A stretch of DNA of 64,000 nucleotides from Prolixibacteraceae bacterium (GTDB taxonomy: Bacteria; Bacteroidota; Bacteroidia; Bacteroidales; Prolixibacteraceae): positions 1,984,001 through 2,048,000 of the forward strand of contig CP082230.1 of NCBI GenBank assembly GCA_019856515.1, read 5' to 3'. Shown here in pieces: positions 1 through 64,000 of this stretch; position 1 is the stretch's first letter; each line of letters begins with the position of its first letter. The notes under the pieces were generated by a model, which saw only the letters and a program-made list of their open reading frames with translations, did not search any database and was not told the origin of the DNA. The translations under genes were made by a program, and so were the position numbers.

Positions 1-2
1 CT

Positions 3-848
3 TCAGGACAAGTAATAGGTATAGATGGAAAAACTATAAAAGGTTCAGCTAATGCTAAGAAGAATGCCATTCATGTCGTATCAGCCTTTGCTTCAATGAA
101 TGGTTTATGTATAGGTCAAGTAACCACAGCGAAGAAAAGCAACGAAATAATTGCCATACCTGAGCTACTAGGTCTTATAACCATCAAGGGGATGATTGTT
201 ACTATAGATGCCATGGGATGTCAACTAGATATTGCTAAAAAGATCATCGAGAACCAAGGAGACTATATTCTGCAAGTAAAAGGCAATCAAGAGAAAACAA
301 AAGAAGAGATTGAGATTCAATTCAATACGGATCTTGTTTGCGACTCTAATATGGTCGAAGAATATGGTCATGGAAGGGCCGAAACACGTATTTGTGAGAT
401 AATAAAAGACATTGAAGATATTCCAGTGTTGTCTAAGTGGACTGAAATTAAAAGCCTAATTAGAATCACGACACAGGTATTTGAACCATCAATGCAGAAA
501 GAAAGAGCAGAAGTCCGTTATTATATTTCATCCTTAAATACTACAGCTGAGAAGTTTAATCAATTCATTCGTTCCCATTGGGCAATAGAAAACAATCTAC
601 ATTGGACATTGGATGTCACTTTTAATGAAGACAAACAGCAACGTAAGAAAAATCATGCTGCTGAGAATATGAATATGCTTTGTAAGATGGCTTTAAACAT
701 ATTAAAGTTGGATAAAGACAACAAAAAGTCAATGAAGTGGAAGAAAAATAGAGCTATTTGTATTGATGAATATAGAGAAAAACTAATGTCGCTTATACAC
801 TCTCCTGTAAAGCTTATACCCGAACGGGTATCGTCTTTGCAATTTTAG
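3..848 (+). CDS. ISAs1-family transposase, 5' end outside window
   Basis: The reading frame is open to the left edge of the window, so the first visible ATG at 96 is internal. Residues before it include the GIDGKTIKGS motif that carries the first catalytic Asp of the ISAs1 (H-repeat-associated) DDE transposases. The second Asp is in TIDAMGCQ and the Glu is in SHWAIENNLHW. The protein is complete at its C terminus. I could not identify the right terminal inverted repeat after the stop because the left end, needed for comparison, lies outside the window. It belongs to the same broad family as the element at 17,051-18,270 but is clearly a different element. Its catalytic residues look intact. 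Confidence 0.9.
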   Translation, partial: SGQVIGIDGKTIKGSANAKKNAIHVVSAFASMNGLCIGQVTTAKKSNEIIAIPELLGLITIKGMIVTIDAMGCQLDIAKKIIENQGDYILQVKGNQEKTKEEIEIQFNTDLVCDSNMVEEYGHGRAETRICEIIKDIEDIPVLSKWTEIKSLIRITTQVFEPSMQKERAEVRYYISSLNTTAEKFNQFIRSHWAIENNLHWTLDVTFNEDKQQRKKNHAAENMNMLCKMALNILKLDKDNKKSMKWKKNRAICIDEYREKLMSLIHSPVKLIPERVSSLQF

Positions 849-1108
849 AAGCCCCGATCTAAAGACCAGTGGAATTCAAAGCTACTAATATAAGTTTGAA
901 ACTATTAAGCAATGAATGAGGTTTACTGTTGAGATCATTCAATAATGGGTATATGATCCTTTCCCATACTACTGCTTACAAGGAGGGGTTAAAAGATGCA
1001 ATGACCAATAGAAATTATGACAGTACATGGCAGGTATCATGCAACAATCCAAGGTGAAACGCTATAATATATGACTTTCAATTATTACTATCATAGTGTC
1101 AGTACTTC
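849..1108. other. Non-coding stretch beside the left transposase
   Basis: About 260 bases without a supportable gene. A short open stretch around 942-1054 (reading ...YKEGLKDAMTNRNYDSTWQ) could be the tail of a gene destroyed by insertion of the neighbouring element, but it has no start and I cannot assign it. The right end of the ISAs1-type element must lie somewhere here. Confidence 0.4.
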
Positions 1109-1639
1109 TTAAAAAAAAATTGCTTTATATGCTTTCTGTTCATTTCCATAAATGTCTGCATATTTAATTTCAACGTTTAACACACTCAAGTGTTTCTTAA
1201 TATTGTTAGTTAAAACGACATCAGAAGAAGAATGTATTTCATTATTGGAAAAAGAAAACCAAACAAAATCTTAATTGCTAGAAATTATTGATTCAGATCC
1301 AAAATGAGCTACATGAAAAGACTGATCTTCAATTCCTGACAATAAACACAAGCCATCCATAAATTGATACATATTGAGTAGACTTCCTTCACAATCAATA
1401 AATTTCACAGACTTTATATAAGCGGGACCAAGTCCTTTATTTTTAAAACTAATTTTAATTTCATGACTCGCATCAAAAATTGAAAGCTCTATTTTAGGCT
1501 CTACAAGTTTAATATTATGCGTGTTTTGCTTTTGTGAAACCACAAGCTGAAAGACACTTACAAACAATGCAATTGCTGATATTGTTATTGGTAATATTAT
1601 TATAAATGGGTTCTTAACCAGTAACGTTTCCTTTGACAT
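1109..1639 (-). pseudogene. Membrane-anchored protein interrupted by an in-frame stop
   Basis: The first 122 codons encode a protein with a transmembrane segment at about residues 12-35 (FIIILPITISAIALFVSVF) and a soluble domain (IELSIFDASHEIKISFKNKGLGPAYIK) resembling small exported proteins of unknown function. A TAA at 1271-1273 ends this frame. The same frame then stays open for 53 more codons (beginning DFVWFSFSNNEIHSSSDVV) to a TAA at 1109-1111. The extension has normal amino-acid composition and continues the domain, so the intact ancestor was probably 176 residues. This looks like a nonsense mutation; suppression or a sequencing error cannot be excluded. It is the last gene of the leftward defence run, 40 nt after the metallopeptidase. 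I do not recognise its function. Confidence 0.65.
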
Positions 1640-1679
1640 AGATTATTATTAATAAATGACTTACATCTTGATTTTTTCA

Positions 1680-2384
1680 TCAAACCAACAATTTTTCCAA
1701 TCGATCTTTAGTTGTTCTCCAGTCAGGGTATTGTTTATCCAATAATTTATAAAACTCGGTACTATGGTTCAAGTGAGCCAGGTGACACAATTCGTGAATG
1801 ATGACATACTCAATGCATTTTTTAGGTGCTTTTATGAGTTCAAGATTGAGATGTATCTGACCTCTTTTATCACAACTCCCCCAACGTTTATCCATCCACC
1901 TGTACTTGAGCACAGGTTCCCCAGTGTAAAATTGTTTTGAAAATGGGATACATTCTTCAAACAGTTTCTGAAAATGAGAGTCTGCTTTGTTCTTGTACCA
2001 TTTTTTTAGAAGTTTCTCTATTTTATATTTGTCGGCTTTACTTTTTACAAAGACATTGATATTACCTGCCTGCAGTTTCACTTTTTCTTTATCGGACTCG
2101 AATATTTTCAGTCGATACTGCTTACCTAGATACAAATGAGTTTCTCCACTGATATACTTTCGGGCGGGTGTATATGGATGAAAAGTGAGAAAAAAATCTT
2201 GTTGTTTGATGATCCAGCCCGCTTTACTTATTATTTTCTCCTTTATCTTCTCAATGCTGGTATCCATAGGAGCTATAACTCTTACAGATTTGTCTGGATA
2301 AACTTTAATGCCAAGCGTCTTACGCTTTGCAAATTCCAAAGTGTATTCAATAACTGATGTTCCATATTTAATCTGCTCCTCCAT
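1680..2384 (-). CDS. YgjP-like (DUF45/M48-type) metallopeptidase
   Basis: The C-terminal half has the zinc-binding motif HELCHLAHLNHS followed by the downstream FYKLLDKQYPDW block typical of YgjP/SprT-like metallopeptidases, plus the YRWMDKRWGSC block that precedes it in this family. Length (about 235 residues) is normal. I start it at the ATG at 2384 (MEEQIKYG), which has AGGAATAGGAG just upstream; an in-frame ATG at 2417 would lengthen it by 11 residues. It overlaps the end of the preceding gene, so translation is probably coupled. Genes of this family are often found beside type I restriction subunits in Bacteroidota and other bacteria; the substrate is unknown. Its role here, perhaps processing or control of the restriction complex, is inference. 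Confidence 0.85.
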   Translation of the reverse strand: MEEQIKYGTSVIEYTLEFAKRKTLGIKVYPDKSVRVIAPMDTSIEKIKEKIISKAGWIIKQQDFFLTFHPYTPARKYISGETHLYLGKQYRLKIFESDKEKVKLQAGNINVFVKSKADKYKIEKLLKKWYKNKADSHFQKLFEECIPFSKQFYTGEPVLKYRWMDKRWGSCDKRGQIHLNLELIKAPKKCIEYVIIHELCHLAHLNHSTEFYKLLDKQYPDWRTTKDRLEKLLV

Positions 2385-2841
2385 CTCTCCTATTCCTTTT
2401 AAAGAATTCATCCCCATTAACTATGTAATAACTCACCTTGCCATATTCAATTTTGATTTCCTCTTTCCATAAATCACGAATAATTGAATTTTTATGATTG
2501 TACCAATTATTCATTCCCGCCTGCCAACTGAGCCATATTTTTTCATCAATCCTATTACGATCGTGCCAAAAATATTCTTCTGCACACAAATTAAAGAAAT
2601 CAATAATCACTGCCTTATCTATCTTTGCTAAATCATTTATTGAATTGGCTCCTTTATTCGACTCAACAATTTGACTCAATCGATTATTTAATTTATCATA
2701 TCTTTTATTAAACTCTGAGAAAAGCTCTTTCATCATTTTATCATCCTCTCGTTTTTTTGCTGATCGTGAAAACGATATCGTTGCAATTAAGCCAAAGGCT
2801 CCTAATATTAAGGATGGCAGAAGTGATATTAATTTATCCAT
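2368..2841 (-). CDS. Small N-terminally anchored membrane protein of the hsd locus
   Basis: 157 residues. The N terminus (LPSLILGAFGLIATISFSRS, about residues 8-27) is a single membrane-spanning segment. The rest is charged and helical, with a FFNLCAEEYFWHDR stretch. Proteins with a TM followed by a helical domain rich in Trp and Tyr are common as hypothetical genes in defence islands, but I cannot name a family. It starts 2 nt after the hsdR stop and overlaps the metallopeptidase gene, so it is co-transcribed with the restriction operon. Function unknown. Confidence 0.75.
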   Translation of the reverse strand: MDKLISLLPSLILGAFGLIATISFSRSAKKREDDKMMKELFSEFNKRYDKLNNRLSQIVESNKGANSINDLAKIDKAVIIDFFNLCAEEYFWHDRNRIDEKIWLSWQAGMNNWYNHKNSIIRDLWKEEIKIEYGKVSYYIVNGDEFFKRNRRDGGAD

Positions 2842-2843
2842 GA

Positions 2844-5800
2844 CTATTTGTATTTAAGGATTGCAATCTTCATACATTCTTCGATAAGATTGTCTATTTT
2901 ATCCCAGTTGGTATCTAAATCATATTTTTGGAATAGATCATAAATGGCATCACCCAATTCAATATTTATTTTTCCTGTCACATCATTGTTTCTGTGCCAA
3001 TCGACGATCTTTTTCTTATCTAAATAAATGTATTCTTTAACGGTATTATCTATTACCAAACTCACCTCAATATGAAAAGGTGTCTTGAGTAAATCTACAT
3101 CTTCGAAAATAGTTTTACTGAAGTTATAGAATGCCAAAGCCACTTCGTTATTAATCAATTGGGCAGGGGCATCATCAGAACGCCCTTTAAAGAACTTGTC
3201 TTCAAAGGCTTTGGCTTTATTTAAATAATCAGCTTCACTCATGCGTTTGTGATGATACTCTTCTATGGTATCTTTAATAAGATCTGCCAATTTTCGATAA
3301 TAAACAGGGTCTTCCTGCATTTTCACATTTATAGCCTTAATTGTACGACTGGCAATGTGATCGGCTTGTGCTGCTTTTCCCACCAATTTTCCAACCTCAG
3401 ATTCACGCTCGTCTTTATCGAAGATATTTACCAATTCGGTAATCTTCATGATCTCGCCTTCGGTAGAAATATGTTTATTAATGAGCTTCTGAATTTGAGG
3501 CTCAAACTCTCTATACGACATCTCGTCGTTGTAACGTCTTTTGACATCCACACGGAGTTTAAGGAAAAACTTAGCATCACTTTTAAAGTTCTCAATTTTT
3601 GCCGCAGCCGTATTCGTCATAAAATCAACAGAAGACAATGCTATTTTTAACATTCTTGAAAAAGTGCTTAACTTCTCATAGAATTTGTTTCTGATATCTT
3701 CCGGAGACAGAAATTCTTCATAAGCTGTGGCTTCAAAATTTTTGTCTTTTAAAGTTTTGAATATATCCCATAATTCCGAATGAGATTGCGGTAGCTTTTT
3801 TAACTCTTCATTCAAATTGGTCATCGAGCCTTCAAGGTCACCCTCTTCAAAACCTTCTAGTCCCGAATAGGTACTTAGTGCGCCATCTAAATTCTCCAGA
3901 TTTCCATAGTAGTCGATAATGTAACCATAGTCTTTACCCGGAAAAACACGATTAACTCTAGCAACAGCCTGTAAAAGGGTATGCTCTTTTAGTGATTTAC
4001 ACAAATAAAGAACTGTATTACAGGGCGCATCGAAGCCTGTGAGAAGTTTTGCAACCACAATGATAATTTCAGGATCCTCCCGATTTTTGAATTGATTGAT
4101 AATGCTTTTTTCATACTTCCTGATATCACCATACTTATCGATCATGGCTTTAAAATAAGCATCTTCACGTTCCTTTTCTTCGTTCACATTATAGAACCCA
4201 TCTGTGGTTCCTTTACGTTGATCAGACTGCGTCACAACAACTTCAGAAGTTACTTTCCCTATCTCATCCAAATAATGCTTGTAAAGCAAAGCGGTTTTAA
4301 TAGAAGGTGCCACCAGCTGTGCTTTTGGCTTATATGCATCGTTATTTGTTTGGAAGAAATCGGTATAATGCTCGCTAATATCCCATGACCTGGCATAAAC
4401 TATCTGATCTGCTTTATTGAGCTCATTTATGGTATTAAATTTCTTCTTTAAAGCAATCTTCCCGTAATCACTTAATGGTTCAGATACTTTATCGAAGAAT
4501 CGATTAATTGGCTCTGAATTTAGAGTAATCAGATTATGTCGCCCTTCGTACAAAAGAGGGACAACTGCACCATCTTCAACAGCATCGTTTACCGTATATG
4601 CCTTGCCTATGTAGCCACCAAATTTGTTAGCAGTACTCTTTTCCTTTTTCATTAAAGGCGTACCTGTAAAGGCTATAAAACACGCATTTTGAAATACTCG
4701 CTGCATACTCACATTAAAAGAGCCATATTGCGTTCTGTGCCCCTCATCGATCAGCACAAAGATGTCGGGAGACATAAATGGCTTTTTACATTGCTTAACA
4801 GCAGCTTCGAACTTATTGATGATGGTGGTAATGATAGCATCACCACTGTCATTTATTAAGTCTACTAGGTGAGATCCCGTTTTTGCTTGATTCACTTCTT
4901 TCTGACACTTCTTAAATGTATCTGAAATCTGATCATCCAAATCTATCCGGTCGGTTACCAATATGATTTTGGGGTTACTGATCTCACTGCTTGATGCAAT
5001 CATTTGAGCCAGCATTACCATAGTGAGTGATTTACCACTTCCTTGAGTGTGCCAAATAACTCCGCCCCTTCGCTTACCTGTATTGTCAAAATCGCTCACC
5101 CTTTTTAGCGTTTCGTTTACCGCAAAATATTGCTGGTAACGAGCCACTTTCTTAGTGCCATCATCGTACAAGGTGTAATTTCGAATAAAATCGACAATAC
5201 GCTTAGGTTGACACAAGCTATAGAGCAATTCGTCCTGTTTGGTAAGCGGTCTTTCCTCTTGCTCCAAAGTATCGAAATAATTTTTGACGTACTTAAATCG
5301 ATCAGAAAACAGATCTGTTTTATTATTTTCGGAGAGTGGCTTATTTTTAAGTTCTTTCAGAGAAGTCCAATAATCCTCTTCTGCTTTTTTGTTGGTGAAT
5401 TGTTCTTTCCATTTTGCCCAAAATTCTTTACTGGTACCTGTTGTGGCATAACTACCATCATTGGTGGCTAAACTCAATAATAAGTTTGAATACACATATA
5501 AAGAACGAATCCCGTCCTTACTAAAATTCCTTATATGTTGCTCAACAGCCAGGTCTGTTGGTGACTTGGTGCCACTTAATGATGGGCTTTTACATTCGAT
5601 AATAACGGTGGGGATGCCATTTATAAAGAGCAATACATCGGGTCGGTAATGATCGGTACGAGCAGTACGCAACACAGAGAACTCCTCGGTGACATGAAAG
5701 CTATTGTTTTCAGGATTTTTCCAGTCTATGTAATGCAGGGTATGACTTTTTTTATCACCACCGATGCTTTGCTCAAAAGCTTTCCCCAATGTAATCTGGT

Positions 5801-6095
5801 CGTATAATGCAGCATTTGCATTGATGAAACCATTTTGAATTGGAAGATCTTTGATTGCCAAAATTGCAGCGCTAATATTAGCATCAGAAAATTCATACTC
5901 TTTTCCTTTACGGTAAATACTATTAATTTTCTTTAACTGAGTTCGCAAAACATTCTCAAACAATACCGCAGAGGCTTTACCTCCCCGCCACTTAACCGCC
6001 TGTGTAGGCGTTACATATTGATACCCCATATTTATGAGCAGTTGAATTGCTGGTAATTGAGAAATGTGATCTTCTAAAAATGATGGTGTACCCAT
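2844..6095 (-). CDS. hsdR: Type I restriction enzyme R subunit
   Basis: 1083 residues, normal for HsdR. The N-terminal nuclease domain shows the PD-(D/E)xK core with Asp153 (RPDVLLF) and Glu167-x-Lys169 (IIECKSP). The SF2 translocase follows: Walker A HTQGSGKSLTMV (Lys355), a DEAH-like LIDEGHRTQYG motif near residue 452, FTGTPLM motif III, and VAKLLTGFDAP plus ARVNRVFPGK in the second RecA domain. The C terminus is a helical domain that would dock on the methyltransferase core. It would translocate and cut unmodified DNA as an HsdR2M2S1 complex. It starts 6 nt after the hsdS stop. No inactivating change is visible. Confidence 0.96.
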   Translation of the reverse strand: MGTPSFLEDHISQLPAIQLLINMGYQYVTPTQAVKWRGGKASAVLFENVLRTQLKKINSIYRKGKEYEFSDANISAAILAIKDLPIQNGFINANAALYDQITLGKAFEQSIGGDKKSHTLHYIDWKNPENNSFHVTEEFSVLRTARTDHYRPDVLLFINGIPTVIIECKSPSLSGTKSPTDLAVEQHIRNFSKDGIRSLYVYSNLLLSLATNDGSYATTGTSKEFWAKWKEQFTNKKAEEDYWTSLKELKNKPLSENNKTDLFSDRFKYVKNYFDTLEQEERPLTKQDELLYSLCQPKRIVDFIRNYTLYDDGTKKVARYQQYFAVNETLKRVSDFDNTGKRRGGVIWHTQGSGKSLTMVMLAQMIASSSEISNPKIILVTDRIDLDDQISDTFKKCQKEVNQAKTGSHLVDLINDSGDAIITTIINKFEAAVKQCKKPFMSPDIFVLIDEGHRTQYGSFNVSMQRVFQNACFIAFTGTPLMKKEKSTANKFGGYIGKAYTVNDAVEDGAVVPLLYEGRHNLITLNSEPINRFFDKVSEPLSDYGKIALKKKFNTINELNKADQIVYARSWDISEHYTDFFQTNNDAYKPKAQLVAPSIKTALLYKHYLDEIGKVTSEVVVTQSDQRKGTTDGFYNVNEEKEREDAYFKAMIDKYGDIRKYEKSIINQFKNREDPEIIIVVAKLLTGFDAPCNTVLYLCKSLKEHTLLQAVARVNRVFPGKDYGYIIDYYGNLENLDGALSTYSGLEGFEEGDLEGSMTNLNEELKKLPQSHSELWDIFKTLKDKNFEATAYEEFLSPEDIRNKFYEKLSTFSRMLKIALSSVDFMTNTAAAKIENFKSDAKFFLKLRVDVKRRYNDEMSYREFEPQIQKLINKHISTEGEIMKITELVNIFDKDERESEVGKLVGKAAQADHIASRTIKAINVKMQEDPVYYRKLADLIKDTIEEYHHKRMSEADYLNKAKAFEDKFFKGRSDDAPAQLINNEVALAFYNFSKTIFEDVDLLKTPFHIEVSLVIDNTVKEYIYLDKKKIVDWHRNNDVTGKINIELGDAIYDLFQKYDLDTNWDKIDNLIEECMKIAILKYK

Positions 6096-6101
6096 ATATT
6101 A

Positions 6102-7367
6102 TTAATTTACCCTTTTCTGACCCGTTAATAATTGTTGCATCAGACCTTTTTTCTGTGTCTGTAATTGAGATAAGTATGATTCATGTATTTGTATCTCCTC
6201 ATCAGCAGCAGCTATGACTTTAGCTATAGCTTGTTGTTCCATATATGGAGGAATCTTTACTTCTAATTTTGGAAAGTCTGTTTTACTCATCACCCTATTT
6301 CGACCCGCTCCACCTGGTGAAATCAAATTAAGCAAATATTTAAAACGTGGTTGCAAAACAAAGTATCTAAAAAAATGAGGGAATGCTTTTCCTTCATTAA
6401 ATGTAAATGTTGGGAAACGATGTGAAACCAATCCACCTTCATCCTGTTTATCAACGATAGCGATGGCTTGCTCCCAAGCAAAAGTAATATTGACAATTAA
6501 ATCATACTCTTTTACTTCATACAATGTATCCATTGCTATAGAATCAGGATCAAAATTTTCTTTATGAAAAACACCTTTACCATGACTTCTCAAACCTAGA
6601 GCTAGATAATTAAAGCTCGGTTTATCAACTGGTCTTAAAGTAGCTGAAATATAACTACCTAGAGGACAACTTTCCCATTCCCCACTAAAACCAGGCAAAC
6701 GTGACTTACCAATTAGTAATTGCTGCATTAATCCTTTTTTCCGAAGCTTTAGTTGCCCAATAAGGTTTTGAATATGCTCAATGGCTTTGTCCCATACAGA
6801 AAGGATTTCTGCTATTTTTTGTTGTTCAGCGAGAGGGGGTAGAGGGATTTTAATACCAGTAAAGCTTTCTTTTGAGATATTTTTCATACTATTACTTGTT
6901 CCAGTTGCCCTGTTCTTAATCTGAAATCTGTAATATTGGGAATTCAATAGAAAATTAAACCACCTAGCATTGACAATTTTATTATTTAACTCTGTTAGCC
7001 ACAAACGATCCGGGATAAACAGATCCTGTTCTGTTTTAGCCACATATGCACATGCACCTACCAAATCTGGGGTATTCATCCGGCTAATAAGTAACGAATC
7101 TTTTTTAGGATTTAATCTTGCTCTTATTAACTCTTGAACTGAAATAATTGCTTTGTTTTGGTCAGGAATAAATATTCCATTATAAACAGAACTAGTTTTA
7201 AGAATACCTTTTTCATTATTCAATTTTGTTCTATCTGTAGAATTAACACTTACACCAGATTTTATTGAAGCTACTATATTTGAGATTCGTGTTATTTCCC
7301 ACACTTCAGGAATCCAACCTATCTTAGTTTTTTTATAGCCTGTTTTATTTTCGTTATATATTGTCAT
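6102..7367 (-). CDS. hsdS: Type I restriction-modification specificity subunit
   Basis: 421 residues with the usual duplicated layout of two target-recognition domains. The conserved helical spacers are visible as PLPPLAEQQKIAEILS...KKGLMQQLL at about residues 175-220 and PPYMEQQAIAKVI...KKGLMQQLLTG at the C terminus. The two spacers are similar to each other, as expected. HsdS directs HsdM and HsdR to a bipartite DNA site; the site cannot be read from sequence. It lies 19 nt downstream of the nucleotidyltransferase gene and 6 nt upstream of hsdR, and is unusually far from hsdM (about 5.5 kb) because other defence genes intervene. Confidence 0.94.
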   Translation of the reverse strand: MTIYNENKTGYKKTKIGWIPEVWEITRISNIVASIKSGVSVNSTDRTKLNNEKGILKTSSVYNGIFIPDQNKAIISVQELIRARLNPKKDSLLISRMNTPDLVGACAYVAKTEQDLFIPDRLWLTELNNKIVNARWFNFLLNSQYYRFQIKNRATGTSNSMKNISKESFTGIKIPLPPLAEQQKIAEILSVWDKAIEHIQNLIGQLKLRKKGLMQQLLIGKSRLPGFSGEWESCPLGSYISATLRPVDKPSFNYLALGLRSHGKGVFHKENFDPDSIAMDTLYEVKEYDLIVNITFAWEQAIAIVDKQDEGGLVSHRFPTFTFNEGKAFPHFFRYFVLQPRFKYLLNLISPGGAGRNRVMSKTDFPKLEVKIPPYMEQQAIAKVIAAADEEIQIHESYLSQLQTQKKGLMQQLLTGQKRVN

Positions 7368-7386
7368 TTATTTCTCTTTTCCTTGA

Positions 7387-8148
7387 TTATAGTTCAAAGA
7401 ACTCTTTAAATTGCCCAATCACTTTATCTGGAGAAATTGTAATCCCCATACTCTTAAACATTTCCTTGCCAGGTGGTTCTTTAGCCATAATTTCAAGACA
7501 GCTTTTCAAATTCTCATTGATTACATCTGGAATTTCTATTTTTTCACCAGGAACAAGAAGTAGTGTCAGACGTAGCATATCCGCCTTGTGTTTTTTAATT
7601 TGCTTGGAACAATCTATCTCCCCTTCAAGTGACCTTTGGGTGTAATCAAGTAAAGCCTGAGCCTTTAGGCAAATAAGGGCAATGGTATTGGCAATATTTA
7701 CCTCATCCTTCACTTCGCTATTATCAAGAGTGAACTTGTAATATTTCTCATCCATTAAAATGGCAGACAGGCTGGAAAGTTCAGCATCGGTTGGTATGGG
7801 AGTAAGATGAGATTCTTCATCCAAATCCAATAAGTCAGGATTCTTAGCAAACAGTTCTATCTGATAAGGAAACTCCTTATTTTCAGGCTTTATGAACCTG
7901 TAATAATTATGGTCACCCTCCCCTTTTTCGCGCTGCTCATAATTCCCTTTCTTTATAAATTCCCAAAACTGAACTACAAATTCTTTACTTAAAGCCTCGA
8001 CAATTAAGATGATATCGATATCCTTAGTTACCCTAGGTGAGAATCCTGCCTCCTTAATAAGAATATCGCAAGCCGTCCCCCCAATGATGATATAGTTATC
8101 CGTAAAATATTTAAAAAACTCTTTAAATATATCTATTCCTCTTACCAT
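7387..8148 (-). CDS. AbiEii-like nucleotidyltransferase (candidate toxin)
   Basis: 253 residues. The N terminus has the minimal nucleotidyltransferase signature: Gly23-Gly24 in IIIGGTACD, followed by the metal-binding Asp43-x-Asp45 in VTKDIDIIL. This arrangement is typical of AbiEii/AbiGii-type nucleotidyltransferases, which act as toxins in type IV toxin-antitoxin or abortive-infection pairs. The C-terminal part is helical and unassigned. Its start overlaps the end of the upstream gene by 7 nt, as in toxin-antitoxin pairs, and hsdS follows after 19 nt. The toxin role is inferred from family and gene order; it could instead be a housekeeping-like nucleotidyltransferase. Confidence 0.75.
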   Translation of the reverse strand: MVRGIDIFKEFFKYFTDNYIIIGGTACDILIKEAGFSPRVTKDIDIILIVEALSKEFVVQFWEFIKKGNYEQREKGEGDHNYYRFIKPENKEFPYQIELFAKNPDLLDLDEESHLTPIPTDAELSSLSAILMDEKYYKFTLDNSEVKDEVNIANTIALICLKAQALLDYTQRSLEGEIDCSKQIKKHKADMLRLTLLLVPGEKIEIPDVINENLKSCLEIMAKEPPGKEMFKSMGITISPDKVIGQFKEFFEL

Positions 8149-9149
8149 AAGTATTTCTCTTCAATTTGTTCTAATGCCATTTCAATACGTTCGTCACTAT
8201 CCCCCATAAAACTGATAAACAACGAAAGTGGATCGACAATCTTAGGATACCTGTTAAAAATCTCAGCAAGTGTTAAGGGGTTGTATTTCCAAACCTCCAA
8301 ACAATATCGCCCTTCGTATTTATTCTCATTTACCAATTTATTACTCTTTTGCAAAGCATAATAAGCATTCTTCTCAATGGCAAAAAACAACTGTCTTGAA
8401 GGATTCATATCTGAATATTCAGTAAGAGCAGACTCATTGCTCCTCAAAAGTTGTGTGTCATGTGGAATCTCATCAACAAAAACTCTCTTAAGAACAGGAT
8501 CACGGTAGAATCCATTCTCTTTCAGTTTTTTCCATAAATCAATCCTATCATATACAAAACTAATTCTCTTCTCTTTAAGCCCCTGAACTTCGATCAAGTC
8601 AAGTTGTTTAAGATTTTCAACAGCTTTGGTTATCGCCATTGACGAGTAAACCAGTTTCTCAGCAATTTCTTTAAAAGAAAGATTTTTTATCGCCTCTGCT
8701 TCGTCTCTATTTAAGATATGATATAAAACAATCAACTGAGCTGAAGGTGTAAGCGTCTCTTTGTTTTGTTTTTTATAAGGAGCAAAAGACTCTCGAAGAT
8801 CCATCATTAAGTCAGGAATAAAGAGTTGTTTGCCAGGTACAATGAAATTGATTCTTTTATCGATTAATCGTAAGCGATTATATGAAGCTAATTGAGCTAA
8901 TACGAGTACAACAGGCATACTGAACGCCTCTCTCAAAAGCTCAATATGTTTATCTGTTTGTGAAATCTTAAAATCATCAACATTCTTATTTTCAAGCAAT
9001 ATAACATGCTGATTCAACAAGGTCGTTTCATATATATTATAAGCATGATATATATAAAGCGGCATAACCTTCAACTGATTCTTAGGGAGCCTTTCTATAC
9101 CTATTGGCTCTCCCAATATTTCCTTCAAATACGTCTTCAGATATTCCAT
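8142..9149 (-). CDS. Winged-helix protein paired with the nucleotidyltransferase (candidate antitoxin/regulator)
   Basis: 335 residues. The middle (about residues 135-200) looks like a MarR-type winged helix: SAQLIVLYHILN...LSFKEIAEKLVYSSMAITKAVENLKQLDLIEVQG. The N-terminal part (KNQLKVMPLYIYHAY...NYNRLRLIDKRINFIVPGKQL) is unassigned, and the C terminus is helical. AbiEi antitoxins also carry an N-terminal winged helix, but here the helix is central, so this is not a standard AbiEi. The 7-nt overlap with the downstream nucleotidyltransferase implies coupled translation. An antitoxin that represses its own promoter is the most economical reading, but I infer it from context only. Confidence 0.65.
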   Translation of the reverse strand: MEYLKTYLKEILGEPIGIERLPKNQLKVMPLYIYHAYNIYETTLLNQHVILLENKNVDDFKISQTDKHIELLREAFSMPVVLVLAQLASYNRLRLIDKRINFIVPGKQLFIPDLMMDLRESFAPYKKQNKETLTPSAQLIVLYHILNRDEAEAIKNLSFKEIAEKLVYSSMAITKAVENLKQLDLIEVQGLKEKRISFVYDRIDLWKKLKENGFYRDPVLKRVFVDEIPHDTQLLRSNESALTEYSDMNPSRQLFFAIEKNAYYALQKSNKLVNENKYEGRYCLEVWKYNPLTLAEIFNRYPKIVDPLSLFISFMGDSDERIEMALEQIEEKYLW

Positions 9150-9171
9150 ATCAGATAATTAAACTTGAAAC

Positions 9172-9202
9172 TGCACAATAAACCCACTCAGTTTATTATG
9201 CA
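9172..9202. repeat. Hairpin downstream of the metallophosphoesterase gene
   Basis: TGCACAATAAAC and GTTTATTATGCA form a 12-base stem with one mismatch around a 7-base loop. It lies between the metallophosphoesterase stop and the next start. There is no U-tract, so it is not a standard terminator. Confidence 0.55.
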
Positions 9203-9211
9203 ATTATAGGT

Positions 9212-9982
9212 TTATTGTTTTAAACTTGCAACATTAATTGTACTTGTTTTAAACAAATGATGCTCATTATTTCTAACATATCCCAATTGGTTAGTAAGAA
9301 GCAGTGTATCTGCAATGGTAAAATCGTTTATATTAGAATGATGATGCCCAAAAATCCAATAATTAATATTGGACGACTCGATGAGTTCAAAGAGTTCGGA
9401 TGCGAAAGCTTCATTAAGCATATCACCCTTATACTGTTCAGGGTAATTCAGAAAAGTAGGCACATGATGAGTAGCTACTACTGTTAATTTTGTTGCAGAA
9501 TGATTAAGTGCGCTTTTAATAAAATCAATCGATTCTCTATACATCTCATTATAATCAAGAGGTAGAAATGATCTATTCTGATTCTTTATGACAACAAAAT
9601 CAGAAAGTCTATTCTGTATAAAATATTGATTTTGTTCACTGATATTAGACCATAGAGTAGAGAAAATGAATGTAATATCATCATGCTGTACACAGTGGTT
9701 GTTTACCAATGATACATTGTAAAAAATCTTTTCATTTATAACACCCGTACGACTGGATATATCAGAATAGTAATATTCATGATTTCCAGGAATCCAGTAG
9801 CTCTGTTTAAACTTACTGGAAAGGTCCTCGAAAAACCATAAATATTTATCCAAGACAACAAAGGGAACGATATCGCCAGAGAGAATCAAGATGTCGCCTA
9901 TAGGTTCTATAGGATTCGCCCTAAGAAACTTTTCATTCTCTGGAAACTCCAAATGCAGGTCAGAACAATATTGAATCATCAT
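9212..9982 (-). CDS. Calcineurin-like metallophosphoesterase within the defence run
   Basis: 256 residues with the full metal-binding set of the calcineurin-like fold: CSDLHLEF (Asp8, His10), ILSGDIV (Asp37), PGNHEYYY (Asn67, His68), ATHHVPT and FGHHHSN. No signal peptide or membrane segment, so it is cytoplasmic. The fold covers phosphodiesterases, nucleotidases and protein phosphatases, and the substrate cannot be told from sequence. It sits 75 nt downstream of the CBASS E2 gene and 62 nt upstream of the winged-helix gene, with an inverted repeat in each gap. Cyclic-nucleotide turnover or an independent nuclease role are both possible; I favour neither strongly. Confidence 0.88.
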   Translation of the reverse strand: MMIQYCSDLHLEFPENEKFLRANPIEPIGDILILSGDIVPFVVLDKYLWFFEDLSSKFKQSYWIPGNHEYYYSDISSRTGVINEKIFYNVSLVNNHCVQHDDITFIFSTLWSNISEQNQYFIQNRLSDFVVIKNQNRSFLPLDYNEMYRESIDFIKSALNHSATKLTVVATHHVPTFLNYPEQYKGDMLNEAFASELFELIESSNINYWIFGHHHSNINDFTIADTLLLTNQLGYVRNNEHHLFKTSTINVASLKQ

Positions 9983-10007
9983 TATTATATCAAATTATCT
10001 AATAAGA

Positions 10008-10038
10008 TTCAGTATGTGCAATAATTGCACATACTGAA
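10008..10038. repeat. Perfect 13-bp-stem hairpin between CBASS and metallophosphoesterase
   Basis: TTCAGTATGTGCA and its exact complement flank the loop ATAAT. It lies 19 nt after the E2 stop in the direction of transcription. Only a weak T-rich tail follows, so it may attenuate rather than end transcription, or stabilise the upstream mRNA. Confidence 0.7.
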
Positions 10039-10057
10039 TAATTATTACTTACTCATT

Positions 10058-10480
10058 TTATTTTTTATCTTCACTTGAATGTTCAATGCCTCCACCATTC
10101 CAAACACCTGTTACCGCCCATATTTCATAATGCAGTAACCATTCGCAAGCCCATGGTATTATAGTGTTTGCTAAATACATAGATGAAGACCATTCTCTAG
10201 CCAATGGGTAGTATAAGCAAAGTTTCTGCTTTGGTGTGCTATAAACATGTTTAAGTACTATTTGCCCTTCTGCAAGTTTTAAAGGTTTTGGTTCAAGCAC
10301 AAAGACTTCAGGAGCTCTTCCCATCTTATAATGGAGACGTATTTTATAGGTTCCACTTAATGGAGAAGGAGTTACATCATGCGTCCATGTTATCTCCTTT
10401 TCTCTAATTCTTTTAATTATGGAATTAGGGAAATAGGATTTCAGGGCACCCTCTTGGGCTGCCAATGACACACTACTCAT
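10058..10480 (-). CDS. Stand-alone bacterial E2-like conjugating protein of type II-short CBASS
   Basis: 140 residues. The pattern KLCLYYP (Cys88), then EWSSSMYLANTIIPWACEWL, HYEIWAVTGVW and NGGGIEH, is that of the prokaryotic E2-like proteins of CBASS, in which the Cys before the YP is catalytic. In full type II CBASS this module is the N-terminal part of the E1-E2 fusion Cap2; here there is no E1 and no JAB protease (Cap3), which matches the short form of type II. Known members engage the C terminus of their CD-NTase to raise its activity. The start codon overlaps the CD-NTase gene by 8 nt, so the two are translated together. Confidence 0.85.
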   Translation of the reverse strand: MSSVSLAAQEGALKSYFPNSIIKRIREKEITWTHDVTPSPLSGTYKIRLHYKMGRAPEVFVLEPKPLKLAEGQIVLKHVYSTPKQKLCLYYPLAREWSSSMYLANTIIPWACEWLLHYEIWAVTGVWNGGGIEHSSEDKK

Positions 10481-11705
10481 CTATGCCAAAGTTTTGATGT
10501 TGAGCAATAGTTGTCCTTCCAATAAGACCAACTGTCCCAGTAGTAGCCGCCATTTTCATTTTACCTGACTCTCTTAAAAGTCTTTGATTAACTCCATAGT
10601 TATTAAACGCATCATTAAAATCTTTTTCACCAAATGAATCCCTAAGTGACTCCACAACGGCAGGTAGTCCCTTATTCGTATTTGACATTGCAGCATGAAC
10701 ATCTTCACGAACTTTAGCCATCCACTTGTAGAAATTATCCTGCTTTCTAGGGGTATCAGGCCATTTATCAGCAAAGTTTTCTTCATCATTCACAGGATTA
10801 GCGATCCATTTAATTGATCTACCATGTTCTTCAGAATATTTCTCTTCTATCTCATTAGGCATTTGATCAATAATATTCACTAATGCTTGAAGAATATCTG
10901 TTTCTTTTCTGTAAGCTCTGGCTGCCAATGTTGTAATACTAATAGAGATAGGTTTATCATCGTCCCCATTAAATATCATATCTCTATGGCGTTTAAGAAT
11001 TTGAACAACTCTTTGCAAGGGATGTTTCTTTTCATGGTATTTAGGCAAAGGTTGAACAGACTCACTCATCATAACAGCCTTTGTAAAACCAATAGTAGCC
11101 TGTTGCTCAAACCATATTCCATATCCAAAAGGATTACTTTTCAACCAGTCTTCTGGATGATTTGAGGAATCATAACAGTCCATTTCTCTATCTGTAATTC
11201 TTATAGCTAAAGAATCTGGATTCTCCATTTGTCTAGCTGAGAATGCTTTTGCAAGTATGGTTTTATAATCAGTACTCACAATTGCAGGCAAGATATCCAT
11301 GTGAAATTTTGCAGAATCGGCATACTGTAGCGTCCAACACCTTCTTCCATCTGGAGTCTCAAGAAGATTCTTTATGGTGCCATGATCTTTTAGGCGGTCA
11401 CCAACCACCATCTTAAGATCTTTTTGCGTCCAATCCAGATTTTTCCCTTCAAGACGACACACAAGATCAACATCAAGTTCATCTTTTTGAAGAGGCTTCA
11501 CCATGGTTCCAAGCATGAAAGAACCTTGCGGAATAATCTCCGGATTATATCTGTGAAGTGGGGAATTTACGGACGCTAAATGGTTAGCAACAAATTCGTA
11601 GCTTTTTAAAGCTTGTTCATGTTGCTCTTTAGTAATATCAAGTGTTTTACCAAACTCTTCGAGGATATCACTAAATTGGGTTATTTGTTCAGTGGTTAGT
11701 TGCAT
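10473..11705 (-). CDS. CD-NTase (cGAS-like cyclic nucleotide synthase) of CBASS
   Basis: 410 residues. The nucleotidyltransferase core is clear: Gly61-Ser62 in PQGSFMLGT, the metal-binding Asp78-x-Asp80 in ELDVDLV, and a third Asp137 in FHMDILPA. It would make a cyclic di- or oligonucleotide on phage infection that the SAVED effector encoded 1 nt upstream would sense. Pairing with an HNH-SAVED effector recalls CdnG-Cap5 and CdnD-Cap5 systems, and in CdnG-Cap5 the signal is 3',2'-cGAMP; the clade here is not proven. The C terminus ends NFGIDE, relevant to E2 targeting. No inactivating change is seen. Confidence 0.9.
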   Translation of the reverse strand: MQLTTEQITQFSDILEEFGKTLDITKEQHEQALKSYEFVANHLASVNSPLHRYNPEIIPQGSFMLGTMVKPLQKDELDVDLVCRLEGKNLDWTQKDLKMVVGDRLKDHGTIKNLLETPDGRRCWTLQYADSAKFHMDILPAIVSTDYKTILAKAFSARQMENPDSLAIRITDREMDCYDSSNHPEDWLKSNPFGYGIWFEQQATIGFTKAVMMSESVQPLPKYHEKKHPLQRVVQILKRHRDMIFNGDDDKPISISITTLAARAYRKETDILQALVNIIDQMPNEIEEKYSEEHGRSIKWIANPVNDEENFADKWPDTPRKQDNFYKWMAKVREDVHAAMSNTNKGLPAVVESLRDSFGEKDFNDAFNNYGVNQRLLRESGKMKMAATTGTVGLIGRTTIAQHQNFGIDE

Positions 11706-11706
11706 A

Positions 11707-12852
11707 TTATTTAATTTTCAGGGTTTTAATAAATTTATTAAGCGTTCTATTTTGGTCATATACGAGCATACTCATATCCGCCTTTGGCATCCATGCACGT
11801 CCAAGTTCAATAGCTGTAGAAACAGGCATTGCAGGAAATATATTTAAAACAGCATCTTGACCATAAATCGCTTTTATTTTATCAAATGCTTTCCTGATAA
11901 ATTCTCTAAAAAGCTTGAGTTGATGCCTACTTTGAAGAAAGTCGTTATAAGGTTCTTCAATTTTTATAGACCAAATGTCAACATCAATACCCATTACATC
12001 TGTTAATCGATCATCAGTTATTGTTGCGCTTAGTTCAATTTTTAATGCAACTACATTGGCACGTTTTTCTGGGATGACCAATTCATATTCAATTGATTTA
12101 TCATCATTTTGCCATGCCCATGTTGATGGTTCTCTGTGTAATTGGTATACTTCAGCAGAATAAATATCATTTAATAAGGTCCCCAGTTTTATCAACAAAG
12201 GTTGAGGTGCAAGAGCAAAAATCGAGTAATGTTGTATTCCATCATTCTCTTTAATGTATTCAACCTGTTTTTTAAACAAGGCACATAAGTTTTGCTCTTG
12301 AATGTTCCAATATTCAGGCATTGAATCTTCAATGACAGTATTCTTCATACCAAGCTCTATGGCATTGGAACTTAAAGGATAATACTGTGGTATAACAGCT
12401 TGTACAGCGCTATCGTATCTTAGCGGAGAATCGTGTTTACCAACCTTTGCACCATACATGATAACATGAGTCATCTTGTTAGGTTGAATACCTGTCAACA
12501 GCTCAATTCTAGCCTCATGGTCTTTCTTCATTTGGATAAGAGTCTCAGCAGTATATTCTTTAACAGGCATAGCGTCGATTAAACGATGGCATTCATCACA
12601 CATAAGCATCAGATTGTTATAATCTGTTTCAAGCTGTGGTGATAAAATCTTATCATATCGAGGACCTTCAGGAGAAAACGCATATATATGAGCTATATAT
12701 GATTTATTCATAAGATTTCTCGTGATAGAATGAGACCATAATGCTTTATTACAACCCTTGAATTGACACCTGCCTCCAGAGGCTAGCCAAAGTCGTGCTT
12801 TTGTATTTGCAGGAATAGGCGGTCTCGGTTCTTTATCTTTTTTCTTTCCCAT
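11707..12852 (-). CDS. cap5: CBASS effector Cap5: HNH nuclease with SAVED sensor domain
   Basis: 381 residues. The N-terminal HNH domain has paired cysteines Cys29/Cys34 (GRCQFKGC), the catalytic His55 in AHIYAFSPEGPRYD, and the closing NLMLMCDECHRLID block (Cys85, Cys88, His89). From about residue 145 to the end lies a SAVED-type ligand-binding domain (FALAPQPLLIKLG, then VDIWSIK and LNIFPAMPVSTAIELGRAWMP near the C terminus). Known Cap5 proteins degrade DNA after binding the cyclic nucleotide and oligomerising, killing the infected cell. It starts 2 nt after hsdM and ends 1 nt before the CD-NTase gene, so CBASS expression is physically tied to the methyltransferase gene. Confidence 0.9.
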   Translation of the reverse strand: MGKKKDKEPRPPIPANTKARLWLASGGRCQFKGCNKALWSHSITRNLMNKSYIAHIYAFSPEGPRYDKILSPQLETDYNNLMLMCDECHRLIDAMPVKEYTAETLIQMKKDHEARIELLTGIQPNKMTHVIMYGAKVGKHDSPLRYDSAVQAVIPQYYPLSSNAIELGMKNTVIEDSMPEYWNIQEQNLCALFKKQVEYIKENDGIQHYSIFALAPQPLLIKLGTLLNDIYSAEVYQLHREPSTWAWQNDDKSIEYELVIPEKRANVVALKIELSATITDDRLTDVMGIDVDIWSIKIEEPYNDFLQSRHQLKLFREFIRKAFDKIKAIYGQDAVLNIFPAMPVSTAIELGRAWMPKADMSMLVYDQNRTLNKFIKTLKIK

Positions 12853-12854
12853 CT

Positions 12855-14342
12855 CTAATATCCCAATTCTTTTAAATACCCAGCCATTTGTTTCTCAACT
12901 TCAGTCAATTCTGTCTTTAAATTGACTATTTCATTTTGAGTTGCAGCTATATCTACTGGTTCTTCCTCTTCAAAAGTATCAACATAACGAGGGATATTTA
13001 GATTGTAGTCATTATCCTCTATTTCCTTACGAGTAGCCACATAGCTGTATTTATCAATACTCTCCCAGTTTTTATATGTGGTATAGATCTTTTCAATATC
13101 GACGACTCTTAATCTACTTTGGTTTTTGCCATTATCAAACTCGCGGCTTGCATCAATGAAGAGCACATCAGTATTCTCCCCTTTATTCTTATCGAAGATT
13201 AATATACTAGCTGGAATACCTGTCCCAAAAAACAAGTTAGCAGGTAAACCTACTACCGCTTTTAATACATTTTCCTTGACTAAAGCCTGACGGATTTTCC
13301 CTTCGGAGCTTCCACGAAACAAGACACCATGAGGCAATACTACGCCCGCTCTACCGTGTTCATTCAGGGTTTCTATCATGTGGGTAATAAAGGCATAATC
13401 CCCTTTACTTTTTGGCGGAACTCCTCTATGGAAACGGAGGTAACGATCGGCACTGGCGTCATCGGCTCCCCATTTGTCCAGAGAAAAAGGAGGATTTGCA
13501 ACGACAATATCGAACTTCATAAGAGAATCATTCTCGACCAACTGTGGGCTATTGATTGTGTCGCCCCATTCAATTCTAGCGTTGTCCATTTCATGCAAGA
13601 ACATGTTCATTCGAGCCAAAGCCCAAGTGCTTCCATTTACTTCTTGCCCATTTAAAGAAAGATTTTTACTACAAATCTCCTTGGCCACTTTTAATAGTAA
13701 AGAACCGGAACCACAAGTCGGGTCACATACCCTATTTCCATCTTTTGGCTCAATTAACTTTGCCAATAAGCTAGAAACCATAGAAGGTGTATAAAATTCG
13801 CCTGCTTTTTTTCCTGCATCCGAAGCAAAATTTGCAATCAAGAATTCATAGGCATCTCCAATCACATCATTATCTTCCAAATTCGAAGGTCTTAGGTTCA
13901 GGTCAGAAAAGTCAGTCAAGAGATTTTTTAATCGTCTATTCCTATCTTTCGTTTGTCCAAGATTGGCTTCTGAATTGTAGTCAATATTACGAAACACCTT
14001 TTCTAACTTGGAACGGTTGGCATCTTCGAGGTTTTCCAAAGCAATATTGATGAGCTCACCTAAATTGTCTTCGTTACGCTCCTCATAAATAAAGTCGAAA
14101 GAGCTTTCTTCAGGCACTTTGAATCTTTCGTGTTTTAAAGCTCGATCTACACGCTCAGCATCGCTATTGTACTTATGCATGTATTCTTCTTTCTTTTCTT
14201 TTTGCACATCAGTGATGTACTTTATAAAGAGCATGGTTAAGATATAATCTTTGTATTGAGCTGCATCAATGGTTCCACGGAAAGTATCACATGCTTTCCA
14301 AACCTTTTGATTAATTATATCTTGAGTTAGTTTATTGTTCAT
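12855..14342 (-). CDS. hsdM: Type I modification methyltransferase subunit
   Basis: 495 residues. After the N-terminal helical HsdM domain (IINQKVWKACDTFRG) comes the N6-adenine methyltransferase core: SAM motif DPTCGSGSLLL at 207-217 and catalytic NPPF at 283-286 (VVANPPFSLDKWG). The PHGVLFRGSSEGKIR and VGLPANLFFGTGIPASILIF blocks further support HsdM. With HsdS it would methylate the host sites. It is the first large gene of the leftward run. The next gene is not hsdS but cap5, 2 nt away. Nothing suggests inactivation. Confidence 0.96.
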   Translation of the reverse strand: MNNKLTQDIINQKVWKACDTFRGTIDAAQYKDYILTMLFIKYITDVQKEKKEEYMHKYNSDAERVDRALKHERFKVPEESSFDFIYEERNEDNLGELINIALENLEDANRSKLEKVFRNIDYNSEANLGQTKDRNRRLKNLLTDFSDLNLRPSNLEDNDVIGDAYEFLIANFASDAGKKAGEFYTPSMVSSLLAKLIEPKDGNRVCDPTCGSGSLLLKVAKEICSKNLSLNGQEVNGSTWALARMNMFLHEMDNARIEWGDTINSPQLVENDSLMKFDIVVANPPFSLDKWGADDASADRYLRFHRGVPPKSKGDYAFITHMIETLNEHGRAGVVLPHGVLFRGSSEGKIRQALVKENVLKAVVGLPANLFFGTGIPASILIFDKNKGENTDVLFIDASREFDNGKNQSRLRVVDIEKIYTTYKNWESIDKYSYVATRKEIEDNDYNLNIPRYVDTFEEEEPVDIAATQNEIVNLKTELTEVEKQMAGYLKELGY

Positions 14343-14409
14343 ATTTCTATTTTTTTATTGAATTAAAGAGAAGCAAGTCTATTTGCTTATCCTTGATTAT
14401 TAAATTTAG

Positions 14410-14634
14410 TTATCCTCTTGGTGGAAAATTATCATTCCCATGGGAATCCTTTCTTTGGATTTGTCCATTTTTGCCGTGGATAACCAATTCAGAACTTTCT
14501 TTACGTGAAAGATCTCTGCTGTAATTTTCAGCGTCTTTTTTTGTGTCAAAATGTTTAGAAGCTCTTGATGCTCCACCTTTTTTAGAATCCCAACCACCAT
14601 CGTGATTTGGTACTACGTGTCTAGTATTAGCCAT
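14410..14634 (-). CDS. DUF2188 small protein
   Basis: 74 residues when started at MANTRHVVPN, the usual beginning of this family; an upstream ATG at 14661 is in frame but adds nine atypical residues. The pattern HVVPNHDGGWDSKKGGASRASKHFDTKKDAE and the C-terminal ELVIHGKNGQIQRKDSHGND are the two halves of DUF2188. The function is unknown; members are short, basic and often encoded near mobile or defence genes. It lies 67 nt upstream of hsdM and may be the first gene of the operon. Confidence 0.85.
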   Translation of the reverse strand: MANTRHVVPNHDGGWDSKKGGASRASKHFDTKKDAENYSRDLSRKESSELVIHGKNGQIQRKDSHGNDNFPPRG

Positions 14635-14695
14635 AATTTTATCAATTTTGCAATCGTCCAATATTGTTACGGATTAGGACGAGTTAGCCGAGTCA

Positions 14696-14710
14696 TTGCA
14701 AATTTTGCAA
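14696..14710. promoter_or_regulatory. Palindrome TTGCAAATTTTGCAA, possible operator
   Basis: A 7-1-7 perfect palindrome about 60 bases upstream of the DUF2188 start, in the region where the promoter of the leftward defence operon should be. Candidate binding site for an operon regulator; no factor is identified. Confidence 0.35.
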
Positions 14711-14801
14711 AGTGATAATTAAGGCATATCTTTGTTTTGCGAAACATTATTAAACTCAGTTGGGTGACAAGCCCCTGAGCCTCAACAACACCTTATTACA
14801 G

Positions 14802-14832
14802 AGTCTTAAAAAGCGACTAACTTTTTAAGACT
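14802..14832 (+). terminator. 12-bp-stem hairpin with U-tract at the end of the half hsdS gene
   Basis: AGTCTTAAAAAG pairs with CTTTTTAAGACT around a 7-base loop, followed by TTTTT on the + strand. The left-reading half hsdS gene ends inside it. The U-tract favours rightward termination, although no rightward gene precedes it. Confidence 0.55.
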
Positions 14833-15418
14833 TTTTTACTGTCTTTGTCACACTTATTTGATTAGTAATCAACTTATTGATCAAACCTCGCTTGAGGTCT
14901 TTTTTATTCTCTAATAATTTTGCTGTTAATTCGACATCTCTATCGAGTAGATTACCCAATTTAATAATCCGCTTCTGTTCATCGATTGATGGAATTATCA
15001 ATTTTAAGTGCTCTAATTCCTTTTTGGGAATCGAGGTAATTGTTGCACCAGCACCAATAGATTTAAGCTCAAACTGCATTTTTTGAGAATTAAGATAGTA
15101 GGCTAAATATTCACCTAAAATAAATTCCACTTTTGCGCGGAGGATATAAAAAAGTGAAGATGGCACAGCCTTACCTATTGTATCGTTATATGCCCAAGCA
15201 AAAATTCGTTGCCCTTTCCCTGCTAATATCACATCGTTGTTTTGCAAAAGGAATCTATCTGTTTTTTCAGATGAGTCAATATAACTTTTCGTAAATATTG
15301 TTGGCTGGTAAAAATCATCGAAATGACCAGCAAGTAGATATTTAATACGACCTTCATCTTGTCCTTTTTCATAAGGACCAAATTGAATTTCTGCTATGTC
15401 GTCAAGTTTTACAATCAT
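14825..15418 (-). CDS. Solitary half-length HsdS-like protein
   Basis: 197 residues forming one type I specificity module: a target-recognition domain (IAEIQFGPYEKG..., LLAGHF, NNDVILAGKGQRIFAWAYND) ending in the conserved spacer IPSIDEQKRIIKLGNLLD...LKRGLINKLI. A normal HsdS has two such modules. No second half, hsdM or hsdR partner is adjacent, and the sequence is not obviously a duplicate of the full hsdS at 6102-7367. Half-length S proteins can dimerise into a functional subunit or act as recombination donors. It may be an alternative specificity for the HsdM nearby, or a decaying leftover. Start and stop are intact. Confidence 0.8.
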   Translation of the reverse strand: MIVKLDDIAEIQFGPYEKGQDEGRIKYLLAGHFDDFYQPTIFTKSYIDSSEKTDRFLLQNNDVILAGKGQRIFAWAYNDTIGKAVPSSLFYILRAKVEFILGEYLAYYLNSQKMQFELKSIGAGATITSIPKKELEHLKLIIPSIDEQKRIIKLGNLLDRDVELTAKLLENKKDLKRGLINKLITNQISVTKTVKKS

Positions 15419-15899
15419 CAGGAAATATTTTTGTACATCGTTTCGAATTCAAAGATAATACATTATTTTTAATAAATACATAGTTTTTTAATTGTACGGC
15501 ATTTCAGATTGATTGCATTTATGATATTTCTTCACCTCTTTTAATCTGCAATTACCCGCAAACGCAGCTCTCATGAGTGTATTATACATAAAATAATCCC
15601 CACTAAATTCTCTTAAAATAAATCACTATTTAGAATAAATCTCTCTAATATGATGTTATTTGGGCCTGAGATATGAGGGAAATCTAAGAAGAGTTAATAA
15701 AGACATTTGCTTCAAGGAGGAAAATATTCCCCATGAATCATGAGGAATATTTGTTGGGTATTGTAAATTATAACCCAATAGCAATATGCCAATATATGAT
15801 TACGTAATGTGTGAAGTTTCGACGAACTTTAATATTAATTAGTGCTTATCTCAAACCTCTGAAACACTTATTGTCCATACTATGGGGTAAGTGCAGTTT
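15419..15899. other. Gene-free spacer with one hairpin
   Basis: About 480 AT-rich bases. No supportable gene. A two-part hairpin at 15,722-15,752 (AAATATTCC...GGAATATTT with inner CATGA/TCATG) is the only structure I see. It could be a terminator or a site left from rearrangement. Confidence 0.45.
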
Positions 15900-17027
15900 T
15901 TATTTATTCATATTTAGTGCAATACTTGATAATATTAAACCTACACCAAAGAGTTCATTAGTACTCTTCACATATTCAGTTAGTGAAATTTTCTTTTGAA
16001 TAGTACTTCCTTTGCCTGTTCCCAAATCAACTTCATTAGTTTCTATATTTAGAAATGAATTCTTATGGTGAGTACCGTTTCGTAACCAAGAAAAATAAGA
16101 ATTTGCTAGAAAAGATAAATTACTATTATTTTCAAAATTCATTGCTCTCTTTGCCTTGTCAGATTGAATATACTTAGAAAGAGAAAATTCAACTGTCTTA
16201 AATTCATCAAAGTTCCTACCTGCCTTAACATTATTCATGATTGTAGGTATCACAAAAAGATCTCCAACAATTTCATATAAATCTCCATATATAGTACATA
16301 TTTCTTCCCAGTTAACATTTGCGGTCATATCTTCCGTAACCTCCCAACCGAACTTTTGATATAGAATAGTACTTTGGAATTGGTGAGACCGCTTCATATA
16401 AGTATTACACAATTCATAAATTCGATTAAAGATTTTATTATCATTCCTTATATACAATTTAGCATCAGTCAATTCTAACGAATTATACTCATCACAAATA
16501 TTCTCGTAGTCATCTTCCAATTCACCACTTGTAAAAGTCCATAACCACTCATTAAACAGATTAAATAATTCTCTAAATTTTAAACCACATACTTCCCTTA
16601 AAGCTATCTCACCTTTTGTCGACAGGATTCTCAAGGGCATTTCAATTTTATCCCATTTACTATTAAAAGTACCCCACCTCTGTTGTTCTTCTTGAAATTG
16701 TTCTTTTTCTAGGTTATTCCTAAAAGCATTTTGAAAAACATTTGCAGTTTGAAAATAATATGGGTCATTCTTCGCATTATTATGAGTCGGAATTTCAGGG
16801 TGTAAATTCTGTACAGTTACATCCCAATATTGGGAGTCATCAACCTCAATGTGTTTTGCACCTTTAATTATGATTTTCCCTTTAAATTCTTTGTGTCCAA
16901 TTTCAATATTTTTAGAACAATCATCGCATTGAAAAGATGCAAATTGAGGGTAGTTATTTCCTAAGCCATAACGAATTCTATATTTTTTACTACAATCATC
17001 ACATTCAATAAAGAAACTATATGTCAT
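15900..17027 (-). CDS. Zinc-ribbon protein of unknown function in the defence island
   Basis: 375 residues. The N terminus carries two CxxC knuckles (ECDDCSKKYRIRYG and QCDDCSKNIEIGH) 23 residues apart, suggesting a zinc ribbon for nucleic-acid or protein binding. The remainder is helical (FRELFNLFNEWLW, LFVIPTIMNNVK, SYFSWLRNGTHHKNSF), ending in a hydrophobic segment. The RNGTHH stretch recalls HEPN-like or abortive-infection C-terminal domains (R-x4-6-H), but I do not claim this. I do not recognise the family. Only 23 nt separate its start from an insertion sequence, so its original promoter has been displaced. Confidence 0.75.
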   Translation of the reverse strand: MTYSFFIECDDCSKKYRIRYGLGNNYPQFASFQCDDCSKNIEIGHKEFKGKIIIKGAKHIEVDDSQYWDVTVQNLHPEIPTHNNAKNDPYYFQTANVFQNAFRNNLEKEQFQEEQQRWGTFNSKWDKIEMPLRILSTKGEIALREVCGLKFRELFNLFNEWLWTFTSGELEDDYENICDEYNSLELTDAKLYIRNDNKIFNRIYELCNTYMKRSHQFQSTILYQKFGWEVTEDMTANVNWEEICTIYGDLYEIVGDLFVIPTIMNNVKAGRNFDEFKTVEFSLSKYIQSDKAKRAMNFENNSNLSFLANSYFSWLRNGTHHKNSFLNIETNEVDLGTGKGSTIQKKISLTEYVKSTNELFGVGLILSSIALNMNK

Positions 17028-17050
17028 ATTTTTTATTCATAATATTATTA

Positions 17051-18270
17051 CAGGGCTTGTTCATAAAATAAAGGTATAATAAAAGGTCGCTAATTCATAT
17101 TATATTTGGATTGCTAAAAACAGATATAAAGCATGAACAACGACCTTTCGAACAACAAAGTTAGATTATTCTACAACGACCTACAAATAAATCTTAATGA
17201 TACAAGAAGTAACTCTGGCCGTAAGCATGAGTTAGCCTTTGTGATAACGCTTCTAGTGATCTCTATTTTGAGAAGCTACGGACATCTAAATATGAGTAAG
17301 ATTCATCGTAATATGTTACGTAACTACGAGAATTTATGTGTTTGTTTACAGAAGGATATTGATCATTGTATTAGCAGAGTTCAACTATCTAGGGTCTTAT
17401 CTTCATTAGATTTCATTTCCTTCTTGTCAATTCGCACAAGTAAAGAGGGTTTGTCTGAATGGTATGCCGTAGATGGGAAAGAATTAAGAGGGAGTATTGA
17501 TTTAAACACCAAGGATACTAGAGGTTTAAGTATTGTCTATGCTTTATCACACTTGACCAATCAACAACAACTTTTGGGTTACTATGATGGAACTAAAGAG
17601 AGTGAAAAGGAGGTTGTCAAAGAGTCCATAAAGGATATGCCAGATGCTGCAAAAATAAGTCTAGATGCCATGCATAACTCATCTGGATTGTTATCAGACA
17701 TTGAACAAAACAATCGTTTCTATTTAACGCAAATAAAAGCAAATCAGAAGCACTTAAAAGAAGATTTAATCCATACCTCAGAACATCTTATTGCTGATGA
17801 AGTGTTGTCAGAAATCGACAAATCACATGGTAGAATAGACCAACGAGATTATGCGACTTATGTAATAAATACCGAGATGCTACAACCTCGATGGTCGGAA
17901 AGTGGCATCTGTAAGATGATTAAAGTAACAAGGTCAAGTTCTTCTATGAGTACAGGCAAATGTCGTAATGAAAACCGATATTATATCACGAATTATAATG
18001 GTGATATCGCTGAAATTGCAGGTGCTATAAGGAATCATTGGAAAATAGAAGTGATGAATCGAATAAGAGATGTCAATTTTGGAGAAGACAATTTTAAGTC
18101 CCTAAATCATGGAATACAGAAATCTATGGCTGCTATTATGCTATTCATATGCAGTGGGTTAGTTAGAATAAACAACGAAGGTAACTTAAATATATTAAGA
18201 GAAGAACTTGTTCATAATCCAGAGAAAATAAACAAGTTCTTTGCCGCATAATTTTTATGAACAGGCCCTG
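17051..18270 (+). mobile_element. Complete ISAs1-like insertion sequence, 1,220 bp
   Basis: The ends are imperfect inverted repeats: CAGGGCTTGTTCATAAAA on the left and the complement of CAGGGCCTGTTCATAAAA on the right, one mismatch in 18. The element is flanked by the 10-bp direct repeat AATATTATTA (17,041-17,050 and 18,271-18,280), the expected target duplication. One transposase gene fills it. Identical duplications and a full-length transposase suggest recent insertion. Confidence 0.93.
17133..18251 (+). CDS. ISAs1-like transposase
   Basis: 372 residues, normal length. The DDE residues are in YAVDGKELRGS (first Asp), SLDAMHNS (second Asp) and RNHWKIEVMNRIRDV (Glu). The N-terminal associated domain (SGRKHELAFVITLLVISILRSYG) precedes it. 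It differs from classical ISAs1 at the third motif, where MNRIRDVNF replaces NNLHWVLDV, and is quite different from the transposase at the left window edge. It starts 82 nt inside the element and its stop is 19 nt from the right end, so it is intact. Confidence 0.92.
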   Translation: MNNDLSNNKVRLFYNDLQINLNDTRSNSGRKHELAFVITLLVISILRSYGHLNMSKIHRNMLRNYENLCVCLQKDIDHCISRVQLSRVLSSLDFISFLSIRTSKEGLSEWYAVDGKELRGSIDLNTKDTRGLSIVYALSHLTNQQQLLGYYDGTKESEKEVVKESIKDMPDAAKISLDAMHNSSGLLSDIEQNNRFYLTQIKANQKHLKEDLIHTSEHLIADEVLSEIDKSHGRIDQRDYATYVINTEMLQPRWSESGICKMIKVTRSSSSMSTGKCRNENRYYITNYNGDIAEIAGAIRNHWKIEVMNRIRDVNFGEDNFKSLNHGIQKSMAAIMLFICSGLVRINNEGNLNILREELVHNPEKINKFFAA

Positions 18271-18280
18271 AATATTATTA

Positions 18281-18613
18281 TATCTCTGCAAGAGATATCG
18301 GATTAATTACAGCTAACTGGATATCTAGTCAACTAGATATCCTAGCACTTTTTTACTATCATAGCATATACATACTATATATAGGACTATCCCTAAATTT
18401 AACGCAAAGCTATCACGTTTGAACAACAATTGATAATCAAAACATGAAATTATGAAAAAACATAATGATGTATGAGGATTAACATCTTGACAAGGACAGA
18501 TACCAATCGTAAATATAAATCATTTTTTTTGATTGAAACTAGAGAGGATGAGCTCAAAAGAAATTTGACTTTGACACTGTTCTGAGATGAGATTGGTGAC
18601 GCGATGACATTCT
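18281..18613. other. Gene-free spacer right of the ISAs1-like element
   Basis: About 330 bases of AT-rich sequence. I see no supportable gene or RNA. It is the pre-insertion continuation of the region upstream of the zinc-ribbon gene, so the original promoter of that gene may be here, reading left. Confidence 0.4.
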
Positions 18614-18874
18614 TTAGTTAGGTGGCTGGATAAGCTTTTTCATAAACAATGCGATGCAGAACGTTACCAAAGCCTTATTTCTTCGGCTTTTGTAGAGGAT
18701 GTTTTGATATAATGGAGGCAGGGTTTCTACAAGCTCATGATTGGCACTAAGCATTTCCCTAGCAATATCATTGGCATATACCATAAAGGTATTTAGTCCT
18801 GGAGAGAAACGTCTGAAATACTTCTCTTGTGAATAGGCTTCAACTCGCTTTTTAAGTATTAGATATAAAAACAC
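18614..18874 (-). pseudogene. Fragment of unknown gene, 5' part missing
   Basis: An open frame of 86 codons (YFRRFSPGLNTFMVYANDIARE..., ending KKLIQPPN). Its apparent start is a GTG lying inside a terminator hairpin, so the true N terminus is probably lost and this is a truncated remnant. The C-terminal NKALVTFCIALFMKKL resembles transposase tails, but I cannot assign it. Low confidence that it is expressed. Confidence 0.35.
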
Positions 18875-18882
18875 CCAGAATA

Positions 18883-18900
18883 GTCTGGGTATCTAGCTAT
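18883..18900 (-). terminator. Intrinsic terminator, leftward
   Basis: ACCCAGA and TCTGGGT form a stem with a 4-base loop, followed on the minus strand by GTTTTTATAT. It lies just after the HTH remnant and would have ended that gene. Confidence 0.65.
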
Positions 18901-18904
18901 AATT

Positions 18905-19030
18905 TTAATCAATTGCAGGTATATAATTCTTATCTAGGATTTCTTTAATATCACTGGTTATATAAAGAGTTTTACCTCCAATCTGAATGAAAGAGATCGC
19001 TGCCTCATCACGATACTTTTGAATCAAGCC
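18905..19030 (-). pseudogene. C-terminal remnant of an excisionase/HTH-type small protein
   Basis: Reading left, the frame gives GLIQKYRDEAAISFIQIGGKTLYITSD...ILDKNYIPAID, then stop. The pattern (FIQIGGKTLYITSDIKEIL) is the DNA-binding end of the small helix-turn-helix proteins common on Bacteroidota conjugative and integrative elements. Upstream the frame meets a stop with no start codon, so only the end survives. It suggests a former mobile element here. Confidence 0.5.
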
Positions 19031-19141
19031 GAAGTGGGAATTGATTGTATTAAAACAAATTTACAATTCAAAAATTGGAAAATAAATAGAACTGGTGCAG
19101 ATAAAGGTGGTCATTGGGAAATAACTAAACCTCACAACTGA
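19031..19141 (+). pseudogene. Possible polymorphic-toxin C-terminal tail fragment
   Basis: A rightward frame without a start reads EVGIDCIKTNLQFKNWKI, then NRTGADKGGHWEITKPHN and stop. A short Gly-rich GGHWEI ending is typical of the tips of contact-dependent or Rhs-type toxins. It abuts the HTH remnant at 19,030, so both are pieces joined by deletion. The family assignment is tentative. Confidence 0.3.
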
Positions 19142-19183
19142 ATATTTTTTTAGTACTTAATTCAATTTTAAGACACTTTTTTG

Positions 19184-19191
19184 TAAATTTG
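19184..19191 (+). promoter_or_regulatory. Candidate Bacteroidota -7 box TAAATTTG
   Basis: Matches the TAnnTTTG -7 element of Bacteroidota housekeeping promoters. No clear TTTG -33 element lies at the right distance. It precedes about 135 gene-free bases that end in a strong terminator at 19,327, so it could drive a small RNA. Confidence 0.3.
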
Positions 19192-19326
19192 GGTAGTGAA
19201 TACAATCTTGCACAATAAGAAGTCTTCATTTGTACCAAATCTGTACGAGAAAATCGTAAAACACTGATAATTAATATCGGTTAGTTTTGAGGAAGTGAAG
19301 TAATCCTACTCACATACATAAATCAG

Positions 19327-19361
19327 AAAAGCGATTATCTCGAAAGAGGTAATCGCTTTTT
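19327..19361 (+). terminator. GAAA-tetraloop intrinsic terminator, copy 1
   Basis: A 15-bp stem (AAAAGCGATTATCTC with GAGGTAATCGCTTTT, one U-G wobble) closed by a GAAA loop and followed by T-rich sequence. Nearly the same hairpin occurs at 22,467-22,500. No gene ends just upstream. Confidence 0.8.
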
Positions 19362-19702
19362 CTTTCTCAACAGATTATTTGAATACTAAATCGGTGATGG
19401 GTTAGGCAAAATATATGAGGAATAGGGTAAGAACCACCTTTTCTCGGACACAATAATTCTGAGATAACGAATTCTATCGTTTAGGGAGCTAAAACAACCT
19501 TCTCACCAATTGACCTCTGTTATTCGATTCATTACTTCTATTTTCCAATGATTCCTTATAGCGCATGCGATTTCATGCTCGATTTCCTTTATAATATTGT
19601 ATTTCATTTTGATGTTTCTTCAAATAATTTAAAAACAATCATCCCAATTAGTAATATCTTTTCGTATAATTGTTTACAGATATGTACTTATACCTTTAAA
19701 AT
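19362..19702. other. Gene-free leader region of the BPL_N-like gene
   Basis: About 340 bases between the copy-1 terminator and the lipoprotein gene. It holds no gene; the promoter of the downstream gene must be in its right-hand part, but I cannot place it with confidence. Confidence 0.4.
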
Positions 19703-20851
19703 ATGAAAAGAACTACAATTTTACTCTTTACAGTACTTCTGATCTTCACTGCTTGCACAAAACAGCAAGTAAATACAACTACATCAAATACCATTAAAGT
19801 TGGTGTATTCGATAAAAACGGCGACAGCCCATTCTGCATTACCGATGCTATGGAAGCATTAAAAATCGATAAAGATATTGACCCCCGTGTCATTTCAGCT
19901 GCTGATATCATGATAGGCAATACTGAAGATATTGACGTGTACTTATTTCCAGGAGGTAGTGGGAGTTCAGAAGCAGCCAGCCTTGGAGAAACTGGTCGAC
20001 AAAGAATAATTGATCTTGTTAAAAAACAAGGCAAAGGAATTGTTGGGATATGTGCTGGAGCCTATCTATTAACAGGAACCGAGAACTACACTTTCTTAAA
20101 CTTAAGCGGATATAAAGCCATCGATGTAGAACATGACCATAGAGGACATGGGCTATCGGAATTTTCATTAACCCAAGAAGGGAAAGAAATATTCCCTGAA
20201 TTGGCCGATAGAGAAATATCATACTGTCAATATTACGAAGGACCAGTAATGGTTCCAATAACCAACAACGAAAGTAAGTATACCAAGCTGGCAACCATGT
20301 TAAGCGATGTGCATACCATTGAAGGTACACCGGCTAACATGACCAATAACAAACCTTTTATCACCATCAATAAGATTGGGAAAGGAAAAACCGCATCCGT
20401 TGTAGGACACCCAGAATGCACTCCTGGAATGAGATGGATGATTCCTCGCCTTATAAGAGTGGTAGCAAACAAGAAGATCATCTCATACGATGAGAATGTA
20501 GTGAAACCAGATCTATACCATCAAGAGATCCTATTTACCGAAGAACAACAGGCAAAGTACAGACATTCTAAGAAACAGCTTTGTAAATCGAAAGAAGAAA
20601 AGCTAAAAGCGATGCAGGAACTGGTAGATATGAGTGCATGGTCTGCCAAAAAATTAATTCCTCCGATGCTACGAGATCAGGATTTTGAAGTGAGATTATT
20701 GGCAGCAAAATTAACAGTTCAACTCGAAAGGACTGATGCTATAAATGATGTAAAAGCTACGATTCTAAATGAATCAGATCAGAAAAACAAAATGCTATTG
20801 GAAAAGGAACTGAACCTATTGCAAAGCCTTTATGGAAAACAAAGCCAATAA
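19703..20851 (+). CDS. Lipoprotein with biotin-protein-ligase N-terminal (glutamine-amidotransferase-like) domain
   Basis: 382 residues. The N terminus is a lipoprotein signal (LLIFTACTKQ, Cys19). Residues about 30-255 match the BPL_N domain, a class I glutamine-amidotransferase-like fold: YLFPGGSGSSEAASLG, the nucleophile elbow GICAGAYLL, and VVGHPECTPGMRWMIPRL. Such domains occur fused to eukaryotic biotin ligases and as stand-alone exported proteins of unknown activity. The C-terminal 110 residues are helical and HEAT-like (WSAKKLIPPMLRDQDFEVRLLAAKL). It would sit in the periplasm attached to a membrane. An IS now separates it from its terminator. Confidence 0.8.
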   Translation: MKRTTILLFTVLLIFTACTKQQVNTTTSNTIKVGVFDKNGDSPFCITDAMEALKIDKDIDPRVISAADIMIGNTEDIDVYLFPGGSGSSEAASLGETGRQRIIDLVKKQGKGIVGICAGAYLLTGTENYTFLNLSGYKAIDVEHDHRGHGLSEFSLTQEGKEIFPELADREISYCQYYEGPVMVPITNNESKYTKLATMLSDVHTIEGTPANMTNNKPFITINKIGKGKTASVVGHPECTPGMRWMIPRLIRVVANKKIISYDENVVKPDLYHQEILFTEEQQAKYRHSKKQLCKSKEEKLKAMQELVDMSAWSAKKLIPPMLRDQDFEVRLLAAKLTVQLERTDAINDVKATILNESDQKNKMLLEKELNLLQSLYGKQSQ

Positions 20852-20867
20852 GTAATTAACTTATTAC

Positions 20868-22449
20868 CTGATGTTTCCCATGTAGGCTAACATCTTGATT
20901 TACAGCATAAAAAGAAGCATGTTTATTTTGATAATTCATTAATTATCAGTAAATTAATGTTGTTCCAATAACCAAATAAATCATGCTTCAGAATAAAAGT
21001 ACAAAAGTTTTTTCAGAGACACAGAGTTTTTTCAGTTCAAGTGAAAAAGGAATTAATCGAATTATTAGCCTTTACAAGTTACTCAACTTAAGACAACTGA
21101 AATTAGGAAATAAAGAGTTGCCTCAGTCTACTTACTTCAAAGGTGACATACTATTAGGCTTACTACTTTTCCCAATTTTCTCTATCCCTAATATTTATAG
21201 CTACAGTAAGCATTATCTATCAGAGATGTTAGAAGCACAAAAGAATACATTCTATCGATTTAAAAATAACAGCCAGATAGATTGGCGTACTATAGTTTCA
21301 TCATGTAATAATAAACTCTTTGGTCAAATAGCCAAAAACTCTCACTCTGATGACTGTAATCAAGCAGAAAGATGCTTAATTATTGACGATACTGATTTTG
21401 AGAAGTCTACCTACAAAACTGAACATGTTAGTAAAATATGGTCGCATGTAACCCATCGTTATATATTTGGTTTTAAAGGATTATTTCTAGGTTTATGGGA
21501 TGGCAAAAGCTATTTTACATTGGACTTCTCTCTACATAAAGAAAGAGGGAAGAATAAAAAGACTCCATTTGGACTCACTGCCAAACAACGTAAAAAACAG
21601 TTCTCAAAGAAACGATCAACAAAGAGTAATGGGTTTAACCGAGAGAAAGAACTCGTTATTGATAAAATAACGATGGCAAAAGAGATGATGGTAAATGCTA
21701 TTAAACAAGGAATTACAGTAGACTACATACTTATGGACAGTTGGTTCTTCTGTGATTCAATATTAAAAACTGTGATCTCTAATGGTATGCATCTTGTTGC
21801 AATGGCTAAGATGTCTAGTGCTAAATATTCTTTCAAAGACAAAGAATATAGCACCAAAGAACTTGCTCTCTTACTTAAACAGCGAAAGAGAGTAAAATGG
21901 GTAAAGTCACTTAGTCTATATTGTGCAGAAGTCACAGTGAAATATAAAGGTACAGATGTAAAACTATTCTTTTGCAAGAACAGTAAGCGAGGGAAATGGC
22001 ATTTATTGGTATCTTCAAATACAAAGCTGAGCATAGAGAAAGCTTATCAGATATATAGTATTAGATGGAGTATTGAGGTCTTTTTTAAGGAATCAAAGAA
22101 CTATTTTGGTTTAGGAAAATCTCAATCGAGTGATTTTGATGCTCAAATAGCAGATCTATCTGTAGCTATTATTGAGTTTAACGTTTTTAGTTTAGCAAAA
22201 AGGTTCGAGGCATATGAGACGCTAGGTGGAATCTTTGCTCATGTAAAAGATCAAGGAATGGAACTTGTAATAGTACAACGAATTTGGGGTTTTATCCTCG
22301 AATTGATGAGAACTCTCGCAGAAATCATCGATAGTGATTTTAATGAATTGATAATCAGTGTACTTAAAAATAAACCCGAAAATAATAAATTCTTTAGGCT
22401 CATTGAATCAATGGTTTATGAACCTGAATAAAGACATGGGAAACATCAG
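20868..22449 (+). mobile_element. Complete IS4-type insertion sequence, 1,582 bp
   Basis: Perfect 16-bp terminal inverted repeats, CTGATGTTTCCCATGT at 20,868-20,883 and its exact complement at 22,434-22,449. It is flanked by the 7-bp direct repeat TTATTAC (20,861-20,867 and 22,450-22,456). One intact transposase gene. It inserted 16 nt after the stop of the upstream lipoprotein gene and before that gene's terminator, so upstream transcription can now run into the element. Confidence 0.94.
20983..22431 (+). CDS. IS4-family DDE transposase
   Basis: 482 residues. Catalytic Asp residues are in LIIDDTDFEKS and YILMDSWFFCDS. The third motif is the IS4 YREK signature with correct spacing in YSIRWSIEVFFKESK. 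The HVTHRYIFGFKGLFLGLWDG stretch after the first motif is typical of the group with long beta-strand insertions. The gene occupies nearly the whole element and ends just before the right repeat. No disruption is visible, so the element is probably active. Confidence 0.93.
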   Translation: MLQNKSTKVFSETQSFFSSSEKGINRIISLYKLLNLRQLKLGNKELPQSTYFKGDILLGLLLFPIFSIPNIYSYSKHYLSEMLEAQKNTFYRFKNNSQIDWRTIVSSCNNKLFGQIAKNSHSDDCNQAERCLIIDDTDFEKSTYKTEHVSKIWSHVTHRYIFGFKGLFLGLWDGKSYFTLDFSLHKERGKNKKTPFGLTAKQRKKQFSKKRSTKSNGFNREKELVIDKITMAKEMMVNAIKQGITVDYILMDSWFFCDSILKTVISNGMHLVAMAKMSSAKYSFKDKEYSTKELALLLKQRKRVKWVKSLSLYCAEVTVKYKGTDVKLFFCKNSKRGKWHLLVSSNTKLSIEKAYQIYSIRWSIEVFFKESKNYFGLGKSQSSDFDAQIADLSVAIIEFNVFSLAKRFEAYETLGGIFAHVKDQGMELVIVQRIWGFILELMRTLAEIIDSDFNELIISVLKNKPENNKFFRLIESMVYEPE

Positions 22450-22466
22450 TTATTACTATAAATAAA

Positions 22467-22501
22467 AAAAGCGATCATCTCGAAAGAGGTAATCGCTTTT
22501 T
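22467..22501. terminator. GAAA-tetraloop intrinsic terminator, copy 2, bidirectional
   Basis: Same hairpin as at 19,327 except for one C-A mismatch in the stem (gatCatctc). It has T-runs on both sides, so it can end rightward transcripts of the lipoprotein gene or IS and leftward transcripts of the tail-collar operon. Confidence 0.85.
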
Positions 22502-22551
22502 ATTTATGGCATATAAATTTCAAAATAAAATGCCATTATTATTGAATCTAA

Positions 22552-23082
22552 TTAATCATTCCGAGAAGGGTATAACCCCTGAAGCGCAATTACATAATTC
22601 AAAGCAACATAGGGCTGCATATTATTAATAGGTGCGTTCCCTCCTGTTTCACTGACAGATACAGAATCTTTATGCATTTTTTCATTTGGATTAACCACCT
22701 TGTATTCATTATCTCTTCCTCCTGATGCCAAAGTGGCATTAGTGACCAAGTTAATATCAGCAGTTTCTGTTGATCCCATTAATACGGCATCATGCGTATG
22801 TAATGGCATCTGACTTTCAAATAACACATTAGCTTCAACGCCACTTTTTGCACCCAACAAACGCTTAGTGAGCCCAGGTCCTTGTCCATATCCAATAGCT
22901 ACTCTTCCTCGTAAATCAGGCAAACAAAATGTCGTTCTACCATTGCCACCATATGCAGAGCCTATTAATGAGTATAATGCTGTATGTTCTGCTACTGATA
23001 AGGTTCTTCCATCACAAAAAGCCCAACCTCTAGGTTCAAAAGTTCCTGCCCATAACATGACTTGACCAAGAAAAGGTTCCAT
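22552..23082 (-). CDS. Tail-collar domain protein (MdpB-like), copy A
   Basis: 176 residues. The N-terminal half is the phage tail-collar domain: MEPFLGQVMLWAGTFEPRGWAFCDG, ALYSLIGSAYGGNGRTTFCLPDLRGRVAIGYG. The C terminus has NNMQPYVALNYVIALQG, the standard ending of MdpB-like proteins. There is no signal peptide. It is closely related to the next gene and even shares its untranslated leader, so the two arose by duplication. No other phage structural genes are present, and a fibre gene lies upstream in the same operon. It probably caps a surface fibre, which is inference. Confidence 0.85.
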   Translation of the reverse strand: MEPFLGQVMLWAGTFEPRGWAFCDGRTLSVAEHTALYSLIGSAYGGNGRTTFCLPDLRGRVAIGYGQGPGLTKRLLGAKSGVEANVLFESQMPLHTHDAVLMGSTETADINLVTNATLASGGRDNEYKVVNPNEKMHKDSVSVSETGGNAPINNMQPYVALNYVIALQGLYPSRND

Positions 23083-23133
23083 AAATTTTATTTTTAGAAT
23101 TAATAAAAATTTTAGACATACTCATAAGCACTC

Positions 23134-23661
23134 TTAACTTCTTGAAGGAAAAATCCCTTGCAAAGCAATAACATAACTCAGAGGCAGACTTGGCTGTACA
23201 TTATTAAATGGGATATTACCACCTTCATTTGACACAGTAACTGAACCAGCATGCATAGTTTTGTCAGGGGTATGAATAAGATACTCATGATCTCGTCCTC
23301 CTGAAGCAAGGGCAGCTCCTTCAACATCATTTGTATTAGCATTGTCACTACATCCTTTTAGATACGCTATATGTGTATGATTTGGCATATTAGCTACAGA
23401 TAAGCTCGTTGTTTCATATCCAATTCCACGTCCCAACACCCTAGTAGATAGTCCTGGACCAGTGCCAGCACCAACAGCTACGCGACCACGTAAATCAGGC
23501 AAGGCAAAAGTCGTCCGTCCATCTCCACCATATGTTGTTCCAAGAAGTGAAAACAAAGCAGTATTTGAGCTAATAGGAAGAAGTTGTCCATAGCAAAAAG
23601 CCCATCCTCTAGGAGCAAAATTACCTGCCCACAACATGATCTGACCAATAAAAGGTTCCAT
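23134..23661 (-). CDS. Tail-collar domain protein (MdpB-like), copy B
   Basis: 175 residues with the same organisation as the neighbour: MEPFIGQIMLWAGNFAPRGWAFCYG, SLLGTTYGGDGRTTFALPDLRGRVAVGAG, HTHIAYLKG, and VQPSLPLSYVIALQG at the end. The middle regions diverge most between the copies, as expected if they carry the ligand-contact loops. The gene lies 31 nt downstream of the fibre gene. Lack of a signal peptide means that export, if any, uses another route. Confidence 0.85.
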   Translation of the reverse strand: MEPFIGQIMLWAGNFAPRGWAFCYGQLLPISSNTALFSLLGTTYGGDGRTTFALPDLRGRVAVGAGTGPGLSTRVLGRGIGYETTSLSVANMPNHTHIAYLKGCSDNANTNDVEGAALASGGRDHEYLIHTPDKTMHAGSVTVSNEGGNIPFNNVQPSLPLSYVIALQGIFPSRS

Positions 23662-23692
23662 AAATTTTCATTTTTAGAATTAATAAATTAGT

Positions 23693-26374
23693 TTATTTTG
23701 TTCCCATCACAATAAAAGTAAATCCACTTGTCATAATAGAGCCATTGACAGGGTCAATTATTTTTACTATACATGAAGAAGTCGTTATACTTTTTATTTC
23801 TATGGTGAAATAATTTGGTGAAGCTGAAACAATGTTAGAAACAATGACTGGTTTTTCACTAAATGACTCATTAAAGGTTATTATGTAATCATTACTTCCA
23901 TTTTTAGTCGTACTAAAACCTGATCCCGACACAACTCCACCTGCTGAATTAATTTCTCCTTTTACAATACGTGTAACGGATTCTTCCGCTTCCACAGAAC
24001 CGCTACCTGAGGAACTTGCATTAACCCATTGAGGGATACCAGATGTCATCTGTAACACTTGACCATCACTTCCAGCTGCAATCCTTAACCACTCTGTTCC
24101 ATTATGATATAAAAGGTCACCATTTGTATTATTTGGAACAACTAGTTTAGGAGCATCCGCTGTACCTCCAATATTTCCAGCCAACTTGATCACTCCTTTT
24201 GTTGATGCTGTTGCATCCGAGACACTTCCTCCTGATGCAACTGCATTTTCAACATAAGCTGTAGTAGCCACTTTAGTCGAATTGTTTCCTGCTGTCTGAG
24301 TTACAGCAATAGTTCCTGTAGGTAATTGCGGAGTTCCTATAAATGATGGTGAATCAAGGTCCGCTTTTGTTGTTATATCACTCGATTTAACATATCCCTT
24401 TGCACTTACAATGGCATCAACTTGAGTTGGAGAAAGATTCGTATTATCTAAATACTTAACTAAACCAATGGTAGTCGCTAATGCATTACCTGTGACTTTT
24501 AGATCATTACCTGTTAGCGTAAGGTCTTGAATCTCATTCGTAGCATCATTATCATTCAATTCTGAAGTCTTGGCATAACCTTGATCCGAAACGATAGTAT
24601 TGATCTCTGTAGCACTTAAATTGGTGTCATCTAAATACTTACCTAAATCAATAGAGGTAGCCGAACCATTAAGAGTCACTTTCAAAATATCACCTGTTAA
24701 TGACAAGTCCTGAATCTCATTCGTAGCATCATTATCATTCAATTCTGAAGTCTTGGCATAACCTTGATCCGCAACGATAGTATTGATCTCTGTAGCACTT
24801 AAATTGGTGTCATCTAAATACTTACTTAAATCAATAGAGGTAGCCGAACCATTAAGAGTCACTTTCAAAATATTACCTGTTAATGACAAGTCCTGAATCT
24901 CATTCGTAGCATCATTATCATTCAATTCTGAAGTCTTGGCATAACCTTGATCCGCAACGATAGTATTGATCTCTGTAGCACTTAAATTGGTGTCATCTAA
25001 ATACTTACTTAAATCAATAGAGGTAGCCGAACCATTAAGAGTCACTTTCAAAATATTACCTGTTAATGACAAGTCCTGAATCTCATTCGTAGCATCATTA
25101 TCATTCAATTCTGAAGTCTTGGCATAACCTTGATCCGAAACGATAGTATTGATCTCTGCAGCACTTAAATTGGTGTCATCTAAATACTTACTTAAATCAA
25201 TAGAGGTAGCCGAACCATTAAGAGTCACTTTCAAAATATTACCTATTAATGACAAGTCCTGAATCTCATTCGTAGCATCATTATCATTCAATTCTGAAGT
25301 CTTGGCATAACCTTGATCCGCAACGATAGTATTGATCTCTGTAGCACTTAAATTGGTGTCATCTAAATACTTACTTAAATCAATAGAGGTAGCAGCACCA
25401 TTAAGGGTAACTTTCAAAATATTGCCTATTAATGACAAATCCTGAATCTCATTTGATGCATCATTATCATTAAGATCAGAAGTCTTAGCATAACCCTTAG
25501 CAGAAACAATATTATCCACCTCTGTCTCACTTAACTGCGTGTTGTCTAAATACTTTCCTAAATCGATAGAGGTAGCAGCACCATTACTTGTAATCTTTAG
25601 AATATTATCCGTCAACGTCAAATCTTGTATCTCATTTGATGCATCATTATCATTAAGATCAGAAGTCTTAGCATAACCCTTTGCGGAAACGATATTATCC
25701 ACCTCTGTCTCACTTAGCTTGGTATCCACATTGTCTAAATATTTACTCAAGTCTATAGAGGTAGCCTCCCCATTACGGGTAATCTTTAAGATATTGCCCG
25801 TCAATGACAAATCCTGTATCTCATTAGTCACATCCCCATCTTTCTCTTCTATAGTAATATTTTCTATGTCCGAGATCTGAGATGTAGATATTGTAATTCC
25901 TGTTGATTTATCCCAAGCAGTAAAAGCTGGATCGGTTTCATTAAGGTCGCCACTTAAACCCTCTGCAGTTTTAGCATGTAATGCATAAGGCACACTTAAC
26001 AACTGACTCGTACCAACAATAGTATAATTGTTTCCTCCATTTAAGTCCGTTTCTGTTTTAATATAGAAGATTCCTTGCCCCCAATTAATACTAGAGAAAA
26101 CATCAGATGTGGCCCCTTTTCCAATCTCAATTGAGATTAAGCCATTGGCATTACTTGTTGGAGTATGTAGTTCTGTATAAATAGCATCTCCATTTGCAGA
26201 GTTCGCAAGAATACTTACCCTCATACTAATATTCTGGTTAACTAATAATTCCCCTTTATTATTACGTATAACAGCCTGATAATTGACTGCCTCAGGACTC
26301 TGAGCGAACAGAGAGCATAAAGAGACACTACTTGTAATAAGCAGAAAGAAAAGCTTAAGTATAATTCTAGTCAT
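23693..26374 (-). CDS. Exported repetitive fibre/adhesin-like protein
   Basis: 893 residues with a signal peptide (LKLFFLLITSSVSLCSLFAQ). Residues about 25-140 (PEAVNYQAVIRNNKGELLV..., SVPYALHAKTAEGL) are the head seen in many Bacteroidota tail-fibre-like surface proteins. About eight 61-residue repeats follow, each with a core like NEIQDLSLTGNILKVT and LSKYLDDTNLSATEINTIV then DQGYAKTSELNDND. The C-terminal part (about 660-893) includes a fibre-tip-like stretch (KATVAYVENAV-like, GTADAPKLVVPNN). No T9SS domain is seen. The gene lies between a T9SS-sorted protein (8 nt) and the collar proteins. It would form an extended surface fibre; the partner is unknown. Confidence 0.8.
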   Translation of the reverse strand: MTRIILKLFFLLITSSVSLCSLFAQSPEAVNYQAVIRNNKGELLVNQNISMRVSILANSANGDAIYTELHTPTSNANGLISIEIGKGATSDVFSSINWGQGIFYIKTETDLNGGNNYTIVGTSQLLSVPYALHAKTAEGLSGDLNETDPAFTAWDKSTGITISTSQISDIENITIEEKDGDVTNEIQDLSLTGNILKITRNGEATSIDLSKYLDNVDTKLSETEVDNIVSAKGYAKTSDLNDNDASNEIQDLTLTDNILKITSNGAATSIDLGKYLDNTQLSETEVDNIVSAKGYAKTSDLNDNDASNEIQDLSLIGNILKVTLNGAATSIDLSKYLDDTNLSATEINTIVADQGYAKTSELNDNDATNEIQDLSLIGNILKVTLNGSATSIDLSKYLDDTNLSAAEINTIVSDQGYAKTSELNDNDATNEIQDLSLTGNILKVTLNGSATSIDLSKYLDDTNLSATEINTIVADQGYAKTSELNDNDATNEIQDLSLTGNILKVTLNGSATSIDLSKYLDDTNLSATEINTIVADQGYAKTSELNDNDATNEIQDLSLTGDILKVTLNGSATSIDLGKYLDDTNLSATEINTIVSDQGYAKTSELNDNDATNEIQDLTLTGNDLKVTGNALATTIGLVKYLDNTNLSPTQVDAIVSAKGYVKSSDITTKADLDSPSFIGTPQLPTGTIAVTQTAGNNSTKVATTAYVENAVASGGSVSDATASTKGVIKLAGNIGGTADAPKLVVPNNTNGDLLYHNGTEWLRIAAGSDGQVLQMTSGIPQWVNASSSGSGSVEAEESVTRIVKGEINSAGGVVSGSGFSTTKNGSNDYIITFNESFSEKPVIVSNIVSASPNYFTIEIKSITTSSCIVKIIDPVNGSIMTSGFTFIVMGTK
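24480..25830. repeat. Tandem 183-bp coding repeats in the fibre gene
   Basis: Seven to eight consecutive copies with an exact period of 183 bases (for example the motif TAGCATCATTATCATTCAA starts at 24,541, 24,724, 24,907, 25,090 and 25,273). The four central copies are almost identical at the DNA level; the outer ones have diverged. Near-identity suggests recent amplification and possible copy-number change. Confidence 0.92.
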
Positions 26375-26381
26375 AGTTGAT

Positions 26382-26873
26382 TTAGTTTTTTAGGATCTTA
26401 AATACCTTTAATTGAATATTCTGTTTGGTCACATACAAAAAATAGACGCCAGGTCTACAGACCTGCATGTTTATTCTCGTTTTATCGGAAAGGACAACTC
26501 CCTTTTTAAGTAACTTCCCCTGAGAATCAAAGAGACTATATGACAAGTCTTCTCCAATCCGTTCATTATCTATCTGTAATTGCAGAATGTCATGCACAGG
26601 GTTCGGGTAAAATGAAATCTGCAATAGATCTAGGTTAACTGTTCGATGTCCTGTTACAACAGAGATTTCATAAGCTTGCTGTACGCCACCTGAAACAGAA
26701 CCATTATTTACAGACGTATTATAGATAACTTGTCCAAGGGAATAGTTTAAGGAGCCGGTTGTACCAGTGATCTTATGTCCACTGCTATTAATTGAGCTCT
26801 GAGCAAAAGAACTTCTGATTAACATCGTAAGGATAAAGCATACTAGAAAGTATTTTTTCTTTCTCATTAGCAA
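26382..26873 (-). CDS. Small exported protein with T9SS type A sorting domain
   Basis: 163 residues: signal peptide (YFLVCFILTMLIRSSFAQ), a short Gly/Ser-rich stretch (GTTGSLNYSLGQVIYNTS...GGVQQAYEIS) common in such proteins, and a C-terminal T9SS sorting domain from about residue 85 (ISFYPNPVHDILQLQI, SYSLFDSQGKLL, PGVYFLYVT, FKILKN). Such domains send the protein through the outer membrane and are usually removed. Little remains outside signals, so it may be a small surface or anchor component. It is the first gene of the leftward fibre/collar operon. Confidence 0.85.
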   Translation of the reverse strand: MLMRKKKYFLVCFILTMLIRSSFAQSSINSSGHKITGTTGSLNYSLGQVIYNTSVNNGSVSGGVQQAYEISVVTGHRTVNLDLLQISFYPNPVHDILQLQIDNERIGEDLSYSLFDSQGKLLKKGVVLSDKTRINMQVCRPGVYFLYVTKQNIQLKVFKILKN

Positions 26874-27025
26874 ATTGTTTTAATGGTTTATAAAAAAACA
26901 AATGCTGAAGCACTGAGTGGTTCAGCATCTTTCACGACTTATTATTATATACAATTCCATCTTTCATGATAAACTATAGGTTATTCGCTATATCACAATA
27001 TTTTGATCGTATTGCCATAAACAAA

Positions 27026-28138
27026 TTATTTCCATCCACGTAGAAGATCAAAACCTATTCTAACTCCTGCCATAATTTGAAACTCTGCATTATAGTGCTG
27101 ACGTGTACTTGAAGCTGGAGCATCGGGAGTCACAATAGAGATATTCCCATCAGAAGAGTAAGCTCCAGTCACATATAATCTTAAATTCTTATCTTTTAAT
27201 GGATAGTATTGAAGCGCCAATTCAATGGTATGTATTGCAGTATTATCAATAGTTTCAGTTGACCCATCTTCCATTGGAACATCATAACCATCTCCATCAA
27301 AATCTACCTTATTATACATATACTTGATATAAGGTTTGAAGTAGTCCCAGTTATAAGCAATTTTTATTGGAACACTAGTGTAGACAGCATTTGCATAGAA
27401 GTTGGGCATATTCTCCACTCTAGCATAGTCTGTATCAATATGTAGATCTTTAAAGTTCCAACCGATTCCAAGATTAATGGCATAAGGAGTATCATCGGCA
27501 CCACCCTTATCTTTTGCAGTAACACTCATATAAGTCTCAATCTTATCCTTTACAATATGACCATACCAATATAAGTTATACTCCATGTCTTGCTTTTCAC
27601 TCGCATTATCTGCATTCATCAATTGGAAGCCAAAACTTTGCAGATTGGTTGTTGTATACTGAGCAGTTACCCCTGTTTTATACACACCAAGGTTATTCCC
27701 AACCACACTATAGATATATACATCCGCGGGGTTGTAATACTGTTCAACGGTACCCACATTCATAAAGAAACGCCCTGCACTAAAAAACCACTTATTATTA
27801 TCTGTAGTATAAGTTATATTCGCAGCCTGAATATTATCTAGGATATTATTTGCATTGATATCATTCGAATTAAATACGGTTCGAAAATTAAATCCAATAT
27901 TGGGAGTTAACATTCCTTCTATTCTGAAAAGAAGATCTGAAAACTGAAATTTATGTGTCGACCCATAATTCGCAAAATTCTTCTCATAATCAAGATAATT
28001 ATACTCAATTCTACCATCAACAGGCATCGTTAGGTGTTGCTTAAAAAAGCTTGTTGAAGCATCATGTTTCATTTCTTGAGCAAACAAGATTGAAACAACT
28101 AATAATTGCAGCATAAGGGTAATAGCAAACTTCTTCAT
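27026..28138 (-). CDS. Outer-membrane beta-barrel (porin-like) protein
   Basis: 370 residues with a signal peptide (ITLMLQLLVVSILFAQ). The rest alternates in amphipathic strands (GRIEYNYLDYEKNF, FQFSDLLFRIEGMLTPNIGFNFRTVF, ENMPNFYANAVYTSVPIKIAYNW) and ends in GVRIGFDLLRGWK, close to an aromatic-terminated barrel strand. It resembles the phosphate-selective-porin-like proteins of Bacteroidota that accept unknown solutes. It stands alone, with a separate transcription unit on either side. Confidence 0.72.
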   Translation of the reverse strand: MKKFAITLMLQLLVVSILFAQEMKHDASTSFFKQHLTMPVDGRIEYNYLDYEKNFANYGSTHKFQFSDLLFRIEGMLTPNIGFNFRTVFNSNDINANNILDNIQAANITYTTDNNKWFFSAGRFFMNVGTVEQYYNPADVYIYSVVGNNLGVYKTGVTAQYTTTNLQSFGFQLMNADNASEKQDMEYNLYWYGHIVKDKIETYMSVTAKDKGGADDTPYAINLGIGWNFKDLHIDTDYARVENMPNFYANAVYTSVPIKIAYNWDYFKPYIKYMYNKVDFDGDGYDVPMEDGSTETIDNTAIHTIELALQYYPLKDKNLRLYVTGAYSSDGNISIVTPDAPASSTRQHYNAEFQIMAGVRIGFDLLRGWK

Positions 28139-28255
28139 ATCAAATCTTTTGTTTCAGATAATATATTGTCATCTACTCCTATCGTAGGATTCACTTCATC
28201 TCATAAGGAAAACAAACACAAAAGACATAAGTTCACTCATAATCACAAACATAAA

Positions 28256-28289
28256 AAAACCTACTCCTTTCAAAAAAGGAGTAGGTTTT
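28256..28289 (-). terminator. Strong intrinsic terminator, leftward
   Basis: A perfect 15-bp stem (AAAACCTACTCCTTT with its complement) around CAAA, followed on the minus strand by seven T. It lies upstream of the barrel gene, so it must end a leftward transcript from the region now holding no gene, or insulate the barrel gene. Confidence 0.8.
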
Positions 28290-28701
28290 CAATATTATAT
28301 GATACTATATTTCTCTACATAATAAACTTAATCACATGAAATAGACAACAACCCCATTCAGTGACATCAATACCAATTCTGTTAGAGTAAGACATTGTTC
28401 TTATAAATTAGAGATGATAAATAAAATCAGAATACACCATACAATTAACTATAGATCAAATCATAATATAAAATTGCATCAAACGAATAATGAGAGTTGC
28501 AAGACAAAAAGCACATATGACTATAATTCCGATTATAATGATGATTCTTATATTTCTTGCATTCAAATCATAAATGCAACACAATATTATAACTATGAGT
28601 GTTATTTGTGTGTAAATATTGAAGAAACAAAAAGGAGGATTTCTCCTCCTTTATACTAAGTTTGTCCATCAAATATTTACAGATAAATCCTCCAAGAAAT
28701 A
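28290..28701. other. Gene-free spacer left of the IS30 transposase, with a second hairpin
   Basis: No supportable gene. A 9-bp hairpin AAAGGAGGA-TTTC-TCCTCCTTT at 28,631-28,652 precedes the IS30 transposase gene by 49 bases. It may block transcription from outside into the transposase, as seen in other insertion sequences. I could not find terminal repeats for the element. Confidence 0.55.
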
Positions 28702-29685
28702 ATGCAAATGGGACAACTCGTAATAAAACAAAGATACTTAATTGAATTGATGCTTGCAACAGGAGCTAGTTTCGAATCGATAGGCTCTGCAATCAACAAA
28801 AACAAGTCAGTAATAAGTAGGGAAGTAAAAAGGAATAGTAATCCAGAAACTGGATGTTATTGTGCGATCTATGCAGAAGCTTTATGTAGAGAAAGACATC
28901 GTAACAAGCGAAAGCAGATTGTATTAGATGGAGCGATGAAAGACTATATTAAACATTACTTGGAGAAAGGCTTGAGTCCAGAACAGATTAATGGCAGAAG
29001 TAAATTAAAAGGGATTTCTTGTGTGTCACATGAAACGATATACACCTATATCTGGGAGGATAAGATTGCAGGTGGAGAGATTTATAAGTCATTGAGACGC
29101 AAACATAAGAAATACTCCAGAAGAGGTGCAAAGAACGAATTTCGGGGCAAAATGGAAGGTCGCGTAAGTATAGACCAGCGTCCTAAAATTGTGGAAGAGA
29201 AACAACGCTTTGGAGACTTAGAAATAGACACAATTATTGGAAAGAACCGGAAAGGGGCAATTCTCACTATTAACGACAGGTCTACAGGGCTGTGCTGGAT
29301 AAGGTTATTAAATGGAAAGAATGCCAAAGCTCTTGCAAAGCAAACTATTGATGTATTAACCCCCTTTAAAGATCTAATACACACCATTACATCTGATAAT
29401 GGAAGAGAGTTCTATGAGCATAAGCATATTGCAGAATCACTAAAGGTGGACTTCTACTTTGCTCATCCATATCATTCTTGGGAAAGAGGTGCAAATGAGA
29501 ATCTAAATGGATTGATTAGACAGTATATACCTAAAGGAAGCTCTTTTGAGAACTTAACACAAAAGGAAATAGACTGGATACAAGCTAAGCTTAATAATAG
29601 ACCTCGTAAGAGATATGGATATCATAAGCCTATTGAAATGTATAATAAGCTAAAACTTGATAGAAAAGTTGCATTTGTCGCTTGA
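28702..29685 (+). CDS. IS30-family transposase
   Basis: 327 residues. An N-terminal helix-turn-helix (LATGASFESIGSAINKNKSVISREVKRN) precedes the IS30 DDE catalytic core: GDLEIDTIIGKNRKGAILT (first Asp), TITSDNGREFYEH (second Asp) and SWERGANENLNGLIRQYIPKG (Glu). This is the full diagnostic set. Start at 28,702 or at the ATG two codons later. The gene is intact, but I cannot define the element's ends or target duplication, so the IS may be partly degraded outside the gene. Confidence 0.95.
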   Translation: MQMGQLVIKQRYLIELMLATGASFESIGSAINKNKSVISREVKRNSNPETGCYCAIYAEALCRERHRNKRKQIVLDGAMKDYIKHYLEKGLSPEQINGRSKLKGISCVSHETIYTYIWEDKIAGGEIYKSLRRKHKKYSRRGAKNEFRGKMEGRVSIDQRPKIVEEKQRFGDLEIDTIIGKNRKGAILTINDRSTGLCWIRLLNGKNAKALAKQTIDVLTPFKDLIHTITSDNGREFYEHKHIAESLKVDFYFAHPYHSWERGANENLNGLIRQYIPKGSSFENLTQKEIDWIQAKLNNRPRKRYGYHKPIEMYNKLKLDRKVAFVA

Positions 29686-29738
29686 ATTCACGTTTTAACC
29701 ACTTAAAGAGTTAGACAGATATCGAAGTGATCGATTAT

Positions 29739-30662
29739 CTAATGTAACATCTTATCAAACATTTTTTTATTATGACGATAGATAATACGTGAAGCTTCAC
29801 CTAAATCATCCTGATGTTCCATCATCACATCTAAAGCCAAAGCAAAAAACTCATTATCTAAACGTAGGCGTTTCATCATCTTTACCTCTTCAGGGTGAGA
29901 AGAACACCATTTTGAAGTTGCATAGATATTTATATCAACACGTTCAGATGCGTTCATTGTTGGTCGATCAACCATATTAAGATCCATTAAACCAAACATA
30001 AGACTAGGATACCAACCTGAAGCAAGAAAACCCTTCTTCTGCTTATATAAACGAAGCATATCACTCATCAACTCCTTTTCACTACAGAGCTTTATAGTCA
30101 TTGGAAGATCATATGTTTTAATAATCTGTTCGGTCTCCATACGAATACCATACAATCTCTTTAAAAGAAAGATCGTATCCACGAAAACTCTCTGTTTCAC
30201 TTTCACATCTTTCACACTCAATGCTCTAGTATATTCAGGGACTACAAACCCTTCTCTGGCATTTGTAGATATAGATGATATATATTGTATCTCGGGGTGT
30301 TCTTTGGCTATATCTGGCTTATTATGATATTCCCATACCATCATGGTTATATCGGCCTTATCCTCAAGAAGAGCTGAGATCGTACTATCTTCCAATTTGA
30401 AGCTCCATTTCTTCCCATGATCTTGCATCTCAAGATTCATAACATTAGAAAAGACGATAGCATCCATAAATTTAGATACAGCAACTCTTGTATCTCCACC
30501 TTCTATAGGAGCGATAAGCATCTGTTTGCTCTTTTTATTACCATTCACTACTGTTTGTGGTTGCTCCTTACTAGTAGCTAGCTTTTGCTTATTATTCCCT
30601 TGATGGCAAGAAAAACATACAAATACCACCATAAGAGTAAATAGATAAAAATAATGTTTCAT
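29739..30662 (-). CDS. OpuAC-type substrate-binding lipoprotein
   Basis: About 307 residues from the ATG at 30,662 (MKHYFYLF), giving a lipoprotein signal ending VCFSC; an upstream start at 30,707 is less likely. The mature protein fits the glycine-betaine/proline-type binding fold (LIAPIEGGDTRVAVSKFMDAIV, DITMMVWEYHNK, REGFVVPEYTR, FLASGWYPSLMFG, and a final KKMFDKML). In other bacteria this protein feeds a ProV/ProW transporter. No transporter genes are adjacent, so it may be an orphan or serve one elsewhere. The ligand (betaine, choline or other quaternary amine) is not determined. Confidence 0.8.
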   Translation of the reverse strand: MKHYFYLFTLMVVFVCFSCHQGNNKQKLATSKEQPQTVVNGNKKSKQMLIAPIEGGDTRVAVSKFMDAIVFSNVMNLEMQDHGKKWSFKLEDSTISALLEDKADITMMVWEYHNKPDIAKEHPEIQYISSISTNAREGFVVPEYTRALSVKDVKVKQRVFVDTIFLLKRLYGIRMETEQIIKTYDLPMTIKLCSEKELMSDMLRLYKQKKGFLASGWYPSLMFGLMDLNMVDRPTMNASERVDINIYATSKWCSSHPEEVKMMKRLRLDNEFFALALDVMMEHQDDLGEASRIIYRHNKKMFDKMLH

Positions 30663-30707
30663 GTCCAAAATTGCGTTTTTAATAATTAATAATCCAGTCC
30701 GCATCAA

Positions 30708-31350
30708 AGATACGGGAGTATAATCAAATAAACACTAAAATAGATCATATTATTTAACACTGTACAATTTTGGATCCTAACAACATAAATATAACGATCT
30801 AATAATGACACACAATGCAGACTTATACAAATAATATATAGAAGACCTTATATTGATTTGTATAAACTCAACATAAATTAAATTGCAGCAATCAACATAA
30901 AATACATCTTAATAAACATAAGACTATTGCAATGATGAAATGAACTAATTTTCTCCATGCATAAGCTAATGATAGTCATAGACAAAAATTTATTCAATGG
31001 GTATTTACAGCCATTGAACCATATAGAAGCCGTTGTTTGATAGGTTTGGTAAGAATATCGAGTCATTGCTTATAATCACAAGAAAAGAAATAAGATCAAC
31101 CACAATTCACTAATTTGACATCTAATAATTATGATTCATCTTCAGTAAACTATTTTAAGAACACCGTAGTCCTGTTTGTTATGCGAAACGAATCACAAAA
31201 GAACGTTTGTATAGAGATTTGTGTTTGTAGAATTTATTTGAGTTATGAGATCTCTTTGTACATCCTTAGATTACGGGAAACGGCACTTATAAAGTTACGG
31301 TTTAAGAATATTCATTAATGGTTTAAAAGAACCAACCTCATTTTACAAAA
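30708..31350. other. Gene-free AT-rich spacer
   Basis: About 640 bases with no supportable gene, RNA or repeat. It separates the leftward binding-protein gene from the end of the pfkA cluster and must hold the binding-protein promoter. Confidence 0.5.
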
Positions 31351-31356
31351 ATAAAA

Positions 31357-31380
31357 AAGGCTGCCTAAAAAGACAGCCTT
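31357..31380 (-). terminator. Intrinsic terminator of pfkA
   Basis: AAGGCTG pairs with CAGCCTT around a 10-base loop. On the minus strand the hairpin is followed by TTTTTT. It lies 25 nt after the pfkA stop. Confidence 0.85.
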
Positions 31381-31405
31381 GATAATATTATTTTGACAAT
31401 ATTGC

Positions 31406-32401
31406 TTAGTTCGAAAGAATCTTAACTAAATCCAACTGTTGTCTTTCTACAACCTTTTGATTCTTGATTGCTTTAGTAAATGGAACATGAACAATCTCCC
31501 CATTCTCAATTCCAATCATAATACTCTTTTGATCATCCATGAGTGCTTCGACTGCACCAGCTCCCAAACGACTCGCTAGAATTCTATCTGAAGCAGATGG
31601 AGTACCACCACGTTGAATGTGACCTAGAATAGTTACCCTAACATCATAATCAGGAAAATCCTTCTCTACTCTCTTAGCCCAATTAAATGCACCACCTTCT
31701 TTTTCTCCTTCAGCAACCAAAACAATTGAACTGTTTTTTGATTTTCTATAACCATTTGCCAAGTAAGACTTAAGGTCTGCATAGCTCGTTGGTACTTCAG
31801 GAATCAAAACAGCTTCTGATCCAGCAGCAATACCTCCATTAAGCGCTAAGAATCCAGCGTCACGACCCATCACTTCAATAAAGAATAGACGTTCATGTGC
31901 TGTTGCTGTATCCTTAATTTTATCGACACATTCTACAATCGTGTTCAATGCAGTATCGTAACCGATAGTAAAATCTGTACCATATAAATCGTTGTCAATC
32001 GTACCAGGAATTCCAACCACAGGAAAGTTAAACTCTTTGGCAAAAAGACCAGCTCCAGTAAAAGTTCCATCACCACCGATAACCACTAAGGCATCAATTT
32101 TAGCCTCAACAATATTATCGTGTGCTTTTTTACGTCCTTCTGGTGTCTTAAACTCCATACAACGTGCAGATTTAAGCATTGTACCTCCTTGCTGTAGGAT
32201 GTTACTTACATCCTTAGATTCCATTTTCTTAAAAGCCTTATTGATAAGACCTTTATATCCATGAGAGATACCAATCACTTCTAATCCTTTATATCTTGCA
32301 GCACGTGTGACTGCACGAATTGCGCCATTCATACCTGGTGCATCACCTCCTGATGTTAGAAGGCCAATTCTCTTAATGGTTGTATTTCCTAATTCCACCA
32401 T
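31406..32401 (-). CDS. pfkA: ATP-dependent 6-phosphofructokinase
   Basis: 331 residues. Phosphorylates fructose 6-phosphate in glycolysis. The N-terminal [18 protein letters not shown], the nucleotide motif GGDGT at 109-113 and the catalytic PGTIDND at 132-138 (Asp136) are all present. Gly in the fourth position of GGDGT, with Gly in PGTIDND, marks ATP rather than pyrophosphate use. The MGRDAGFLA and [19 protein letters not shown] substrate blocks are also intact. It ends the cluster porQ-cmk-ispH-pfkA. A second, different phosphofructokinase is encoded at 43,043-44,068. Confidence 0.97.
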
Positions 32402-32515
32402 GATCTATTTCGCTTGTTCTTTGTTATTTATTCTGAAAAAAACTTTCCTACACAATATTACTTGCAATCGATTGAAAAGACAAGAAATTAAGGTTAAATA
32501 AATAGGATCATTTTA

Positions 32516-33379
32516 TTAAGAATCAAAATTATCTTGTAGTTTCTGTGCCACCAAATCCATCAAATGTCTTGGAGTTGAAGTCGCACCACAGATACCTACT
32601 CTACTGTTTTTGTGGAACAAAGATAGATCTAATTGGTTCGGATGAGAAATAAAATATGCATTCTCATTGTTCTCTTTACATATGTTGTATAACACCTTTG
32701 CATTGGAGCTCTTCTCGCCACCGACAAAGACAATTATATCATATCTCTTCGAGAACTCGCGCAGTTTAGGAATCCGATTGGCTACTTGACGACATATCGT
32801 ATCGTGGAAAGTTAATTTATCTTCGCCTACTTTACCCTTGATATTATCAATAAGTGCATGGTAACCATCTAACGATTTGGTCGTCTGAGAGAACAGAAGG
32901 GTCTTTTTACTGGTATCGATATTTTTAATATCATCAGTGCCCTCAATTACAATCGCATTTCCATTTGTTTGACCAACCAAACCATTAACCTCTGCGTGTC
33001 CTTTCTTACCAAAGATGACCAACTGACCACTCTCTTGTGTCACATCATCATAACCATCTTTCACTTTCTTTTGAAGTCGTAAGACCACTGGACAGGTCGC
33101 ATCAATTAGTTTAATGTTATTCTCTTCTGCGTACAAATAAGTCTCCGGTGGTTCTCCATGGGCACGAAGTAAAACAGTACAATCACTCATGGTAAAGTAC
33201 TCTTCACGACTTACGGTTTTCAGCCCCAATTGAGCCAAACGATTAACTTCAAAGCTGTTATGGACAATGTCTCCTAAGCAATAAAGTTCATCTTCTAACT
33301 CTAATATATCTTCTGCTTTTTTGATCGCCTTGATCACACCGAAACAAAAACCAGAATTGTCATCTATTTCTATGATCAT
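32516..33379 (-). CDS. ispH: 4-hydroxy-3-methylbut-2-enyl diphosphate reductase
   Basis: 287 residues. Last step of the MEP pathway, producing isopentenyl and dimethylallyl diphosphate with a [4Fe-4S] cluster. The three cluster cysteines are present: Cys12 (GFCFGV), Cys96 (DATCPVV) and Cys196 (DTICRQVANR). Also visible are RAHGEPP, QTTKS and the terminal GICGATSTPRHLM. It lies 114 nt upstream of pfkA. Confidence 0.97.
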   Translation of the reverse strand: MIIEIDDNSGFCFGVIKAIKKAEDILELEDELYCLGDIVHNSFEVNRLAQLGLKTVSREEYFTMSDCTVLLRAHGEPPETYLYAEENNIKLIDATCPVVLRLQKKVKDGYDDVTQESGQLVIFGKKGHAEVNGLVGQTNGNAIVIEGTDDIKNIDTSKKTLLFSQTTKSLDGYHALIDNIKGKVGEDKLTFHDTICRQVANRIPKLREFSKRYDIIVFVGGEKSSNAKVLYNICKENNENAYFISHPNQLDLSLFHKNSRVGICGATSTPRHLMDLVAQKLQDNFDS

Positions 33380-33641
33380 AATTTACTAGGATTCTATAAG
33401 ATTGAATTACGAAAACCACAATACGAAAATCTATTCATCATTATGGCTATATATGCCAATTCCATATTTAAATGAGCGAAACTCTCATCTTATATACTTG
33501 ATTACTCATCGTTAAGAAGTATCACCATAGGAAACCATTTCTCACCTTGTTTAATCAAAATATCTTCACAAGTTTTTATAGCTCATTTCATAATGCAATT
33601 GGAATTACAATTTTACAAAAGGTAAAGATCAAATACAAGAC

Positions 33642-34352
33642 CTACAGATCCTTTTCCTCAATTTTTTCTTGAATCCACTCCATAACCAATGCAGTTTGTT
33701 CTGAAGGAGTGATATGACTATTGTCAAGCACCACGGCATCATCTGCTTTAGTTAATGGGCTCTCATCTCTATTTTGATCGATATAATCACGCTTCTCAAC
33801 ATTGGCAAGAATCTCGTCAAGTGTCACATGATCTCCTTTGGCATTTAACTCATCAAAACGTCGTTTTGCTCTAATCAATGGGTCTGCAGTCATAAATACC
33901 TTTAGGTCAGCATGAGGGAAAACCACTGTACCAATATCTCTACCGTCCATTACAACACCTCCGTCGTTTCCAAACTCTTGCTGTAATTTAACCAAATGGT
34001 GTCTTACTTCAGCAATGGCAGCAATAACACTAACATTATTAGACACTCCCAATTGGCGAATTTCGGTTTCGATATTCTCTCCATTTAAAAATGTAACATT
34101 AGTTTGATTTTCTTCATTGTATTGGAAAGAGATATGAATATCATTCAAAGCATCGATCAACAACTGCTTCTCTACATGGTCTTCTTTAATCCAATTCATT
34201 CGCAAAGCGTATAAAGTAACTGCTCGATACATTGCTCCTGTATCCACATAGATATAACTCATTCGTTTTGCTATATCTTTTGCCATTGTACTTTTACCGC
34301 ATGATGAAAATCCATCAATTGCAATAACCAACTTCGTTTGTTTGCCTTTCAT
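33642..34352 (-). CDS. cmk: Cytidylate kinase
   Basis: About 236 residues from the ATG at 34,352 (MKGKQTKLVIAIDG); a longer version from 34,385 adds an unlikely hydrophobic stretch. The P-loop GFSSCGKSTMAKD, the substrate block YVDTGAMYRAVTLYALR, DGRDIGTVVFPHADLKVFM and the lid RAKRRFDEL are all typical. It phosphorylates CMP and dCMP. The 262-nt gap to ispH suggests a promoter between them. Clustering with ispH and porQ is a recurrent arrangement in Bacteroidota. Confidence 0.95.
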   Translation of the reverse strand: MKGKQTKLVIAIDGFSSCGKSTMAKDIAKRMSYIYVDTGAMYRAVTLYALRMNWIKEDHVEKQLLIDALNDIHISFQYNEENQTNVTFLNGENIETEIRQLGVSNNVSVIAAIAEVRHHLVKLQQEFGNDGGVVMDGRDIGTVVFPHADLKVFMTADPLIRAKRRFDELNAKGDHVTLDEILANVEKRDYIDQNRDESPLTKADDAVVLDNSHITPSEQTALVMEWIQEKIEEKDL

Positions 34353-34429
34353 TAGGTAGATATAAATAATTAAAAACGATCGCAAAGATACGTTTTTTTA
34401 TGCTTATTATCTCCTGAGATAATTCAATT

Positions 34430-35407
34430 CTACAACTTTAATTGGAAACCAAAACTATGCTGTATATTACTCTTATGCATCGGACTAAAGCTATAAGCTA
34501 ACTGAAACTTTGAAGTATCTATTTGAAACCCGAAAGACATTCCTGAAGTGCCTTTGCTTGAGGAAGAACCTATCGATTCACGAATCATATTATTATATCC
34601 TGCCATCAAACAGAAATGAGAACTAAACCTTAATCGTGTACCAAAATTGATATGATTAAGCAAATGGCTATAGTCCTCTTTACTATCACTATCATCACCG
34701 ATCACAACAGCATCCCACTCATTCAAGTGATGGGCAGTCAGATAGAAAATAAATGGAGCGTGATCTAGCGATTTTACCAAAGTAAAACCAACATCCAAAG
34801 GAAGAGAAACTTTAGATTCATCTAACTGGTTTATCGATACACCGATATTTCTCACGACAAATGCTGCAGAGAAACTCTTCACTTTATAACTTGCAGAGGC
34901 ATTAAATGAGAGTGCAAAAGCATCATAGATATCCATTTTAGAAAACAGCGTATGCATGGATACTCCTGCACGCCACTTAGAACTTAATTTCTTGGAGTAG
35001 TTCAAGGAGAGATCATATGAAGCAGCTGAGTAGTCTCCAAGGTATATATTTTCTTCATCTCTTCTCTCAAAGCTACCATAATTAATCGTCTGAAAGTTGA
35101 TCGAAAAGATATCCGTCGGCTTCCATGCCCAAGCTCCACTCAAAGAGATATGTTTGACCCCATCAAATAGAATTGCATAATCAGTTTCAATCTTCTTATG
35201 GTAAGTCGAGTCAAGCTCACTAGGCGCAAACTGAGTCACTCCAAAATTAGTCTCAACATCACTATAAAGCACTCCTCCCAAAGCTCTTGTCGATGGATTA
35301 ATTGTGACATCTAACAGAGGATACGTTTGATATGGAGCGTCTTGAGATCGACCTATATTTGATAATAGAACCACTCCTAGACAGGATAATAATAGTTTCT
35401 TTAACAT
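34430..35407 (-). CDS. porQ: Type IX secretion system outer-membrane protein PorQ
   Basis: 325 residues with a signal peptide (KKLLLSCLGVVLLSNIGRSQ). The mature part is a beta-strand-rich PorV/PorP-like barrel protein: INPSTRALGGVLYSD near the N terminus, FAPSELD, KHISLSGAWAW, NYSKKLSSKWRAGVS, FRLSSHFCLMAGYN-like strands and a final HSFGFQLKL. PorQ belongs to the T9SS attachment complex with PorU, PorV and PorZ. The gene just upstream of cmk is a hallmark location for porQ. It agrees with the T9SS sorting domains encoded elsewhere in this window. Confidence 0.82.
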   Translation of the reverse strand: MLKKLLLSCLGVVLLSNIGRSQDAPYQTYPLLDVTINPSTRALGGVLYSDVETNFGVTQFAPSELDSTYHKKIETDYAILFDGVKHISLSGAWAWKPTDIFSINFQTINYGSFERRDEENIYLGDYSAASYDLSLNYSKKLSSKWRAGVSMHTLFSKMDIYDAFALSFNASASYKVKSFSAAFVVRNIGVSINQLDESKVSLPLDVGFTLVKSLDHAPFIFYLTAHHLNEWDAVVIGDDSDSKEDYSHLLNHINFGTRLRFSSHFCLMAGYNNMIRESIGSSSSKGTSGMSFGFQIDTSKFQLAYSFSPMHKSNIQHSFGFQLKL

Positions 35408-35468
35408 GAATTGTTACTTATAATATACCTTTCAAGAAAAAACGTATGCATACGGTTATTATTGTTTA

Positions 35469-35969
35469 CTACCACTCCATTTTAAGCATCGTCTCAGTAA
35501 TCATATAAACAATTGGACAGTAAGACCTATTCTTTTCTGTCAAGTTTAATATTTGATACATTTTTGTTCTATCCGTATGCGGATACTCACGACAAGCCTT
35601 TGGTCGACTTTCATAACACATACAATACAGATCATTTCCTAGAAATGGACAAGGCTGGGTACGAAAAACAAAGTCTTGATCAGAGTCCATCTCCAGATAC
35701 TCATCAATAAAGTTTGATGACTTCATCCGAAAATGCTTACTTAACCGATCAATATCTTTCTCAAGTACAATAGGACTAATACTACTACAACAGTTTCCAC
35801 AATCGAGACAGTCATAACTATCAAAAGCCTCTTCATGAAGCCTATGAATAATTGCATCTAGATTTTTTGGTTTCTTTTTCTTCAGTTTCTTAAATAAATC
35901 TTTTACCTGTTGCCCATTCTGTTTTGACAACTCCACAATCGAGACAGGTGTAACTCCTGTAAAATCCAT
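35469..35969 (-). CDS. YkgJ-family cysteine-cluster protein
   Basis: 166 residues. The cysteine set CLDCGNCC, then CPFLGNDLYCMCYESRPKACREYP, is that of the YkgJ (CxxCxxCC) family, which likely binds zinc or an iron-sulfur centre. The substrate is not known. It lies upstream of porQ with a 61-nt gap and on the same strand, so it may be in the same transcript. No signal peptide; cytoplasmic. Confidence 0.88.
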   Translation of the reverse strand: MDFTGVTPVSIVELSKQNGQQVKDLFKKLKKKKPKNLDAIIHRLHEEAFDSYDCLDCGNCCSSISPIVLEKDIDRLSKHFRMKSSNFIDEYLEMDSDQDFVFRTQPCPFLGNDLYCMCYESRPKACREYPHTDRTKMYQILNLTEKNRSYCPIVYMITETMLKMEW

Positions 35970-36366
35970 ACCTAACAGTTTTAGTTGGGCAAAGATAAAC
36001 GATTCATTAAACTATTACACATTCCATGGTGAAGGATTTAAGTAGCAACATGGATCTAAATTTATAGAGCTAATTTTCAACATAACAGCCACGAAAAAGT
36101 AAACCTTACAATCACAAAAATTCAACCTTAAACGAATACGATTAGCAATTGACACACAAGCAAATATTTGATTCTAGTCATATTTACCAAAACACAAATT
36201 TACGCTACAATCAATAGATGATAACCTCTAAATATCAGAAGTTAATAGATTAACGATTAATAAATATTATTTAAAGTTTATTGTTTATTTTACTATTTTT
36301 GTAACCAAACGCAACACCACCACTTATTACACTTTATTTGATTTTAAAAACGAAAGGTTATCACTT
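35970..36366. promoter_or_regulatory. Divergent intergenic region with candidate -7 box at 36,294-36,301
   Basis: About 400 bases between the leftward YkgJ gene and a rightward gene. TATTTTTG at 36,294-36,301 fits the TAnnTTTG -7 element, about 65 bases before the rightward ATG; no clean TTTG -33 element lies upstream. No gene is present. Confidence 0.4.
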
Positions 36367-36915
36367 ATGAGCAGTTTTATGTCAAGTGGTTATCGGGCAG
36401 TATTTACCCCTACTCCCCAAAGAATTCTTATTAGCTACTATCTTGATTCAGCAAATCAAGAAGACCGTCCTGCGTTTTATGGAGAGATACAAGGTATTAA
36501 TAACCTCATATCTCTATCCACTTTACAGTGTTCTCTCTCTACACCTCATGATGAAGAGATATTACTAATTAAATCTCAATCCACCCTATTTTCCAACAAA
36601 TGGAACCTATACGGCAGAGATGATTTTCTTATTGGAAAGGTATTAACAAACAACAAGACCCCTTCTGTTATGGGACAAGTTCAATGTAATGAATGGGGTA
36701 CACTAGGACGCATACAATATTCTAATCATGATAAAAGTTGTGTGATTACAAGAGACGATCAAACGTTTGGAAGTATTGACTTTGTTGACACTAATAATTA
36801 TCATTTCCATCTAGATGGAAGTATCAAGAACAAGAAGTCTCCAAACTTATTATTTCTTGGATTGGCTGCTATCGTCTATGCCATACAGAACACAGCATTA
36901 ATCCCTTACAGTTAA
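36367..36915 (+). CDS. Uncharacterised protein, possibly scramblase/LURP-like, with C-terminal hydrophobic segment
   Basis: 182 residues. The body is beta-rich (LIKSQSTLFSNKWNLYGRDDFLIGKV, TLGRIQYSNHDKSCVIT, FGSIDFVDTNNYHFHLDG) and ends in one hydrophobic segment (LLFLGLAAIVYAIQ). This layout resembles the tubby-like fold of LURP-one and phospholipid-scramblase proteins, which also end in a hydrophobic helix, and another such gene is at 46,212. The resemblance is in layout only; I would not assert homology. Confidence 0.55.
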   Translation: MSSFMSSGYRAVFTPTPQRILISYYLDSANQEDRPAFYGEIQGINNLISLSTLQCSLSTPHDEEILLIKSQSTLFSNKWNLYGRDDFLIGKVLTNNKTPSVMGQVQCNEWGTLGRIQYSNHDKSCVITRDDQTFGSIDFVDTNNYHFHLDGSIKNKKSPNLLFLGLAAIVYAIQNTALIPYS

Positions 36916-37050
36916 GAGTAGATATAAATTACAGGTCAAAGAACTCTTAAATGACTCTTTATAACTTATTTCTTATGAATTTAATTTTTTATTTTTTTCA
37001 TTTGTCTATCAAATAAGGGGGATTAAAGATCACCCACTGTAGAGATCAAT

Positions 37051-37401
37051 ATGAGGAGATATAGTAATATAACACCTAATGCCATCATTACTTTCACCAA
37101 GTGGAGCAGAAAAAGTTATGCCCTATTTGCAGTGATAGGTAGGTTGGTACGTATTGGATTTCTAAACATGGACTTGTCTAAAGTTGATGACGTACTGTTA
37201 AATATACCATCGTCAAAGAGTACTATGACAATGAAAGAAGAGGACGAGGAAGAAGAGTGTATCCAAGAACTGGATAGGCTTAGGGTATCTCTATACGAAG
37301 GGCTAATACCTCAATCCACGTCCATTCCATGCGATAAAATAGATTGTTACACGTATTATAAAAAGAATACAAGAAAGGCTAGATGCCCCTATATAAGATA
37401 G
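37051..37401 (+). CDS. Small uncharacterised protein upstream of bioB
   Basis: 116 residues, basic N terminus (TKWSRKSYALFAVIGRLVRIG) and an acidic central run (MKEEDEEEECIQELD). The last codons (TRKARCPYIR) lie inside a strong hairpin that precedes bioB, so either the gene ends in its own terminator or it is a leader peptide. The composition is plausible but I recognise no domain. It may be a small regulator of the biotin genes; there is no direct evidence. Confidence 0.5.
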   Translation: MRRYSNITPNAIITFTKWSRKSYALFAVIGRLVRIGFLNMDLSKVDDVLLNIPSSKSTMTMKEEDEEEECIQELDRLRVSLYEGLIPQSTSIPCDKIDCYTYYKKNTRKARCPYIR

Positions 37402-37419
37402 GGATATCTAGCCTTTCTT
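37371..37419 (+). terminator. Hairpin with 14-bp perfect stem before bioB (terminator or attenuator)
   Basis: AAGAAAGGCTAGAT pairs exactly with ATCTAGCCTTTCTT, and an inner CCCTAT/ATAGGG stem extends it. GGTTTT follows, and bioB starts 13 bases later at 37,433. The position fits a terminator for the small gene upstream or a conditional attenuator for the bio operon. Confidence 0.75.
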
Positions 37420-37432
37420 GGTTTTAAACGGT

Positions 37433-38404
37433 ATGAAAAAAGAAGCTTTAAAGAGAAAAGTAGATGAGATCATCAATGGTCAAATGATCCAAGTAGAAGA
37501 AGCCTTAGAGTTGGTAAAATATGAAAACCTTCACGAGCTGTCAGCATATGCCAATACCATTCGTGAGACCCTTTGTGGAAACCATTTCGATTTATGCTCC
37601 ATCACCAATGCACGATCAGGTCTTTGTGGGGAAGATTGTAAATGGTGCTCCCAATCTATCCACTTCAACACAAAGGTCCCTCAATATGAATTTATACCAC
37701 TAGAGCAAGTGGTTAAGGAGGCAAAAACACTTGAACAGCAAGGGGTGCACAGACACTCATTGGTTACGAGTGGAAAAGCATTAAACAAATCAAATATAAA
37801 GCATCTTATTGGGACCTACAAAGTCCTAAAGAGAGAAGCACCAAAACTTAAATATTGTGCCTCACTTGGACTCATAGACAAAACAGCTCTTCAATCATTG
37901 GTAGAGGCAGGAGTCGACCACTATCACTGTAACCTTGAGACAGCCCCATCACATTTCCATACGTTATGTTCTTCTCATACTATCGAAGACAAAAAGAGAA
38001 CGATACAAGCGGCACAGGAAGTCGGATTAAAAGTCTGCTCAGGAGGAATTATCGGAATGGGTGAAACCATGGAGCAACGAATAGAGATGGCCTTTGCATT
38101 ACGTGAGTTAGGAATAAAATCCATTCCCATCAATATCTTAATGCCAATCGAAGGAACACCACTAGAAGGGTGTAAGCCACTAACCGACGAAGAGGTAATC
38201 CGCACTTTCATCATCTTTAGATTCATCAACCCCAATGCGAACATACGTTTGGCAGGAGGGCGTTGTGAAATTAAACATGTCGAAGAGAGGCTTTTAGCTG
38301 CTGGCGTCAACGCATCTATTGTTGGTGACCTTCTAACAACCATGGGCTCCTCTGTAGATGAAGACCTTAAAATGGTTCAGAGTGCTGGATTTAACATCAA
38401 ATAA
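37433..38404 (+). CDS. bioB: Biotin synthase
   Basis: 323 residues from the ATG at 37,433 ([10 protein letters not shown]); a TTG fifteen bases upstream also stays in frame but lies in the hairpin. Radical-SAM protein that inserts sulfur into dethiobiotin. The cluster motif CGEDCKWC (Cys65, Cys69, Cys72) is present, and [12 protein letters not shown] and [12 protein letters not shown] are standard BioB blocks. First gene of a six-gene biotin operon with the next start 13 nt after the stop. Confidence 0.96.
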
Positions 38405-38417
38405 AACGAACCTAACG

Positions 38418-39713
38418 ATGAATACAACGTCACTACTAGAGTTAGATCGCAATCATATATGGCACCCATATACATCTATGGACCATCCTCTCCCATGCTT
38501 TCCTGTGGCATCTGCTGAAGGTGTTGAAATCACATTAGAGACAGGAGAGAAACTGATTGATGGTATGTCAAGCTGGTGGGCTGCCATCCATGGTTATCAA
38601 CACCCCCAACTTAACCAAGCAATACAGAATCAGATACAGAAGATGTCACACGTCATGTTCGGGGGATTAACCCACCGTCCAGCCGTAGAGCTGGCAACCC
38701 AGCTGTTAAAAATTACACCAGATGCATTGCAGAAAATATTCTACTCCGATTCAGGTTCTGTTGCAGTAGAGGTAGCTCTTAAAATGGCACTGCAATATCA
38801 AATGTCAAGAGGAAGATCTACGCGCACAAAATTCGCAACGGTCCGAAATGGATATCATGGAGATACATGGCATGCAATGGGCGTATGTGATCCCGACACA
38901 GGGATGCACTCTATCTATAAAGACAGACTTGCACCTACCCTCTTCGCTCCATCTCCTAAGGTCTCATTTTTTGAAACGTGGGACACCTCTGATTTCAAGC
39001 CCATGGAACAACTCATATTAAGTAACCATGAGGAGGTGGCAGCAGTCATTCTAGAACCCATTGTACAAGGAGCAGGAGGCATGCGTTTTTATCATCCACA
39101 ATACCTTGTCGAACTACATCGTCTTTGCCAACAACATGACATCCTACTAATCTTCGATGAGATCGCAACAGGCTTTGGAAGAACAGGAAAGATGTTCGCC
39201 TTAGAACATGCAGGAGTAGTACCAGATATTCTTTGTTTAGGCAAAGCCATTACAGGAGGGATGATGAGTTTCGCTACCACCATGACTACTGTAGAGGTGG
39301 CCACAACCATCTCTCAAGGAACCCCTGGTGTTATCATGCATGGTCCTACCTTTATGGGAAACCCCTTGGCATGTGCAGTAGCAACACAAAGCCTAGAAAT
39401 CATCATGCAGAAAGAGACACTTACAAAAGTTAAGACTTTAGAACAACAACTAATCCAAGAGCTAGCACCATTCAAAGCACTCGAAATCGTTGATGACGTG
39501 AGAGTCCTTGGAGCGATTGGTGTTATCGAAATGAAAGAGGCAGTAGATATGCAAATGCTCCAACAGAGCTTTGTTAAACATGGCATATGGCTACGACCCT
39601 TTGGCAAACTTATCTATATGATGCCACCTTACATCATGAGCTCCAAAGCCCTTAGTCAATTGATCAAAGGGTTGAAACAATCCATTAGTGAAGTTTACCA
39701 TATTGACATTTAA
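38418..39713 (+). CDS. bioA: Adenosylmethionine--8-amino-7-oxononanoate transaminase
   Basis: 431 residues from the ATG at 38,418 ([20 protein letters not shown]), which fits the family; an earlier in-frame start would overlap bioB by 47 bases and add non-conserved residues. The BioA hallmark [10 protein letters not shown] at 51-60, the PLP-binding Asp247 ([13 protein letters not shown]) and Lys276 (LGKAITGG) are present. Makes 7,8-diaminononanoate from KAPA using SAM as amino donor. Confidence 0.96.
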
Positions 39714-39725
39714 CCTAACATAGAT

Positions 39726-40850
39726 ATGAAAAAACGAATCTTAGCTGGGATAGAGCAACTAGAGAGAATGGACAATCTTCGTAGATTGTCCATTCCCTCG
39801 CCGTCCCACCTCTCTCTTTCGACCAACGATTACATGGGGATATCTCAGAATCAGCAACTATATAAAGATTTTATCGAGCAAAATAGTATCGATGGTACAA
39901 GTATGGGAAGCTGCTCCTCTAGACTTTTGACAGGAAACACAGAAGCCATGGAGCTACTAGAAAGAGATCTCAAAGATCTTTACCAAAGAGAGGCTGCACT
40001 TCTTTTTAACAGTGGATATCATGCCAACATTGGCATCCTGCCTGCCATTACAACCAAAAGAGACTTGATCATTGCAGATCAATATGTACATGCGAGTATC
40101 ATTGACGGGATTCAACTATCAAAAGCTAAAAGCTGGAGGTTTCGCCATCAAAACTACGATCAATTAGAAGACTATCTAATAAAATACCGAAACGATTATG
40201 ATCAAGTGATATTGGTGGTAGAGTCACTCTACAGCATGGATGGCGACTATGCTGATCTACATAGACTTGTTGAATTAAAGAATAGATATGACTGTCTTCT
40301 ATATGTGGATGAAGCCCATACATTTGGGGGAGTAGGCAAAAGAGGATTGGGGTTGGGTGAACAGCTAGGATTGATCAAATCCATAGACTTTATTGTTGGA
40401 ACCTTTGGAAAAGCAGTAGCATCACAGGGGGCATTCCTAGTGTGTGACGATATATATCGCACGTGGCTGATCCAAAAGTCTAGATCACTAATCTACACCA
40501 CCTCCCTACCCGAGATCACATCACTCTGGAATAGACATGTTATTCATTATTTAACCCAACAAGAGGAGGCTAGAGATAGATTAGCAGCTTTGGCAAGTTG
40601 GTTTTCTAGAGAACTAGGGATCGAACATCAATCCTATATCATTCCATACATAGTGGGTTCCAACAAACGAGCAATCGCGTTATCAAACTTCCTTGAGACA
40701 AGAAATATATCCTGCCTACCAATAAGGTATCCAACAGTCCCTCAAGAGACGGCAAGACTACGATTCTCATTAACAGCAGAGATGAAAATGGAACAACTTG
40801 TAAGTATCATAGAAGCAATCGACACATTCAATCTAAACATGGTACCATGA
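39726..40850 (+). CDS. bioF: 8-amino-7-oxononanoate synthase
   Basis: 374 residues of the alpha-oxoamine synthase family. It condenses pimeloyl-ACP and alanine. Visible are GSCSSRLLTGNTEAMELLE, LYVDEAHTFGGVGKRGLGL (Asp195) and the PLP lysine Lys229 in GTFGKAVASQGAFL. Normal length, 12 nt after bioA, overlaps bioG by 4 nt. Confidence 0.93.
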   Translation: MKKRILAGIEQLERMDNLRRLSIPSPSHLSLSTNDYMGISQNQQLYKDFIEQNSIDGTSMGSCSSRLLTGNTEAMELLERDLKDLYQREAALLFNSGYHANIGILPAITTKRDLIIADQYVHASIIDGIQLSKAKSWRFRHQNYDQLEDYLIKYRNDYDQVILVVESLYSMDGDYADLHRLVELKNRYDCLLYVDEAHTFGGVGKRGLGLGEQLGLIKSIDFIVGTFGKAVASQGAFLVCDDIYRTWLIQKSRSLIYTTSLPEITSLWNRHVIHYLTQQEEARDRLAALASWFSRELGIEHQSYIIPYIVGSNKRAIALSNFLETRNISCLPIRYPTVPQETARLRFSLTAEMKMEQLVSIIEAIDTFNLNMVP

Positions 40851-41467
40851 CGCATATTATATTCTTTAACGGATGGGGGATGGACAAAGGGGTGTTTAAA
40901 CACTTTAATACTAGCGACGATATTCAAATCACAGAGGTCAATAGTTACCACCAATACCACGAACCGACCATCACCAATGATTGTGATAGAACAGTGGTGG
41001 TAGCATGGTCACTAGGGGTAATAATGGCCACCAAATTCTATATCCAACACAACCTATTTATCGATAAATTCATCGTCATCAATGGCGCATGTGATGGTTT
41101 TGACAAACATAAAGGGCTGCCTAAAGTGATGTCTATGCTAACAGCAAAAAGGTGGAACACATCTACCTTAACAGGCTTTAATGAAAAGATGAATGGGACT
41201 TCCGAAGTCATAGTTCCTTGCAACCGCTCTATAGAGGACCAAAAAGCAGAGTTAATCTTCCTGATGGAACACCATGATGAAATCCAATCCAATCTATTAA
41301 CTGTAAATGACCCGTGTATTACAGTCTTAATTAGTGAAAATGAATGGATCTACCCAGCAAAGAATCTTATTCGCTGTTGGCAACATCAAAATATTGTGAT
41401 CATAAAAGATAAATTTCATAACCCATTCTACAGCACCTACTCATGGAAACAATGGATAGAGAATTAA
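40847..41467 (+). CDS. bioG: Pimeloyl-ACP methyl ester esterase, BioG type
   Basis: 206 residues of the DUF452/BioG family, an alpha/beta hydrolase that frees pimeloyl-ACP from its methyl ester in organisms lacking BioH. The FFNGWGMDKGVF opening, the nucleophile elbow AWSLGV (Ser55), and a C-terminal His191 in KFHNPFYS are present. It overlaps bioF by 4 nt and bioC by up to 25 nt, which ties esterase and methyltransferase synthesis together. Confidence 0.92.
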   Translation: MTHIIFFNGWGMDKGVFKHFNTSDDIQITEVNSYHQYHEPTITNDCDRTVVVAWSLGVIMATKFYIQHNLFIDKFIVINGACDGFDKHKGLPKVMSMLTAKRWNTSTLTGFNEKMNGTSEVIVPCNRSIEDQKAELIFLMEHHDEIQSNLLTVNDPCITVLISENEWIYPAKNLIRCWQHQNIVIIKDKFHNPFYSTYSWKQWIEN

Positions 41468-42213
41468 CAACAGATAAGAAGCGTATTCAAACCTGTTTCA
41501 AACAAGGGTTTCGCACTTATGATCAGCAAGCAACAATACAGAAACGTGTTGCAGAAAAACTTGTGGATTGCCTGGCACAACAACCACTATTTATACCTAC
41601 CGTCTTTGAGATCGGCGCTGGGTCGGGGATACTTACAGAGAGCTTATTGTCAAAACATATGGTTGGGGAATATCGATTAAATGATATTGTGACACACTGC
41701 TTTCCAAAATTAGCAGGTATAACCAAGTCTCATGCTGTGACGATCGCAAAAGATTACATGGGAGATATCGAACAAATTGATTTGCCTCAACAGAACAACT
41801 TGATCATCTCTAGTTCAGTATTCCAATGGATACAGCGCCTTCCTACCCTGCTCAACAAGCTATCTGGAACACAAAACAGAGGCGACATACTAGCATTCTC
41901 AATATACACCAAAGGAACATACACAGAGTTTCATCAAACCACTGGAGCAGGCCTAAACTATCTCCACTTTGATGAGATTACAACAATGGTAGAGCAACAA
42001 TACGACATATTACACGCTTCCCAAGAGCAACATACACTCTCTTTTAACACCCCAAAAGAGGTCCTCCTTCACATGAAAAGAACAGGGGTCAACGGCGTAG
42101 GAATATCATGGAATAAATCACAACACCTCCATTTTATGAGGAATTATCCCACGGTTAACCATAAATATCAACTAACCTATGTTCCATCATATTTTATACT
42201 TAAACGAAAATAG
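41443..42213 (+). CDS. bioC: Malonyl-ACP O-methyltransferase
   Basis: 256 residues. A SAM-dependent methyltransferase that methylates malonyl-ACP to start pimelate synthesis. The SAM loop is FEIGAGSGILTESLL and the acidic YRLNDIV follows. SSVFQWIQRLPTLL is typical of BioC. The start at 41,443 overlaps bioG by 25 nt; a Met three codons later (41,452) is an alternative. Confidence 0.93.
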   Translation: METMDRELTTDKKRIQTCFKQGFRTYDQQATIQKRVAEKLVDCLAQQPLFIPTVFEIGAGSGILTESLLSKHMVGEYRLNDIVTHCFPKLAGITKSHAVTIAKDYMGDIEQIDLPQQNNLIISSSVFQWIQRLPTLLNKLSGTQNRGDILAFSIYTKGTYTEFHQTTGAGLNYLHFDEITTMVEQQYDILHASQEQHTLSFNTPKEVLLHMKRTGVNGVGISWNKSQHLHFMRNYPTVNHKYQLTYVPSYFILKRK

Positions 42214-42216
42214 ATA

Positions 42217-42924
42217 ATGAAAAAAACATATTTTATCTCAGGAATAGATACAGATTGTGGCAAAACAATCGCAACGGGTATTATGGCGAAAAGCCTACAT
42301 CACTATGGACATAAAGTGATTACACAAAAGTTTATCCAAACAGGTAATATCGGATACTCCGAAGATATTGAGAAGCATAGAGAACTGATGGGAGTCAATC
42401 TATTTCAAGAAGATTTTGACCACACCACCGCTCCTTTGGTATACAGCACTCCTGTCTCTCCACACCTTGCCGCTGAGATCGATGTTAAGGAGGTCGACAT
42501 TCAGAAAGTATACGATGCAACCCAAACACTAGAAAAACGTTTTGATCATATACTTCTCGAAGGAGCTGGAGGTCTAATGGTTCCGTACAGTAGATCACAA
42601 ACCACATTAGATTATCTAAAAGCGTCGGCTCTTCCTCTAATTCTTGTCACCTCTTCTAAGCTCGGAAGTATCAACCATACACTCCTATCTCTAGAAGTCA
42701 TCAAAAAATATGATATTCCGCTACATGGTGTGGTCTATAATCATCTTCCCCATGTCGAAAATTTTCAAGCAGTAGACACAGTTAATATAATTAAAACGTA
42801 TCTATCAGAGAACTTCCAAGGAGTATTATTCACAGAAATACCTAATATTGAAGACCATAAAAACTACACCATTCCTGAACCTGTTATAGAGCAATGGTTC
42901 AAACAAGAAAGAATCATTTCATAA
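42217..42924 (+). CDS. bioD: Dethiobiotin synthetase
   Basis: 235 residues. The P-loop is SGIDTDCGKTIATG, with the substrate Lys in TQKFIQTG and the LLEGAGGLMVPY block of BioD. It closes the ureido ring of dethiobiotin with ATP and CO2. It is the last gene of the bio operon, starting 3 nt after the bioC stop. With bioB-A-F-G-C, it completes the pathway. Confidence 0.95.
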   Translation: MKKTYFISGIDTDCGKTIATGIMAKSLHHYGHKVITQKFIQTGNIGYSEDIEKHRELMGVNLFQEDFDHTTAPLVYSTPVSPHLAAEIDVKEVDIQKVYDATQTLEKRFDHILLEGAGGLMVPYSRSQTTLDYLKASALPLILVTSSKLGSINHTLLSLEVIKKYDIPLHGVVYNHLPHVENFQAVDTVNIIKTYLSENFQGVLFTEIPNIEDHKNYTIPEPVIEQWFKQERIIS

Positions 42925-43042
42925 TATTTACTTTTATAATGAATCATTTTTGATTCCCATCTGTTACATCATTATATAGTCAATAGAATTGCACTTCACA
43001 TTCATGTTGAAGTATCACTTCGGACACAAAAACATCTAGGAT

Positions 43043-44068
43043 ATGGGAAAAAAGAAGAAAAGAATTGGTATTCTCACAGCTGGTGGGGATTGTCCAGGAT
43101 TAAATGCTGCCATAAGAGGTATTGGAAAAACTGCAATACTTAACTATGGGATGGAAGTCCTTGGTTTCAATGCCGGATATAGTGGACTCATTCGTAAAGA
43201 TTATCAAGTATTAGACGAGATTAAATTATCCGGCATACTGACTCTCGGAGGAACCATATTAGGTACATCAAGGGAAAAACCTTTTAAGATTGACAAAGAG
43301 AACCCTATTGATAAAGTCGCTTTAATAAAAGAGAATTATAAAGAGCTCGATCTTGATTGTGTGGTCTGTCTTGGAGGTAACGGAACCATGAAAACAGCCA
43401 ATAAACTACAACAAGAAGGGCTCAATGTCATTGGACTTCCTAAGACTATTGATAATGATGTATACGGAACGGATCGCACGTTTGGTTTCGACTCTGCAGT
43501 AAGTATTGCAACCGACGCCATAGACAGACTGCATACCACAGCCAACTCACATCAAAGAGCAATGGTGATAGAGGTAATGGGTCACCATGCAGGATGGATC
43601 GCACTTTATGCAGGAGTAGCAGGTGGAGGTGATGTCATTCTATTACCAGAGATCGACTTTGATATCGAAACCGTTTGTCATACCATACGCAAACGTTTTG
43701 AGAGAGGAAAACCGTATGCAATTGTTGTGGTCGCTGAAGGAATCAAAAAACCCAACAACACCAATGCTGCAAGCTATGTCTCCTACTGTATTCACGACAT
43801 GACAGGGATAGAAACCCGTCAAACACAATTAGGCTATGTACAACGAGGAGGAAGTCCTACACCCATGGATAGAATCCTAGCAACACAATATGGAGCATAT
43901 GCTGTCGACTTAATTGCTAATGAGGATTACGGCAAGATGGTTGCATTCCAACAGAACGAATTGATTGGCGTCCCACTATCTGAAGTGGGTGGAAAACTAA
44001 GCCTGATTAAGCCAGACAACAAACTCGTAATTAAAGCCCGTAATCTTGGCGTCTCTTTTGGAGACTAA
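43043..44068 (+). CDS. Second 6-phosphofructokinase, GGNGT/PKTIDND type
   Basis: 341 residues of the phosphofructokinase family. The N-terminal GILTAGGDCPGLNAAIRG and the LGYVQRGGSPTPMDRILATQ block are intact. The nucleotide motif is GGNGT (111-115), with Asn where pfkA has Asp, and the catalytic motif is PKTIDND (133-139), with Lys where pfkA has Gly. Lys there is typical of pyrophosphate or mixed-substrate enzymes, while Gly in GGNGT resembles ATP enzymes. Donor use cannot be settled from sequence. It lies 118 nt after bioD and 23 nt before the next gene, so may be co-transcribed with the latter. Confidence 0.88.
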   Translation: MGKKKKRIGILTAGGDCPGLNAAIRGIGKTAILNYGMEVLGFNAGYSGLIRKDYQVLDEIKLSGILTLGGTILGTSREKPFKIDKENPIDKVALIKENYKELDLDCVVCLGGNGTMKTANKLQQEGLNVIGLPKTIDNDVYGTDRTFGFDSAVSIATDAIDRLHTTANSHQRAMVIEVMGHHAGWIALYAGVAGGGDVILLPEIDFDIETVCHTIRKRFERGKPYAIVVVAEGIKKPNNTNAASYVSYCIHDMTGIETRQTQLGYVQRGGSPTPMDRILATQYGAYAVDLIANEDYGKMVAFQQNELIGVPLSEVGGKLSLIKPDNKLVIKARNLGVSFGD

Positions 44069-44091
44069 ATGAAAAACACAAAAATCACACA

Positions 44092-45450
44092 ATGAAACTA
44101 GATATTGCACTCATTCAATGCGAACCTACATTAGGCGATCTTGATGCAAACAGAGAAAAGATATCTACATGGCTGGACAAAATCCCAGACCATGTAGATA
44201 TTATTTTACTACCTGAACTTGCCAATTCAGGATATCACTTTATCGATGAGAAACAGGCTGAGCGTAGTTCAGAAGAGATTAGTCAGAGTGGTCTAGTCAA
44301 CGATCTAAAAGCATATGCACAGAGCAATGATGTAGCTATTGCCATCGGTTTAGCCGAACAAAAAGATGGGATTAGATACAATAGTGCCTTATGGATCACT
44401 CCCCAAGGCGTAGAGGTAACTTATCGTAAAGCACACCTTTTTGCCAGAGAGAATTTGTTCTTCAACGCAGGCAAGGAAGCATGCCCAATAGTAACTTGGA
44501 AAGGGGCACGAATAGGTCTAATGATCTGCTACGACTGGACTTTCCCCGAAGTATGGCAATGGATGGCACAAGGACAAGTAGATTTAGTCTGTCATCTCTG
44601 TAACCTTGTGATGCCACACGCACAACAGATGGTCAAAACATATGCATTCTCCAACCACTTCTACATCGCCCAATCCAACAGGGTCGGAACAGAACGCGAC
44701 CTCACTTTCACCGGTGCCTCCTCAATTATCGCACCAGATGCTGAGGTGCTGGTGCATGCATCAAAAACAGAAGAGGAGATCATTATTGGAACCATTGACA
44801 CAGACTATTCTAGGGACAAACAGCTGAACCCTTACAACCATAAAACCAGAGATACTAGAAGAGATATCTATCCACGAAGTTACAAAGAGGATAAGGTGAA
44901 CCTTGAAATGTTGAGACAGGAAAAGAGACAACTCCGAAAGTATATAAAACAAAACTGGGCAAACATCCCACCTAAAGAACTCCACGATAAAAGCAAAGCA
45001 GTACTTGACAAACTCGAATCGATGAAGGAGTTTATCGATGCCAAGAAAGTGTTGTTATATTGGTCACTAAAAGATGAGGTTTACACACACGATTTTGTAA
45101 GAAAATATGCAAAAACAAAAGATATATATCTTCCCGTGATGAAAGGTGCTGAACTAGACCTCGCAAAATACACTTCAGACGAAAACCTAGATAATGATAA
45201 TCCGTTTGGCATATTCGAACCTTCAAACGAAATACTCCTAGACAATAACGAATTAGATCTAATTATCATTCCCGGTGTAGCCTTTGATCGCCAAGGAGGT
45301 AGGTTGGGAAGAGGTAAAGGATTTTATGATAGACTTCTTCAACAGTGTAATACAAAAACCATTGGTATAGGCTTAGATTTCCAACTGGTATGGAGTATAC
45401 CCAAAGAAAAACATGACCAACTTCTCTCAATGATAATAACCAACGCATAA
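44092..45450 (+). CDS. Nitrilase-family amidase fused to 5-formyltetrahydrofolate cyclo-ligase
   Basis: 452 residues in one uninterrupted frame. Residues 1-266 form a carbon-nitrogen hydrolase with the catalytic triad Glu42 (LPELANSGY), Lys113 (TYRKAHLF) and Cys146 (MICYDWTFPE). Residues about 270-452 form a 5-formyl-THF cyclo-ligase: an initial LRQEKRQLRKYIK helix, VLLYWSLKDEV, YLPVMKG, NPFGIFEP and the signature PGVAFDRQGGRLGRGKGFYDR at 394-414. Both domains are normally separate proteins. The ligase part recycles 5-formyl-THF and the amidase part might be an omega-amidase or deaminated-glutathione-type repair enzyme. That link is inference. Confidence 0.92.
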   Translation: MKLDIALIQCEPTLGDLDANREKISTWLDKIPDHVDIILLPELANSGYHFIDEKQAERSSEEISQSGLVNDLKAYAQSNDVAIAIGLAEQKDGIRYNSALWITPQGVEVTYRKAHLFARENLFFNAGKEACPIVTWKGARIGLMICYDWTFPEVWQWMAQGQVDLVCHLCNLVMPHAQQMVKTYAFSNHFYIAQSNRVGTERDLTFTGASSIIAPDAEVLVHASKTEEEIIIGTIDTDYSRDKQLNPYNHKTRDTRRDIYPRSYKEDKVNLEMLRQEKRQLRKYIKQNWANIPPKELHDKSKAVLDKLESMKEFIDAKKVLLYWSLKDEVYTHDFVRKYAKTKDIYLPVMKGAELDLAKYTSDENLDNDNPFGIFEPSNEILLDNNELDLIIIPGVAFDRQGGRLGRGKGFYDRLLQQCNTKTIGIGLDFQLVWSIPKEKHDQLLSMIITNA

Positions 45451-45497
45451 ACTCTTTGCATAGAAGTGTTTAGAGGCCAAACGACAACCTAATAGCA

Positions 45498-45747
45498 TAC
45501 TCCTTCGTATCACATTAGAATCACCTTCGACTCTGGTTATACTCTCCTTCGTATCTCCTTCGACTATTGGTCACATAATAGATATACATTGGTCATATAT
45601 TGATTATCCTTTTTCCACAGATATGTGAAGGATGTGTGAGTAATATGTGAACAATATATGACCAACATGTGAACAAAAGACGAAGGAGATACGAAGGAGG
45701 GTATAACCAGAGTCGAAGGTGAGTCTAATAAGATACGAAGGAGGGTA
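45498..45747. repeat. Large imperfect inverted repeat with internal CGAAGGAG repeats
   Basis: Two arms, about 45,498-45,565 and 45,679-45,747, are reverse complements over roughly 68 bases with only a few mismatches (both contain CGAAGGAGATACGAAGGAG and TATAACCAGAGTCGAAGG in opposite orientation). Each arm has several CGAAGG units. The 113-base spacer repeats ATGTGA-like words (atatgtgaagg, atgtgtgag, atatgtgaac, acatgtgaac). No gene lies inside. Without tandem context or a transposase it is not a known repeat; a MITE or a long RNA hairpin are the simplest options. Confidence 0.85.
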
Positions 45748-46211
45748 CTATCAGTTAATTCTATGGGCGGCACGAGGCAATGATATGAGTAGCATGGGTC
45801 TATGACACAGACACCGCCTCACTCCACATAAATTAAATCTTAATATATACTAAACAGACCTTTACTGTGGAGCAGATATATGTTTGATCGGATTTTAGGT
45901 ACACCACGAAAAGAGGATAGGGATAATAAGGTTAAATAGTGATAAATTGTTGGTAGCACTTTAAATTACGTAGACTATGAATGATTCTCTTCCTATGTCT
46001 ATCTTCTAATATATAAAACATAAAATTGAACAAGAATAAATACTACAACGCTAAAAGACTGTCTTATTCGACGATAAAAAGACATTATCTCTCCTGTATA
46101 TAAAAAATCAAATCAAGTTTTCTACCATCAACTATTGACATTATTAAAATATTTTATTGGAGCAATAATTAATTTTCATAATTTTACACAATAATCAATA
46201 ACGATGAAAAA
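45748..46211. other. Gene-free region right of the inverted repeat
   Basis: No supportable gene. It includes an unusually GC-rich patch for this window (GGGCGGCACGAGG at about 45,768 and ACCGCCTC at about 45,812). The promoter of the downstream scramblase-like gene must lie near its right end. Confidence 0.45.
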
Positions 46212-46802
46212 ATGAATCCCATACTGAACAAAAACAACTTTTTTGTAAAAGAACATACAGGTATGTTCAAAGCAAGCAATAATTATGATATATATGATCC
46301 TGAGAGCGATCAGATGCTTATCGAGTGTAGAGAGATTAATCTAGGCTGGTTTGCTAAGATCTTACGTTTCAATAAGGATTACAAACGAATGACTCCTTTC
46401 GAGATTGTTCTAACGGATGCCAATGGTCAAAAAGTACTTACAGTAAAAAGAAAATGGACTTTTTGGAGATCTGAGGTAGAAGTACTTGATCACAATGATC
46501 AAATAGTAGGTAAGCTTAAACAAAAACTTCTTTCCATTGGTGGAAAATTCAGAGTTTATGATACAGATGACAATGAAGTTTGTATGGTAAAAGGTAAATG
46601 GACTTCATGGGAATTTTCTTTCCTTAAAGAGGATGTTCAGTTAGCACAAGTTTCTAAGAAATGGGCAGGATTGGCAAAGGAACTTTTCACCTCTGCTGAT
46701 ACTTATATGCTTACAATAGACCCACGTGTTGCAGAGAACTCAGCGGAAAGGGTTCTAATTATGGCATCAGTGATGTGTATTGATATGGTTCTTAAAGAGT
46801 AG
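46212..46802 (+). CDS. Phospholipid-scramblase/LURP-one-like protein
   Basis: 196 residues with repeated beta-hairpin blocks characteristic of the scramblase/tubby-like fold: FKASNNYDIYDPESDQMLIECRE, TPFEIVLTDANGQKVLTVKRKWTFW, VEVLDHNDQIVGKLKQKLL, KFRVYDTDDNEVCMVKGKWTSWEFSF. It ends in a hydrophobic helix (RVLIMASVMCIDMVLK). Bacterial members are uncharacterised; membrane association and lipid binding are reasonable expectations. A monocistronic gene ended by a strong terminator 28 nt downstream. Confidence 0.8.
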   Translation: MNPILNKNNFFVKEHTGMFKASNNYDIYDPESDQMLIECREINLGWFAKILRFNKDYKRMTPFEIVLTDANGQKVLTVKRKWTFWRSEVEVLDHNDQIVGKLKQKLLSIGGKFRVYDTDDNEVCMVKGKWTSWEFSFLKEDVQLAQVSKKWAGLAKELFTSADTYMLTIDPRVAENSAERVLIMASVMCIDMVLKE

Positions 46803-46830
46803 AACGATACGAGTCAATTCTTGCATTCTA

Positions 46831-46875
46831 AAAAAGGGGATATTAGATCTTTAAATCTAATATCCCCTTTTTTTA
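46831..46875 (+). terminator. Intrinsic terminator of the scramblase-like gene
   Basis: An 18-bp perfect stem (AAAAAGGGGATATTAGAT with its complement) around CTTTAA, followed by TTT. One of the strongest hairpins in the window, and active in both directions given the A-run on its left. Confidence 0.9.
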
Positions 46876-47000
46876 TAGTAAATGAATGCACTCTTAAAGA
46901 AGCTACAGCAGTGTTAAAGTTCATTCATTCTCTCTCAACAGGATGTATATGGTTCTATAGTACCGTTAGGGTATACCAGCGAAAGTATATGCAAAAAAAA

Positions 47001-47026
47001 GAAGGATCTCATCTTGAGATACCTTC
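47001..47026 (-). terminator. Orphan leftward terminator
   Basis: GAAGG-ATCTCA pairs with TGAGAT-(a)-CCTTC around TCT. On the minus strand it is followed by TTTTTTTT. No leftward gene lies upstream of it within several hundred bases, so it either ends an unannotated RNA or is a remnant. Confidence 0.6.
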
Positions 47027-47473
47027 CAAAGTATATTAACCCTAAATGATATTAATATCTGAAATTGACATCTCATTTTATATCGTCATGAGATGTGATG
47101 CACATCAACTCTATCGTTGATTGTTATAACAAAGCAATAGAAAAAATGGAGTAGATCAAATTATGTCATTATGCTTCATGACATTTTTTTTTACTTCTAA
47201 TATAATTGTAAATGAAAATTGTTTTCTACTGCAATAAAGTTAATTATAATTTCATTATTCAAATGTATTATTGTGTTTTATATATTTGATAATGAATTAG
47301 GAATTGTGATAATTTGCAAATCCATCATGGGCAAAAATAATCTCTCCACTATTGTTTTCGCTATTCAAGAAGAGGTTCTCACAGTTAGAATTTGTATCTT
47401 TGATTCATGCAATATCATAAGATATTCATGTCCATTATAATCATTAAACGTATCATCATCAAAAGTCATAAAT
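47027..47473. other. Gene-free AT-rich spacer
   Basis: About 450 bases without a supportable gene. A leftward small RNA ending at the hairpin at 47,001-47,026 would have to start here. Confidence 0.4.
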
Positions 47474-47755
47474 ATGATATTCGATAAAAAAGAGTTTCCT
47501 AAACAACTTCTATATATTCTGGTTTCATTGATTGTTGGCATGTTGCTTTTTTCAGTAGTAATCAGTCATTATTCCAAGGCTTCGAATGAACCAATCAACT
47601 TGAACATCGTTGATAATATTGAGCTATTTGTCTGGGGATTAAGCTTTTCATTTGGTGCAATAGGTAAATATGCAGGATATCTTGGTGTGGTTCTATATTT
47701 CTCATTTTGGGTTAAATGGGGATGGAAAATATATCTACACTTTAATAAGAAGTAA
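47474..47755 (+). CDS. Small two-helix membrane protein
   Basis: 93 residues with a first membrane segment (LLYILVSLIVGMLLFSVVIS) and a second (AGYLGVVLYFSFWVKWGWKIY), the last being Trp/Tyr-rich and ending in a basic tail. I recognise no family. It precedes the GH65 gene by 62 nt on the same strand. Confidence 0.6.
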   Translation: MIFDKKEFPKQLLYILVSLIVGMLLFSVVISHYSKASNEPINLNIVDNIELFVWGLSFSFGAIGKYAGYLGVVLYFSFWVKWGWKIYLHFNKK

Positions 47756-47817
47756 CTTTGTGAGTACCTTTTTAGTAGAAATGTGTCATCTATAATGTAA
47801 TAATAAAATGAAGAGTG

Positions 47818-49836
47818 ATGTCAAGTATTGATCGTTTTCTATCAGTTTTATGTTTCATTTTTTGGACTGTTTTCCATATGAATGCATCAGCACAAGATGC
47901 ATCTGAAAGGTGGATAATAAAAACGAATGAGGTATCTCAGGCTTATGCAGGAGCTACACTGTCTAATGGATGTATTGGGGTTGTTCCCAAAAGAGAGCTA
48001 TTTCTAACTAAAGAGGTTGTGCTCGGTGGAGTTTATGACCTTAAAAAAGGGAAGGAGACCACAGGCCTACTTAGTGGAGTGAACCCTCTTAACTTGCGAA
48101 TGGCTATCGATGATGTTATGCTAGAGATGGCTAATGTTTCGAACTGGGAACAATCGCTTGACATGAGACGTGCCATATTAAACTCAAGTTTCGATTATTC
48201 TAAAAAGGCAAAAATATCCTATGACCTGATTACTCCTCGTAATTTGCCTTATGTATCCATGATAAAAGTACAGGTTACGGCATTGAAAGAGTTTACTCTA
48301 GATGTTAGAAGTATGGTTAGATGGAGCGATCGCTGTTGGCAAAAACCATCGATGAACTCAAGAGTACTTATTGATGAAGAAACGCATATTTCGTTACACC
48401 AGTGTGAAGCGAGTTCGATCACCGGAGATACGAAATCATTTACTACCACGGGGTTTATTTTCCCGACCAATAAGCCGAGTGAGGTGACCACGAAAGACTT
48501 TCCATATCATCCAAATTTATATGGTTTCAAAAGAGTTCTAAAGAAGGGACAGACCTATACTTTCACCTTAGTATCGTCTTTCTGTACAGATCAGCATTTT
48601 GTGGATGCCAAGAGCGAGTCTGAGAGATTTGTTATCTATTCAATGCTTAATGGAACAGACCGAATAATAGACGATCACTGTAGAGCATGGGAAAAGCTAT
48701 GGAAGCATGATATCCAGATTAAAGGAGATATTAATGACCAGCTAGATGTTCGATTGGCTCTATATCATCTATACTCTTTTGTACGGGAAGGAAACGATTG
48801 GAGTATCCCTCCTATGGGGCTATCAAGTTCTGATGGATATGATGGTCATATTTTTTGGGATGCAGAGATATGGATGTATCCTGTGTTATTGGTTATGAAT
48901 CCCCCTCTTGCCAAGTCTATGATTAATTTTAGAATCGATAAGGTAGATGCGGCGGAAAGAAGAGCTCACAATTATGGCTACGCAGGGGTTATGTATCCAT
49001 GGGAGACCAATGATAGTGGTGAAGAGATGACTCCTACATGGGCATTAACGGGAACATTTGAACACCATATCACAGGAGATATTGGTTGGGCTATATGGAA
49101 TTACTATCGTGTTACTCAAGATAAAGAGTGGCTAAGAGATCGTGGGTATCCTGTTTTAAGAAAAGTAGCAGATTTCTGGGTGTCACGAGCTCATGAAAAT
49201 AGAGATCATAGTTACTCAATTTTAAATGTTGTAGGTGCAGATGAATATGCCCCAAATGTTGATGATAATGCATTTACCAATGGTATTGCAAAATATGTAC
49301 TTAATGCAGCAACCCAAGCTGCAAAAATACTCGAGCTCCCTGAGGATAAAGAGTGGAATCGTATTGCAGACAATCTGGCATTTCATTTTTTTGATGATGG
49401 CGTAATGAAAGAGCATCGCGAATATTCGGGTGAAATAATAAAGCAAGCGGATGTTAATCTACTCTCTTTTCCTTTAGGTATTGTGCAAAATAAAAGGGAG
49501 ATGCTTCAAAATGTTAAGTATTACGAAAAGAGAGTCGCCAAAGAAGGTCCTGCAATGACACATGCAATCTACTCTATTATCTATGCCAAGTTGGGGCATG
49601 AGAAAGAGGCCTACAGGTTGTTCAAGAAGGCATATGTCAATAATAAAAAAGCTCCTTTTGGTGTATTATCTGAAACAGTTGATCGAGACAATCCTTATTT
49701 TGTAACGGCTGCAGGCGGTCTATTACAATCTGTATTATTTGGATTTTATGGATTAGAGATTACAGACACTGGCATTCAACAAACTTCTTCTCCTATAGTA
49801 CCAAAGCAGTGGAAAGAACTTCATGTAACATATTGA
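47818..49836 (+). CDS. Exported GH65 glycosidase, PGGHG/acid-trehalase-like
   Basis: About 672 residues from the ATG at 47,818, with a signal peptide (LSVLCFIFWTVFHMNASA). The catalytic (alpha/alpha)6 barrel has the motifs GHIFWDAEIWMYP, YPWETNDSGEE and VVGADEYAPN, where the Glu at about 477 corresponds to the GH65 general acid. The FWD.E.WM.P and PWE blocks match the hydrolases protein-glucosylgalactosylhydroxylysine glucosidase and acid trehalase better than the disaccharide phosphorylases. The substrate could be a trehalose-like or glucosyl-galactosyl unit. It lies at the left of the glycan cluster but on the opposite strand from GH18 and sulfatase. Confidence 0.8.
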   Translation: MSSIDRFLSVLCFIFWTVFHMNASAQDASERWIIKTNEVSQAYAGATLSNGCIGVVPKRELFLTKEVVLGGVYDLKKGKETTGLLSGVNPLNLRMAIDDVMLEMANVSNWEQSLDMRRAILNSSFDYSKKAKISYDLITPRNLPYVSMIKVQVTALKEFTLDVRSMVRWSDRCWQKPSMNSRVLIDEETHISLHQCEASSITGDTKSFTTTGFIFPTNKPSEVTTKDFPYHPNLYGFKRVLKKGQTYTFTLVSSFCTDQHFVDAKSESERFVIYSMLNGTDRIIDDHCRAWEKLWKHDIQIKGDINDQLDVRLALYHLYSFVREGNDWSIPPMGLSSSDGYDGHIFWDAEIWMYPVLLVMNPPLAKSMINFRIDKVDAAERRAHNYGYAGVMYPWETNDSGEEMTPTWALTGTFEHHITGDIGWAIWNYYRVTQDKEWLRDRGYPVLRKVADFWVSRAHENRDHSYSILNVVGADEYAPNVDDNAFTNGIAKYVLNAATQAAKILELPEDKEWNRIADNLAFHFFDDGVMKEHREYSGEIIKQADVNLLSFPLGIVQNKREMLQNVKYYEKRVAKEGPAMTHAIYSIIYAKLGHEKEAYRLFKKAYVNNKKAPFGVLSETVDRDNPYFVTAAGGLLQSVLFGFYGLEITDTGIQQTSSPIVPKQWKELHVTY

Positions 49837-50115
49837 TTCTCTCTCTTATTTCTTATTACACTTATCTTTAGACTCTTCAATAATTATTATGTCATATAAT
49901 TATTGCGCTTCTTGGTACGCTTCTATTATTTTGCTATCATTGTTAAAAGTTTAAATTTGTTATCTCTGTTATTAGTATTTTTAGTTGTTTACTAATTGTC
50001 TTAGTTACTGCTATTGGGTATCTCTTTTCTCATAACAATAATGTTATAGAAAAGATATCAATCTATATTGGCATGATTGAGAACTAGAGTGAAAGTGGCA
50101 GCAAATAAGTGTTTT
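49837..50115. other. Spacer between GH65 and the membrane-protein gene
   Basis: About 280 T-rich bases without a gene. A TTG at 50,077 in the next frame would extend the following gene upstream; I prefer the ATG at 50,116. Confidence 0.4.
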
Positions 50116-50721
50116 ATGTATTTGACAGCAATCAAATCTTCTTACAAGAACATGGTAAGGCGGAGGTCTTTCTTGCTAGGTTATTCTTTTCACCTAATGA
50201 CTCTATTTGTGGCAATAATCTGTTGTTCAGAATACTCTGCAACAGGCATTATCCCCCTGTTATTGATGGTTTCATTGGCAATTCTAGAGATGACACTGTT
50301 TCTACACTTAAAATTCTTTGATCTTAACCACCTGAGAGTTATCCCACTAACAGCATTACAACGTACAAATATTTATATCGCTTCGGAGTGGTTTCCTTTT
50401 AAACTTGTATCCTCATTACTAATAGCGTTGTTTTTATTGTGGCAAAGTGTCTCATTATATGACATATTGAATTTCATTATACTATACATATCCTACACCT
50501 TTATCTCGATGATATTGAAGATTATAATACATCTGTATTATAAAAAAGGAGGGAAAATTATCTATTCATGTTTTATTATTCTCATTTCTATTGGTGTGAC
50601 ACTCTTATGCCATAACATGTCATGTGGTATAACATGTTTGAACACACTACCTATTGGTTTCATATTGATCGATCCAATACTTGTTCTGGGGATATATGTT
50701 TTACTAAAACGTAAATGTTAA
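50116..50721 (+). CDS. Multi-pass membrane protein, likely ABC permease partner
   Basis: About 201 residues from the ATG at 50,116. Five to six hydrophobic segments (LLGYSFHLMTLFVAIICCS, GIIPLLLMVSLAILEMTLFL, LVSSLLIALFLLWQSVS, ILNFIILYISYTFISMIL, IIYSCFIILISIGVTLLC, LPIGFILIDPILVLGIYVLL) fit half a transporter. A central soluble loop (HLKFFDLNHLRVIPLTALQRTNIYIA) resembles that of ABC-2 type exporters of Bacteroidota. It lies 35 nt before the ATPase gene, so the two form a pair. Confidence 0.7.
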   Translation: MYLTAIKSSYKNMVRRRSFLLGYSFHLMTLFVAIICCSEYSATGIIPLLLMVSLAILEMTLFLHLKFFDLNHLRVIPLTALQRTNIYIASEWFPFKLVSSLLIALFLLWQSVSLYDILNFIILYISYTFISMILKIIIHLYYKKGGKIIYSCFIILISIGVTLLCHNMSCGITCLNTLPIGFILIDPILVLGIYVLLKRKC

Positions 50722-50756
50722 CTGAGATCTTATAGATTTACAAATACTGTATACAC

Positions 50757-51476
50757 ATGCTTAAGATTAAAAAACTCACCAGTAGAAGCTCTTCCAAAGG
50801 CATTATAGATAATATTGATCTGGTATGCCCTACGGGGAAGATACATGCTATTATTGGAAATAAAGATGCTGGCAAGTCCACATTACTTGATATTATTGGT
50901 TCTAGAACATGTGCGGATAGTGGCGTGGTATATATTGATGGAGAGACCATTAAAAGTTTAGGAGAACAGTATAGGTCGTTTGTTGGGTTTCTCTTTTTAT
51001 CAGAAGCAATTTGTTGTCGTCTGACCTCTGATGAGTATTTGGATATGTTAGGAGCGATGTATGGAGTGAGTGACCGAATAAGAAAGGCTAAAGTTGAATA
51101 TCTAGTAGAGAGTTTAAATTTACCGAATGAAGGGTATGTAGATTCGTTTTCATATGATGATCAGAAAAAGCTTAAACTTGCTGCTACATTAGTACATTCT
51201 CCTCGTTATTTAGTTCTATACGAACCTCTAGATGGTGTTTCTACTGCTACTAAAAGAGTCATGTCTGATGTCCTAAGAGATCTTGCGATGAATGGAACGA
51301 CGATTCTATATACAACAAGTCATATTGACTGTTTGGATGAAGTTGCAGACCTAGTGTCAATAATAGATGCTGGGAAGATTATATACAAGAGCTACTATAT
51401 GGAGCTTAAGAAGATTATAGCTAAAGATTGTATACAAGATACATCTTCATTAGTCCACACTTTTAATGGGATTTAG
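50757..51476 (+). CDS. ABC transporter ATP-binding protein with degenerate motifs
   Basis: 239 residues. The fold is that of an ABC ATPase, but key motifs deviate: Walker A GNKDAGKST (usual GxNGxGKST), signature FSYDDQKK instead of LSGGQ, and Walker B LVLYEPLDG, where Tyr replaces the magnesium-binding Asp before the catalytic Glu. The D-loop is GVS rather than GLD, while the H-loop His remains in TTSHIDCLDE. Walker A Lys and catalytic Glu are kept, so ATP binding is likely and hydrolysis may be impaired. It pairs with the membrane protein upstream. Substrate unknown. Confidence 0.82.
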   Translation: MLKIKKLTSRSSSKGIIDNIDLVCPTGKIHAIIGNKDAGKSTLLDIIGSRTCADSGVVYIDGETIKSLGEQYRSFVGFLFLSEAICCRLTSDEYLDMLGAMYGVSDRIRKAKVEYLVESLNLPNEGYVDSFSYDDQKKLKLAATLVHSPRYLVLYEPLDGVSTATKRVMSDVLRDLAMNGTTILYTTSHIDCLDEVADLVSIIDAGKIIYKSYYMELKKIIAKDCIQDTSSLVHTFNGI

Positions 51477-51693
51477 TAATATAAAATACACGTCGCAAGA
51501 ATCGGATCTCCGCTCGTATTCACCTTACACGAACACACATTCACACTCTTCACATCGATTACTCTTAATACATTACCATATACTACTCTTTTGATATATG
51601 GTAGTAGTAGCGTTACCGAACATGAATATTTCCTATTATAGGGCAGAAATAGTTATCGACATACTTCATCACAGACCCGATATATCAAAAAAA
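51477..51693. other. Short convergent spacer
   Basis: About 220 bases between the rightward ABC gene and the leftward GH18 terminator. No gene is seen. Confidence 0.4.
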
Positions 51694-51717
51694 CAAAGTC
51701 ACGATTATGTGACTTTG
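51694..51717 (-). terminator. Intrinsic terminator of the GH18 gene
   Basis: CAAAGTCAC pairs with GTGACTTTG around GATTAT. On the minus strand TTTTTTT follows. It lies about 70 nt after the GH18 stop. Confidence 0.88.
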
Positions 51718-51787
51718 CCTAATTAAAAAACGTACTCTATCTAACTAACCGAACTGTACTATATGCGATTTAATACCTTTATTTTGC

Positions 51788-52795
51788 TTAGTTTTTACTC
51801 ACCTCTTCGTGGATCGCATTCAAGAGGGATAGTTTGTTGTTTGCAGGTAGATCTTGACCTAGCTCCCAGATCATAACTCCTCCCATTTTATCCATACTAT
51901 ATTTAGTTTTTTGTTTTACAAGATTCACTCCATTAAAGTGATGTTCTTTATTGTCAATCGTGACACTGTTAGTATTGGGGGTAATATCAGTACCTTGATC
52001 TAATGCTCTTGCAATCATTTTTCGGTAAGTGATTACCTGTTTCTTAGGGTATGTAAAGAATGGAATTCCAACAATGATCTTTGATCTTGGGAGTTTATAC
52101 TGCTTTACAAAGATATCTTCAGCTCTTTCCACACCTTCCATGGTGTCTACATAGCCCATTACATTAACCATATGGAGATATTGGATGTTCCTAGCTGCAG
52201 CTTCAACACTCGGTTTTTGTGCCCATATTTTACTACTAAATGCAGCAGATAATGTGATTCCTTTTCTATTAAGCTTTTGGTATAATTCGTGTAATAGAGA
52301 TGAGATACCATCTAAATCATCCTCTCTTGGAAACTCCCAATCGATATCGACGCCATCAATTCCTTTCTCAAGGCAATATTTAGTTACATACTTAGCGAAT
52401 TTCTTTTGATTTTTGTTTTCAACCAATGCTTTAAATTCATCTGCAACATCTCCTCCACCGATACATAGATGGGTCTTTACGTTGTATTTCTTACACGTCT
52501 TTACTACTTGATTGATATCTTTCTCACTAAGGCCGTTGCGGCCATGTTTATTTTGGAATATCAGAGACTTATCTGAATTAACTTTTGCTACTTTAAATTT
52601 CCCATTAGATGGATCAGGAATGATAGAGAAAATAATAATATCAGTCAGTTTCTTCGCTTGATCTTCAGTAAAGTGTTTCATACTATAAGAGGGAAGATAA
52701 CCAACAATTTTCCCTTTTGATTTTGTACAATTATCATCTGCAAACAGATTAGAAATCATTACAAAAAAGAGTAATGGAAGAAGTATATGTTTCAT
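51788..52795 (-). CDS. Secreted GH18 glycosidase (chitinase/endo-N-acetylglucosaminidase type)
   Basis: 335 residues with a signal peptide (LLPLLFFVMISNLFA). A single GH18 barrel: VGYLPSYSM, the strand-3 LCIGGGD, the catalytic DGVDIDWEFP with acid Glu154, VNVMGYVDTM and the closing GGVMIWELGQDLP. No carbohydrate-binding or sorting domain. Closely related to the GH18 domain at 61,867-63,849, so the two are paralogues. It would cut beta-1,4-GlcNAc linkages in chitin oligomers or N-glycan cores. It lies 146 nt downstream of the sulfatase gene on the same strand. Confidence 0.92.
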   Translation of the reverse strand: MKHILLPLLFFVMISNLFADDNCTKSKGKIVGYLPSYSMKHFTEDQAKKLTDIIIFSIIPDPSNGKFKVAKVNSDKSLIFQNKHGRNGLSEKDINQVVKTCKKYNVKTHLCIGGGDVADEFKALVENKNQKKFAKYVTKYCLEKGIDGVDIDWEFPREDDLDGISSLLHELYQKLNRKGITLSAAFSSKIWAQKPSVEAAARNIQYLHMVNVMGYVDTMEGVERAEDIFVKQYKLPRSKIIVGIPFFTYPKKQVITYRKMIARALDQGTDITPNTNSVTIDNKEHHFNGVNLVKQKTKYSMDKMGGVMIWELGQDLPANNKLSLLNAIHEEVSKN

Positions 52796-52941
52796 AGCTA
52801 TTACAATAAGGTGTGGTACTTTGATAATGAGTTGTGTGTTAGACCCAATATTTGATTATAGGGAAGCAATCGCACCACATGTAAGATTGACCTGTGGTGC
52901 TTCGCTTCTTCTATTTAGTAATATGTGGAATTGTATTCAGT

Positions 52942-54558
52942 TTAATCTTTTTTCTTTGCTTGTAAACGATTCTTGATCTTCTTATGCGCTAAATATCGTT
53001 CAATATTCTGTTGATCTAACTCATCAGAATCGCCATATTTTGCACGGATCGAATCAAGTTTAATATGCAAGTTCTTTTGGATGTTTGCATAAGTTGGATC
53101 ACCATATAAATTATGCATTTCATTCGGATCATTATCGAGATCATACATCTCCCATGTATCTGAATCGTAATAGAAGTGGATTAACTTATATCTATCAGTC
53201 CTAATACCATGGTGTCTCTCAACGCTATGTTCTCCAGGATATTCATAATATGTATAGTATAACGCATCTCTCCACTCTTTACTTTGACCATTAAGAATTG
53301 ATCTAAATGACTCTCCTTGCATATCTTTAGGGATATCGCTATTTGCGTAATCTAAGAATGTTGGTGCAAAATCAATATTCTGAACAAGTCGATCCTCTAC
53401 AGTTCCAGCTTTAATCTCTTTAGGGTATTTCATTATGATCGGAGTACGGAACGACTCTTCGTACATAAATCGTTTATCAAACCATCCATGCTCTCCCAAA
53501 TAGAAACCCTGATCAGCAGTATATACAATGATCGTATTTTCTGCCAACCCTTCCTTGTCAAGATAATCTAGTAGTTCACCAACACCATCATCAACAGACT
53601 GAATGGTACTTAGATAGTCCTTCATATATCTGTTATATTTCCATTTTGCCAGCTCTTTTCCCTTTAGATTTCTTTTCTTAAAATCTTTAATGATTGGTTC
53701 GTAATATGCATCCCACTGTGCTCTTTGAGTAGAATCCATACGGTCGTACATCTTCTGTGCATGTTTTCTGTACTTGGTTTGAACATCTCCATCTTTATCT
53801 AGTACCTTAAGATCATATACAAGGTCCATATGGTCGAATATTCCCATCTCATGGTGTTTCGCGGCAACTTTACCTTCATATTTATCGAAGAAGTTATCAG
53901 GAAGCTCGAAATTCTGATTATCATATTTCCCTAGATATTTTAGATCAGGCATCCATGTTCTATGTGGTGCTTTTTGATGGTACATCAAAAAGAATGGTTT
54001 ATCCTTCTTACGTCCATTTTTCAACCAATCCATGGCAAGATTAGTGGTAACCTCAGTACAATATCCATGGTAGTTTTTAGGCTTGCCATTTTCTATAAAA
54101 TCAGGATTGTAATACTGACCTTGGCCAACTAGAACATTAGAGTAATTAAAACCTTGTGGTAGACCATTTAAGTGAATCTTTCCAATTAAAGCCGTTTCAT
54201 AGCCTGACTTTTGAAGTTCCTTTGCCACATTATTCTGATCCCAGTTGAAAGGAAGTACATTATCGACCTTACCATTCTTGAAGCTATGCTTTCCTGTCAA
54301 CATCGCTGCTCGACTGGGAGCACATATAGAGTTGTTAACATATCCATGAGTGAACAGAACACCTTCGTTTGCAATTCGATCTATATTCGGAGTTTGATTA
54401 ATATTATGACCATAAGCACCGATTGCCTGAAATGCATGATCATCACTCATGATAAAAATAATATTCGGCTGCTTCACCTCTTTTTTCACCTCAGCATGAC
54501 ATGATGAGAGTAAAGTGGTCAGAAGTAGTCCTTCTGCGATCATCTTCAGTTTTTTCAT
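52942..54558 (-). CDS. Lipoprotein sulfatase, GlcNAc-6-sulfatase-like
   Basis: About 538 residues from the ATG at 54,558 (MKKLKMIAEG); the lipoprotein signal ends in LLSSC (Cys20). The active-site motif is CAPSRAAMLTG, with Cys79 to be converted to formylglycine. The metal ligands are in FIMSDDHAF (Asp39-Asp40) and YTADQGFYLGEHGWFDKR. The late blocks MYEESFRTPIIMKYP and YDLDNDPNEMHNL suggest the GlcNAc-6-O-sulfatase (S1_11) group. Needs an anaerobic sulfatase maturase encoded elsewhere. It would remove sulfate from GlcNAc-containing glycans before GH20 or GH18 action. Confidence 0.85.
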   Translation of the reverse strand: MKKLKMIAEGLLLTTLLSSCHAEVKKEVKQPNIIFIMSDDHAFQAIGAYGHNINQTPNIDRIANEGVLFTHGYVNNSICAPSRAAMLTGKHSFKNGKVDNVLPFNWDQNNVAKELQKSGYETALIGKIHLNGLPQGFNYSNVLVGQGQYYNPDFIENGKPKNYHGYCTEVTTNLAMDWLKNGRKKDKPFFLMYHQKAPHRTWMPDLKYLGKYDNQNFELPDNFFDKYEGKVAAKHHEMGIFDHMDLVYDLKVLDKDGDVQTKYRKHAQKMYDRMDSTQRAQWDAYYEPIIKDFKKRNLKGKELAKWKYNRYMKDYLSTIQSVDDGVGELLDYLDKEGLAENTIIVYTADQGFYLGEHGWFDKRFMYEESFRTPIIMKYPKEIKAGTVEDRLVQNIDFAPTFLDYANSDIPKDMQGESFRSILNGQSKEWRDALYYTYYEYPGEHSVERHHGIRTDRYKLIHFYYDSDTWEMYDLDNDPNEMHNLYGDPTYANIQKNLHIKLDSIRAKYGDSDELDQQNIERYLAHKKIKNRLQAKKKD

Positions 54559-54588
54559 TTTATTGGAGTATTTGTTATTATAAAACAA

Positions 54589-55107
54589 CGAAAATAAAAA
54601 CTACTATTTGTATGAAAAGGATGATAAATAGAATATATGTTTGAACTTTAAGTTTTTTTAATTTCCTATGTCCATCATCCCTCTCTTCATTTTCTTTTAA
54701 ATTTTGTGTTGTCAATCTGTTAATATTATATGATAAATGTTTGTTTTATTTCATCTTGTAAATAGTATCTGAAGATTGTTATTTCCACATAATACGATTC
54801 GTTATTCAACCAATACATCATTGTTTTAACAACGATGTATACAATCAAGCAATCGAAATTATATCCCATAGAATAAGAATATTCATACAACTTGGTACTC
54901 TATAATTTAATGTTTACGAAACTATTTCGATTTAAATACAAATGGGTTTTGTCTTGTTTTATTGATGTTTGTTTTTGTTCTTTTATCAATTAAATGTTCT
55001 CAATTGTTCAAATTCTTGATATTTTTGGTTTAAAAATGAACGTCAGTATAATTTTTCTTGACTAAGTGGAAGGTGGCGTTGAAAAACTAGAAGGTGTACA
55101 AATACCA
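54589..55107. other. Gene-free AT-rich region between regulator and sulfatase
   Basis: About 520 bases with no gene. The leftward promoter of the sulfatase-GH18 unit, and any target site for the regulator encoded just to the right, must lie here. Confidence 0.45.
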
Positions 55108-55108
55108 A

Positions 55109-55140
55109 AAGCCCGTCAACTAATAATAGTTAACAGGCTT
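55109..55140 (-). terminator. Probable terminator downstream of the hybrid regulator
   Basis: AAGCCCGTCAACTA and TAGTTAACAGGCTT form a 14-base stem with two mismatches around ATAA; a TTTT run follows on the minus strand. It lies about 210 nt after the stop of the regulator. Confidence 0.6.
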
Positions 55141-55353
55141 AAGTTTAATAGAGATATAAATGCAGTAGAGGGAAGTAATAGTAGTTAAAGTTTAGAATGT
55201 CTTAAATAATAGACTGGGTATCACTATTAAGTACCTACATGTAATTGATGACGCATTCTTCATCACAAGAATTTCGGCGTATTTTAAGTTGAATCATAAG
55301 AGTTTACAGCTCTCATAGCAAGTAATAAAACATACGTCAATATTTACAATTAA

Positions 55354-58300
55354 CTACTTAGTCTTCGTATGATATTTTTGATTCCTGAATTGAGAAGGTG
55401 TGCACTGTTTAATATCTTTAAATACCGTACTAAAATACCTCTGGTTTGTATATCCTACTTTATATGCAATTTCACCCACAGGGAGATCTGTTTGGAGCAA
55501 TAGTTCCGTTGCTTTATTTATCTTAATACTCTTGATAAAATCATTTACACCTAGGTCTGTCAAGGATTTTATCTTTGCATAGAAAGTAGAACGACTCATC
55601 GCAAATTCATTATTTAATTTCGTAACATCAAAATCAGAATCTTCCATGTTGTCATTGATAATGGATATAACTTGATTTAAGAATACCTTATCTCGATTAT
55701 TTGTTGAAATGGCATTAATATTAACGATCTCTCCTTGTTGGAATAGTTCTCGATAACGTTGCCTATTGATTAATATATTTCCCATTCGTGCTAGAAGAAT
55801 ATCTATCCCAAATGGTTTTGGAAGATATGAATCGGCACCGCCATAATATGCCTCAATTCTGGTTTGTTCATCATTCTTTGCAGTCAAAAGAAGAATTGGA
55901 ATATGGCTGATCGTGATATCTTGCCTCACTTTACTTACTAACTCAAACCCATCCATATTAGGCATCATCACATCACTAATAATAAAGTCCGGTTTTTCGG
56001 AAAGTATTAATGGCCATGCTTTTTTACCATCAGATGCATCTTTTACATTACAGTAGCACTTCAACTCTTTGGTGATAAAATTTCTAAGATCAGGATCATC
56101 TTCTACAACCACTATATTTTTCCCTTTTAGGATATGGTGTATGTTTACATCACTCTTTTTATCATTTAAAGGTTTTATTACTTTATTATTGGTTTCAATA
56201 AAATATTTATTGGGAGTTAAAGGCAGAGATAATTCAAATACAGCTCCAGCAGTGGTGTTATTATATGCTTTTATTTCACCACCCATTAGTTCTACTAACT
56301 TTTTAGTGAATGCAAGACCAATACCCGTGCCTTTTTTATGTCCCTCTCCTTGAAAGAAACGTTCAAATATAGCCTCAATGTCTTTTTCCTTAATTCCGAC
56401 TCCCTGATCAATAACACTTATTACCAATTGTTCGTCTCTCTTGTTACCAGAAATTGTTATAACACTATCTGAAGGAGAGTATTTAATCGCATTTGACACT
56501 AAGTTACTTAATATTTTATCTAGCTTATCAGTATCGCAAAATACGATGGGAGTATAATTAAAATTCAATATTAGTTTAATGTTCTTAGATGACAGTTCGT
56601 AGCTAAACTGTTCAATAAAATTCGTCATCCACTGCTGGATATTGATCTCAGAAACGACAAGAACCTCTTTATTGGCATCCATTTTGCGGATATCAAGCAC
56701 TTGATCAATGAGGGTTTTCATCTTTTCTGCTTGTCTTGTCATTAATTTAATCTCTGAATCAAGCTCTTGAGGAGCAGCCCCCCTTTTAGATATCTGTTTT
56801 AATGGACCATAAAGAAGGCTAAGTGGTGTTCGTAGCTCATGAGAGATATTTGTAAAAAACTCCAACTTTTCATCGTTAAGTTTCTTTACTTGGCTCTTCC
56901 TCTCTCTCTCTACCTCTAACTCAATCATCAACTCAGACTGTTTAATTAAATAATGACGAATCAATGCTAATATTGCAACGATACCTATAATAAGGATAAG
57001 AATAAACCACCACCTTTTCCACCAAAGTGCAGGAACAAATATTGATAGTTGATTAGCACATTGAATCCACTCTCCATCTTCTCGATTACAGTAGATATTT
57101 AGAGTATATTCCCCAGGGGGTAAGTGTGTTATGTTGATCTCTGGATTAGAAGTCTTTATTTCGTTTTCTGTGAATCCTTCTATTTTATATTTATACATCC
57201 TTTTACGGAAGAAGTTCTTCTCATCAACAACCACATTTAATCGGAGACTCGAATTATCAGTAGGTAATTGAAGGCGATTGTTTTCTATTTTACACTCTTT
57301 ATTTCGTCCTAGTGGTATACCATTAACCATAATATGATCGATAGTCAATGACGGATTTGAAATAATTTGTTTACTATTTATATTCTGGGAAATTCGTAGA
57401 AACCCATTGATAGTACCAAGATATGTGTCACCATTTTCAGTAGATATACTATGTCTGCCTGAGAAGGAGACAAATGGATTCCCTTCAGGTTTACCATAAG
57501 ACCTAAAGTTATCTTTGGTAATCGTATATTTATATAGCCCTCTTTCAGATGTGATCCAAAAACTATCGTTATCACAATCTGCGATACAATAACTATAACC
57601 AAAAAAAGAACTAGATATATGCTTGATCTCTTTCGTTTCAAGGTTATAAGATATCAGACCTATACTTGTCGCACACCATATTATATTGTCCTTTTTAATC
57701 ATTGAATATACATATCGATTGTCACTTTTTTCAGACATATTATTCTCCATAAGATTGAAAAGATATGTCGATTTTCTCGAATCTAAATCAATATGATGTA
57801 GGCCATTCATTCCTCCAAGAAGGTATTCATTATCATTAAGCTCTATAAGATCACTAACTTGAGAAGGGGCCCCTCCTTCCCATCCATTTTTTTCTGAGAT
57901 CGACACGATCTGTTGTGATGGAGTAATGAATTGGACTTTCCAACCAAATTTCCATATTCTACCTTTGGAATCTTTTCGTAAAATAATAGGTGTCGATAAT
58001 GATAAGTTAGAGATACTCTTCAACCACGGAAACTGATTATCTGGAATGAATTTTCTACTCTTAGTATCAAACATATGTACACCATTCCTATAGAAGCTTA
58101 CAAGTATTAACCCCTCTTTATATGAACAAATAGATACAACCTTTTCTTTATTGTACTGCTCTATATGCTCAAATCTTTCAGTTAAAGGATCGAATAAATT
58201 AAGGCCACCACCTTCTGTACCAATCCATACTTTACGCGGGGACTCTTCATAAAAATCTATAACTGTAGATGTTGAAATACCACTATGACTATTTCGAGGA

Positions 58301-59304
58301 CTTTCTGTATAGGACTTAATATTAACTTTATGCAAGCTGATTAACCCAAACCGAACAGTTCCCATTAAAATATTTCCATGTTTGTCTATAAATAAGTCAA
58401 TCAGCGAATTGGTAGGAATTGAATTACGATCCCCTCTAATATGTTTTACCTTCTTAATCTTCTTTGTCAACCGATTGTATATCCAAATCCCTTGACCATC
58501 CGTTGTAAAGAAAACTTCATCATCTTTTTCTCCAAAATCCTGGATAAACACCTTAGCAGGATCTACATTCTCTTTAAGCACCCCAATATTTTGTTTATCT
58601 CCATTAGAATCTAGACAAGTGATCCCTTCTTCTGTATTTCCAACCCACAGGATATCAAGATGATCAACTAAGGAAGCAATAGGTCCTACAACATGGTGTT
58701 TTGATATTAAATCCAATGAGTTGTCGTTAGCGATCCTCCAGACCCCCTTATTGGTTACAACGACAATAGCCCCATCCTTAAAAGCTTCTATCTTGTAAAG
58801 AACATCCTTGAATTGGGGTATTTTAATCTCTATAGTTCGAGCTGTTTTATGGACCTTATCGTATATGACTATTTGGTTACTTCTTCCGAAATAGATCTTA
58901 TCTTGGAGGTTCTGGTAACAAAAGAATGATTTTTTAAGCTGAGGTACTTTTAGTGATTCAAAACGATCTTTCTCTCGATTGTATATACTTAGTTTTGTAT
59001 TGGTACCAATATATAGTGTATGGTCATCATCTTCAAAGATGAAAAGAATCCTACGTCCTTTTAGGTTATGGTTACGCTTTGACCCAAACTTATACGAATG
59101 GATTTTTGTACCATCATACTTATTAATTCCCTCACTAGTTCCAATCCACATGTATCCATATGAATCTTTGTATACTACACGCACTTTATTTGATAAAAGA
59201 CCATCTTCAACAGTAATTCTGTTAAAATCGTAGTCTTCTTGACAGAGTGCATGAAAAGATGTAATTAATATTAATATTCCGATAGTTAGTACGTTACGGA
59301 TCAT
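55354..59304 (-). CDS. Hybrid two-component system regulator of the glycan locus
   Basis: 1316 residues combining sensor and regulator. A signal peptide (VLTIGILILITSFHALCQ) leads to two periplasmic propellers of about 650 residues (repeated YKDSYGYMWIGTSEGINKYDG, DFYEESPRKVWIGTEGGGLN) and a Y_Y_Y domain (about 690-755). A membrane helix spans about 760-782. The cytoplasm holds HisKA with His822 (NISHELRTPLS), HATPase (NLVSNAIKYSP, GTGIGLAF), a receiver with Asp1111 (ISDVMMPNMDG), and an AraC-type DNA-binding domain (about 1215-1308, VGEIAYKVGYTNQRYFST). Such proteins activate polysaccharide loci on binding an oligosaccharide. It likely controls the GH and sulfatase genes around it. Confidence 0.94.
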   Translation of the reverse strand: MIRNVLTIGILILITSFHALCQEDYDFNRITVEDGLLSNKVRVVYKDSYGYMWIGTSEGINKYDGTKIHSYKFGSKRNHNLKGRRILFIFEDDDHTLYIGTNTKLSIYNREKDRFESLKVPQLKKSFFCYQNLQDKIYFGRSNQIVIYDKVHKTARTIEIKIPQFKDVLYKIEAFKDGAIVVVTNKGVWRIANDNSLDLISKHHVVGPIASLVDHLDILWVGNTEEGITCLDSNGDKQNIGVLKENVDPAKVFIQDFGEKDDEVFFTTDGQGIWIYNRLTKKIKKVKHIRGDRNSIPTNSLIDLFIDKHGNILMGTVRFGLISLHKVNIKSYTESPRNSHSGISTSTVIDFYEESPRKVWIGTEGGGLNLFDPLTERFEHIEQYNKEKVVSICSYKEGLILVSFYRNGVHMFDTKSRKFIPDNQFPWLKSISNLSLSTPIILRKDSKGRIWKFGWKVQFITPSQQIVSISEKNGWEGGAPSQVSDLIELNDNEYLLGGMNGLHHIDLDSRKSTYLFNLMENNMSEKSDNRYVYSMIKKDNIIWCATSIGLISYNLETKEIKHISSSFFGYSYCIADCDNDSFWITSERGLYKYTITKDNFRSYGKPEGNPFVSFSGRHSISTENGDTYLGTINGFLRISQNINSKQIISNPSLTIDHIMVNGIPLGRNKECKIENNRLQLPTDNSSLRLNVVVDEKNFFRKRMYKYKIEGFTENEIKTSNPEINITHLPPGEYTLNIYCNREDGEWIQCANQLSIFVPALWWKRWWFILILIIGIVAILALIRHYLIKQSELMIELEVERERKSQVKKLNDEKLEFFTNISHELRTPLSLLYGPLKQISKRGAAPQELDSEIKLMTRQAEKMKTLIDQVLDIRKMDANKEVLVVSEINIQQWMTNFIEQFSYELSSKNIKLILNFNYTPIVFCDTDKLDKILSNLVSNAIKYSPSDSVITISGNKRDEQLVISVIDQGVGIKEKDIEAIFERFFQGEGHKKGTGIGLAFTKKLVELMGGEIKAYNNTTAGAVFELSLPLTPNKYFIETNNKVIKPLNDKKSDVNIHHILKGKNIVVVEDDPDLRNFITKELKCYCNVKDASDGKKAWPLILSEKPDFIISDVMMPNMDGFELVSKVRQDITISHIPILLLTAKNDEQTRIEAYYGGADSYLPKPFGIDILLARMGNILINRQRYRELFQQGEIVNINAISTNNRDKVFLNQVISIINDNMEDSDFDVTKLNNEFAMSRSTFYAKIKSLTDLGVNDFIKSIKINKATELLLQTDLPVGEIAYKVGYTNQRYFSTVFKDIKQCTPSQFRNQKYHTKTK

Positions 59305-59589
59305 ATAGTTAAATGTGTTGTTGTTAGTCTTAAGTTTAGTGTGTTGTGTTGAATATTACGACTCAAGGAGGAGAGAGCCACTCGATTAATGAAGATCGTT
59401 GGATAGTTGTTTTAATCATAAGATAAGGCATTTTTGTTTTCGAACTTTCACAAGTTAATAAACAAAGGAATGCGAAACAAATATTTTTGACATTTGGATT
59501 TATAGCCCAATATGTTTATAAACAAGATAAGCCCAACCCAATGTAACTATTTTCTTACATAGAATTGAGCTTATTCAAATTGCAACTAT
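59305..59589. other. Intergenic region upstream of the regulator
   Basis: About 285 bases between the regulator start and the end of the GH20 gene, both leftward. No gene is seen. Confidence 0.4.
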
Positions 59590-61521
59590 TTATTTTATTA
59601 ACTCTTGACTAACACTAGCTAATCTTTCAACACTATCCGACAGACCTCCTATTCTATTGCGCTTCACCCAGTTATTTTCAAATTCAGTAATAATCTCATT
59701 CAACTGATTAGACATTCTCTTTCTCTTTTTTAAAGGAATGTTTTTTATTGAGTGATCTTTCACCTTTAACCTTGCTTCGATTAACTCACATCCCCATGTA
59801 GCAAGCTTTGCTGATAAGAGGAGTTCATCTTTTGTGATTTGACCATCAACACTTGTAGGCTTAGCTGCAGCAATCTTTTTTGTTGCCTCTGCAACCTCTT
59901 TGCGCATCATTGGTAGAAGTGTTGGATCATAAAATTTCACACGATATTTATCTGAGAAGAAAACATCTATTCTATCAATCATATCAAAATATGGTCTCCC
60001 TGCTTGATCTTCTCCTTTGCCACCCATATAGGCATTTGTTAATTGAAGTAAACCTTCGCCCATATTATTAGTAGGGTCTTTATAGATCAGGTCATTTGTT
60101 AATTTAGCAAGATCTACATCTTTATTATGATCGACACACCATGACATACCTGCCCCATAGATCAATGGAGGAAAGGCTGTACTGATTGGTTGCATATGTC
60201 CTTTGTCTCCCCAATTGGTATTTAATACTCCATATGCGCCATACTTCTTTCCATTCACTATTGCATTCTGGATATTCTGTTTTGCTCTTTCTGTCTTTCC
60301 AATAAAAGTTCTCCAACCACTAGTCCCAGGACAAACGTAAAATGGTAATTGTTCGTCATGAAATCTTCTACACTGCTTCTCATAGGGATGATTAGGACGA
60401 TATCCCCAAATCATACAGATTACATCTTTAGGCATCAATGGAATTAATTCAGGATGTTTGGTTACAATATCTCCCCACATCTGTGGTTGTTTGCCATACT
60501 GCTTAACTCGACGTGTAACCTCCTTTATATAGTTCAAATAAACCTTGCTTTTACCTATCTTATCACACATCTCTTTAGATCTTCCATAACCTAATTCATA
60601 AGGCTCATCACCACCAATATTTGCATATTTACTAGTAAAATTTGGAAGATACTCTGCATATAAACTATCCATAAAAGATATAGATTTAGGTTCAACAGCA
60701 CATAGTGTAGTTCTTCGTTTATTTATAATCCAGTTATCAGACGCAATACTGTCTGGACGTTCTGATAAATAAAAATAGTCAGAATGCTTAAGCCACCTAC
60801 CCATATGACCTAATGAGTTTTGATTTGGAACAAGGTCGATCATTCTATCACCGCAATACTGGTCAAGTTCCAAAACCTCTTCTACTGTAAGAGGAGATGC
60901 ATCTTTCCAAACTTCTTTATGGTTCTTATACGCAAAGGTATGTTCAACATAAAGCTGAATTTCGTTAATTTTCCAAGCTGCAAAACGATCAATTAAAAGT
61001 TTTAATGTCTCCATCGTTGGAACCTTATCTCTTGAGATATCAAGCATGATTCCTCTTCGTTCAAAATCAGGCCAATCATGAATTGTTTGACAAGAAATAG
61101 ATTTATCGGCTTTTGATAAAATCTTTTCAAGAGTCTGAATACTATAGTAGAGGCCATAATCATCATGAGCGACGACTTTAATCCCACTTTCATTGATATC
61201 AATTTTATACCCTTGAGGTTCTAGGGTCGTTTTAGGTGCAATTTGGAATGATACAGCAGGAACCTCTCCTGGGAAAGTTCCAGCAGTAACAGTAAATTCA
61301 TTATCAAATCGACGACCTAGTGACTGCTTTATACGATCAATTTGGATAGCAAATTTCTGAAAAGATGCTGCATCAACAACAATACGATCACCTTGGATCG
61401 AGAGTTGAGTCGTCTTGATTTCATGTATTTGAGGTACAGGAAAAATTTGAGCATTTGCTATTCGAGGGATAAATGAATAACAGATAAATAGCAGAAGGGT
61501 TAATTGTAAGTGATGTCTCAT
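59590..61521 (-). CDS. Exported GH20 beta-N-acetylhexosaminidase-like enzyme
   Basis: 643 residues with a signal peptide (LLLFICYSFIPRIANA). An N-terminal zincin-like GH20b domain (about 30-150, IAPKTTLEPQGYKIDI, DDYGLYYSIQTLEKIL) precedes the barrel (FERRGIMLDISRDKVPT). The catalytic pair Asp305-Glu306 lies in NIGGDEPYELG; the His usual two positions before the GGDE is Asn301, as in some subgroups. The C-terminal 150 residues are helical. It would release terminal GlcNAc or GalNAc from oligosaccharides. Leftward, divergent from the LamG-GH18 gene. Confidence 0.86.
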   Translation of the reverse strand: MRHHLQLTLLLFICYSFIPRIANAQIFPVPQIHEIKTTQLSIQGDRIVVDAASFQKFAIQIDRIKQSLGRRFDNEFTVTAGTFPGEVPAVSFQIAPKTTLEPQGYKIDINESGIKVVAHDDYGLYYSIQTLEKILSKADKSISCQTIHDWPDFERRGIMLDISRDKVPTMETLKLLIDRFAAWKINEIQLYVEHTFAYKNHKEVWKDASPLTVEEVLELDQYCGDRMIDLVPNQNSLGHMGRWLKHSDYFYLSERPDSIASDNWIINKRRTTLCAVEPKSISFMDSLYAEYLPNFTSKYANIGGDEPYELGYGRSKEMCDKIGKSKVYLNYIKEVTRRVKQYGKQPQMWGDIVTKHPELIPLMPKDVICMIWGYRPNHPYEKQCRRFHDEQLPFYVCPGTSGWRTFIGKTERAKQNIQNAIVNGKKYGAYGVLNTNWGDKGHMQPISTAFPPLIYGAGMSWCVDHNKDVDLAKLTNDLIYKDPTNNMGEGLLQLTNAYMGGKGEDQAGRPYFDMIDRIDVFFSDKYRVKFYDPTLLPMMRKEVAEATKKIAAAKPTSVDGQITKDELLLSAKLATWGCELIEARLKVKDHSIKNIPLKKRKRMSNQLNEIITEFENNWVKRNRIGGLSDSVERLASVSQELIK

Positions 61522-61866
61522 GCTTGATTCTTTTTACAGAAAAGTTCTCTTTTAAAATGTAACTTTCCCTTATGGATTTCATTTCCCGAAATATCTCTAA
61601 TTGTACAATTAGAGATGTTTTATATTATTCACAATGTGTTTCTTATTATTTAATAATCCGAAAAAGTTGATTTATTGAGGACTATAGAACTCTAACTACC
61701 TGCCTATTAGAAGATGTAATTTTAAACTACATCTTCTCAAGGAAAATATAGTTTTAATATTGAAGGAACTGTGGATTAAATCAAACAACTTCTAAACAGA
61801 ATCAGATATCATTATTACTAAAGTGTTGTAACTTCATAAGAACTAAATTAATTAAATCAAACACTT
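61522..61866. promoter_or_regulatory. Divergent control region between GH20 and GH18 genes, with an inverted repeat
   Basis: About 345 bases separating two divergent glycosidase genes. GAAGATGTA at 61,710-61,718 and TACATCTTC at 61,728-61,736 are exact complements with a 9-base spacer and no U-tract, so an operator for the locus regulator is more plausible than a terminator. No gene is present. Confidence 0.5.
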
Positions 61867-63849
61867 ATGCTTATGAAGAAAATTTACATGTTCATTATTT
61901 TCATGGTTACTTTGAGTCACGTATCGGCTCAATCTCAACAGACTGATGCAAAAACATCAATTCGTTTTGATGGTACAAAGAAGGGAGTAATAACCATGCC
62001 TAATCTAAAAAGTAGTTTAGGAACCTCTTTAGATGAATTTACCATTGAATTTTGGTGTAAAAGATATCGAGAGCCTCAACTCGATAAATGGGGACACTAT
62101 ATAAAGATTGGTCTATCTGGCGGAAAAGGGTTAGGGATACAAGTACCAAAATTTGGAGGCTTTAACCTTGTTTTTGGAAATGGGGCTGGTCAAAAACCTG
62201 TCTACAGACAGGTTAAGAATACGGCGGAGATGAGTGAGTGGACGCATGTTGCATGGGTCTATAAGAATGCACAGTTTCATGCTTACATTAATGGTGAAGC
62301 TGTTCCTTGTCATTTCGGTAGGCATGACATACCAACATCTATAGAGCTTGGAGATACTTATGTTGTTGGAGATAAGACGGGAACAAACATGAGGTCTCTA
62401 CGTGTATGGAAAAAGGCAAGAACCTCTGATCAAATCCAACAAAACTATAATAAAGAAGTTTCTACAAATAGTAATCTTGTGGTTCACTACACGATGCAAG
62501 ATAACGACATGCCATATAATGTTATAGATACAAGTGGAAATCAATTGGATGGAACAATATCAACATCATCTACAACGAAATACGAAAGTGACATAGTTAC
62601 CCCTACTACAGGAAAAGGTAACCGTATTGTAGGATATTTACCATACTATAGAATGTCGAATGTATCAGAAGAACAGGTATCATTATTGACAGACGTGGTT
62701 ATCTTCTCAGTATTCCCAAATCCAAATACAGGAGAAATTCAGATCTCAAAATACGATAAGAATGGGAAACGAATTTTTAAACATCAGAAAGGTGGCTCTG
62801 GTCTAAAGCAAGCAGATATTGAAAGAGTCGTTTCCTATTGTGACACCCATGGAGTTAAAGCACATCTATGTATTGGCGGAGGAGATTATGCCTTGCCATT
62901 TAGACGATTGGTTGACAATGGAAATGCTAAAAAATTTGCAGAGAATCTCACCAATTTATGTATTGAATTAGGTCTTGATGGTGTAGATGTTGATTGGGAA
63001 TTCCCAAGTTATAGTGATTTAAACAAGGTTGACCTCTTGTTTCAAACTCTATATAATCATCTAACACCAAACAACTTGTCTCTTTCAGGTGCATTCTCAA
63101 GTTATGAATACTCACAGAAACCTAGTATCTTATCAGCTGTTCGCAACGAACCGTTGTTAGACCTTATTAATGTGATGGGATATGTAAACACAATGGGTGG
63201 AATATACAGAGCTGAGAATGTGTTTGTGAAAAAATACAAACTTCCTAAAGAAAAAGTCATTGCAGGTGTTCCTTTTTATACTTTCCCTAAAGTAAATGTA
63301 ATGACCTACAATAAGATGGTTTCGACTGCTAAAGCTGCAGGTAAAGTAATTACTCCAGAAATGAATTCCATCACACTTAATGGTAAAGTGTATAATTATA
63401 ATGGGGTAAATCTTGTAAAGAAAAAAACTCGCTATTGTAAAAACAAATTAGGAGGAGTAATGATTTGGGAGATTGGACAAGATATGCCTGCAGATAATGA
63501 TTTTTCACTCTTAGCAGCAATAAACCAAGTGATGAACGAAGGGGAAGTAAAAACAAAGAGTGGCGATCTATTCTCAGAAGAGCTGTCAAAAAGAGACAAT
63601 ATAATGGATGCTAATACTGTAATCTATCCTTCAAATATTATTGACCATTTCAATATTCGTTTAGCGGAGCAAGGTCAATATAGAGTTGAAGTCTTCAATG
63701 CGCAAGGAAAACAGGTAGCAAGCAAGAGATACACCTTGTTTAGTAATGATGAACAAAGAGTGCCTCTTATTGTCCCATCTGGAGTATATATTGTGATGAT
63801 ATATGACGACACGAATAAGTTGATCCATAAATCTAAACTAATAAGATAA
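61867..63849 (+). CDS. LamG-like + GH18 + T9SS-sorted secreted glycosidase
   Basis: 660 residues. A signal peptide (MFIIFMVTLSHVSA) precedes a concanavalin/LamG-like domain (about 30-240, TIEFWCKRYREP, EWTHVAWVYKNAQFHAYINGE, MRSLRVWKKART). A GH18 barrel follows (252-560, GYLPYYRM, LCIGGGD, DGVDVDWEFP with Glu378). The end (about 585-660, IDHFNIRLAEQGQYRVEVFNAQGKQV, PSGVYIVMIYDD, KSKLIR) is a T9SS type A sorting domain. It would act outside the cell on beta-1,4-GlcNAc polymers, with LamG binding the chain. The GH18 part is a paralogue of the smaller GH18 at 51,788. Confidence 0.93.
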   Translation: MLMKKIYMFIIFMVTLSHVSAQSQQTDAKTSIRFDGTKKGVITMPNLKSSLGTSLDEFTIEFWCKRYREPQLDKWGHYIKIGLSGGKGLGIQVPKFGGFNLVFGNGAGQKPVYRQVKNTAEMSEWTHVAWVYKNAQFHAYINGEAVPCHFGRHDIPTSIELGDTYVVGDKTGTNMRSLRVWKKARTSDQIQQNYNKEVSTNSNLVVHYTMQDNDMPYNVIDTSGNQLDGTISTSSTTKYESDIVTPTTGKGNRIVGYLPYYRMSNVSEEQVSLLTDVVIFSVFPNPNTGEIQISKYDKNGKRIFKHQKGGSGLKQADIERVVSYCDTHGVKAHLCIGGGDYALPFRRLVDNGNAKKFAENLTNLCIELGLDGVDVDWEFPSYSDLNKVDLLFQTLYNHLTPNNLSLSGAFSSYEYSQKPSILSAVRNEPLLDLINVMGYVNTMGGIYRAENVFVKKYKLPKEKVIAGVPFYTFPKVNVMTYNKMVSTAKAAGKVITPEMNSITLNGKVYNYNGVNLVKKKTRYCKNKLGGVMIWEIGQDMPADNDFSLLAAINQVMNEGEVKTKSGDLFSEELSKRDNIMDANTVIYPSNIIDHFNIRLAEQGQYRVEVFNAQGKQVASKRYTLFSNDEQRVPLIVPSGVYIVMIYDDTNKLIHKSKLIR

Positions 63850-63863
63850 TTATTATAATGCGC

Positions 63864-63889
63864 AAAGAGGGAGAAAAGTCTCCCTCTTT
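63864..63889 (+). terminator. Hairpin after the LamG-GH18 gene
   Basis: AAAGAGGGAG pairs perfectly with CTCCCTCTTT around AAAAGT. Only a short T-rich tail follows, so it may be a weak terminator or a mRNA stabiliser between this gene and the next. Confidence 0.7.
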
Positions 63890-63906
63890 CATTTATCTCA
63901 ACAACA

Positions 63907-64000
63907 ATGAAAAACACACTCTTTTTGAAATTCGTTATATGTCTGGCCTTTCTTATGGCTGGTCATAATGTGAAAGCACAAAAAAAATCACCCAATGTCG
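63907..64000 (+). CDS. Start of an exported protein, cut by the window edge
   Basis: Open from the ATG at 63,907 to the right edge (31 codons). The sequence is a signal peptide (LFLKFVICLAFLMAGHNVKA) followed by QKKSPN. It lies 57 nt after the GH18 stop on the same strand, so a further exported glycan enzyme or sulfatase is likely. Only the N terminus is visible, so the product cannot be named. Confidence 0.7.
   Translation, partial: MKNTLFLKFVICLAFLMAGHNVKAQKKSPNV

What the first reader, a model, noticed from the sequence alone, without database searches (positions are those of the whole stretch)
7387..14342. CBASS and a candidate toxin-antitoxin pair embedded inside a type I restriction-modification operon
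hsdM is separated from hsdS and hsdR by six other genes read in the same direction. The first three form a complete CBASS (Cap5, CD-NTase, E2) packed with 2-nt and 1-nt gaps and an 8-nt overlap right after hsdM. Seen in sequence: order, strand, spacing and motifs. Inference: the CBASS shares the hsdM transcript, so restriction and abortive infection are co-expressed layers, with CBASS as back-up if restriction fails.
Basis: partly seen in the sequence, partly recalled or inferred. Interest (0 to 1): 0.82.

Follow-up and report, generated by a model that had tools for sequence, protein, structure and literature searches.

The report
CBASS loaded into a restriction operon
A complete phage-triggered suicide system (CBASS) sits inside a DNA-restriction operon, and relatives show that this kind of operon is a reusable carrier with two loading slots into which different genes, CBASS among them, have been swapped repeatedly, sometimes with CBASS cut in two by a restriction gene.

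Summary
On the minus strand hsdM is followed 2 nt later by cap5, CD-NTase and E2 (type II-short CBASS), then a metallophosphoesterase, a winged-helix/nucleotidyltransferase pair, hsdS and hsdR. Comparison of 72 loci (window included) of one hsdM clade shows a type I R-M chassis, half-S - hsdM - [slot 1] - hsdS - [slot 2] - hsdR - YgjP peptidase, with exchangeable cargo (CBASS, RhuM/Bro-N, Fic, kinase, MPE, TA-like pair). CBASS genes begin 1-2 nt behind hsdM in 9 of 60 readable loci, needing 9 changes on the hsdM tree, and in 0 of 34 other type I loci searched for the same families. In 5 of the 9 CBASS is divided by hsdS, an effector lying in slot 2. Pairs with hsdM at least 90% identical but different hsdS and cargo indicate recent exchange. 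A shared transcript is plausible for the CBASS, less so for all six genes: the TA-like pair has its own promoter-like motif in 9 of 11 loci. Back-up if restriction fails remains inference. Embedding in type I operons was known (PrrC, DarTG2, TgvAB); recurrent, sometimes split, CBASS is a new variant.

The parts
14825..15418 (-). half-S: 197-aa HsdS-like protein with one target-recognition domain, first gene of the chassis
   Evidence: PF01420 48 bits; present upstream of hsdM in 66 of 72 chassis loci; a -7-like TATCTTTG begins 39 nt before its ATG
14410..14661 (-). DUF2188 small protein between half-S and hsdM
   Evidence: PF09954 83 bits; same cluster in slot 2 of 6 other loci
12855..14342 (-). 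hsdM, type I DNA adenine methyltransferase, chassis gene
   Evidence: PF02384 360 bits, TIGR00497 312 bits over cut-off
11707..12852 (-). cap5: HNH-SAVED nuclease, CBASS effector (slot 1)
   Evidence: SAVED 162 bits; PADLOC effector 519 bits; solved relative 7rwk E 1e-97
10473..11705 (-). CD-NTase (DncV/CdnG-like cyclase), QGSF...DVD motif read in the sequence
   Evidence: PADLOC cyclase 418 bits; solved relatives 9woo E 1e-57, SmCdnG 8hsb_A E 1e-33
10058..10480 (-). E2-like enzyme of type II-short CBASS, KLCLYYP putative catalytic-Cys motif
   Evidence: PADLOC E2 173 bits; only solved relative found is 8hsb_B, the E2 in the SmCdnG entry, E 1e-17
10007..10039 (-). 33-nt inverted repeat (15-bp stem) at the CBASS/MPE boundary; possible terminator or operator
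   Evidence: region z -4.1 against 200 shuffles, 0 as good; only copy in the genome up to 3 mismatches
9212..9982 (-). calcineurin-like metallophosphoesterase (MPE), cargo found alone or before the winged-helix/NTase pair
   Evidence: PF00149 57 bits; in 13 loci including the window
9150..9211 (-). promoter/operator-like gap: TATAATTG (one mismatch to TAnnTTTG) plus inverted repeat before the winged-helix gene
   Evidence: hairpin z -4.75; TAnnTTTG in 9 of 11 loci, window not among them; inverted repeat z at most -2.2 in 8 of 11, window among them
8142..9149 (-). 335-aa MarR-like winged-helix protein, putative antitoxin/autoregulator
   Evidence: MarR_2 E 3e-5, below Pfam's cut-off; 1023 relatives
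7387..8148 (-). 253-aa nucleotidyltransferase, AbiEii/MenT-like, putative toxin
6102..7367 (-). hsdS, two-domain specificity subunit
   Evidence: PF01420, two stretches
2844..6095 (-). hsdR, type I restriction subunit
   Evidence: TIGR00348 451 bits over cut-off
1680..2417 (-). YgjP-like (M48/SprT-type) metallopeptidase, last chassis gene
   Evidence: PF01863 194 bits; within 3 genes after hsdR in 52 of 56 loci

Best explanation
This is a two-slot type I R-M carrier operon loaded with a complete type II-short CBASS. Shown: the backbone half-S - hsdM - slot 1 - hsdS - slot 2 - hsdR - YgjP is conserved, while slot contents and hsdS differ between close relatives; CBASS genes are found on scattered branches of this backbone, directly behind hsdM. 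Inferred: recombination in the conserved hsdM and hsdR flanks, favoured by selection for new HsdS specificities, brings in whatever lies between; in slot 1 the CBASS has no promoter of its own and is made from the hsd transcript (possibly by translational re-initiation at the hsdM stop). The cell then makes two layers together: R-M cuts unmodified DNA, and if infection proceeds E2 primes the CD-NTase, its cyclic nucleotide activates Cap5 and the cell destroys its DNA. The winged-helix/NTase pair is a separate, self-regulated TA-like cassette.
For: Backbone: half-S in 66 of 72, YgjP in 52 of 56; slot 1 occupied in 51 of 60 against 13 of 34 control type I loci from the same genomes (Fisher p 5e-6). 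CBASS behind hsdM in 9 of 60 against 0 of 34 (p 0.014; 7 of 58, p 0.034, without the window and L014, which was found through cap5). Genome level, own genome excluded: this CD-NTase in 6 of 64 genomes with this hsdM and in 5 of 722 without (p 8e-5), and the 6 lie inside the operon. Independence: 9 changes on the hsdM tree for 9 CBASS loci, starred branches force 8 (quick tree); embedded CD-NTases are not one clade (AU p 0.007). Exchange: in the 6 pairs with hsdM at least 90% identical in DNA, hsdR is 82-94% identical over its length, but hsdS aligns over only 13-28% and slot contents differ at least in part. Transcript: gaps of 1-2 nt, no own promoter seen.
Against: No transcript data. Absence of a promoter rests on simple motif scans; the -7 motif was also absent before 5 of 5 free CBASS, so it is a weak detector. 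Control loci were screened only for CBASS families related to those seen in the chassis. The phylum sample alone is not significant (p 0.078), and those genome searches scored at most 3-4 candidates per genome, so some genomes may be miscounted. The CBASS label is no more clustered on the hsdM tree than shuffled labels, which shows turnover but says nothing about function. Layered function is assumed from the families. The two hairpins could insulate parts of the insert.
Confidence: 0.65

Rival explanations
1. Pure hitch-hiking: hsdS is under strong diversifying selection, so the hsdM-hsdR interval recombines often and any gene landing there survives and spreads. The CBASS position has no regulatory or functional meaning.
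For: hsdS and cargo turn over together in close pairs; cargo is very varied, 65 of 246 cargo genes are singletons; some cargo families have no known defence role that I know of, e.g. DUF3800, DUF3010, HAD; the winged-helix/NTase pair keeps its own promoter-like motif.
Against: Enrichment of this CD-NTase clade in hsdM genomes and inside the operon; 0 of 34 controls, 13 of which do have cargo; constant 1-2 nt junction in the same orientation in 9 of 9 CBASS loci, although MPE cargo shows the same junction.
Confidence: 0.25
2. Restriction-gated CBASS: the R-M complex itself senses phage (for instance an anti-restriction protein binding HsdM/HsdS/HsdR) and licenses the CD-NTase, as EcoprrI holds PrrC silent until phage Stp inhibits it.
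For: PrrC precedent in a type IC operon (passage of PMC12707154); in 5 of 9 loci the CBASS is divided around hsdS, so the two systems are easily moved only together; repeated pairing with one hsdM clade.
Against: The same CD-NTase clade stands, with its partners, as a free operon elsewhere (L053, L054, L127-L129); other CBASS types and many unrelated cargoes use the same slots; no interaction interface was sought.
Confidence: 0.1
3. Assembly or annotation artefact, or decaying remnants.
For: Half-S is short and could look like debris.
Against: The nine genes from hsdM to hsdR are open frames of ordinary length in a one-contig genome; the arrangement recurs in independent genomes; half-S is found in 66 of 72 loci.
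Confidence: 0.01

Closest known systems
RRDM island of enteropathogenic E. coli (RptR, HsdM, HsdS, DarTG2, HsdR, M48 peptidase), PMC12255303 (passages seen, some from the abstract)
   Same: Type I operon with a toxin-based defence between backbone genes and a metallopeptidase gene downstream; the paper calls the hsdS-hsdR site a potential recombination hotspot; hsdM transcript rises more than 15-fold within 1 h of infection.
   Different: Cargo is DarTG2 between hsdS and hsdR; here CBASS is right behind hsdM, the first gene is a half-S, and cargo exchange is seen across many genera. RptR was not searched for.
TgvAB inside the VPI-2 type I system of Vibrio cholerae, PMC11411939 (passages seen)
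   Same: Complementary defence genes embedded in a type I R-M cluster.
   Different: Type IV restriction, not cyclic-nucleotide signalling.
PrrC in EcoprrI (passage of the review PMC12707154)
   Same: Abortive effector encoded within a type I operon, acting when restriction is blocked.
   Different: PrrC is a single protein gated by the R-M complex; no such gating is shown here.
Type II-short CBASS with SmCdnG and E2 (PDB 8hsb)
   Same: CD-NTase plus a lone E2.
   Different: Here the operon with Cap5 is inside, or interleaved with, R-M genes.
Payne et al. 2024 preprint on defences genetically embedded in immune systems (10.1101/2024.01.29.577857; not read, seen only as cited in the papers)
   Same: General principle of embedding.
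   Different: Whether it lists CBASS in type I operons could not be checked.

Membership tests
Type I restriction-modification | HsdM, HsdS and HsdR encoded together | tested here: met
   TIGR00497 and TIGR00348 over cut-off, PF01420 over cut-off
Type I restriction-modification | Sequence-specific methylation and cleavage | not testable with these tools
   needs methylome or restriction assay
CBASS, type II-short | CD-NTase of the DncV-like group | tested here: met
   PADLOC 418 bits; PF21654 37 bits over cut-off 24.9; NCBIfam CBASS models hit only below their cut-offs
CBASS, type II-short | Lone E2 with Cys, no E1 or Cap3/JAB gene in the locus | tested here: met
   E2 173 bits, Cys aligned with 8hsb_B; no E1 or JAB family among the 10 proteins scanned
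CBASS, type II-short | Cyclic-nucleotide-gated effector gene | tested here: met
   HNH-SAVED Cap5, 7rwk E 1e-97; gating itself not tested
CBASS, type II-short | Nucleotide product, E2-dependent conjugation of the CD-NTase C terminus, anti-phage activity | not testable with these tools
   a short C-terminal tail with an aromatic residue and Gly occurs in the 404-413-aa CD-NTases and not in the 495-514-aa ones; suggestive only
Embedded defence (one defence inside another's operon) | Complete second system between genes of the host system, same strand | tested here: met
   recurrence
RRDM-type chassis | Order hsdM, hsdS, cargo, hsdR, metallopeptidase | tested here: met
   YgjP after hsdR in 52 of 56 loci; order. 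In the window slot 2 itself is empty
RRDM-type chassis | RptR repressor as first gene | not tested
   no RptR model or sequence was searched; first gene here is half-S
AbiE/MenAT-type toxin-antitoxin (7387-9149) | MenT/AbiEii-like nucleotidyltransferase fold | tested here: met
AbiE/MenAT-type toxin-antitoxin (7387-9149) | Overlapping antitoxin gene upstream with autoregulatory operator | tested here: inconclusive
   7-nt overlap; -7-like motif in 9 of 11 and inverted repeat in 8 of 11 loci; partner is MarR-like, binding not tested
PrrC/EcoprrI-type gated effector | R-M complex holds the effector inactive | not testable with these tools
   needs co-purification and knock-outs

The most novel reading that the evidence does not exclude
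The R-M operon and CBASS have fused into one interleaved machine: HsdM/HsdS/HsdR not only share the transcript but gate the cyclase, so that phage inhibition of restriction is the signal that fires CBASS; splitting of the CBASS around hsdS keeps sensor, specificity and effector from being separated.
Probability: 0.1. Interest if true: 0.88.

Novelty: new variant of a known kind. Interest (0 to 1): 0.6.

Why it matters
It turns a single odd operon into a rule that can be tested: one type I R-M clade acts as a carrier whose two slots sample the defence gene pool. That gives a concrete route by which abortive systems may spread and change partners, a rich place to look for unknown defences (the slots also hold uncharacterised families), and natural replicates for the open question whether co-encoded restriction and abortive infection act together. 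The split CBASS loci are natural experiments in which effector and cyclase genes are separated by hsdS.

Tried and rejected
Rejected: CBASS and hsdM as one co-inherited unit. The hsdM tree needs 9 changes for 9 CBASS loci, no fewer than shuffled labels (mean 8.6), and the CD-NTase tree mixes embedded and free rows. Rejected: a cap5 promoter at -126 inside hsdM, because a motif there is as frequent in loci without CBASS. Rejected: E2 fusion in the long CD-NTases; the extra part of L099 is AGS_C (L082, which looks alike, was not scanned). Rejected: the palindrome at 10007-10039 as a repeated mobile end; it is the only copy in the genome. Weakened on checking: a claim that all winged-helix/NTase loci have both motif and inverted repeat; one search finds both in 7 of 11 (repeat absent by folding in L046, where the contig has Ns, L051 and L085; motif absent in the window and L085).

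Led nowhere: Rfam (0 hits); sigma-70 promoter scan, 58 hits against 59 in shuffles; a literature search for PADLOC 'phage defence candidates' listed padlock-probe papers, and the PADLOC 2022 paper holds no 'PDC' (passages); scans of the NTase against Pfam, PADLOC and NCBIfam (0 hits). Foldseek alone ranked viral poly(A) polymerases first for the NTase; VIA-align put MenT toxins among the top rows, and the toxin reading rests on that together. That CBASS in type I operons was not seen in print rests only on the listings and passages, in an open-licence library without preprints.

Rows dropped before counting: of 80 loci annotated, six distant comparators (L055-L060, about 41% hsdM identity), L116 (54.6%) and L114 (no hsdM frame called) were left out, giving 72. 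Four contig-edge loci fetched later (L132-L135) were never counted. 12 of the 72 show no hsdS downstream (mostly contig ends) and are outside the 60. Five of 39 control loci had no hsdS downstream and are outside the 34. ORFs were called by my own longest-frame script, so some starts, overlaps and small genes are wrong (L050's start is one case). Order and phylum samples share a few genomes; the pooled Fisher test ignores that. Cargo clusters are named from one to three scanned members each.
Full report
WHAT IS THERE. The genome is one contig of 5.19 Mb. Families are clear for hsdM, hsdS, hsdR, cap5, CD-NTase and E2. The E2 has one relative among solved structures, the E2 of the SmCdnG entry 8hsb; the CD-NTase is related to SmCdnG and to 9woo; Cap5 is closest to 7rwk. 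With no E1 or Cap3 gene beside it this is a type II-short CBASS. [quoted passage not shown] The 253-aa gene is a MenT/AbiEii-like nucleotidyltransferase and overlaps a MarR-like winged-helix gene by 7 nt, so 'candidate toxin-antitoxin pair' is a fair label.

THE CHASSIS. I searched the window's hsdM in 140 genomes of its family, 393 of its order and 395 of its phylum and read up to 20 kb around the close matches (60 of the 64 order and phylum matches, the other four later). Of 80 loci annotated, 72 belong to the hsdM clade (at least 55% identity). They share a backbone: a single-domain HsdS-like gene (half-S, median 188 aa, in 66 of 72), hsdM, slot 1, hsdS, slot 2, hsdR, and a YgjP-like peptidase (52 of 56 loci with hsdR). 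Slot 1 is occupied in 51 of 60 loci where hsdS is seen downstream; slot 2 in 52 of 56 complete loci, the window being one of the four empty ones. The commonest cargo clusters are RhuM/Bro-N (28 genes), Fic (13), MPE (11), AlbA_2/HATPase (11), CD-NTase (9), winged helix (9), NTase (8), E2 (7), cap5 (6), protein kinase (6), each named from one to three scanned members; 65 of 246 cargo genes are singletons. Several match PADLOC candidate families PDC-S04, S05, S06 and S13.

BEYOND THE PHYLUM. Of 729 plasmid records matching hsdM I opened nine near the top of the list, eight with annotation (not a random sample). All eight have a SprT-type peptidase gene after hsdR; six have an annotated S-subunit gene directly before hsdM, a seventh a hypothetical protein of that size, and the Klebsiella record none. 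Slot 1 holds RhuM in four and nothing in four; slot 2 holds Shedu, Abi, HAD, DUF3800 or other genes. They come from Pseudomonadota and Campylobacterota.

CBASS IN THE CHASSIS. CBASS genes start slot 1 in 9 of 60 loci: cap5-CD-NTase-E2 in the window, L063 and L096; cap5-CD-NTase with AGS_C in L099; CD-NTase-E2 in L014, L050 and L069; CD-NTase with no E2 frame called in L073 and L082. The first CBASS gene begins 1 or 2 nt after hsdM in all nine, taking for L050 the ATG homologous to the others. In five loci the system is split by hsdS: in L014 and L082 cap5 lies in slot 2, and in L050, L069 and L073 slot 2 holds a patatin-type CBASS phospholipase with a second CD-NTase (L073's contig ends before hsdR; L069's pair is placed by its clusters). 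A free relative, L128, has CD-NTase, E2, patatin and a second CD-NTase in one row, so the latter loci look like that operon divided by hsdS. A tenth locus, L100, carries patatin, CD-NTase and E2 in slot 2. On a Methylomonas plasmid (L124) slot 2 holds another type, a cyclase (675 bits) with a 2TM effector (289 bits), followed by AbiD. Different CBASS types have thus entered the same kind of chassis.

NOT CHANCE, NOT ONE INHERITED EVENT. Excluding the window's genome, the CD-NTase (E at most 1e-60) occurs in 6 of 64 sampled genomes with this hsdM and in 5 of 722 without (p 8e-5; order sample alone p 0.0002, phylum sample alone p 0.078). The six are inside the operon. As a control I took 39 other hsdM-type loci from the 36 chassis genomes that I searched for them, choosing the matches with E at most 1.1e-57 and frames up to 600 aa, plus none beyond those: 34 readable, 13 with cargo between hsdM and hsdS, none with CBASS of the families searched (9 of 60 versus 0 of 34, p 0.014; 7 of 58, p 0.034, without the two ascertained loci). 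So embedding is common in type I operons of these genomes, while CBASS loading was seen only in this clade. On the hsdM tree (73 rows, quick method) the nine CBASS loci need nine changes, eight forced by well supported branches. The CD-NTase tree (17 rows) rejects a single embedded clade (AU p 0.007). The data do not tell gains from losses, but cassettes clearly come and go.

HOW CARGO MOVES. In the six pairs with hsdM at least 90% identical in DNA, hsdR stays 82-94% identical along its length while hsdS can be aligned over only 13-28%. Slot 2 content differs in all six (some clusters shared in three pairs) and slot 1 in five (one of the five shares a cluster; L107 and L109 have the same one) (three of the pairs come from three loci). 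L069 and L075 differ in this way in having or lacking the split CBASS. This fits recombination in the two conserved flanks, with selection for new HsdS specificity as the likely driver (inference).

EXPRESSION. The CBASS has no recognisable promoter; the -7 motif 126 nt upstream is hsdM coding sequence, and a motif there is shared with loci lacking CBASS. In EcoKI hsdM and hsdS overlap by 1 nt and are translationally coupled (start of the abstract of PMC3510504 in the listing), so cargo placed in this junction may inherit a coupled position (inference). Downstream, a 15-bp hairpin lies between E2 and MPE. Before the winged-helix gene a TAnnTTTG motif occurs in 9 of 11 loci and an inverted repeat in 8 of 11, both in 7, in slot 1, in slot 2, without MPE, and once outside the operon (L063). 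The window itself has the repeat and a one-mismatch motif. The TA-like pair is therefore likely to be expressed on its own. In the E. coli island of similar gene order hsdM rises more than 15-fold within an hour of infection (PMC12255303), so a phage-inducible carrier is possible, but nothing here tests it. The motif TAnnTTTG as a Bacteroidota promoter element is recalled, not taken from a call.

VERDICT. Observation confirmed; interpretation partly right. The operon is an instance of a widespread carrier, not a unique fusion. What looks new, as far as the listings and passages I saw in an open-licence library go, is recurrent loading of CBASS behind hsdM and its division around hsdS.

Noticed in passing
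window 14825-15418 and 66 of 72 related loci: A conserved single-domain HsdS-like gene opens the operon in addition to the full hsdS; it may give the methyltransferase a second specificity or regulate the operon.
   Followed up: partly
window 9150-9211; L042, L043, L046, L047, L051, L063, L083, L088, L097: Promoter-like TAnnTTTG motif, mostly with an inverted repeat, before the winged-helix gene in different slots: likely operator of a mobile TA-like cassette.
   Followed up: partly
L050, L069, L073 slot 2: A patatin phospholipase and a second CD-NTase beside a slot-1 CD-NTase (with E2 in L050 and L069): two cyclases in a single operon; the free form is L128.
   Followed up: partly
L050:9643-9999, L082:8352-8669, L096:10064-10366: A small protein family with a weak GIY-YIG hit, found among the clustered cargo only in slot 2 of three CBASS-carrying loci.
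   Followed up: no
L124:4057-6985 (Methylomonas plasmid CP157006.1): CD-NTase, 2TM effector and AbiD between hsdS and hsdR of the same kind of chassis in a gammaproteobacterium.
   Followed up: partly
window 14410-14661; slot 2 of L050, L076, L087, L109, L117, L118: DUF2188 small protein recurs in these operons, role unknown.
   Followed up: no
window 96-848, 17133-18251, 20983-22431: DDE transposase genes on both sides of the operon suggest a mobile neighbourhood.
   Followed up: no
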